From IMG/VR virus record IMGVR_UViG_3300030109_005105, positions 1 to 29,011 of that record: DNA of 29,011 nt; one strand, written 5' to 3'. Numbering within the stretch: the stretch's first letter is position 1; each line of letters opens with the position of its first letter. The stretch comes from a virus. Shown piece by piece: positions 1-29,011 of this stretch. A program made the position numbers and the translations under genes. The notes below the pieces were generated by a model. It was not told the DNA's origin. It did not search any database and saw only the letters and a list, made by a program, of their open reading frames with translations.

Positions 1-1
1 G

Positions 2-109
2 GTAGACCAGTGGTTAGTTCCAGAACTTCATGAGGGATGGAAACTATACATTGGTGAAATAGTCCCTTATCAAATTGAAAAAGAGTATTTGAAGTCAATT
101 AAAGATTAG
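2..109 (+). CDS. C-terminal end of an unidentified protein (partial)
   Basis: An open frame runs from the left edge to a TAG at 107-109 and encodes 35 residues, ending in YLKSIKD. The start lies outside the window. It reads as an acidic/aromatic C-terminus. I do not recognise the family. It ends directly before a TATAAATA late promoter, so it closes the preceding transcription unit. Confidence 0.6.
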   Translation, partial: VDQWLVPELHEGWKLYIGEIVPYQIEKEYLKSIKD

Positions 110-110
110 T

Positions 111-118
111 TATAAATA
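111..118 (+). promoter_or_regulatory. T4-type late promoter (TATAAATA)
   Basis: An exact TATAAATA box lies in the short gap between two genes, 28 bases before the ATG at 146. In T4-like phages this octamer is the whole late-promoter core, recognised by gp55 sigma with gp33/gp45. The downstream genes look like virion proteins, which fits late expression. Confidence 0.75.
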
Positions 119-145
119 TTCCTATAGGAATTGTATTGTCCAGAA

Positions 146-1081
146 ATGAACTCCAAAGAGCTTAAGAGTATTGCGGAAGCATATGCTAAAATGAATATCC
201 GAGGAAATGATTCCGAGGAGCAGAAAAAGCGCCTTGAGAAAAAGCGTGGCATGAAACTCGATGATCATCCTCAGTTTAAGAAAGAAGATCTTGAGCAAAT
301 TGATGAGAAAGGAATGAATCCTGGTTTTAAAGCATATCTTGAGAAGCAAAAGAAAAAGGGTGGTGATAAGGAAGAGGGTGATGCTCCCAAGGGTGGTGGC
401 AAACCTGACTTTATTGACCTTGATAAAGATGGCGATAAGAAAGAGTCAATGAAGAAAGCTGCTCAGGATAAGAAAAAAGGTATGGGAGAGCAAGTTCATC
501 TGAATGATATTTCCAAAACTTATTTGGATCAGGTTGCAAATAATGGGGATGAAGTAGTTGATGAGGCGTTGACTGGTCAGCGTCAGATGAGAGCAAGAGA
601 TATGAAGGGCACTCCCTATCAGAAGGGTGGTGGTAAGAGAACTGCTAGAGATAATAAAACCCTCCACAATCTTGCTACTCGTAATGAGGGTCCTGGAACT
701 CCTGGTTATGAGAAGAAGTCTACCGGTGGTAAAGGTGGTAAAAAGTTTGCTGGATATGGTGATCAAGGTGCTGGCAACAAGGCAGCGCGTCGTGCTGGTA
801 ACGAACCAATGAGAGGCAATAGAGATCCCAGAAATGAAGAACTAGAAGCAACCGGATTGTTCTCTGAGAAAGAAATTGCTGCTATAGAAGAAGCAATGAG
901 TTCTTATGACAAAAATCGTAAGAGAGCAGCACAAAGAGCAGCAGACAGAAATGCTGCCCGTGCCGCAGGTAAGACTGGTGTAGTTCCTGGTGTAGGTTAT
1001 GTGTCTCCTAGAAAGGAGAAAGAATCATATACTGATGAGAAGGGAACCGAACGCCATAAGTCTGGTGCAAAAATGTCATGA
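146..1081 (+). CDS. Lysine-rich putative virion structural protein
   Basis: The product has 311 residues. It is very rich in Lys, Gly and Glu and has little hydrophobic core. Residues 91-97 (DLDKDGD) look like a calcium-binding DxDxDG loop. A glycine/lysine repeat-like stretch covers roughly residues 180-225. I chose the ATG at 146 over a TTG at 131 because it is a standard codon and starts with the MNSKEL N-terminus expected of this protein type. The gene sits directly behind a late promoter and its stop overlaps the next start (ATGA). I recall similar K-rich proteins annotated as virion structural proteins in cyanomyoviruses. A basic, disordered internal head protein is plausible but inferred. 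Confidence 0.7.
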   Translation: MNSKELKSIAEAYAKMNIRGNDSEEQKKRLEKKRGMKLDDHPQFKKEDLEQIDEKGMNPGFKAYLEKQKKKGGDKEEGDAPKGGGKPDFIDLDKDGDKKESMKKAAQDKKKGMGEQVHLNDISKTYLDQVANNGDEVVDEALTGQRQMRARDMKGTPYQKGGGKRTARDNKTLHNLATRNEGPGTPGYEKKSTGGKGGKKFAGYGDQGAGNKAARRAGNEPMRGNRDPRNEELEATGLFSEKEIAAIEEAMSSYDKNRKRAAQRAADRNAARAAGKTGVVPGVGYVSPRKEKESYTDEKGTERHKSGAKMS

Positions 1082-1272
1082 TGAAGTCCTATCAAAATTT
1101 CTCTGAGGATATTGAGCAGCGTCGTCAGGCAATGAAGCAAAGGTCAAGAGAGCAACTGCAAAAATTCAAATCAAAAACTATAGGTGCTCAACAGGAAAGA
1201 CAGTCAGCTTCTGATGATCGCGAAAACATGAAAAAAGAAATCAAGAGAGAGTTGAAACAAGACTCTAAATAA
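1078..1272 (+). CDS. Small charged helical protein, function unknown
   Basis: The product has 64 residues and is almost all Lys/Arg/Glu/Gln, with long predicted helix (QKFKSKTIGAQQERQ region). Its ATG overlaps the stop of the preceding gene by four bases (ATGA), so translation is probably coupled. A second ATG follows at 1081. I do not recognise a domain. By position it belongs to the late virion block. Confidence 0.6.
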   Translation: MMKSYQNFSEDIEQRRQAMKQRSREQLQKFKSKTIGAQQERQSASDDRENMKKEIKRELKQDSK

Positions 1273-1293
1273 TTTTATATAAAGTATTATACG

Positions 1294-2661
1294 ATGGCAA
1301 AGGCATCAACTGAAAAGACTACAAAATTAGAGCCTTCTGAAATTTTTGCAGCTGTTGGTCTTCATATGACCAAAAAGGAGATGAAGGACCTTTGTGTGGA
1401 TCAAACCGGTTCTGTAATATTATCTTGGTTGTCTCAGGGAAAATTGATTGCTAATAATGACAATAAAGTTCAGTACGGATCAAGTAAGTCAACTTACTTG
1501 ACTTTTTTTGCCATACCAAATAATGACAAAAAGAAAGCAGATTTAATTTCTAATGTTGTAGCAGGATTTTCTGCTGCCATGGGGGTAAAGGACTTTGTAA
1601 AAGGTGCTGGAGATTTTAGAGGAGGAGAATTTATATCAGAAAAAGTTTTTATGACCGGATCTGCTTGGCCAAGAGAGGTCGATAAGTTTAGACTTAAGAG
1701 AGAGTCTGATGGATTTGATTATAATTCCTCTGACTTGGTAGTAAAGGTTGATTCTGAAACTTATTATGGAATTTCCCTAAAAAAGAAAAAAAACGTAAAG
1801 GGCGCAGACCCAACATTAATTAATAAAGCATTTGACACCTTTCTTCAAGGTCGTAAATTTGAAAATGTAAGAGAGTCCCTTAAGAAAAAACGGCAGGACT
1901 ATTTTGCTGGACTTACAAAACAAGCAGCAAAAGATGGAATCATCTATGTTCCTGGTATTGATAGAATGTCTTCCGAAGAGGTTTGGAATATTAGTTTCAG
2001 AAATCCTTTGAAGAATAATCAACTTGTTTATCTGATTAATCTGAAGGGAACAAATACTAATAATAACCCTGTTGAGTTGTCTGAGGTAAAGGGTAAACTT
2101 GCTGGAACTGGTCCAGATAGTTTATTTAAAGAAGATAAGCAAAATGGATTAAGAGCATTTTTCAATAGAGAACTTGCTAAAGTTGATAATGAACTTTTTG
2201 ATGGATTTAAAAAAGTATTGAATGATAACATTCAAATTTTTGCTGATGGTTTAATTGATATTGTTTTGAAAACAAAAATGCAAGCAGGATTAAGAGCAAA
2301 AGAAATTGGCGGATATAATTTTGAATTTGCACTTGTAACTGGATATGCAGATTACACTCCAAGTGCTAAGAATCCAAAATTAAATTTAAATGCTGCAAAG
2401 GTTATTCCTCAACACTCTATTTTGTGTGGATTGTCAGATCTTCAAGGAAATAAAAAACCATATATTCTTGAACTTGATGAGAAAAAAAAATTAGATGCAA
2501 ATGCTGCTAAAGTTTTCTTTAATTTAAAAAAAGCAGGCGTTACTATTCTTGTTCTTGAACTCAGATATAAAGGTGACTTTAAGGCACAACCACAATTTTT
2601 TGCAACTCTTGGGGATGATTTTATTACTCAGATGTTTGATAAATGTATAGTAGATCGTTAA
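1294..2661 (+). CDS. Conserved protein of unknown function, possible PD-(D/E)XK-like nuclease fold
   Basis: The product has 455 residues and a well-mixed composition, unlike its K-rich neighbours. Residues 145-164 hold a hydrophobic strand with D147, followed by GISLKKK at 159-165. This D-x(13)-SxK layout resembles the core of PD-(D/E)XK nucleases such as restriction enzymes, with Ser in the usual Glu/Asp place. Possible N-terminal acidic partners are E112 and E116. The C-terminal half is alpha/beta with no motif I recognise. It has its own start 21 bases after the preceding stop. A nuclease or DNA-end-processing role in late infection is inference only; a purely structural role remains possible. 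Confidence 0.65.
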   Translation: MAKASTEKTTKLEPSEIFAAVGLHMTKKEMKDLCVDQTGSVILSWLSQGKLIANNDNKVQYGSSKSTYLTFFAIPNNDKKKADLISNVVAGFSAAMGVKDFVKGAGDFRGGEFISEKVFMTGSAWPREVDKFRLKRESDGFDYNSSDLVVKVDSETYYGISLKKKKNVKGADPTLINKAFDTFLQGRKFENVRESLKKKRQDYFAGLTKQAAKDGIIYVPGIDRMSSEEVWNISFRNPLKNNQLVYLINLKGTNTNNNPVELSEVKGKLAGTGPDSLFKEDKQNGLRAFFNRELAKVDNELFDGFKKVLNDNIQIFADGLIDIVLKTKMQAGLRAKEIGGYNFEFALVTGYADYTPSAKNPKLNLNAAKVIPQHSILCGLSDLQGNKKPYILELDEKKKLDANAAKVFFNLKKAGVTILVLELRYKGDFKAQPQFFATLGDDFITQMFDKCIVDR

Positions 2662-2663
2662 AT

Positions 2664-2888
2664 ATGAAACCTGAAATCAAAGAACTCATTAAATCTTTCA
2701 AGTCAAAGAAAAAGAATAGGAGAGAAAGATATAATGAATTTCTTTACTATTGTTTCTCGGCATATGATGATAAAGTGAAACCAAAATTGCCAGATAAGGT
2801 TAAGAATAAATATATTATTATGAGGGATAATATGATTAAGTACCTCATAGTACATGAACAAGAAGTAATAGATCAATTAAGTAGATGA
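2664..2888 (+). CDS. Small basic helical protein, unknown
   Basis: The product has 74 residues. It has a basic N-terminus (KSKKKNRRERYNEF) and a helical remainder. The ATG at 2664 lies two bases after the upstream stop; an in-frame ATG at 2643 would overlap the upstream gene by 19 bases and is less likely. Its stop overlaps the next start. No domain is recognised. A nucleic-acid-binding role is possible from charge alone. Confidence 0.6.
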   Translation: MKPEIKELIKSFKSKKKNRRERYNEFLYYCFSAYDDKVKPKLPDKVKNKYIIMRDNMIKYLIVHEQEVIDQLSR

Positions 2889-4228
2889 AATCCTTTTTTC
2901 AATTTTTGCGTGAAAGCACTGCTGTTCAACAAGCCACTCGTCTTGGATTGAAAGGTGATGGGCACGGTGGATGGTATGATAATAAAGGAGAGTTTGTTGC
3001 AAAGACAGAAAAGGGACAACTAAAGTTTTACAATAAGCGTCAGAGAATAGGAAAACAAGATCCTGCACAGACTGACAAAGAAAAGAATTTATCATCACCA
3101 ACTTCTGCATCTGCTGCAGCACCAGAAGAACCAGCACAGGCAAAAGCAGCACCGGAACAAGAACCACAAAAAGATCCTAATGCTCCTGTAGTATTAGAAC
3201 CACCCGAAGTTGAGAAGACAAAAGGAACTTTAACGATTGCCTTTGGTAGATTTAATCCTCCCACTACCGGACATGAAAAACTTTTAGATACAGTATCCAA
3301 GTCATCCGATGATGGTGATTATGTTATTGTTCCATCGCGTAGTCAAGACCCCAAAAAGAATCCATTAGATACTGATACTAAAGTCTCTATCATGAGACAG
3401 ATGTTCCCTCAGCACAGTGAGAGAATTGTTAATGACCCTCAGAACAGAACCATCTTTGATGTCTTGAAGAAGGCACATATGGATGGATATGCCAATGTAA
3501 GAATTGTTGGTGGTGCAGATCGTCAGAAAGAATTTGACAAGTTGGTTAATAATTATAATGGTAAGATGTATCAGTTTGATAATGTAGAGGTTCGCTCTGC
3601 CGGTGATCGTGATCCTGACTCTGATGATGTGGAGGGAATGTCTGCATCAAAACAGAGAAAGGCAGCAGTAGAAAATAATTTTGATGCCTTCTATAAAGGT
3701 GTTCCTTCTACGATGAGTAAGAAGGCAGCAAAGGAAATGTTTAATAATATTCGTCTTGCGATGAATGTCTCTGAAGGATGGAGTCTGTGGGAAATTTCTC
3801 CATTATTTGATTGGAAGAATCTTCGTGAAAACTATGTCAAGAAAAACATATTCAATATTGGTGAGATTGTAGAAAATCTGAATCACGGACTGGTTGGTAG
3901 AATCATCCGTAGAGGCACCAATTATCTAATTTGTGTTACTGAAGATAACATCATGTTTAAGTCCTGGATCAAGGATGTTAATGAATCAAAAATGCCTAAT
4001 GTTGCACCTAAAGACAGAGCAGCAATTAATGCTCGTGCAAAGAATGTTTTCAAAAAAGATTTGAAAGGTAATGTAGTTGGAGCAAACGAACAAAAGAATA
4101 CTGAAGTATCCGGAGTTCCTGCCGATCAGAGACTTATTGGAACTGATTCACATCTCAAATATGTGAGGTCACTGGTGTCTGGAAGTGACTGGGGAAAACA
4201 ATTCATAAATAAGTATAGAAAAAAGTAA
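2885..4228 (+). CDS. Nucleotidyltransferase-domain protein of the virion block
   Basis: The product has 447 residues. Residues 116-260 form a cytidylyltransferase-like (HIGH superfamily) Rossmann domain. It shows FGRFNPPTTGHEKL at 120-133, where TTGH replaces the usual HxGH, then VGGADR at 208-213, and GMSASKQRKA at 251-260, which corresponds to the ISTKxR motif. Such enzymes transfer a nucleotide to a phosphate-bearing acceptor, as in NMN adenylyltransferase. The N-terminal 60 residues and the C-terminal region (IVENLNHGLVGRIIRRGTNY area) are non-catalytic, and an Ala/Pro linker spans about 70-110. From memory, cyanophages carry this arrangement among their structural genes. The substrate is unknown. 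Confidence 0.75.
   Translation: MKSFFQFLRESTAVQQATRLGLKGDGHGGWYDNKGEFVAKTEKGQLKFYNKRQRIGKQDPAQTDKEKNLSSPTSASAAAPEEPAQAKAAPEQEPQKDPNAPVVLEPPEVEKTKGTLTIAFGRFNPPTTGHEKLLDTVSKSSDDGDYVIVPSRSQDPKKNPLDTDTKVSIMRQMFPQHSERIVNDPQNRTIFDVLKKAHMDGYANVRIVGGADRQKEFDKLVNNYNGKMYQFDNVEVRSAGDRDPDSDDVEGMSASKQRKAAVENNFDAFYKGVPSTMSKKAAKEMFNNIRLAMNVSEGWSLWEISPLFDWKNLRENYVKKNIFNIGEIVENLNHGLVGRIIRRGTNYLICVTEDNIMFKSWIKDVNESKMPNVAPKDRAAINARAKNVFKKDLKGNVVGANEQKNTEVSGVPADQRLIGTDSHLKYVRSLVSGSDWGKQFINKYRKK
4204..4211 (+). promoter_or_regulatory. Possible late promoter (CATAAATA)
   Basis: CATAAATA lies 35 bases before the ATG at 4247, inside the end of the upstream gene. It fits the relaxed cyanophage late consensus NATAAATA as I remember it, and its spacing is like the exact boxes elsewhere in the window. 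One-base-relaxed matches also occur inside genes by chance, so this is tentative. Confidence 0.3.
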
Positions 4229-4246
4229 CTATTTGTTTGTTTCCAA

Positions 4247-5536
4247 ATGAGTAACCAAATATCTGAAGAACAAAATACACAACAACCAGGTGGTGCTGTT
4301 GATAAAGTAAGAAAGGCTGCAAGGCAACTTGCTTATGATGTTCGCTATAAAGTGAAGGGACAATTCAAGGATGGTCAGAAGTCTGATGCCGCATCTTTGA
4401 AGCGTGCCTATATGCAGCAACTGGGCAAATCTCCTGCTCCCGGTCCTGTCAAAGTGATGGCAAAAAAGATGCTTGTTGGGGAGGCATATGATTTAGTTGA
4501 CGTATCTGATACTGTTAATGAATCTGTAGTAAATGCACTTTTAAAAGTATTTGCCAAGAAAACTCAGTTAGAAGATGCAGATGGAAATGTCGCATATGAG
4601 GTGACTGACATCGTTCAGGAGGAGATGAAGGACACAAAATATAAGGTTAGAGTTACTGATAAATCTACTGGCAAAACTTATGTCAGAATGGCAAATCGTG
4701 AAAAGATTGGTCAGTTAAGAGCAGATCCCAAAATCTCCTCTGTTGAGATGACTGGATATGGTGATTCATACGACAAACCTGTTGGTAAGGGAAAAGAAGA
4801 GGGAGAAAAGAAGGAGAAAGAAACTGCAAAGGAAGAATTTATTCATGAGGTAAATGTTGAGGATGATAATCCCGAAGCAAATGCCAAGAAGATTGATGTG
4901 ATGAAAGGAAAGAATAAAATCATTATCAATCCAACGTCTGAGCAGATGAAACCCGGAGAGGATACATCCGCAGAAAAAACTAAAGAAAGTTCTTCTGAAA
5001 AAAGAATAAGAATGGTCAAGAGAAAGATCCTTCAACAGAAAATGCAGGCAGTTCGTCAAGGTGCTGGTGCTGATGTTGTTGCTCATACCGAGCATGAAGG
5101 TGAACATATTTCTGAAGGTGAAGGATGTGCTCATACTCATTCTGGAACAGAGTGTCCAGTTCATGGAATGTCTGAGTGCCCCTCTACACCATCTACCAAA
5201 TCCAAAAAAGAAGATAAGAAAGATGACGATGATTATAGGGGTATGACTGCAAAGGTCAATATGGTTCGTAATAAGATGCGTGCCATGGGTCTCAGAATGT
5301 CATATGATATGGAAGGTGAAGTTGTAACTGAAGAAGATTCTGATAGAATGAAGGATCGTCGCATGGAACGTGGCGGTGTCGGTGGTAATATTGATTATAG
5401 TAGACCACCTGCTGCACCAAATCTTGCAGGTAAGAAGAAACCAAAGTCGGGTGGTCCTTCTGCAATCGATTTTGTAAAGGCAGAGATTCGTAAGAAGCAC
5501 GGTAAGGGTGCTATTATGGATACTAAGAAAAAATAA
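4247..5536 (+). CDS. Putative virion structural protein with a Cys/His cluster
   Basis: The product has 429 residues and is Lys/Glu-rich. An N-terminal helical region (about 1-85) is followed by a compact domain at about 95-170 with conserved-looking strands (VTDIVQEEMKDTKYKVRVTD). Charged linkers come next. C294, H296, H298, C303, H306 and C311 form a dense Cys/His cluster that could bind zinc. The basic C-terminus ends IRKKHGKGAIMDTKKK. The gene overlaps the next one by a single base (TAATG). It lies in the late virion block and I believe related proteins occur in cyanomyovirus particles. No enzymatic motif is visible. Confidence 0.7.
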   Translation: MSNQISEEQNTQQPGGAVDKVRKAARQLAYDVRYKVKGQFKDGQKSDAASLKRAYMQQLGKSPAPGPVKVMAKKMLVGEAYDLVDVSDTVNESVVNALLKVFAKKTQLEDADGNVAYEVTDIVQEEMKDTKYKVRVTDKSTGKTYVRMANREKIGQLRADPKISSVEMTGYGDSYDKPVGKGKEEGEKKEKETAKEEFIHEVNVEDDNPEANAKKIDVMKGKNKIIINPTSEQMKPGEDTSAEKTKESSSEKRIRMVKRKILQQKMQAVRQGAGADVVAHTEHEGEHISEGEGCAHTHSGTECPVHGMSECPSTPSTKSKKEDKKDDDDYRGMTAKVNMVRNKMRAMGLRMSYDMEGEVVTEEDSDRMKDRRMERGGVGGNIDYSRPPAAPNLAGKKKPKSGGPSAIDFVKAEIRKKHGKGAIMDTKKK

Positions 5537-6441
5537 TGCCTGCTGTATCTAAAGCACAGCAAAAGTTCTTTGGAATAGTTCGTGCCATTCAAAAAGGTGA
5601 GATGGCACCTACCACTCCTGAGACTGCAAAGGCAGCTGCTGACATGAAAAAGAAAGATGTAAAAGATTTTGCATCAACCAAACATAAAGGTCTTCCTGAT
5701 AAAAAAATCAAGAAAGAAGAAAATGATAATGTTTTTGATGCCAATGGTAATAGTAATGATTGCGATGGGATTAGGAGTGATGCTCCTAGATCCACCTCGG
5801 GAATGATTGAAGAATCAAATCCTCGCATTCCCAGAAAGAAAGGACAACCCGCAAACTCAAAGAAGCACTCTGATCTTTATACTGACGAAAATCCAAAGGG
5901 GACGATTCATGGACTTGGATTCAAAGATGTTGCTACTGCTAAAGCATCTGTATCTAAGATTCGCAATTCATCAAGATCTCATGCTCACAAAATCCAGGCA
6001 GCAGTTGCTATGGAACAGAGAGCAAGAGAAATGGGTAAGTCTTCAGAAGCAGCAGTTTATCGAAAGTATATCAATTCGATGAAAAAGAAGACTAAGAAAA
6101 TGAATGAAGGATATAATGCAAATAGTTATAATAAGTTAAAAGAAAAAATTGGTTCTGCTAAAAAACATCGTGAACCTGCTGTGGAAGAAAAAGAAAATGG
6201 TAGATGTAAAGCAGGACAATACTATTGTTATACTGATAAAGTATGCAAACCAATCCCCAGTGGTTTTATGGTAGATCCTGCAGGAATGCTCAGGAAAGAG
6301 AATGGTGCAACAGTTGATGAGGGTTGGTCTGATAAATATAAGAAGTCTATCAATTGTGATAATCCGAAGGGGTTTTCCCAAAGGGCACATTGTCAGGGTA
6401 GAAAGAAAAAAACCTTTAAAGAGTTTTTAGAGAATATATAG
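5536..6441 (+). CDS. DUF3008-like putative virion protein with cysteine modules
   Basis: The product has 301 residues. Residues 1-55 match the pattern I know as DUF3008: KAQQKFFGIVRA, then DVKDFASTKHKGLPDKK. A second module at about 112-190 (GTIHGLGFKDVATAKASV, then HKIQAAVAMEQRAREMGK) recurs in marine phage proteins. The C-terminus has a cysteine-bearing part (CKAGQYYCYTDKVCKPIP) and a terminal NPKGFSQRAHCQGRKKK motif. The start overlaps the preceding stop by one base. Function is unknown; the modular build and the neighbours point to a virion component. Confidence 0.7.
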   Translation: MPAVSKAQQKFFGIVRAIQKGEMAPTTPETAKAAADMKKKDVKDFASTKHKGLPDKKIKKEENDNVFDANGNSNDCDGIRSDAPRSTSGMIEESNPRIPRKKGQPANSKKHSDLYTDENPKGTIHGLGFKDVATAKASVSKIRNSSRSHAHKIQAAVAMEQRAREMGKSSEAAVYRKYINSMKKKTKKMNEGYNANSYNKLKEKIGSAKKHREPAVEEKENGRCKAGQYYCYTDKVCKPIPSGFMVDPAGMLRKENGATVDEGWSDKYKKSINCDNPKGFSQRAHCQGRKKKTFKEFLENI

Positions 6442-6462
6442 TATTAGAAATCGGAGTTCATT

Positions 6463-6663
6463 ATGCTATCTTTTCTACTTCCATTGGCATCAAAAGTAAT
6501 TACTGATGCTGTTTCCAAAGTCCCAGATAATGAAGAACTGGGTGAAAAACTGATTGAAATTTGTTTAGTTATTCTTGGTAAGGCAGTTAAACTGACCAAA
6601 ACTGATATGGATGATAAACTTCTTGAAGTTGTAACCAAAGCAATTAACTCACGCGAAGAGTAA
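6463..6663 (+). CDS. Small amphipathic helical protein, unknown
   Basis: The product has 66 residues. It has a hydrophobic start (MLSFLLPLASKVI) and two further amphipathic helices. GGAG at 6451-6454 precedes the ATG at a workable distance. The gene ends two bases before the next start. The first 15 residues are too short for a clear membrane span; membrane association is possible. No family is recognised. Confidence 0.55.
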   Translation: MLSFLLPLASKVITDAVSKVPDNEELGEKLIEICLVILGKAVKLTKTDMDDKLLEVVTKAINSREE

Positions 6664-6664
6664 G

Positions 6665-7819
6665 ATGAACGAGAGACACATTAAGGAAGAAGGTCTACGT
6701 GACTGGTTTGGCAAATCCAAATCAAAAGACGGAAAGAAGGGTTGGGTCAATGTTGTGACAGGAGATTCCTGTGCAAGCGATAAACCTGGCGAAGGTATTC
6801 CTAAATGTGTCTCTTCTGCTAAAAGAGCAAGCATGTCCAAGAAAGAACGACGTTCTGCTGCCGCTGCAAAGAGAAGAGAAGATCCTGGTCAGCAATCAAA
6901 GTCTGGAGCATCTAAACCAACCATGGTAAAAACTGACAGAAAAACACAAAAAGAGGAAAAGTTTGTTCCTCCTTATAAGGAATTGAAAACTGTTGCGAAA
7001 GAAAAAGAGAAAAAGAAATCTCGGATGAATGCTGAGGAAGCAGCAATAGTAGAAGCAAAAGATAAGAAAGGTAAGGGTAGTGGAACCAAAGATGCTTGCT
7101 ATCATAAGGTCAAGTCTCGTTATAGCGTGTGGCCTTCTGCTTATGCTTCGGGTGCTCTGGTAAAGTGTCGTAAGGTTGGTGCTGCCAACTGGGGCAACAA
7201 GAGTGAAGAAACAGAAATCAATCCCATTTCTTTTCAACAGTTTCAGGAAAAGTGCTGGAAAGGTTATGAGAAGAAAGGTATGAAAACTATGTTTGGAAAG
7301 AGATATCCAAACTGTGTGAAGAAAGAGGGTTATGCACCTGGTGATGTGGACCAGAAAGTAGGTGCTGTCACCAGTATTCCTAAAAGCGAACAGGATGCTG
7401 CTAAAGCAAGAATACTTGCAAAGACAAAGGCAAAAATGAAAAAGAGTGTATCGGAAGGAAAATCTGATGGTGATCCCTGTTGGGATACACATAAGCAAGT
7501 TGGCATGAAGAAAAAGGGTGGTAAGATGGTTCCTAACTGCGTCCCCAAAAATGAAGAAACTGAAGTTTCAGAAGGAGCAGCATGGACAAAAAAGTCTGGT
7601 AAGAATAAAGAAGGTGGATTGAATGAGAAGGGACGTAAGTCCTATGAGCGTGAGAATCCTGGCAGTGATCTCAAAGCACCTTCCAAGAAGAAAGGTAATA
7701 AGCGTCGTGCATCATTCTGTGCAAGAATGAAAGGTATGAAAAAGAAACTGACTTCTGCTAAAACTGCAAATGATCCTGATAGTAGAATCAACAAGTCACT
7801 TCGTGCTTGGAATTGTTGA
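6665..7819 (+). CDS. Lysine/cysteine-rich modular putative virion protein
   Basis: The product has 384 residues built from modules: GLRDWFGKSKSKDGKKGW with a cysteine pair (C36, C48) at 10-50; a CYHKVKSRYSVWPSAYASGA segment near 145-175; two copies of a motif beginning CW and ending PNCVKK/PNCVPK, at 197-220 and 272-295; and a C-terminal SFCARMKGMKKK module with final WNC at 382-384. These modules recur in cyanophage and other marine phage proteins as numbered DUFs; I think the last resembles DUF6321 but am not certain. The even spread of cysteines suggests metal binding or cross-linking. Function is unknown. Confidence 0.7.
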   Translation: MNERHIKEEGLRDWFGKSKSKDGKKGWVNVVTGDSCASDKPGEGIPKCVSSAKRASMSKKERRSAAAAKRREDPGQQSKSGASKPTMVKTDRKTQKEEKFVPPYKELKTVAKEKEKKKSRMNAEEAAIVEAKDKKGKGSGTKDACYHKVKSRYSVWPSAYASGALVKCRKVGAANWGNKSEETEINPISFQQFQEKCWKGYEKKGMKTMFGKRYPNCVKKEGYAPGDVDQKVGAVTSIPKSEQDAAKARILAKTKAKMKKSVSEGKSDGDPCWDTHKQVGMKKKGGKMVPNCVPKNEETEVSEGAAWTKKSGKNKEGGLNEKGRKSYERENPGSDLKAPSKKKGNKRRASFCARMKGMKKKLTSAKTANDPDSRINKSLRAWNC

Positions 7820-7851
7820 TAATTAAAATTTAAACCTCTAACCACAAACCT

Positions 7852-8118
7852 ATGGACGAGACTAAAGAGTTGTCTGATTTTTCCATGACTAGGAATGAGT
7901 GCCCCAAGTGTGGAGCATTGTGGTTAAATGGTCAACACTATTGGATTGGCACCGGAAAATTAGGAGACCCTCACGATTTAGCAGGATTAGTTTGCAATAA
8001 CTATGCTGATGAAAGATGTATAAATCCATGTAGAGGTTCTACCTCTGGAGATACTTGGGAAAAAAGGATGGAATTTTTTAACAAAGCAATTGAATCTCAT
8101 GAGTCACCGGATGGATGA
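7852..8118 (+). CDS. Small zinc-ribbon-like protein
   Basis: The product has 88 residues. CPKCGALWLNGQHYW at residues 18-32 is followed by C49, C56 and C60, a four-or-more-cysteine pattern typical of a small zinc-binding fold. The C-terminus has a GDTWEKRMEFF motif. It starts 32 bases after the preceding gene. I recall near-identical short proteins in many cyanomyoviruses without assigned function. Confidence 0.7.
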   Translation: MDETKELSDFSMTRNECPKCGALWLNGQHYWIGTGKLGDPHDLAGLVCNNYADERCINPCRGSTSGDTWEKRMEFFNKAIESHESPDG

Positions 8119-8281
8119 AATTAAACCTGAGCACCTTATAACAAAAAAGGAATGTCAGGAAATGATAGATAAGGCAATTGACAAGCATAATAAAACTGCT
8201 ACAATTATTAGTGCTATTCTTGGTTGCACTCTTTTAGCATTTTACTCCCATGGAGTCCTCTCACTAGTTGGTCGCGTTTAA
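8111..8281 (+). CDS. Small single-span membrane protein
   Basis: The product has 56 residues. A soluble acidic/basic N-terminus is followed by one hydrophobic span at about residues 28-48 (ATIISAILGCTLLAFY). The ATG at 8111 overlaps the upstream gene by eight bases; an alternative ATG at 8099 would add four residues. No known family. Membrane insertion is inferred from hydrophobicity. Confidence 0.55.
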   Translation: MDEIKPEHLITKKECQEMIDKAIDKHNKTATIISAILGCTLLAFYSHGVLSLVGRV

Positions 8282-8289
8282 CATTAAAA

Positions 8290-8499
8290 ATGAAACCACT
8301 TATTTTATTTGCATGTTTTTTACCAATAGGTGTAATCTACATAGTAATGAAACTCGCTGTATGGGTTTCTGTCGTAAATGCTGAAAACAATTATGTCAGA
8401 AAAGAACCTTTACGAAAACGAGGACCCTACGTGGAAAACCCGTATGCAGACGTTGACGCGGATGATGAAGAATACGGAGATCGCACAGACTATAGATGA
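8290..8499 (+). CDS. Small membrane protein overlapping the next gene
   Basis: The product has 69 residues. One hydrophobic span (about 4-30, LILFACFLPIGVIYIVM) is followed by a basic then strongly acidic tail (YADVDADDEEYGDRTDYR). Its last 107 bases are also read in another frame by the gene starting at 8393. The signal-anchor shape and the ATG eight bases after the preceding gene support it as real. Confidence 0.5.
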   Translation: MKPLILFACFLPIGVIYIVMKLAVWVSVVNAENNYVRKEPLRKRGPYVENPYADVDADDEEYGDRTDYR

Positions 8500-8623
8500 T
8501 GTCCTCTATCAACACTATGTTGTAGAACGTGGACAGAAAGTTCCCAATTGGAGATATATTAAAGATTCTGATTGGTGGATAGAGTATCTCAAAGAATTGA
8601 ACATTGACCCAAGGAACCCATGA
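8393..8623 (+). CDS. Conserved small soluble protein upstream of gnd
   Basis: The product has 76 residues and includes LYENEDPTWKTRMQTLTRMM, VPNWRYIKDSDWW and a final IDPRNP. It is tryptophan-rich and looks globular. I chose the ATG at 8393 (MSEKNL) over 8378. It overlaps the upstream membrane-protein gene by 107 bases and its stop overlaps the gnd start (ATGA). I recall this protein next to metabolic genes in cyanophages; its role is unknown. Confidence 0.65.
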   Translation: MSEKNLYENEDPTWKTRMQTLTRMMKNTEIAQTIDDVLYQHYVVERGQKVPNWRYIKDSDWWIEYLKELNIDPRNP

Positions 8624-9657
8624 AAGTAGGATTGATCGGATTAGGAAGAATGGGCGAGGGTATGTCTCGTCGTATGATTAATGATGGTATTGAAGTTTAT
8701 GGATACCGCAGAAATTATCAAAAAGCAAAAGAATCAGAAGAACGTGGTTATATCACTCGTGCCGTAGATTCTTTGGAAAATCTTGTCAAAGTAGTTCATT
8801 ATCAAGATGCGTTAGTTGGTAATGCACCAGGAATTTTTCAACTTGTCATTCCAGCAGAACTAGTAGAGGACACTATCAATGAGTTACTACCACTACTTGG
8901 CGACGGGGATATTATTATTGACCATGGCAATAGCAACTTTAAGGATTCTAGACGGAGGGCAGAAAGGCTTTCTAAGTATGGCATCCAATATATTGACTGT
9001 GGCACTAGTGGTGGAGTTTACGGTTTGGAGCGTGGATACTGTCTTATGGTTGGTGGTGCAACTGGCGCAGTATCTGTCTGTGCCCCCATTTTCAGATCAC
9101 TTGCACCTGGTATTACCGCTGCAGCCCGCACAAACCCACACACTAGGGCAACCAGTGCTGAGTATGGTTGGTTACACTGCGGTGGACCTGGTGCAGGACA
9201 TTTTGTGAAAATGGTTCATAATGGTGTAGAGTATGGTATAATGCAAGCGTATGCAGAAGGATTTAATATTTTGCAAAATGCTGACCTTGGTAGCAAATAT
9301 GTAAAGGAGGGTGATGCGGAAGTCGCTCCAATGTCTGACCCAGAAAATTATCAATATGATGTTGATTGTGTTGAAGTTGCTGAGTTATGGCGTCGTGGTA
9401 GCGTTGTTGGTAGTTGGTTACTTGACCTTACCGCTGATGTTTTACGCCATGATCCAGACCTTAGCAAATTCGATGGGGGAGTATCAGACTCTGGTGAAGG
9501 TCGTTGGACGCTTCACTCTGCTGTGGATCTTGGTGTACCCACACCTGTTATCTCTGCCGCACTATTTGAACGCTTTAATTCTCGCAGATTGGGAGAATAT
9601 GGAAACAAAATCCTAAACGGTATGCGTTATATGTTTGGTGGTCATCATGTTAGGTGA
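8620..9657 (+). CDS. gnd: 6-phosphogluconate dehydrogenase (decarboxylating)
   Basis: The product has 345 residues, the short-form length. It oxidises and decarboxylates 6-phosphogluconate to ribulose 5-phosphate and reduces NAD(P)+. The N-terminal Rossmann motif GLGRMG is at 7-12. The substrate region DCGTSGG is at 126-132. HFVKMVHNG at 194-202 holds the catalytic lysine K197. ELWRRGSVVGSWLLDL and SDSGEGRW follow in the helical C-domain, all as expected. Known cyanophage gnd genes are auxiliary metabolic genes that push host carbon into the oxidative pentose phosphate pathway. Here it directly precedes zwf, the enzyme two steps earlier. The start overlaps the upstream stop by four bases. Confidence 0.95.
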   Translation: MKVGLIGLGRMGEGMSRRMINDGIEVYGYRRNYQKAKESEERGYITRAVDSLENLVKVVHYQDALVGNAPGIFQLVIPAELVEDTINELLPLLGDGDIIIDHGNSNFKDSRRRAERLSKYGIQYIDCGTSGGVYGLERGYCLMVGGATGAVSVCAPIFRSLAPGITAAARTNPHTRATSAEYGWLHCGGPGAGHFVKMVHNGVEYGIMQAYAEGFNILQNADLGSKYVKEGDAEVAPMSDPENYQYDVDCVEVAELWRRGSVVGSWLLDLTADVLRHDPDLSKFDGGVSDSGEGRWTLHSAVDLGVPTPVISAALFERFNSRRLGEYGNKILNGMRYMFGGHHVR

Positions 9658-9775
9658 AATACTTAAATGGATTGCGATACCCTTTGTATTGGCCACGATA
9701 CACTTCGGGGCACGAAAAGGTGAAAATGTCTACTATGAATCGGATTATTATGACGGAAACGGAACTGCCCACTAA
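9647..9775 (+). CDS. 42-residue membrane peptide nested between gnd and zwf
   Basis: A +1 frame ATG at 9647 opens a 43-codon frame ending TAA at 9773-9775. The N-terminal half is a short hydrophobic helix (EILKWIAIPFVLATIHF) and the rest is polar/acidic (YYESDYYDGNGTAH). It overlaps the end of gnd by 11 bases and the chosen zwf start by 50. The amphipathic-hydrophobic layout and the way it fills the gap between two good genes make it credible. It may be missed by gene finders with length cut-offs. Function is unknown. Confidence 0.55.
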   Translation: MLGEILKWIAIPFVLATIHFGARKGENVYYESDYYDGNGTAH

Positions 9776-11105
9776 AACTAATAAAAGATTAGTAATTTTT
9801 GGTGCCACAGGAGACTTGTGTAGAAGAAAATTAGTACCAGCTTTGTTTGAATTGTGGACAAAGCAACTTCTTCCCGAAAATCTTTTGATTGTTGGTGTCT
9901 CTCGTAGAGACATGTGTCCAGATGAGTGGAAAAAATCTTTAGGTGATTATCCGGAAGAATTTACTCTCTGGTTGGATTTTGTTTCTTGCGATTTGGCATG
10001 TGAAGAAAGTTTGATGAGGTTGCATGATGAAAGTGTAGACACAACTTATTTTCTATCAGTGCCCCCCAGCACTTATGCTGATGCAGTTACTAATTTAAAA
10101 AAAGCAGGATTTTTAGATGATGCAGAAAAATCACGGGTTGTTATTGAAAAACCTTTTGGGTATGATTACAAGTCTGCAGATTACTTACAGACAGTAGTTA
10201 GTAAACATTTGCGCGAAAAACAAGTTTATCGTATTGATCATTATCTTGGTAAAGATACTGTCAATAATATTCTTGCTACTCGTTTTAGTAATATTTTATT
10301 GGAACCACTTTGGAATAGGCAGTATATAGAGGAAGTTCAAATTTTTGCAACCGAAACTTTGGGATGTGAAGGTCGGTCACAATATTATGATGGTTCCGGT
10401 GTTGTTAGGGACATGTTGCAAAATCACATGCTTCAGGTTCTTGCATTGATTGCAATGGAAGCACCTTGTAAAATGAATGCAACTGAAATTCGTAGAGAGA
10501 AGACTAAAGTTCTTGCAGCAACTAGATTAGGGAAAAAAATTATTTTTGGACAATATGAATCATACAAATCTGAAGAGGGCGTTGATCCTGACAGTAGCAC
10601 TTCTACCTTCGTTGCTGGTGATCTTTATATTGACAACTGGCGTTGGGAGGGAGTTCCTTTTCACTTCATGAGTGGAAAAAGAATGCCATATCAGTGTGTT
10701 GAGGTAGTTATTAAATTAAAAGCACCACCACAACAATTATTTGATGGTCATGAATATAATGACCGCATTGTTATGAGATTGCAACCACATCCTCACTTTG
10801 ATATTCGTATTGATATGAAAGCACCAGGATTTAAAAACGACGTTGAGACAGCAACACTGACTCATCGCTATCCTGATTGGTTGGGTGTTGATGGTTATGA
10901 AAAATTATTATATGATGCTATTGAAGGAAATCAATCTAATTTTGTTCACTCCGAAGAAGTTTTGGAATCTTGGCGTATTGTTGATGATCTTCTTTGCACT
11001 GGAGAGTATTGTAAAATAAGAACAACTCCATACATTTATCATTCTGGAAGTTGGGGACCTATGCATAAGACCGAGTTTATTACCAAGTGGGATTATCCTG
11101 CATAA
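9726..11105 (+). CDS. zwf: Glucose-6-phosphate 1-dehydrogenase
   Basis: The product has 459 residues, slightly shorter than cyanobacterial Zwf (about 510). It oxidises glucose 6-phosphate to 6-phosphogluconolactone and makes NADPH. GATGDLCRRKL at 26-36 is the nucleotide-binding motif, EKPFG is at 141-145, and RIDHYLGK at 169-176 is the substrate/catalytic signature. I prefer the ATG at 9726 because AAGG(TG) lies about six bases upstream and the NADP fold begins soon after. A GTG at 9654 would add 24 residues without a family counterpart, and an ATG at 9750 is the shortest option. The cyanobacterial activator OpcA is not encoded in this window. Confidence 0.95.
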   Translation: MSTMNRIIMTETELPTKTNKRLVIFGATGDLCRRKLVPALFELWTKQLLPENLLIVGVSRRDMCPDEWKKSLGDYPEEFTLWLDFVSCDLACEESLMRLHDESVDTTYFLSVPPSTYADAVTNLKKAGFLDDAEKSRVVIEKPFGYDYKSADYLQTVVSKHLREKQVYRIDHYLGKDTVNNILATRFSNILLEPLWNRQYIEEVQIFATETLGCEGRSQYYDGSGVVRDMLQNHMLQVLALIAMEAPCKMNATEIRREKTKVLAATRLGKKIIFGQYESYKSEEGVDPDSSTSTFVAGDLYIDNWRWEGVPFHFMSGKRMPYQCVEVVIKLKAPPQQLFDGHEYNDRIVMRLQPHPHFDIRIDMKAPGFKNDVETATLTHRYPDWLGVDGYEKLLYDAIEGNQSNFVHSEEVLESWRIVDDLLCTGEYCKIRTTPYIYHSGSWGPMHKTEFITKWDYPA

Positions 11106-11130
11106 AATAATATTCAAGATTAATATATTT

Positions 11131-11138
11131 TATAAATA
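11131..11138 (+). promoter_or_regulatory. T4-type late promoter (TATAAATA)
   Basis: An exact TATAAATA box lies in the 66-base gap after zwf, 33 bases before the ATG at 11172. It restarts late transcription for a structural gene immediately downstream of the metabolic pair, so gnd/zwf and the next gene are probably controlled separately. Confidence 0.75.
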
Positions 11139-11171
11139 TCTTTAGAAAAAGATTTTTTGCGGGTAAAAAAC

Positions 11172-12221
11172 ATGGCTCTTTGGGGTAACGATGATAATCT
11201 AGTATCTAGTGGAACTGTATCCCTGAACTACAGCAATAAGACGGTTACTGGTGCTGGGACAACTTTTGGAACTACTGGGTTTGGTGGAATTGGCGATGTA
11301 ATTAGATTCGGTTCGAGACCTGGAACATTTTTTGGCGAAGCTGTAATTGTATCAGTTGCTGGAACTCAATCCTGTACTATTGGTTCTACCGATGGACTTA
11401 GTGGTGATGCAATCAGTGGAGCACAATATTTCTTGAGTGAACTGCCAAAATCTACAACTCAAGATCAGACATTTATTGGAAGACAAGACGCTGCCTTCGC
11501 AACCATTGGACAATCTGCACAAGCTAATGCAGCATCTGCTGTCGGTGCTGATGCACTTTCTGCCGACATCTTCACCTTCCCACAAGGTGGTTTCATGATT
11601 TCGGAAGGAGATCAATATCTTGATTCTCCTGGCGCACAGACCGGAACGGGTATTGAAGTCATTGGTGTAGGAACAGCAAATGCAACTGTAACTTCACTTT
11701 CTCCTGTTGGATTCTCAACAATCTTTGTTGTCGCACCTCCTGGAGTTATTGCAGGTGATGCTAGTATCAATGTCACTATCGGTGGTGTTGCCGGAGCATC
11801 TATTGCATCTATTGCAGCAACATCAATCACGCTTGCCGCTAATGGTTCTGGTATCAGCACTATTTCAGTTGCTGTTGCGAAAGATTCGAGAATTATGTTC
11901 TCCAATCAGCAACTTGTCAGTCTGGCATCGACGATTTCTAATGCTGTCAGTGATAATGATCATCTTTACTTCCAGAGAAAGACTGGTGGTTATGACAGAA
12001 TTGTATTTGGTATTTCTAATGCAACTTCTGCTCTCTTCGATGGATCAAGCGGTGAGTACAGAACCTCAGGAAGTGGATGGGTTGGTGTTCAAACCTATAT
12101 CGATATGCATGGCAATCTGAGAGTTAAGTCAGAAACTCTGGTAGCAATGTCTGGAATTCAGACTGGTATTCACGGACTTGGATATCCTACCTCAGAAAAT
12201 GGTGGTTTAATCCAACCATAA
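11172..12221 (+). CDS. Putative virion structural protein, Gly/Ser/Thr-rich
   Basis: The product has 349 residues. The N-terminal MALWGNDDNLVSSGTVSLNY is a pattern I associate with cyanomyovirus structural proteins. The body is low in charge and rich in Gly, Ala, Ser and Thr with strand-like repeats (about 150-250: IGVGTANATV, INVTIGGVAGASIASIAATS), suggesting beta-sandwich or fibre-like folds. It is preceded by an exact late promoter. An in-frame TTG at 11157 is rejected in favour of the ATG. Exact location in the particle (head decoration, neck or fibre) cannot be told from sequence. Confidence 0.7.
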   Translation: MALWGNDDNLVSSGTVSLNYSNKTVTGAGTTFGTTGFGGIGDVIRFGSRPGTFFGEAVIVSVAGTQSCTIGSTDGLSGDAISGAQYFLSELPKSTTQDQTFIGRQDAAFATIGQSAQANAASAVGADALSADIFTFPQGGFMISEGDQYLDSPGAQTGTGIEVIGVGTANATVTSLSPVGFSTIFVVAPPGVIAGDASINVTIGGVAGASIASIAATSITLAANGSGISTISVAVAKDSRIMFSNQQLVSLASTISNAVSDNDHLYFQRKTGGYDRIVFGISNATSALFDGSSGEYRTSGSGWVGVQTYIDMHGNLRVKSETLVAMSGIQTGIHGLGYPTSENGGLIQP

Positions 12222-12244
12222 TAATTGTTTTGCGTTAATATAAT

Positions 12245-12616
12245 ATGAAATTTGATGAATTGAATGAAAGTAACTATTTGCTTTTTGCTATAAAATTCTA
12301 CGATAATCCACAATCTGTGACCAGAGAAGATTTCGAAGATGATTTAAAGCGAATTAAATACATAAAAAGATTGCTAAAACGATACAAGAAGGATGGAGAA
12401 CTAAAAACTCATCTCATCTTAAATCATCTTACCGTTCTTTTTAATGTATTTGATGAAGCAGCAGTTCCTCTTCTATTCTATAATCTAGAAAGAGAACTTT
12501 GGCCATATATTAAAAGTTTTTTAATGTATTTGAATAGATTACCAGATTACCCGCACACTGAAATTAATGATATTGATGAGGATATCGATTGCCTAATTTC
12601 TCTCAACTCAGTCTAA
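12245..12616 (+). CDS. Conserved helical protein, unknown
   Basis: The product has 123 residues, all-helical and acidic at the C-terminus. It contains LILNHLTVLFNVFDEAAVPL and FLMYLNRLP, segments I recall as conserved in T4-like cyanophages and some other marine phages, where no function is assigned. It overlaps the next gene by one base (TAATG), so the two are likely translated together. Confidence 0.65.
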   Translation: MKFDELNESNYLLFAIKFYDNPQSVTREDFEDDLKRIKYIKRLLKRYKKDGELKTHLILNHLTVLFNVFDEAAVPLLFYNLERELWPYIKSFLMYLNRLPDYPHTEINDIDEDIDCLISLNSV

Positions 12617-13110
12617 TGGATAAAACAAATAAATTTATCAATAAATTTAGGGAATTAAGAGAAGCAGCACCTACTAATTCTACTGGTTCTGGAATTGCAG
12701 GATTTGATAAGTTTTTATTTCCAATAGACGACGACACCTTAACTCAAGATTATCAAACTCCTGCCGAAGTTGGAGCAGCAAAGGATGAATTTTTAGGTGT
12801 TTATCCTGTTATGAAATTACAACTCAATAAGAGTAGTGACGGACCTTCGATTGACTCTATGGTAGACGCATCAAAGGAGTTTATGAACATGATAGATGAT
12901 AGAAGACTTAAAAATATTATGGACATGGCAAGGTCCATTAAAGAAGAGGTTGCCGCAGCACCAACAAATAATGTCGGTGGTGGAGCAATTGCTGGAACTG
13001 CACCTGCCGGTGATGATCCGCCAGTCAGATTAAAAAAGAAAAGACAACCGACACCAATTGGTCGTTATGGAACCCGAAGAACCTGGATGCAAAATCTTAA
13101 AAATGGATAA
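12616..13110 (+). CDS. Conserved phage protein, probably structural, unknown
   Basis: The product has 164 residues. The N-terminus (MDKTNKFINKFRELRE) is followed by a Gly/Ser/Asp-rich middle and a C-terminus with RLKKKRQPTPIGRYGTRRTW. The start overlaps the preceding stop by one base. The basic terminal motif could contact DNA or another protein. No family name can be given. Confidence 0.6.
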   Translation: MDKTNKFINKFRELREAAPTNSTGSGIAGFDKFLFPIDDDTLTQDYQTPAEVGAAKDEFLGVYPVMKLQLNKSSDGPSIDSMVDASKEFMNMIDDRRLKNIMDMARSIKEEVAAAPTNNVGGGAIAGTAPAGDDPPVRLKKKRQPTPIGRYGTRRTWMQNLKNG

Positions 13111-13489
13111 CGATAGCGTCAATTCAGCAATACTGGAACGGGTTGAGAGAGTTGTAGAGGCACTACAAGACAACTCCGTTAAGATGGGTGAGTTGTTGGC
13201 AGTTCATAATGAGAAGTTAGACAAACAAGATCGTATTGATGCAGTTCTTTTTGAAAAAATAGAATCTCTGCACAAAGACATGGATCGTGCAACAGACGAA
13301 ATAAAAAAAGGATGTGAAAGAGATATAAGAAAGATTGATGAACGTCTCCGTCTTATGGAAAAAAAGATGTGGACCATTGCAGGTGCCCTGACTGTAATTT
13401 CATTCTTGGTCAGCATACCGGGTCAAAGATTAATGGGAAATTTCTTGACACCACCCTCAACACCGACTATAATAAGAGAGGCAAAATAG
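13103..13489 (+). CDS. Coiled-coil protein with C-terminal membrane span
   Basis: The product has 128 residues. Residues 10-88 are a heptad-rich coiled coil. Residues about 89-106 (MWTIAGALTVISFLVSIP) form a single membrane span, followed by a Pro/Thr-rich tail. The ATG at 13103 overlaps the upstream stop by eight bases. The topology (coiled coil then anchor) is like the protein at 22111-22416 and like small lysis-associated or tethering proteins, but there is no diagnostic motif. Confidence 0.55.
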   Translation: MDNDSVNSAILERVERVVEALQDNSVKMGELLAVHNEKLDKQDRIDAVLFEKIESLHKDMDRATDEIKKGCERDIRKIDERLRLMEKKMWTIAGALTVISFLVSIPGQRLMGNFLTPPSTPTIIREAK

Positions 13490-13502
13490 TAGAACGATTG
13501 TA

Positions 13503-14474
13503 ATGGATTTGGTTGACTCCAAATATATCGGACTGGTTTCTTCGAGATTAAAAAAGTTTAAGAGAGTCAAGGCAAATCTTTTCAACTTCCGATGCCCTAT
13601 CTGTGGAGACTCACAGAAGCAAAAGAACAAGGCACGGGGATACATTTATCCCATCAAGAACAATATGAACTTTAAGTGTCATAATTGTGGTGCTAGTTTG
13701 TCTTTGAATAATTTTATAAAACAAGTGGATGCCACGCTCCATAAACAATATACTCTTGAGAAGTTCAAGGAAGGACATACTGGTAGAAACTTTGTGGTAG
13801 AGTCTCCCAAGTTGGAATTTGCCAAACCCATTTTTAAAAAATCTATTAATCTACCAAAAGCATCAACTGATTGTAGAGCAAAAGAATATCTGGTAAACCG
13901 TAAGATTAATCCTGATAAATTTTATTTTGCTGACAAGTTCATGGAGTGGACTAATAGTCAGAAACAAACCTTTGACAACATCCTCAAGGATGAGAGTCGT
14001 GTTGTAATACCGATGTATGATGAGAAGAAAAACCTTATTGGATTTCAAGGCAGATCTTTAGGAAAATCTTTCACTAAATACATCACCATCATGATTGATG
14101 AAGAAGCACCAAAGATTTATGGACTTGAAAAAATCGACAGAAAACAACCAATCTACATCGTCGAAGGACCCTTCGACTCCACGTTCGTGGAGAACAGCGT
14201 TGCTATGTGCGGGTCCGACATTGATGTTAGGTCGTTTGATTGGAGCGATTATATTTGGGTTCTTGATAATGAACCACGGAACCGAGAAATCGTCAACAGA
14301 GTATCCAGAGTCATTAGTAGAGGTGATAGAGTCGTCATCTGGCCAAACGGACTAATGGAGAAGGACATTAATGATATGGTTCTTGCTGGACATGATGTCA
14401 TGTCTATGTTAGAATTAAACACCTACTCGGGTTTAGAAGCAAAAATTAAATTTAACAATTGGAAAAAAATATGA
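13503..14474 (+). CDS. 61: DNA primase, T4 gp61 type
   Basis: The product has 323 residues; T4 gp61 has 342. It makes RNA primers for lagging-strand synthesis with the gp41 helicase. A zinc-binding domain has C31-P-I-C34 and C59-H-N-C62. The TOPRIM region has YIVEGPFDS with E221 and later IWVLDNE with D255 and E257, the acidic metal-binding residues. The PMYDEKKNLIGFQGRSL segment before it is typical of DnaG/gp61 RNA polymerase domains. It overlaps nrdA by four bases (ATGA), joining replication and nucleotide-supply genes in one unit. Confidence 0.9.
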   Translation: MDLVDSKYIGLVSSRLKKFKRVKANLFNFRCPICGDSQKQKNKARGYIYPIKNNMNFKCHNCGASLSLNNFIKQVDATLHKQYTLEKFKEGHTGRNFVVESPKLEFAKPIFKKSINLPKASTDCRAKEYLVNRKINPDKFYFADKFMEWTNSQKQTFDNILKDESRVVIPMYDEKKNLIGFQGRSLGKSFTKYITIMIDEEAPKIYGLEKIDRKQPIYIVEGPFDSTFVENSVAMCGSDIDVRSFDWSDYIWVLDNEPRNREIVNRVSRVISRGDRVVIWPNGLMEKDINDMVLAGHDVMSMLELNTYSGLEAKIKFNNWKKI

Positions 14475-16771
14475 CCAACGGAATCAACGTAAAAAAACGC
14501 AATGGAAGAGGGCAGGAACCGCTTCTTCTTGAAAAGATGCACAGAATGGTTGATGAGGCATGTAACGACCTTGCAGGGGTCTCTGCATCACAGGTAGAGA
14601 TGCAATCCGGTATTCAGTTCTATGATGGTATTACAACCGCAGAGATTCAAGAAATTCTAATTCGCTCTGCATCTGACCTGGTTGATTTGGATCATCCTAA
14701 TTATCAGTTTGTTGCTGCCCGTCTGTTATTGTTTTCTATTCGTAAACAATTGTATGGACGTAGGCACGAATTTCCAAAACTGAAAGACCATGTGTCAAGT
14801 TGTGTGGAAAGAGGTGTATATGATGCTGAACTTCTAAATCTGTATTCTAATGAAGAGTTTGACAAACTCGAATCATTCATTGATCATGACCGAGATTATC
14901 TGTTTACATTTGCGGGTCTTCGCCAGGTTGTAGATAAATATCTAGTGCAAGATCGAAGCAGCAGTGTTCTCTACGAAACACCACAATTCATGTATATTTT
15001 GATTGCTGCGACAATCTTTTCAAAATATCCAAAAGAGACACGTTTGGATTACGTTAAAAGGTATTATGACGCAATCAGCAAACACCGACTCAACATTCCA
15101 ACCCCCATCATGGCGGGAGTGCGAACGCCACTTAGGCAATATGCAAGTTGTGTTTTGGTTGATGTTGATGACACCCTCGATAGTATCTTTACTAGCGATA
15201 TGGCTATTGGCAAATACGTTGCACAAAGGGCTGGTATCGGCATTAATGCAGGCAGAATCCGGGGCATCAACGCTAAAATTAGAGGTGGAGAAGTTCAACA
15301 TACAGGCATTGTCCCATTCCTCAAAAAGTTTGAGAGCACTGTCAGATGTTGCACTCAAAATGGCATCCGAGGTGGAAGCGCAACTGTCCACTTTCCAATC
15401 TGGCACCAAGAAATAGAGGATATCATTGTACTTAAGAACAATAAAGGGACAGAAGATAATCGTGTCCGAAAGTTGGACTACAGCATCCAGATTTCAAAAC
15501 TCTTTTACGAAAGGTTTATTAAAAATGAAGAAATCAGTCTCTTCAGCCCTCACGATGTTCCAGGTTTGTATGATGCTTTTGGCACTGAATCGTTTGATGA
15601 TCTCTATACAAGTTATGAATCTGATGGATCTGTTCCGAGAAAAACTATCGGAGCACAAGATCTTTTCCTAGATCTTCTGAAAGAGAGAGCAGAAACTGGC
15701 AGATTGTATATTATGAATATTGATCACTGCAATTCTCACTCATCTTTTACGGACAAAGTTGAAATGAGTAATCTGTGTCAGGAGATCACTCTACCCACTA
15801 AACCTTTACAACACATTGACGATGAAACTGGGGAAATTGCTCTCTGTATCCTTTCTGCTATTAATATTGGTAAAATCAGGGATCTTGAAGATCTTGATGT
15901 TCTTTGTGATCTTGCTGTTAGGGGTCTTGATGAACTCATTGACTTTCAAGGATATCCAGTCAGAGCAGCAGAGATTGCCACCAAGGCACGTCGTTCATTA
16001 GGAATTGGTTACATTGGACTGGCACATTATCTTGCCAAGAATGGGGTCAAGTATGATAATCCAGAATCTTGGAAACTCGTTCATGATCTTACAGAAGCAT
16101 TCCAGTATTACTTAATTAGAGCAACTGTTAATCTTGCAAAAGAGAAAGGTGCCTGTAAATATAGTAATCGAACCAAGTATGGAAATGGAATTCTTCCGAT
16201 TGATACATATAAACATGACGTAGATGAGATTGTACCGAATGAGCTTCACTATGATTGGGAGAGTCTTCGGAATGATGTCATCAAATATGGAGTACGGAAC
16301 AGCACTCTGTCCGCACAAATGCCTTCGGAGAGCAGTTCCGTTGTGTCAAACGCAACAAATGGAATCGAACCTCCTAGAGGATACTTGTCCGTTAAAAAAT
16401 CCAAGAAAGGTCCCTTGAAGCAGATAGTTCCACAATACGGAACTCTCAAAAATAATTACACATTACTTTGGGACATGCCTGGTAATACTGGATACATTAA
16501 CATTGTTGCAGTGATGCAGAAGTTCTTTGACCAAGCAATTTCTGGAAACTGGAGTTACAATCCGGAACACTATGAAAACTCTGAAGTTCCTGTTAGTGTA
16601 ATGGCACAAGACCTCTTAACTACATATAAGTACGGTTGGAAGACCAGTTATTATCAGAACACTTACGACAATAAAAATGATGAAGTAGAAGAATCTACAG
16701 AGTCTCTTGATAGTTTAGTTTCTCAATTAGAAAACGCCGAGGAGGAAGACTGTGAGTCTTGTAAAATTTAA
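14471..16771 (+). CDS. nrdA: Ribonucleoside-diphosphate reductase, class Ia large (alpha) subunit
   Basis: The product has 766 residues (E. coli NrdA 761). It reduces ribonucleoside diphosphates to deoxy forms. Residues about 4-90 form an ATP-cone (VKKRNGRGQEPLLLEKMHRM), implying allosteric control is kept. Redox cysteines are C227 and C459. N434, C436 and E438 (NLCQE) form the radical active site. The YYQN tyrosine pair for radical transfer and the C-terminal C761/C764 pair are present, so every key residue is there. The start overlaps the primase stop; a TTG at 14459 is less likely. No intron or frameshift is seen. Confidence 0.95.
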   Translation: MTNGINVKKRNGRGQEPLLLEKMHRMVDEACNDLAGVSASQVEMQSGIQFYDGITTAEIQEILIRSASDLVDLDHPNYQFVAARLLLFSIRKQLYGRRHEFPKLKDHVSSCVERGVYDAELLNLYSNEEFDKLESFIDHDRDYLFTFAGLRQVVDKYLVQDRSSSVLYETPQFMYILIAATIFSKYPKETRLDYVKRYYDAISKHRLNIPTPIMAGVRTPLRQYASCVLVDVDDTLDSIFTSDMAIGKYVAQRAGIGINAGRIRGINAKIRGGEVQHTGIVPFLKKFESTVRCCTQNGIRGGSATVHFPIWHQEIEDIIVLKNNKGTEDNRVRKLDYSIQISKLFYERFIKNEEISLFSPHDVPGLYDAFGTESFDDLYTSYESDGSVPRKTIGAQDLFLDLLKERAETGRLYIMNIDHCNSHSSFTDKVEMSNLCQEITLPTKPLQHIDDETGEIALCILSAINIGKIRDLEDLDVLCDLAVRGLDELIDFQGYPVRAAEIATKARRSLGIGYIGLAHYLAKNGVKYDNPESWKLVHDLTEAFQYYLIRATVNLAKEKGACKYSNRTKYGNGILPIDTYKHDVDEIVPNELHYDWESLRNDVIKYGVRNSTLSAQMPSESSSVVSNATNGIEPPRGYLSVKKSKKGPLKQIVPQYGTLKNNYTLLWDMPGNTGYINIVAVMQKFFDQAISGNWSYNPEHYENSEVPVSVMAQDLLTTYKYGWKTSYYQNTYDNKNDEVEESTESLDSLVSQLENAEEEDCESCKI

Positions 16772-17936
16772 GACAAACAATGAGGAAAAGCCAATGGTCG
16801 ATGCAATGACCGTTTTTAATTCGGATGTGGTTGATACCAAAAAGCAACCAATGTTCTTTGGTAAACCATTGGGTATTCAGAGATATGATTCATATAAGTA
16901 TCCAATCTTTGACAAACTCACAACGCAACAATTGGGATACTTCTGGAGACCCGAAGAAGTTTCTCTTCAGAAAGATCGTGCAGATTATCAAACTCTTCGT
17001 CCTGAACAGAAGCATATTTTCACTTCCAACCTGAAGTATCAGATTATGCTGGATTCTGTCCAGGGTCGTGGTCCTGGAATGGCATTCATCCCCTACTGCT
17101 CCTTACCCGAATTAGAAGCATGTATGGAAGTCTGGGGATTCATGGAAATGATTCATAGTCGTTCCTATACACACATTATTAAGAACATCTATCCTGATCC
17201 CTCAGATGTATTTGATCACATTCTGACTGATGATCGCATTGTTGAACGTGCAATGAGTGTAACAGAAGCATATAATGATTTTATTAATGCAGCACATCAA
17301 TATGATAGTAGTAATGATTGGCAACACGCATTAGAAGAAGTTCCCTATGCACAAGAATCAAGGTATGAACTAAAGCGTAAACTCTTTAGAGCAATTGCCA
17401 ATGTCAACATTTTAGAAGGTATCCGATTCTATGTTAGTTTCGCTTGCAGTTTTGCATTTGGTGAACTTAAACTTATGGAAGGATCCGCTAAAATCATCTC
17501 ACTTATCGCTAGAGATGAAAATCTGCATCTTGCGATCACTCAAAACATATTGAAGAAGTGGAGAGAGGGTGATGATCCTGATATGGAACAAATCTTTAAG
17601 GAAGAACAGCGTTGGTTGTATTCCATGTTTGAAAAAACTGTGAACGAAGAAAAACTTTGGGCAGAGTATCTGTTCAAAGATGGATCTATGATTGGTTTGA
17701 ACGATAAACTGCTTCAGCAGTATGTGGAATGGATTGCCAATCGCAGAATGAAAGCAATCGGACTTAAACCAATCTATGACGTACCCGCAAAGAATAACCC
17801 ACTCCCCTGGACGGAACATTGGATTTCGTCAAAGGGTCTCCAAGTTGCTCCGCAGGAGACAGAAGTCGAATCCTATATCGTTGGAGGAATCAAACAAGAT
17901 GTTACCGAAACTACCTTTGCAGGATTCAGTCTTTGA
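16752..17936 (+). CDS. nrdB: Ribonucleoside-diphosphate reductase, class Ia small (beta) subunit
   Basis: The product has 394 residues (E. coli R2 376). It houses the diiron-tyrosyl radical that starts catalysis in NrdA. D101, E132 and H135, the radical tyrosine Y139 (in EMIHSRSYTH), and the later NILEGIRFYV and ARDENLH segments supply all iron ligands. The C-terminal tail that docks to NrdA is present. A GTG start at 16752 is favoured by a strong GAGGAGG site at 16739-16745 inside the nrdA end, giving a 20-base overlap. An ATG at 16794 with GAGGAAAAG upstream would remove 14 residues and is the alternative. Confidence 0.95.
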   Translation: MSLVKFKTNNEEKPMVDAMTVFNSDVVDTKKQPMFFGKPLGIQRYDSYKYPIFDKLTTQQLGYFWRPEEVSLQKDRADYQTLRPEQKHIFTSNLKYQIMLDSVQGRGPGMAFIPYCSLPELEACMEVWGFMEMIHSRSYTHIIKNIYPDPSDVFDHILTDDRIVERAMSVTEAYNDFINAAHQYDSSNDWQHALEEVPYAQESRYELKRKLFRAIANVNILEGIRFYVSFACSFAFGELKLMEGSAKIISLIARDENLHLAITQNILKKWREGDDPDMEQIFKEEQRWLYSMFEKTVNEEKLWAEYLFKDGSMIGLNDKLLQQYVEWIANRRMKAIGLKPIYDVPAKNNPLPWTEHWISSKGLQVAPQETEVESYIVGGIKQDVTETTFAGFSL

Positions 17937-18042
17937 TTCTGAAGAAGAAAAATCTTTAGAAGCATATAGGGAAGCAGCAAGATCAGACGCTTACATGTTT
18001 GGTGATTATGATGCATACTCTGCTTTTATTGATGATAAATAA
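17899..18042 (+). CDS. Small acidic protein following nrdB
   Basis: The product has 47 residues, rich in Asp, Glu, Tyr and Ala (SLEAYREAARSDAYMFGDYD). The ATG at 17899 has GGAGG at 17883-17887 and lies inside the nrdB end, overlapping by 38 bases. In this position some T4-like phages carry a glutaredoxin gene, but this product has no Cys-x-x-Cys and is not one. Function is unknown. Confidence 0.5.
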   Translation: MLPKLPLQDSVFDSEEEKSLEAYREAARSDAYMFGDYDAYSAFIDDK

Positions 18043-18063
18043 ATTTCAGAATGATGAAATGAT

Positions 18064-18504
18064 TTGGTAGACTATAAAAATCCCTGGATATTCCAGGGGA
18101 ATCCTTTTTTATCTGAAAATATTGAAGACAACTTTGGTTTTGTCTATCTTATTACAAATACCAAAAACAATCGCCAATATATTGGTAGAAAATACTTTTG
18201 GTCAAATAGAAAACCTAAAGGTAAATCTAGAAGAGTTAAATCTGAAAGCGACTGGAAAAAATACTACGGTAGTTCTGATGAACTTAACAAAGATCGTAAA
18301 GAGATTGGAAACGAATATTTTAAAAGAGAAATTTTAAGTCTTCATAAAACCAAGGGACAAGTTAATTATGAAGAGACTAAACAACTTTTTATTAATAATG
18401 TTTTAATCGAAGCCCTTGACGACGGGGGACCTCTCTACTATAATAGTAATATTCTAGGGAGGTACATGAAAAAAAATTATGGTAACTTTGGAGCAAACTC
18501 TTGA
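18064..18504 (+). CDS. GIY-YIG endonuclease, SegE-like
   Basis: The product has 146 residues. FGFVYLI (24-30) and YIGRKYFW (39-46) are the two strands of a GIY-YIG domain; a basic helix, W64 and KKYYGSSDEL follow, matching the SegE-like group of free-standing phage endonucleases. Such enzymes cut DNA and can promote spread of their own gene between related phages. The frame has no ATG near its start; a stop at 18055 leaves the TTG at 18064 as the only plausible initiation codon. nrdA and nrdB are intact, so there is no sign of an intron. The catalytic assignment is by motif only. Confidence 0.8.
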   Translation: MVDYKNPWIFQGNPFLSENIEDNFGFVYLITNTKNNRQYIGRKYFWSNRKPKGKSRRVKSESDWKKYYGSSDELNKDRKEIGNEYFKREILSLHKTKGQVNYEETKQLFINNVLIEALDDGGPLYYNSNILGRYMKKNYGNFGANS

Positions 18505-18667
18505 AGACAACTATCATTGGTCTATAGATCGTATTCATTATCTTTGTGAAAAGAATATAGATGATGCTCATGCTATTCAAAAAGAATTTTCAGAATGGTT
18601 GAATCCAAATATCAACGATCATGACGTGTTCTCTCTTGAATACATAGGAGATGACTTTCTTGATTGA
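18479..18667 (+). CDS. Small acidic protein, unknown
   Basis: The product has 62 residues, acidic, with a His/Trp/Tyr-rich N-terminus (DNYHWSIDRIHYLCE). It overlaps the nuclease gene by 26 bases. Its stop codon overlaps the -35 box of the next promoter, so it ends the nrd-nuclease transcription unit. No family is recognised. Confidence 0.5.
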   Translation: MVTLEQTLEDNYHWSIDRIHYLCEKNIDDAHAIQKEFSEWLNPNINDHDVFSLEYIGDDFLD

Positions 18668-18692
18668 CAAACCCTTGTAAGTGCCCTATAAT
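18664..18692 (+). promoter_or_regulatory. Consensus sigma-70-type promoter
   Basis: TTGACA (18664-18669) and TATAAT (18687-18692) are separated by 17 bases, a perfect consensus. Transcription should start near 18699. It would drive the operon from 18707 to 23821 using host RNA polymerase, as expected of early genes. The -10 box overlaps the 5' arm of a terminator hairpin (18690-18719). Confidence 0.8.
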
Positions 18693-18724
18693 AGGGGAGC
18701 AGTTAAATGTTCCCCTATTTTTTT
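18690..18724 (+). terminator. Intrinsic terminator overlapping the promoter -10 box
   Basis: AATAGGGGA (18690-18698) pairs perfectly with TCCCCTATT (18711-18719), leaving a 12-base loop. Ts continue to 18724. RNA coming from the nrd/nuclease genes would form this hairpin and stop. RNA starting at the overlapping promoter would begin after the 5' arm and could not form it. The ATG at 18707 and its GGGGAG site lie inside the hairpin, and the next in-frame ATG (18725) directly follows the T-run. Confidence 0.7.
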
Positions 18725-19120
18725 ATGCTTGCGACAATTCTTGCTCTATCAGCAGTTGACTATGATCATCTTGCAAGGACAATCCAAGTCGAAACCTATC
18801 GTGGAAGTTTTGATGGATATTGTGTAGCAGTATCGGTTCTAAACCGTGTCAGGTCTCCATACTATCCAAACAGTGTTGCCGATGTTGTATATGCTCCCGG
18901 ACAATATGAGGGTTTCACCAAATGGCGTCCAGCAGCAGATCCTAATCTAGTAAATACACTCAGGTCGGATGAAGGAAAGAAAAACCTTTTGAAGGCATAT
19001 AGCATTATTGGTGATCGAACTGACTTCAAAGGTCAGAGTATGCTCAGATATCGAGTTGCATCTCAAGATCCAATGTGCGATACTAGAGGAAATTTCTATC
19101 ACTATCATTGGCAAACATGA
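18707..19120 (+). CDS. Cell-wall hydrolase, SleB-like
   Basis: The product has 137 residues. LARTIQVETYRGSFDGYC, then VLNRVRSPYYPNSV and YAPGQYEGF, match the SleB/Hydrolase_2 fold, a peptidoglycan lytic-transglycosylase-type domain in which the glutamate of the QVET segment would be catalytic. The N-terminus (MFPYFFMLATILALSA) is hydrophobic and could be an export signal. Two starts are possible: ATG 18707, with GGGGAG seven bases upstream but inside a hairpin, or ATG 18725, which removes six hydrophobic residues. It heads a long operon. Host-wall digestion at lysis or during late infection is the likely role. Confidence 0.7.
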   Translation: MFPYFFMLATILALSAVDYDHLARTIQVETYRGSFDGYCVAVSVLNRVRSPYYPNSVADVVYAPGQYEGFTKWRPAADPNLVNTLRSDEGKKNLLKAYSIIGDRTDFKGQSMLRYRVASQDPMCDTRGNFYHYHWQT

Positions 19121-19479
19121 TTAGAATACGAGCAATCAGAGATATTTTCAAACCGTTTAAAAAAAATGAAGTGGTTTGTGAAATTGATGAAGATGTTGTA
19201 TCCTGTGAGAGTGAAGCTTTCAAACAGGATGCAATAAATTATTATACAGGTGTCCCTGCTCCTACTAATCTCCAAGATGATATTTGGTTTGGTCCCGATC
19301 CCAAACAAAATCAAGAAGATAAGGACTACATGGAACAGGAAACTGCAATTAAAATGCAGGATAATTTTTCTGTTGAACCTAGTGACATTCATCAAGTCAT
19401 GTATGAGATTGCAATACAAAATCAATCCACTACACTTCATATTGATCTTCCTGGAGGATCGGAAAATGTCCACCGATGA
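19117..19479 (+). CDS. Conserved acidic protein, unknown
   Basis: The product has 120 residues. An N-terminal basic/hydrophobic strand (IRIRAIRDIF) is followed by an acidic middle with DDIWFGPDPKQNQ and a C-terminus ending in a beta-like segment (STTLHIDLPGG). The ATG overlaps the preceding stop by four bases. No motif is diagnostic. Confidence 0.55.
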   Translation: MIRIRAIRDIFKPFKKNEVVCEIDEDVVSCESEAFKQDAINYYTGVPAPTNLQDDIWFGPDPKQNQEDKDYMEQETAIKMQDNFSVEPSDIHQVMYEIAIQNQSTTLHIDLPGGSENVHR

Positions 19480-19693
19480 TTGGCGTTACAATGAAGATAA
19501 ATTAAAAGTTCGTGAACAAGCACTCACGATTCTTTTAAAAAAATATGGTTCTGAACTAAATTCAACAAGGGAATCTAAATACAAATCCCAATCCATCTAT
19601 GAATGTGCCCATGATTGGGTTTCCCAAGGCAATGTGAATTGTAATGGCATTGTCAAATACTACGAGGCTTACTATTATGCAAAAAGTAATTAA
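19466..19693 (+). CDS. Small helical protein, unknown
   Basis: The product has 75 residues, with a predicted helix (KLKVREQALTILLKKYG) and a C-terminal CAHDWVSQGN...YYEAYYYAK part. GGAGG at 19453-19457 sits at ideal distance before the ATG at 19466, which overlaps the preceding gene by 14 bases. The family is not recognised. Confidence 0.6.
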   Translation: MSTDDWRYNEDKLKVREQALTILLKKYGSELNSTRESKYKSQSIYECAHDWVSQGNVNCNGIVKYYEAYYYAKSN

Positions 19694-19937
19694 TGTTTTA
19701 GCAATCTTGTCATTTGTAGGAACGGCAGGTATTGTCGGAACTGCAGGTGTTGTCTATTTGAGACGAGATGCGATTATCGAACAGGTTAAAGAGAATGTTG
19801 CCAAAGCAGCAACAGAAGCAATTGCAGGAGCACTCCCCGGTATGATGAACTCCGCAATGCCCGAACTTCCTGGTGCCACAGGCGGTGTTATCCCTGGTAC
19901 ATCTGGTTCTACACCTGGATTTGCTGCTCCTTTCTGA
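19677..19937 (+). CDS. Small membrane-anchored Ala/Gly-rich protein
   Basis: The product has 86 residues. One N-terminal hydrophobic span (about 4-27) is followed by a basic RRD stop-transfer, an Ala-rich helix (about 40-60) and a Gly/Pro/Ser-rich tail (TGGVIPGTSGSTPG). The start overlaps the upstream gene by 17 bases. I recall similar proteins in cyanomyoviruses, all uncharacterised. Confidence 0.55.
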   Translation: MQKVINVLAILSFVGTAGIVGTAGVVYLRRDAIIEQVKENVAKAATEAIAGALPGMMNSAMPELPGATGGVIPGTSGSTPGFAAPF

Positions 19938-19938
19938 T

Positions 19939-20616
19939 ATGAAAAATTTTATTCTTGCTATGCTGTTAGCAGCATCTCCTGCATTTGCAGGTGGTCCAGT
20001 CACTAGAAATCAACAACCTAAAGTTGAATTTTTCACTATGGATGCCATGGGTTGTATGCTCCTCCAGGAATGTACAGATGGAATCGAAGAAGTATTCAGT
20101 ATCCATGATATTAGTGATCAGTATCCCAATCGTGATTATAATATTGTTGCTGACGAGTTCCATGCAATGCTCGTTGCCCTTAATCAGGTCGGAGTTAAGG
20201 TGTTTCTAGCAGACAAAAAATATTTTCCCACAATGCATCGTGGTGTTTATCACACTGTTGGCAACAACTTCTTCCTTAATAAAAAGTATATGGATGATCC
20301 TGCCACACTGATGATGGTGATGCGTCATGAAGGATGGCATGCAGCACAGGATTGCATGGCAGGCACTATCGAGAATAGTATGATTGCTATTATCAAACCT
20401 GAAGAAGAAGTGCCTATGATTTGGCGTGTGATGGCAGAGAGAACCTATCCAGAATCTGCTGTGCCGTGGGAAGCAGAGGCAGGTTGGGCAGGTCGCACTG
20501 AGAAAATGACCATGGAAGCACTACAATCCTGTGCTCGTGGTACGATGTGGACTGATTATGAACCCACTCCTATGACTCGTGAGTGGTTGGAGGAGAACAA
20601 TTACATCGCTAAATAA
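19939..20616 (+). CDS. Exported HEXXH metallopeptidase-like protein
   Basis: The product has 225 residues. A clear signal peptide (MKNFILAMLLAASPAFA) is followed by a 200-residue domain. H130-E131-G-W-H134 is an HEXXH zinc motif, and PWEAEAGW at 176-183 (E178 or E180) could supply the third ligand, a gluzincin-like layout. C39, C45, C139 and C198 could form disulfides outside the cytoplasm. The start lies one base after the preceding stop. It would act in the periplasm or outer envelope, or be released. The substrate is unknown; I do not recognise a named peptidase family, so the enzyme call rests on the motif alone. Confidence 0.6.
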   Translation: MKNFILAMLLAASPAFAGGPVTRNQQPKVEFFTMDAMGCMLLQECTDGIEEVFSIHDISDQYPNRDYNIVADEFHAMLVALNQVGVKVFLADKKYFPTMHRGVYHTVGNNFFLNKKYMDDPATLMMVMRHEGWHAAQDCMAGTIENSMIAIIKPEEEVPMIWRVMAERTYPESAVPWEAEAGWAGRTEKMTMEALQSCARGTMWTDYEPTPMTREWLEENNYIAK

Positions 20617-20637
20617 AGTTGCCTCTGTATACAGATA

Positions 20638-21093
20638 ATGCCTGAAGTTCGCAGCGATGTAAAAGAAGTTAAAAAGGAAGAACCTAAAAAGAAAGGTATT
20701 CTTGGTAAAATTAAGGAGGCAACAGATGACAAGGAAGAACAACTTGCTATTCTTTCTACCTTTGTCCGTCTTGGTATCCTTGTTTGGTCTGGTTCAATTC
20801 TCACTTTGGCATACATCAAACTACCTCCTGCACTCGGAATTCCTGAACAGAAACTTGATCCAACCTTCATCGCCTCCGTCTTTACCGGGGTCTTAGCTTC
20901 TTTTGGGGTCCAGACTGCAAAGAAGAATGGTGCTAATGGTGGTGGAGGTGGAAGTAGCATCACCAAAGAACAGATGGAAAAACTGATTGAGAAAGCATCA
21001 CAAACTGCACCTCATCAAACTCTTCGTATTGAGCAGGCACCAGTTACCTTAAAGGTTGATACACCAGATTCTAAAGACTCTTACAAGATGTAA
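20638..21093 (+). CDS. Two-span membrane protein, unknown (holin-like topology)
   Basis: The product has 151 residues. A lysine-rich cytoplasmic N-terminus (1-30) is followed by a hydrophobic span at about 42-60, a short loop, a second span at about 76-94, a GANGGGGGSS linker and a hydrophilic C-terminus. Two spans with charged ends fit class II holins, and a wall hydrolase is encoded in the same operon, but the long tail is unusual and no holin signature is seen. Confidence 0.55.
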   Translation: MPEVRSDVKEVKKEEPKKKGILGKIKEATDDKEEQLAILSTFVRLGILVWSGSILTLAYIKLPPALGIPEQKLDPTFIASVFTGVLASFGVQTAKKNGANGGGGGSSITKEQMEKLIEKASQTAPHQTLRIEQAPVTLKVDTPDSKDSYKM

Positions 21094-21096
21094 GTT

Positions 21097-21648
21097 ATGA
21101 TTAACAAACGATCTCCATTTAAGTGGGCGGCACTGACAGTAGGAACACTGTTCGGTGTCGCTCATATTGGTATATTAGGACACCTTATTAATAAAAAAGA
21201 TATTCCAATTATCAACTTGCCTGTTGGTGACTATACATCATATAGTGTAGAGGCAGGTAAAGATGGTTATAGCATACAATATAGTTCTAATGACCCCAAA
21301 GTTATGGGTGTCAGAAAATCATTAGACAAAAAGAATGGGTTCTTTGGTATTGGTGGAACTACAGATTTGATTACAGAAGAAGAATATACGATGGATGGAG
21401 CAAGGCATCTAGGAGGTGCCGAGGGAAAGTTGACTGCCAAAAATCTGGAATGCATCAAAGCGGAGGGCGCTGGAGAGTCAACCGGAAGAATGGTCGGTGC
21501 TAGTGTTGGTGCAGGTATTGCTCCTATCTTTACAGGTATTCCTTATGTTGGTTGGTTGATATCTGGTTGGGCAGTCATGTTGGGTCAGGATACTGGTGCT
21601 GATATTGGTGGAGAAGTTGCAACTATGATGAAAGATTGTGAGGAGTAA
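21097..21648 (+). CDS. Membrane protein with glycine-zipper-like C-terminus
   Basis: The product has 183 residues. One N-terminal span (about 10-30) is followed by a soluble strand-rich middle (INLPVGDYTSYSVEAG) and a hydrophobic Gly-rich region at about 128-170 (RMVGASVGAGIAPIF, then GWAVMLGQDTGADIGG) typical of glycine zippers that pack in membranes. GAGGAG near its end serves as ribosome site for the next gene. Function is unknown. Confidence 0.55.
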   Translation: MINKRSPFKWAALTVGTLFGVAHIGILGHLINKKDIPIINLPVGDYTSYSVEAGKDGYSIQYSSNDPKVMGVRKSLDKKNGFFGIGGTTDLITEEEYTMDGARHLGGAEGKLTAKNLECIKAEGAGESTGRMVGASVGAGIAPIFTGIPYVGWLISGWAVMLGQDTGADIGGEVATMMKDCEE

Positions 21649-21818
21649 TGGTAGATATAGCACATAAGGCATCACACTTTGCTGCCATTACACTTAATAA
21701 TCCATACGGACTTGGTTTTTTAAGTCTTATATTAATTGTTGTTCCAATTATTGGAATGCAGTTGGTGCATAAGTATGGGTGGGAACACTGGGAACCCTTT
21801 GCAAAGGAGCACAAATGA
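21648..21818 (+). CDS. 56-residue single-span membrane peptide
   Basis: The ATG overlaps the upstream stop by one base (TAATG) and GAGGAG lies at 21640-21645. One hydrophobic span covers about residues 20-38 (YGLGFLSLILIVVPIIGM), with a His/Trp-rich amphipathic C-terminus (HKYGWEHWEPFAKEHK). First of four consecutive one-span peptides. Confidence 0.6.
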   Translation: MVDIAHKASHFAAITLNNPYGLGFLSLILIVVPIIGMQLVHKYGWEHWEPFAKEHK

Positions 21819-21901
21819 TGAGTGGTATATTTGTATTTGCTTTTATCTCTCTATTGTGCTATACAATGCACATTACATGGCCACTACCCTATAGGAAATA
21901 A
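21815..21901 (+). CDS. 28-residue membrane micro-protein
   Basis: The ATG overlaps the preceding stop by four bases. AAGGAG at 21804-21809 is a strong ribosome-binding site at good spacing, which is the main reason to believe this very short gene. The peptide is one hydrophobic span (SGIFVFAFISLLCYTM) with a short TWPLPYRK tail. Confidence 0.45.
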   Translation: MMSGIFVFAFISLLCYTMHITWPLPYRK

Positions 21902-21903
21902 TT

Positions 21904-21978
21904 ATGGCAATACTAGCAACACTGAGTCTCCTGGCAGTAGCAGTTTACGGAGCATATGCCCTAACACCTAAAAAATGA
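21904..21978 (+). CDS. 24-residue membrane micro-protein
   Basis: It starts two bases after the preceding stop, with AGGAAA at 21893-21898 as likely ribosome site. The product is a single Ala/Leu/Val helix ending TPKK. Its size and shape recall one-helix photosystem subunits, but I compared it from memory with several psb and pet products and found no match. Confidence 0.4.
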   Translation: MAILATLSLLAVAVYGAYALTPKK

Positions 21979-22118
21979 ATTTATTATTACGCCCTCTTGA
22001 TAATGTTGCTGATCCTGTGTGGTCGGTAATTATTTCCTTAATCATATTTCTTGCTGGTGTAACGTATTATATCGTCTATATAATGCGTATGGCTTTCGAT
22101 GAATTGAAAGATGAGTGA
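21975..22118 (+). CDS. 47-residue single-span membrane peptide
   Basis: The ATG overlaps the preceding stop by four bases. A short soluble N-terminus (LLLRPLDNVADP) is followed by a long hydrophobic span at about 17-37 and a charged tail (AFDELKDE). No good ribosome site is visible, so translation is probably coupled. Function is unknown. Confidence 0.5.
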   Translation: MNLLLRPLDNVADPVWSVIISLIIFLAGVTYYIVYIMRMAFDELKDE

Positions 22119-22416
22119 CCTTACGAATAAAGATGCGGAGCAGGATACAAAGATTGCTGTAATAGACAGCACTCTAGATAATTCTATTCGTCGCATCGAA
22201 ATGGTTCATAAACGTGTTGATGATACTAACGAAGAACTGGAAAAACTTCGTGATCGTATTCGCACCTTGGAGAAGTGGGTTGCCGGTGCTGGTGCAGTAA
22301 TTGCAGCAGCAACATTCATCATAGGCATAATAGCATCAGCAGACTCAAAGGAGATCAATCATGGGCGCAATGGTTCCCCCCAGCAGGAAGTCGTGTTACA
22401 ACTTCCGCGTAGTTGA
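22111..22416 (+). CDS. Coiled-coil protein with membrane span
   Basis: The product has 101 residues. Residues 8-55 are a heptad-rich coiled coil (RIEMVHKRVDDTNEELEKLR). Residues about 57-76 are an Ala/Ile-rich membrane span, followed by a short polar tail. This layout recalls haemolysin XhlA-type and other phage lysis accessory proteins. It overlaps the preceding gene by eight bases and the next gene by 56 bases. Confidence 0.55.
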   Translation: MSDLTNKDAEQDTKIAVIDSTLDNSIRRIEMVHKRVDDTNEELEKLRDRIRTLEKWVAGAGAVIAAATFIIGIIASADSKEINHGRNGSPQQEVVLQLPRS

Positions 22417-22822
22417 GATAAACCGAGTGGTTGATGGTGACACCATCGACGTTACAATCGATCTTGGATTTGATCTCTATAAGAAGGAGCGAGTCAGAGT
22501 TGCAGGTGTGGATACGCCTGAGAAGCGCACCAGAGATTTAGAGGAGAAGGAACTTGGAATCGACGCAACCTACTGGCTCAAAGAAAAACTGGAGGGTGCT
22601 ATATCTGGTGACGATGAGTTGTCTGTTAGGACTGAACTTGTTGGTGGCGTTGGGAAATATGGCCGTCTTCTTGGGTGGTTATACATTGGGGACTCAGAAC
22701 TGTCCCTTAACGAGCAAATGATTACAGAAGGATATGCCTGGCCTTATGATGGTGGAACCAAGCAAAAAGACTTTGAGGAGTTAAGAGAAATTCGTAGAGC
22801 ACACGGAACTCTTGTTGACTAG
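22361..22822 (+). CDS. Staphylococcal-nuclease-like (thermonuclease) protein
   Basis: The product has 153 residues, one SNase OB-fold domain. VVDGDTIDV (23-31) carries D27; RVAGVDTPE (46-54) carries R46, D51, T52 and E54; YGRLLGWLY (100-108) carries R102. These match D21, R35, D40, T41, E43 and R87 of the S. aureus enzyme, so the active site looks complete. It would hydrolyse DNA or RNA with calcium. No signal peptide is seen, suggesting action in the host cytoplasm, perhaps on host nucleic acid. AAAGGAG at 22347-22353 supports the ATG at 22361, which lies 56 bases inside the upstream gene. Confidence 0.85.
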   Translation: MGAMVPPSRKSCYNFRVVEINRVVDGDTIDVTIDLGFDLYKKERVRVAGVDTPEKRTRDLEEKELGIDATYWLKEKLEGAISGDDELSVRTELVGGVGKYGRLLGWLYIGDSELSLNEQMITEGYAWPYDGGTKQKDFEELREIRRAHGTLVD

Positions 22823-23040
22823 TGGACTTATCAGACCTAGAAGGATTGTTTGAGGATGAATGGTATTGTGAAGTTAGAATGAATATCACTGAAATTCGTT
22901 CTCTATACCAAGTCATATCATATGCTTTGGAGGTATGGCCGGGTTCTCCTGCACGACCCGCAGAAGAACAAGAGTATCTTCTTCACATGAAGAAGCAATT
23001 GTTTGCAATGATTTCAGATTATAACTTTTATAATAATTAG
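22822..23040 (+). CDS. Small conserved soluble protein, unknown
   Basis: The product has 72 residues. The start is GTG, overlapping the upstream stop by one base. The N-terminus is acidic with DEWYCEVRM, followed by a helical part with EVWPGSPARPAEEQEYL and a terminal DYNFYNN. A GTG start with direct stop overlap implies coupling to the nuclease gene. The family is not recognised. Confidence 0.55.
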   Translation: MDLSDLEGLFEDEWYCEVRMNITEIRSLYQVISYALEVWPGSPARPAEEQEYLLHMKKQLFAMISDYNFYNN

Positions 23041-23044
23041 ATAA

Positions 23045-23821
23045 ATGCCTGAAATTGAACCAATAAAAATTTATAACTTAAATATTAATAATCTTGGTAT
23101 TTCAAAAGCACGGGTATTTGATATTCCGCCACCTGTAGTTAATAATCTATTTGTCCCTGTGACTGTGGATATTGGCAATCCTATTATTGAAATGCCTGGT
23201 TGTGTAAAGGATCATCCTGACGGTAATGAGCAACTAACAATAGATGATCCCAAAGGAACAAAAATCTTATGTACAAATGAATACCCATCCTACAATGCGA
23301 TGGATTATACACCAGAAGATTTAGTATATCAGCAGGAAGCACCAGTCCCTCCTACCAACATAGCAGAAACTCCACCAACACCAGAGGTTCCTGCAGATGC
23401 AATTCCACAAACAGCAAAGGAAACTCCTCCTTGTCCTGGACCCAATCAACCACGCATCGGTGATGTAGCACAGAACCAGAAGGAAAGAGTATCTGGTTAT
23501 GAATTGCAGATGGTAAATGGTCAAGAGATATGTGTTGTTCTTTATGAAGACATACCCTGGCAGTCACAATATCTTCCAGCACCTCAAATTGCCGCGACTA
23601 CTGCCGGTATTGCCGTTGTTGCCACTAGTTCTGCTCTGTTGGCAAAACCATTAGCAGATCTACTTCTTAAAGTACTTAAACCTGTCATCAAAAAAATAAT
23701 GGCAAAAATTTCAAAACTTAGGGGAAAGGAAGTTAAGGTTTTGTCTTCAAGGGACCGCCGAGATCTTCAGCGCGAACGCTCACGGGCGATTCGGACCTTG
23801 AGGAAGATGACGAAGGAATAG
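23045..23821 (+). CDS. Proline-rich protein with C-terminal membrane segment and basic tail
   Basis: The product has 258 residues. A strand-rich N-terminus (about 1-60) is followed by a Pro/Glu-rich middle (EAPVPPTNIAETPPTPEVP), a hydrophobic segment at about 182-205 (IAATTAGIAVVATSSALL) and a strongly basic C-terminal tail. Its last 89 bases overlap the minus-strand gene ending at 23733. It closes the long plus-strand operon. No family is recognised. Confidence 0.6.
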   Translation: MPEIEPIKIYNLNINNLGISKARVFDIPPPVVNNLFVPVTVDIGNPIIEMPGCVKDHPDGNEQLTIDDPKGTKILCTNEYPSYNAMDYTPEDLVYQQEAPVPPTNIAETPPTPEVPADAIPQTAKETPPCPGPNQPRIGDVAQNQKERVSGYELQMVNGQEICVVLYEDIPWQSQYLPAPQIAATTAGIAVVATSSALLAKPLADLLLKVLKPVIKKIMAKISKLRGKEVKVLSSRDRRDLQRERSRAIRTLRKMTKE

Positions 23822-24428
23822 AGTGTCGATGTGGTTTAACGTGAGTTACATTATTAACCACGACATCGGCACACACGCTATAGTAAGGACTTCTAGGATG
23901 AAAAGAAATTCCTGCCTTTATCAATTCTCCACAATTCTTGAGCCTGGCTATCTCAAAGTCGAGGCGCTTATTGGCAAGCAACTGAGCACGATACTCATTG
24001 TTAGTTTTTGCTGCTTCTTTACACAACTGTTGTGCCTTTTTATCCATTGGTATTGATAGAGTTGCACTCATACCTACCGATAAACTTGAATTATTGGTTT
24101 GCCCGGTTCTAGTTGGAATATGATATAATATCTGACCTGGATTATCTGGGATGCCGTCGTCGTTATTATCTGCATTATTATAAACAGGTTGATCCCACAT
24201 ATGCTCAAAGGGATGTTTTTGGGATAAAGCACCTGTCACATATGGGGTTATGTTCATAGTCGGACCCTGACAACTGATTCCATCCCCATAAGTATTTGTT
24301 ATGTATGGACCCTGTAAAACCTGAATGGCCTGATTGGTCACTGAGCCAGATGAATTAGCAACGGGATTTGCTGTAGCAGAAACTCCACCAACATCTGCCG
24401 CAAGGGCAGGTGAAGGTAGTAATGTCAT
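23733..24428 (-). CDS. Exported protein with a calcium-loop-like motif (third gene of minus operon)
   Basis: The product has 231 residues from the ATG at 24428, which overlaps the upstream stop by one base (TAATG). The N-terminus reads TLLPSPALAAD, a signal-peptide end. The body carries ATANPVANSSGSVTNQ, an acidic ADNNDDGIPDNPG segment like a thrombospondin type-3 calcium loop, a KRLDFEIARLKNCGEL helix and paired cysteines (DGISCQ, QQLCKE, KNCGEL, YSVCAD). The tail is Ser/Arg-rich and lies in the overlap with the plus-strand gene. I recall relatives in cyanomyoviruses, uncharacterised. The signal peptide may begin upstream of this ATG. Confidence 0.65.
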   Translation of the reverse strand: MTLLPSPALAADVGGVSATANPVANSSGSVTNQAIQVLQGPYITNTYGDGISCQGPTMNITPYVTGALSQKHPFEHMWDQPVYNNADNNDDGIPDNPGQILYHIPTRTGQTNNSSLSVGMSATLSIPMDKKAQQLCKEAAKTNNEYRAQLLANKRLDFEIARLKNCGELIKAGISFHPRSPYYSVCADVVVNNVTHVKPHRHSIPSSSSSRSESPVSVRAEDLGGPLKTKP

Positions 24429-24871
24429 TATTGCGAGAATATACTTGTAGTAGTTGTGATACTTTGTATTGTTTGTTCTCTTTGGATAATTGTTTGTGTT
24501 GCTAATCCTGGTGCTTGGTACGTCTCCGTAAATTGAAACGGATCTCCTATCGTTTGTTGCGAGAATGTTGGTCTCGAATTCATATTTAAACCAGTCCATG
24601 TCGAAGTCACGCCATTGATAGTATTAGATTGATTTGTAACCGAGGATGGTGCTAGACCATCATTCGATTTAATGTTGGTTCCGGTCACAGAGTATTGATA
24701 CCCCGTGTTATAGTCCATAGAGTTAATAGTCTCACTAATAGTGCTAGTCGTTTCCGTGGTTGAGGTCATTGAGCCCTGAGTGAAGTTTGGAACCACCGGC
24801 ACTGCAATCGCAGTTTTTGCACTCACAAGGACAATTGCACCCGCACTCAGAACAAGTTTTAGAAGTTTCAT
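24428..24871 (-). CDS. Exported Ser/Thr-rich protein (second gene of minus operon)
   Basis: The product has 147 residues. A classic signal peptide (KLLKLVLSAGAIVLVSA, cleaved about residue 23) is followed by a mature part dominated by Thr, Ser, Asn and Gln (TTETTSTISETINS, TIIQREQTIQSITT) with few charges, typical of an extracellular, beta-rich or fibre-forming protein. It starts three bases after the preceding stop and ends in a TAATG junction with the next gene. No named family. Confidence 0.65.
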   Translation of the reverse strand: MKLLKLVLSAGAIVLVSAKTAIAVPVVPNFTQGSMTSTTETTSTISETINSMDYNTGYQYSVTGTNIKSNDGLAPSSVTNQSNTINGVTSTWTGLNMNSRPTFSQQTIGDPFQFTETYQAPGLATQTIIQREQTIQSITTTTSIFSQ

Positions 24872-24874
24872 TAC

Positions 24875-25363
24875 TCATTTAACCATTAACTCCTGAACAA
24901 ATTGTCCGGTGGCACTTGTGCCTGCTCCACCAGCAGTAATCGTCATAGCACCAGCAGAGGTGATAGTGCCTGCCAGATCGCCAGCAGCACCAGCAGCATT
25001 TGAAGTCTGACTAGAGAAGTTGCTGACAGCACCTACAGAAGGAGCTGAAGTTGGCACGGCATCGGCCTGCATATACGTAGCAGAATATGAGAATGCACTG
25101 CCGTTGGATGCCTGGGTGGCAGCAATCGTTCCGGGTGCCATAACACCACTGGTAATCGTGCCAGAAGAAATAGTTCCTGCAGTGGTTCCGTCCGTGGTAT
25201 TTACACCACTACCGGATACACTGTATGAAGAACCAAGTCTAGTTGCCTGGGTCGCAGCAGAGTTCACGGTCAGTTGAACACTAGAACTTAATTTATGTGT
25301 AATATCGGCATGTGCGGGTGCCGTCATCGCTAACATACTAAAAAGCACTAATGCTTTCTTCAT
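24875..25363 (-). CDS. Exported Ser/Thr/Ala/Gly-rich protein (first gene of minus operon)
   Basis: The product has 162 residues. The signal peptide MKKALVLFSMLAMTAPAHA has cleavage expected after AHA. The mature chain is almost uncharged and Ser/Thr/Ala/Gly-rich, with repeating TxxSGTxxSGVMAPGT-like strands and a terminal FVQELMVK. Low charge with alternating small/polar residues suggests surface beta structure. It is the promoter-proximal gene of the only minus-strand block; its promoter must lie in 25364-25470, where a near-match to the late box (GCTAAATA, minus strand, 25388-25395) is the best candidate. Confidence 0.65.
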   Translation of the reverse strand: MKKALVLFSMLAMTAPAHADITHKLSSSVQLTVNSAATQATRLGSSYSVSGSGVNTTDGTTAGTISSGTITSGVMAPGTIAATQASNGSAFSYSATYMQADAVPTSAPSVGAVSNFSSQTSNAAGAAGDLAGTITSAGAMTITAGGAGTSATGQFVQELMVK

Positions 25364-25414
25364 GAATTTTCATTTCAGTTGTGAAATTATTTAGCTTGAC
25401 CTTTTTTAAAAAAG

Positions 25415-25443
25415 TTGACGCATGGTATAAAAGGTATTATAAT
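25415..25443 (+). promoter_or_regulatory. Sigma-70-type promoter for the tRNA-Arg unit
   Basis: TTGACG (25415-25420) and TATAAT (25438-25443) have a 17-base spacer. The start should fall near 25450, about 20 bases before tRNA-Arg. The palindrome CTTTTTTAAAAAAG (25401-25414) directly abuts the -35 box and could act as an UP element. Confidence 0.75.
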
Positions 25444-25470
25444 AATTGAGTTGAGATGAAAACCACTTAT

Positions 25471-25544
25471 GGGCAAGTAGCTCAGATGGATAGAGCCACG
25501 CACTTCTAATGCGTTGGTCGGGGGTTCGAGTCCCTCCTTGCCTG
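25471..25544 (+). tRNA. tRNA-Arg (anticodon TCT)
   Basis: The cloverleaf folds completely: acceptor GGGCAAG/CTTGCCT, D-stem GCTC/GAGC, anticodon stem ACGCA/TGCGT with loop CTTCTAA (anticodon TCT), and T-arm with TTCGAGT. CCA is not encoded. It reads AGA and AGG, codons that are common in the genes here. Confidence 0.93.
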
Positions 25545-25560
25545 CTGTCTTTACAAAACT

Positions 25561-25731
25561 ATGGACCCTATTGAAATTCTTCGCATTATTGATAATCTAG
25601 AGGGATCCTATCATCATCTTAGGATATGTGGTTTTGATGAAGACAAGGACACAATCAGAGAAATGTGTAACGGGTACTACAAAATGTACTTTAAACTCTG
25701 CAAAGAACAAGGGAGAAATCCTTACGGATGA
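25561..25731 (+). CDS. Small protein between tRNA genes, unknown
   Basis: The ATG at 25561 opens a 56-residue frame: an acidic helical N-terminus (DPIEILRIIDNLEG) and a Cys/Tyr-rich basic C-terminus (CNGYYKMYFKLCKEQG). It lies between tRNA-Arg and tRNA-Asn with gaps of 16 and 5 bases, so it is probably on the same primary transcript and released by tRNA processing. The family is not recognised. Confidence 0.55.
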   Translation: MDPIEILRIIDNLEGSYHHLRICGFDEDKDTIREMCNGYYKMYFKLCKEQGRNPYG

Positions 25732-25736
25732 TTCAA

Positions 25737-25808
25737 TCCTCTGTAGCTCAGCGGTAGAGCCGACGACTGTTAATCGTCTGGTCGCAGGTTCGAATCCTGC
25801 CGGGGGAG
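25737..25808 (+). tRNA. tRNA-Asn (anticodon GTT)
   Basis: Complete cloverleaf: acceptor TCCTCTG/CGGGGGA with G-T pairs, D-stem GCTC/GAGC, anticodon stem GACGA/TCGTC with loop CTGTTAA, and T-arm GCAGG-TTCGAAT-CCTGC. No encoded CCA. No separate promoter is evident; it is likely co-transcribed from 25415. Confidence 0.93.
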
Positions 25809-25837
25809 TTGACAAGAATCAAAACTTGTCATATACT
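25809..25837 (+). promoter_or_regulatory. Sigma-70-type promoter for tRNA-Gly
   Basis: TTGACA (25809-25814) begins directly after tRNA-Asn; TATACT (25832-25837) follows after 17 bases. The start should be near 25844, about 38 bases before tRNA-Gly. Confidence 0.65.
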
Positions 25838-25860
25838 ATCTCTTGTGTGAAGGAAGTGCA

Positions 25861-25876
25861 GGGAGAGTAATCTCCC
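25861..25876 (+). other. Small hairpin in the tRNA-Gly leader
   Basis: GGGAGA-GTAA-TCTCCC forms a perfect 6-bp stem five bases before tRNA-Gly, followed by TTCTT. It may be a processing signal or a weak terminator for readthrough from tRNA-Asn. Confidence 0.4.
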
Positions 25877-25881
25877 TTCTT

Positions 25882-25952
25882 GCGGAATTAGTTTAGAGGC
25901 AAAACTAAAGGTTTCCAACCTTTCGTCACCGGTTCGATTCCGGTATTCCGCT
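25882..25952 (+). tRNA. tRNA-Gly (anticodon TCC)
   Basis: Complete cloverleaf: acceptor GCGGAAT/ATTCCGC, D-stem GTTT/AAAC, anticodon stem AAAGG/CCTTT with loop TTTCCAA, and T-arm ACCGG-TTCGATT-CCGGT. No encoded CCA. It reads GGA, a frequent glycine codon here. Confidence 0.93.
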
Positions 25953-25973
25953 TCGGAAAACCGAATTTCCGAA
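25952..25973 (+). other. Hairpin directly after tRNA-Gly
   Basis: TTCGGAAA pairs with TTTCCGAA (8 bp, 6-base loop), starting at the tRNA discriminator base. There is no T-run, so a 3'-end processing or pausing element is more likely than a standard terminator. Confidence 0.45.
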
Positions 25974-25985
25974 AATACATGTGAG

Positions 25986-25993
25986 TATAAATA
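25986..25993 (+). promoter_or_regulatory. T4-type late promoter (TATAAATA)
   Basis: An exact TATAAATA box between tRNA-Gly and the barrel-protein gene. Transcription should begin near 25999, where AACGTTAC-TCT-GTAACGTT (25998-26016) forms an 8-bp hairpin at the very 5' end of the RNA. The remaining leader to 26091 is non-coding. Confidence 0.7.
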
Positions 25994-26091
25994 CTCCAAC
26001 GTTACTCTGTAACGTTTTACAACAGGGAGTTGTCGATTCCCTTTCCATCTGCGGGTAATCATTCCGCAAGTAAATAACGAGGTTTAAACAA

Positions 26092-26463
26092 ATGATCAAG
26101 TCTGTATTCGCAGTCACTGCTGCTCTTTTCACATCTGCAGGTGCTGCCCTTGCAGGTCCCTACGTCAACGTAGAGGCAAATTCCGGTTTCACGGGATCCA
26201 ACTACAACGGCACGACCACTGATTTCCACGTAGGTTACGAAGGTGACCTGGGTGAGAATGCTGCATATTACGTCCAAGCCGGTGCAAGTCTGGTCTCCCC
26301 TGATGGTGCCGAGAGTGACACTGTTCCTTCTGGTAAGGCAGGTCTTGGTGTTGGTCTGACCGACAACCTGGGTGCTTATGGTGAAGTTTCCTTTGTCGGT
26401 TCCGGTTCTGCTTCCGTTGACCGTGGTTATGGAACCAAACTCGGACTGAAGTACAGCTTCTGA
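26092..26463 (+). CDS. Exported small outer-membrane beta-barrel-like protein
   Basis: The product has 123 residues. The signal peptide ends GAALA (cleavage about residue 21). The mature part has alternating-residue strands with glycine-rich turns (YVNVEANSGF, HVGYEGDLGENAAYYVQAG, LGAYGEVSFVGSG) and ends YGTKLGLKYSF, the aromatic C-terminus typical of outer-membrane barrels. A mature part of about 102 residues would give only some eight short strands, so a small barrel or partial porin-like protein fits. It has its own late promoter and terminator. I recall similar cyanophage and picocyanobacterial proteins; function is unknown. Its G/C content is higher than that of its neighbours. Confidence 0.65.
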   Translation: MIKSVFAVTAALFTSAGAALAGPYVNVEANSGFTGSNYNGTTTDFHVGYEGDLGENAAYYVQAGASLVSPDGAESDTVPSGKAGLGVGLTDNLGAYGEVSFVGSGSASVDRGYGTKLGLKYSF

Positions 26464-26464
26464 G

Positions 26465-26493
26465 TTTACAACTGAACATCTAGATGTTATATT
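26465..26493 (+). promoter_or_regulatory. Possible sigma-70-type promoter with palindromic spacer
   Basis: TTTACA (26465-26470) and TATATT (26488-26493) are each one base off consensus with a 17-base spacer. The spacer holds the perfect 14-bp palindrome AACATCTAGATGTT (26475-26488), a possible operator. The start would be near 26500, inside the 5' arm of the terminator that follows. Confidence 0.4.
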
Positions 26494-26519
26494 GGGGGTG
26501 CGACGGCACCCCTTTTTTT
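26494..26519 (+). terminator. Intrinsic terminator
   Basis: GGGGTGC (26495-26501) pairs with GCACCCC (26506-26512) around a GACG tetraloop, followed by seven Ts (26513-26519). It ends the barrel-protein transcript. The next start codon is the very next base. Confidence 0.9.
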
Positions 26520-26699
26520 ATGAAAAAAATTCTTCTTTCGCCGGTTACTCACATCAATTTAATGTTAGTGGGTATTTTAGTTTTTATTGGAGTGCTGCAC
26601 GAGCATACTCATCATTCTATGAAGGTAGATGTGCATGGGTATGTCCGGCAATTTTGTAGAGAAAATCCAGACACTTGTAAATCTTTTATTGGAGAATGA
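26520..26699 (+). CDS. Small single-span membrane protein with His-rich loop
   Basis: The product has 59 residues. One hydrophobic span at about 11-25 (INLMLVGILVFIGVL) is followed by HEHTHHSMKVDVHG, which could bind metal, and a C-terminus with two cysteines (QFCRENPDTCKSF). The ATG directly follows the terminator T-run and has no ribosome site of its own; an in-frame ATG at 26484 lies before the hairpin. Expression therefore needs readthrough or the embedded promoter. Confidence 0.5.
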   Translation: MKKILLSPVTHINLMLVGILVFIGVLHEHTHHSMKVDVHGYVRQFCRENPDTCKSFIGE

Positions 26700-26702
26700 A
26701 TA

Positions 26703-26837
26703 ATGACCAACCACGAATCTGAAGCATGGTGTGCAAATCTGTACGATATGATTGAAAGACTTAGATATCGTCTTGAAAATTTGGAAAATAATCACACAAT
26801 GCTGTTACAAGAGATACAAAATCTTAAGAAAAAATGA
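26703..26837 (+). CDS. Short coiled-coil protein
   Basis: The product has 44 residues. The sequence is almost entirely a coiled coil (DMIERLRYRLENLENN, then LLQEIQNLKKK). The ATG lies three bases after the preceding stop, with GGAG at 26691-26694. Possibly an oligomerisation peptide; function is unknown. Confidence 0.5.
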   Translation: MTNHESEAWCANLYDMIERLRYRLENLENNHTMLLQEIQNLKKK

Positions 26838-26856
26838 AATCTTAAGAAAAATGGGC

Positions 26857-26885
26857 TTGACGAGTCTTCTGTTTTACTATATAAT
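26857..26885 (+). promoter_or_regulatory. Sigma-70-type promoter of the HLI operon
   Basis: TTGACG (26857-26862) and TATAAT (26880-26885) are separated by 17 bases. The start should be near 26892, about 20 bases before the first HLI gene. Weak pairing ATGTAA/TTACAT (26886-26904) lies at the 5' end. Use of the host sigma factor fits early expression of photoprotection genes. Confidence 0.75.
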
Positions 26886-26911
26886 ATGTAAAGATTCATT
26901 ACATTAGGTAA

Positions 26912-27130
26912 ATGACTGTAACAACTAACGATCAAGGACAAATGAATATGTGGGCAACGGAACCTACAATGTATATGAGTAAAGAGACTCTTGACCGTTA
27001 TGGGATTGAGACTTATGCTGAGAGAGCAGAAAAACTCAATGGTCGCACGGCGATGCTTGGATTTGCTGCAGCACTTATTTCTTATGCCACAACTGGCAGT
27101 CTTTTCTTTTTTGGAGCATTCGGTATCTAA
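26912..27130 (+). CDS. hli: High-light-inducible protein (HLI/Scp type)
   Basis: The product has 72 residues. ERAEKLNGRTAMLGF at 37-51 is the chlorophyll-binding helix of the LHC/HLI family: E40 and R45 form the salt-bridge pair, N43 is a ligand, and the AMLG core is intact. The helix continues to about residue 69, and the N-terminal 30 residues are a soluble extension. Known phage HLI proteins protect photosystem assembly and quench energy in the host thylakoid. It is first in a five-gene operon and overlaps the next start by one base. Confidence 0.93.
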   Translation: MTVTTNDQGQMNMWATEPTMYMSKETLDRYGIETYAERAEKLNGRTAMLGFAAALISYATTGSLFFFGAFGI

Positions 27131-27405
27131 TGTTTGAACTCTTGACGCAAACCGAGTTTGCCTGGACTGCTAACCACACGATTGCCGAATTCTTGGCAGG
27201 GTATGTATTTGGAGCAGCACTTATTATTGGAGCACCTGGAGTATTCTTTTTCATTGCTTTTATGCCTGCACTTCAACGCACCAAAGGAGCAATGGTTGGG
27301 TATAGTGATCACAAAACATATGGTGATTCCTCTACCTATGAAAATACACCAGGTTCTCAACTGGACTATTCAAAAGCACTTTTAAAAACATCTAATCTGG
27401 GTTAA
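27130..27405 (+). CDS. Membrane protein encoded between two HLI genes
   Basis: The product has 91 residues. A hydrophobic span at about 17-46 (IAEFLAGYVFGAALII, then PGVFFFIAFMPAL) could cross once or as a hairpin. The hydrophilic C-terminus has SDHKTYGDSSTYENTPGSQLDY. It starts in a TAATG overlap with the first HLI gene. I compared it from memory with small photosystem subunits (PsbX, PsbZ and others) and found no convincing match. By position it probably acts in the thylakoid with HLI proteins. Confidence 0.6.
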   Translation: MFELLTQTEFAWTANHTIAEFLAGYVFGAALIIGAPGVFFFIAFMPALQRTKGAMVGYSDHKTYGDSSTYENTPGSQLDYSKALLKTSNLG

Positions 27406-27409
27406 AACA

Positions 27410-27517
27410 ATGAACGAAAAAGCAGAACGCATTAACGGTTGGGCAGCAATGATCGGAGTCATTGCGGCGATGGGATCCTACGCAACCACTGGTCAAATCA
27501 TTCCAGGTCTTTGGTGA
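27410..27517 (+). CDS. hli: Short HLI protein (35 residues)
   Basis: EKAERINGWAAMIGVIAAMGSYATTGQIIPGLW is 33 residues in total length terms; its core is ERINGWAAMIG at residues 6-16. The ExxNGxxAMxG chlorophyll-binding pattern is present, but the arginine after NG is tryptophan (W11), and it ends in the usual TTGQIIPG. Such minimal HLI proteins are known from cyanophages. It starts five bases after the preceding gene and overlaps the next by one base. Confidence 0.85.
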   Translation: MNEKAERINGWAAMIGVIAAMGSYATTGQIIPGLW

Positions 27518-27582
27518 TGGGATTTGTAGTAGCAGCAATAATTATGCTGATTCCAATTGCTGCAGTAGTGAAAGAATCATGA
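27517..27582 (+). CDS. 21-residue membrane micro-protein in the HLI operon
   Basis: The ATG overlaps the HLI stop by one base (TGATG), and the stop overlaps the next ATG by four. The peptide is one hydrophobic helix (VVAAIIMLIPIAAVV) ending KES. Its exact nesting between two overlapping genes is the main support. It could be a one-helix photosystem-associated peptide, but has no recognised family. Confidence 0.4.
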   Translation: MGFVVAAIIMLIPIAAVVKES

Positions 27583-27725
27583 ATTACGATTGGACACTAC
27601 TACAGACTTTAATTTTCATCATTACACCTTACTTCCTTATGCTTGCCCTTGCTAGTAAAGATGAAGATGATGATGGATCAGATGGCGGGATGATGCAACC
27701 ACTTTATGCACCAAATCCTGTGTAG
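27579..27725 (+). CDS. Small membrane protein with acidic tail in the HLI operon
   Basis: The product has 48 residues. The hydrophobic span (TLLQTLIFIITPYFLMLAL) is followed by an acidic patch (KDEDDDGSDGG) and a MMQPLYAPNPV tail, which I recall seeing in other cyanophage small proteins. Coupled to the preceding gene by ATGA overlap; last gene of the operon. Confidence 0.55.
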   Translation: MNYDWTLLQTLIFIITPYFLMLALASKDEDDDGSDGGMMQPLYAPNPV

Positions 27726-27791
27726 TAATCAACACATTTAATTGACCAAATAGGACCTTACTGCTTAAATACTAGTAGTAGGGTCATTTTC

Positions 27792-27947
27792 ATGCCTCGT
27801 AATATTTTGACTAAAGAGCAGATTAAATGTGATGTTCTAAAATTGAAGAATAGATTGAGAGATGAATATTGCTCAGAGTTTCAAAAAGAAGTTGCAGATA
27901 TGTATTTGAATTTGATGCTTGACAAAATTGACGAGTATAGATTATAA
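27792..27947 (+). CDS. Small helical protein upstream of tRNA-Val
   Basis: The product has 51 residues: a charged all-helical sequence (TKEQIKCDVLKLKNRL, then EVADMYLNLMLDKI) starting MPRNI. The last 29 codon bases also hold the promoter for tRNA-Val. I believe it is widely conserved in cyanomyoviruses; function is unknown. Confidence 0.6.
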   Translation: MPRNILTKEQIKCDVLKLKNRLRDEYCSEFQKEVADMYLNLMLDKIDEYRL

Positions 27948-27948
27948 T
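27919..27948 (+). promoter_or_regulatory. Sigma-70-type promoter for tRNA-Val
   Basis: TTGACA (27919-27924) and TATAAT (27943-27948) have an 18-base spacer, embedded in the end of the upstream gene. Transcription would begin at about 27955, almost exactly at the tRNA 5' end. Confidence 0.6.
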
Positions 27949-27957
27949 AATATCAAC

Positions 27958-28029
27958 GGGCGATTAGCGCAGCGGTAGCGCAGTTGCTTTACACGCAATT
28001 GGTCGGCGGTTCGAATCCGTCATCGCCCA
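27958..28029 (+). tRNA. tRNA-Val (anticodon TAC)
   Basis: Complete cloverleaf: acceptor GGGCGAT/ATCGCCC, D-stem GCGC/GCGC, anticodon stem GTTGC/GCAAT with loop TTTACAC, and T-arm GGCGG-TTCGAAT-CCGTC. No encoded CCA. It reads GTA. Confidence 0.93.
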
Positions 28030-28037
28030 TATAAATA
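28030..28037 (+). promoter_or_regulatory. T4-type late promoter (TATAAATA)
   Basis: An exact TATAAATA box begins at the base after tRNA-Val and lies 38 bases before the ATG at 28076, matching the spacing at 111 and 11131. Confidence 0.65.
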
Positions 28038-28075
28038 AATGAAATACTGAAGACGTAGGATTTCATTATAGAACA

Positions 28076-28324
28076 ATGATTAAAGTAAGATGTCTCTCCT
28101 GCAACAAGGAGTTAGTAAGTACTAGTAAGGTGCAATTTTGTGGTTGCCCAAATCAAATGAGTTTGGTTGATAGTAAAATTGGTGCTAAAAATTTAGATGA
28201 TGTTGTGATGATAACAAACAACAGAGAAAGAAAAATTGATAGTCATTTTTCTAAAGAGGAACTTTTGTATCAAGAAGAAAGGCGTAAAAGAAAAGTTCGT
28301 AAATTAAACTTTGAAATAAGATAA
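28076..28324 (+). CDS. Small zinc-ribbon-like protein
   Basis: The product has 82 residues. CLSCNKEL near residue 6 and FCGCPNQM near residue 22 give two cysteine pairs, a zinc-ribbon pattern. The basic C-terminus LLYQEERRKRKVRKLNFEIR region is strongly conserved in cyanomyovirus proteins as I recall. It lies behind an exact late promoter. It could bind nucleic acid or contact RNA polymerase, but that is inference. Confidence 0.7.
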   Translation: MIKVRCLSCNKELVSTSKVQFCGCPNQMSLVDSKIGAKNLDDVVMITNNRERKIDSHFSKEELLYQEERRKRKVRKLNFEIR

Positions 28325-28399
28325 ATATTATTACTTAAGTCCACAACTTACCGTGTAGCTTTTGGTAGGGAGATTTAAGGGAAGCATTTAAAACTAAAA

Positions 28400-28549
28400 A
28401 TGGCAGATAGATCTATTAAGTCTGAATTAAATGAGGTTCGCAAAAGACTTAATAATATAGAAAAGAAACAACAATTTTTAGAAAAGATTATTCAGTTAGA
28501 AAGAGAAAGACAACAAAGGAGAGGGGAACTACCTTACAACCGTCATTAA
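28400..28549 (+). CDS. Short coiled-coil protein
   Basis: The product has 49 residues, starting MADRSI. It is a charged coiled coil (ELNEVRKRLNNIEKKQQFL) with an Arg/Gln-rich end. No clear ribosome site; the preceding 75 bases hold no gene and only weak pairing potential. Function is unknown. Confidence 0.5.
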   Translation: MADRSIKSELNEVRKRLNNIEKKQQFLEKIIQLERERQQRRGELPYNRH

Positions 28550-28561
28550 TTGTGCTATAAT
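28533..28561 (+). promoter_or_regulatory. Possible sigma-70-type promoter for the hairpin cluster
   Basis: CTTACA (28533-28538, four of six consensus bases) and a perfect TATAAT (28556-28561) have a 17-base spacer. The start would be near 28568, at the base of the first hairpin. Confidence 0.45.
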
Positions 28562-28566
28562 GTTGA

Positions 28567-28663
28567 AGTGGTTAGATTATCAAACCACTGCGGTGACCCC
28601 CTTGGTAGTTCAGGGTTAGCGGCGATAGGAACTACCACATAATTGCCAGATTTATTTCTGGCA
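28567..28663 (+). ncRNA. Candidate structured RNA (three hairpins)
   Basis: A 168-base gap without a gene (28550-28717) holds three successive perfect stems: AGTGGTT/AACCACT (28567-28589, 7 bp), TTGGTAGTTC-side nine-base stem TGGTAGTTC/GAACTACCA (28603-28637, 17-base loop) and TGCCAGA/TCTGGCA (28644-28663, loop TTTATT). ACCC at 28596-28599 can pair with GGGT at 28613-28616 in the second loop, a possible pseudoknot. No T-run follows. It could be a small RNA or the 5' regulatory leader of the gene at 28718. I cannot assign it to a known RNA family. Confidence 0.5.
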
Positions 28664-28666
28664 CAC

Positions 28667-28695
28667 TTGACTACATACTCATAACACCTTATAAT
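28667..28695 (+). promoter_or_regulatory. Sigma-70-type promoter
   Basis: TTGACT (28667-28672) and TATAAT (28690-28695) are separated by 17 bases, starting three bases after the last hairpin. The start near 28702 leaves a short leader before the ATG at 28718. Confidence 0.7.
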
Positions 28696-28717
28696 ATACA
28701 GGTAAACAAAACAGACA

Positions 28718-28936
28718 ATGGCACTGACTGAAAAATTCAAGTCCAAAGACATCGTTACTCTACGATCTGCTGCCGATGGCGATTTTTATCTTGATGTTAA
28801 AAATCCAAAACTTTTCAAAAAAGTCCGCAAATACTATGAATCCAATGGTGTAGTTTTTTCTGGAGATCCTTTGGATGATTATGATATGATGATGGATTAT
28901 CTTTATGCTGATCTTGAGATTGTTGAGGTTATTTGA
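28718..28936 (+). CDS. Small acidic conserved protein, unknown
   Basis: The product has 72 residues, starting MALTEKFKSKDIV. It has a compact alpha/beta look (LRSAADGDFYLDVKNPKLFK) and a strongly acidic, Tyr/Met-rich C-terminus (DDYDMMMDYLYADLEIVEVI). Driven by its own consensus promoter, so probably early. The stop overlaps the next ATG by one base. Confidence 0.65.
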   Translation: MALTEKFKSKDIVTLRSAADGDFYLDVKNPKLFKKVRKYYESNGVVFSGDPLDDYDMMMDYLYADLEIVEVI

Positions 28937-29011
28937 TGCAAGTTATTAAAAAACCAACTGTTCTTCTAGAACGTTTTCCCTATCGCTACATTCAAGTTGG
29001 CAAACTAGAAA
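28936..29011 (+). CDS. Start of an unidentified gene (partial)
   Basis: The ATG at 28936 overlaps the preceding stop by one base and the frame is open to the window end (25 residues, MQVIKKPTVLLERFPYRYIQ...). The N-terminus looks beta-rich and basic. Too little is present for identification. Confidence 0.55.
   Translation, partial: MQVIKKPTVLLERFPYRYIQVGKLE

Follow-up and report, generated by a model that had tools for sequence, protein, structure and literature searches.

Genes and features at the locus

The window, by which we mean the whole 29011-base stretch of DNA that was analysed, is a virus record whose relatives are cyanomyoviruses. Its genes and features relevant here are:

14459-16771: nrdA
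16752-17936: nrdB
18064-18504: segE-like GIY-YIG gene (alternative label 'NAD synthetase')
18416-18444, + strand: sigma70-type promoter TTGACG-17-TATAAT (11/12), inside the segE-like nuclease gene
18479-18667, + strand: 62-aa ORF with its stop codon within the -35 (phrog_23981 / phrog_4892, unknown function)
18664-18669, + strand: -35 hexamer TTGACA, in which TGA 18665-18667 doubles as the stop of the upstream ORF
18687-18692, + strand: -10 hexamer TATAAT, after a 17-bp spacer
18690-18701, + strand: hairpin 5' arm AATAGGGGAGCA, its first three bases common to the -10 (from the fold and covariation in relatives)
18699, + strand: predicted +1, within the 5' arm, 7 bases past the -10 end by sigma70 geometry (18699-18701 all possible)
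18708-18719, + strand: hairpin 3' arm TGTTCCCCTATT
18718-18724, + strand: T-run of 7 T of the predicted intrinsic terminator, abutting the start codon
18725-19120, + strand: endolysin / cell wall hydrolase gene, 131 aa from ATG 18725 (137 aa from 18707)
26465-26493, + strand: second copy, weaker promoter TTTACA-17-TATATT with an extended -10
26494-26519, + strand: second copy, hairpin 26494-26513 (beginning one base past the -10) and T-run 26513-26519
26520-26699, + strand: second copy, 59-aa ORF whose ATG abuts the T-run

The product of the 18725-19120 gene matches PF07486 (E 3e-8) and the endolysin family phrog_12490 (E 7e-60). The perfect TTGACA-n17-TATAAT promoter named in the preliminary description is borne out, with a 12/12 sigma70 match at 18664-18692 and a spacer of 17 bp, and so is its overlap with the 5' arm of the hairpin, the two sharing three bases (18690-18692). 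Promoter calls here and below are consensus matches; the window contains two exact copies of the pattern, where dinucleotide shuffles lead one to expect 0.01.

The hairpin had been described as having a 9-bp GC core and a T-run. Hairpin and T-run are indeed present, but the stem (18690-18719) consists of 12 pairs, including one G-T and five G-C, around a loop of 6. The element has the GC-rich hairpin followed by at least five T that are expected of an intrinsic terminator. A 77-nt stretch at this place folds with −26.9 kcal/mol (z = −4.8), and 0 of 200 shuffles were as good; the outer helix of this fold was set aside, since the flanking bases are not the same in the listed relatives. An Rfam search of window positions 17500-27000 returned only tRNAs, with no known RNA above the gathering score at the element.

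RNA begun at the 18416 promoter would include both arms of the hairpin. The same segE codons read TTGACA..TATAAT or TACAAT in four relatives in which the endolysin gene directly follows segE (L023, L050, L053 and L057).

Promoters elsewhere in the window may be recorded separately. The second exact TTGACA-17-TATAAT, at 13445-13473, stands 5' of a primase-like gene and has no hairpin, and most cyanomyoviruses in the set have a similar, promoter-like sequence where the gene preceding their primase ends. Strong + strand sigma70-type promoters are also clustered near tRNA genes and small ORFs, at 25415-25443, 25809-25837, 26857-26885, 27919-27948 and 28667-28695.

Conservation in the endolysin family and the start codon

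About half or more of 80 endolysin homologues on viral contigs have the full layout upstream. Among the remaining homologues, some follow an outer-membrane-like gene and its plain terminator, some have a promoter within segE, and some have nothing of the kind; the relatives with a plain terminator or no terminator 5' of the ATG count against the explanation that we favour below.

The preliminary description had held that promoter and hairpin should recur jointly in related phages, and the joint layout is kept in 28 distinct homologous elements, each with the same gene (endolysin) downstream. The upstream gene's stop is the TGA inside TTGACA in 28/28, and in just as many a T-run of 5-7 lies directly or nearly directly 5' of the ATG. 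At least three kinds of upstream gene join this endolysin cassette, with ends reading ..IGDDFLD or ..IGDDDFVP, ..YAPSPS and similar, and ..KSKENNP. Within the stem, the sixth position after the -10 is A-T in 20 relatives and G-C in 8; the seventh is C-G, A-T, G-C or G-T and is paired in 27/28; and the eighth is C-G, A-T or T-A and is paired in 26/28, counts that are taken from folds, which favour paired solutions, and from relatives that are related to one another and not independent. Judged by these predicted pairings, the stem changes are compensatory.

Predicted folding separates the two kinds of RNA that could lead into the gene. For the 28 copies, the mean folding energy is −12.4 kcal/mol for readthrough RNA, taken from the -10 to the ATG, and −0.6 kcal/mol for RNA taken from the predicted +1 to the ATG. 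Opening the start region would on average cost 10.9 kcal/mol in readthrough RNA versus 3.3 kcal/mol in promoter-started RNA. The former would keep a stable hairpin a few bases 5' of ATG 18725, and poor translation is therefore to be expected of it, in line with the earlier proposal that readthrough RNA would be harder to translate.

The start codon had been placed both at the end of the T-run and at 18707, two ATGs that share a reading frame. The former placement stands, whereas the latter does not. The T-run ATG is kept in 28/28 distinct relatives, in three of them a few bases beyond the T-run, whereas an ATG within the hairpin is in frame in 9/28, out of frame in 10/28 and absent from 9/28, and ATG 18707 is ruled out as the start by this poor conservation. 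In RefSeq, too, the Bellamy homologue begins at the T-run ATG. The endolysin gene thus almost certainly starts at ATG 18725, 5 bases past the stem, and the layout itself aids the choice of start codon by pointing to the ATG after the T-run and not to the hairpin-internal one. The ribosome site proposed at GGGGAG had to be given up as well: of its six bases only the last would be transcribed from the predicted +1, so that it would be unusable in promoter-started RNA. The 3' arm contains no Shine-Dalgarno sequence.

Recurrence before other genes and in other genomes

Viral contigs were scanned for the exact promoter with TTTTTATG 12-40 bases downstream of it, which gave at least 114 distinct sites. 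A hairpin is present in 20 of the 114 sites listed, whereas 200 rounds of shuffling the gap give 3.3 ± 1.5 and never more than 9. The layout is enriched over shuffles, better than chance. Among the matches listed, all 20 hairpins begin within two bases of the -10 end (−2 to +2), and the pattern permits later starts; one further hairpin begins at +8, so that 1 of 21 starts after +1 among the listed exact promoters with T5ATG. Hairpin offsets of +6 to +20 belong mostly to weak sites.

At 14 of the 20 hairpin sites among the matches listed, an ORF of 72 aa or more begins at the T-run ATG, and the downstream genes include SAICAR synthetase (purC), glutaredoxin, transaldolase and a 72-aa orphan family. 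For purC, the layout is kept with different stems in several contigs, in Syn33 and in S-SKS1, and is lost or lacking in others. A scrambled-tail control, TTTTTGTA, still yields a hairpin near the -10 in 6 of 90 sites among the matches listed, and composite sites are therefore not confined to those that abut an ATG. As an element by itself, TATAATAGGGG was ruled out, since only 11/97 distinct viral-contig sites with TTGACA-n17-TATAATAGGGG have a hairpin.

A scan of 19 T4-related genomes plus the window (3.68 Mb), combining terminators with promoters that match at 10/12 positions or more, brings out two registers. In register A the hairpin lies over the -35 and the T-run forms the spacer (34 same-strand vs 7 opposite-strand cases at −40 to −31); in register B, the layout of the window element, the hairpin sets in where the -10 ends (14 same-strand vs 1 opposite-strand at −5 to +4). 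With a weighted promoter score, the 17 cyano- and pelagiphage records (16 genomes and the window) give 10 same-strand register B sites vs 0 on the opposite strand at −2 to +5. Register B sites are present in Bellamy (two), P-SSM4, S-PM2, S-RSM4, S-SKS1 (two), Syn9 and the window (two); the layout precedes the Bellamy endolysin gene at about 185061, and the Syn9 copy is at about 168322. The 29-kb window has two copies and each complete genome 0-2, small counts that come to about 10-20 in about 3 Mb, with some of the sites homologous, such as the three after psbD. In those three genomes, S-PM2, S-RSM4 and Syn9, the copy stands behind a shared gene end reading LPRGNAL, which we take to be that of psbD, and the next gene is not shared.

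Other arrangements were seen along the way. The -35 lies in a terminator stem or loop, with the T-run as spacer, in KVP40, P-SSM2, P-SSM4, P-TIM68, S-SKS1, S-SSM5 and others, and several of the register A copies in S-SKS1 are alike (CACAGCACC..GGGGTGCTTTTT). Inverted repeats fill the 17-bp spacer between -35 and -10 in RB49 and Syn9, for example TTGACAGGGGATCGGTGATCCCCTATAAT in RB49. In the KVP40 and RB49 copies the hairpin covers the -35 or occupies the spacer.

The T4-type late box, ATAAATA, occurs in the same place. At the start of a terminator hairpin that runs into an ATG, offsets −4 to +7 hold 8 same-strand cases and no opposite-strand one. The sites include S-SM1 166452, S-SSM5 167439, Syn33 166797, S-PM2 117805 and P-SSM2 143383; the ORFs that follow have 702-737 aa in S-SM1, S-SSM5 and Syn33 and 132 aa in S-PM2. 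We take these ATAAATA sites at register B to be putative late promoters.

Proposed mechanism, related systems and alternatives

The reading that we consider probable is that of a short element at a gene boundary, made up of an intrinsic terminator and a sigma70-type promoter that overlap in such a way that the start site lies inside the 5' arm. Polymerase arriving from nrdAB and segE, including any that started at the 18416 promoter, would copy both arms, and the hairpin would form and stop it in the T-run. A polymerase that starts at about 18699 would transcribe the endolysin operon; its RNA would be without most of the 5' arm and therefore without the hairpin, and its leader of about 26 nt would be U-rich and lack a Shine-Dalgarno sequence. 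With upstream RNA stopped and transcription restarted inside the hairpin, the next gene would thus be driven by its own promoter and not by its neighbours. Such termination of upstream RNA and restart within the hairpin had been proposed in the preliminary description, and both the geometry and the conservation argue for it. The operon had been called early in the preliminary description; its first gene is an endolysin, and any timing of its expression would be read only from the sigma70-type sequence of the promoter.

Intrinsic (Rho-independent) terminators likewise consist of a GC-rich stem and a T-run, to which the window element adds an overlapping promoter in the same direction. Composite promoter-terminator cassettes of T4-like phages, the promoter early stem-loops (PeSLs), have been credited with gene shuffling and discussed for S-PM2 (PMC4503421). 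The window element resembles them in that a strong sigma70-like promoter is fused, through the shared bases 18690-18692, to a stem-loop and T-run at a gene boundary in a T4-related phage. Different genes are joined at such boundaries, and the gene content, with at least three upstream genes meeting at the -35 and different genes after the psbD copy, points to gene exchange. However, the hairpin of the window element sits at -10/+1 and not over the -35 or in the spacer, the register that we take to be that of PeSLs; transcription would start within the 5' arm, and the T-run leads straight into the next ATG. The register A sites, like those of KVP40 and RB49, are presumably PeSL-like; on PeSLs, PMC4503421 cites Arbiol 2010 and Comeau 2014.

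The second relevant system is T4 gene e, where late promoters lie inside a hairpin and the structure formed in long RNA is reported to cut lysozyme synthesis 100-fold; leader hairpins with internal late promoters have also been reported for soc, 49 and I-TevI (PMC3014915). In both gene e and the window element a long RNA with both arms would be blocked, RNA from a promoter within the 5' arm would be free of that arm (here judging from the predicted +1 at 18699 and the fold energies), and a lysis gene lies downstream. Gene e differs in having no T-run, a Shine-Dalgarno sequence in the 3' arm, and late promoters, whereas the window element has a terminator T-run, no Shine-Dalgarno sequence near the ATG, and a sigma70-type promoter. 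The Shine-Dalgarno sequence and AUG inside the helix and the late (gp55-type) promoter that mark gene e are not found in the window element. The window element thus looks like a variant register of the PeSL-type composite promoter-terminators that acts partly like the gene e hairpin, and since it would work like both it is best filed as a variant composite promoter-terminator.

It is also possible, though we are doubtful, that the overlap itself has no function and that a working terminator and a working promoter have merely been pressed together. A tightly packed genome would predict what is seen, with the stop codon fused to the -35, the -10 to the stem and the T-run to the ATG, and ATG-abutting terminators have no promoter call in 22/30 cases. 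However, mere packing does not account for hairpins that start at two fixed registers, over the -35 or at the -10 end, and hardly ever at positions in the middle (a gap partly explained by sequence incompatibility), for a register kept within one gene family despite changes in stem sequence, or for the rarity of hairpins beginning after +1, the single case among the 21 listed above. An element that is mainly a translational lock, as in gene e, with long RNAs hiding the start of the lysis gene, short ones exposing it and termination secondary, seems unlikely to us. The downstream gene is an endolysin, the start region is predicted to open far less readily in long RNA, and gene e itself is a precedent; a search of T4, RB49 and KVP40 for this geometry, with a late box where a hairpin begins and an ORF behind it, has T4 lysozyme (164 aa) as its one match. 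Yet the T-run found in every one of the 28 elements would be superfluous for such a lock, the ATG is outside the stem, the 3' arm offers no Shine-Dalgarno sequence to hide, and the layout precedes metabolic genes too.

We likewise think it improbable that the element is primarily a recombination junction, the function ascribed to PeSLs, at which shared promoter-hairpin sequence lets phages swap boundary genes. The various upstream genes do meet the one endolysin cassette exactly at the TGA of TTGACA, S-PM2, S-RSM4 and Syn9 do differ in the gene that follows the psbD copy, and PeSLs are reported as mediating shuffling in T4-like phages, according to work cited in PMC4503421. However, the copies are alike in layout and not in sequence, the stems of the window's own two copies differ, so that the homology available for recombination would be short, and PMC4503421 judged PeSL shuffling unlikely for its S-PM2 region. 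An inverted-repeat operator, bound by a repressor and not folded as RNA, would typically be placed over -10/+1 as the hairpin is, but relatives differ widely in arm sequences and loop length and yet retain the pairing and the T-run; this variability rules the operator out as very improbable. Finally, the element could by analogy be a stop-and-restart relay and not an insulator, a variant that we rate as quite unlikely: a terminated polymerase would keep sigma, slide back about 30 bp and restart at the overlapping promoter. Recycling of RNA polymerase to nearby promoters after termination has been described in vitro, with E. coli polymerase only (PMC6978380), and the window promoter, about 30 bp from the termination point, is within the reported sliding reach (PMC6978380). 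If the relay were true, transcription of the upstream operon would feed initiation at the next gene while the RNAs remained separate.

In the composite promoter-terminator reading that we prefer, the element is a precise and testable layout of about 60 bases that may serve marine cyanophages, which are abundant, to keep adjacent genes apart: the stop codon lies in the -35 and the -10 in the terminator stem, transcription would start in the 5' arm, and the T-run ends at the start codon. It would also mark places of gene swapping. That sigma70-type and late-type boxes have the register in common suggests a solution of general use for separating genes in time in the tightly packed genomes of T4-like phages.
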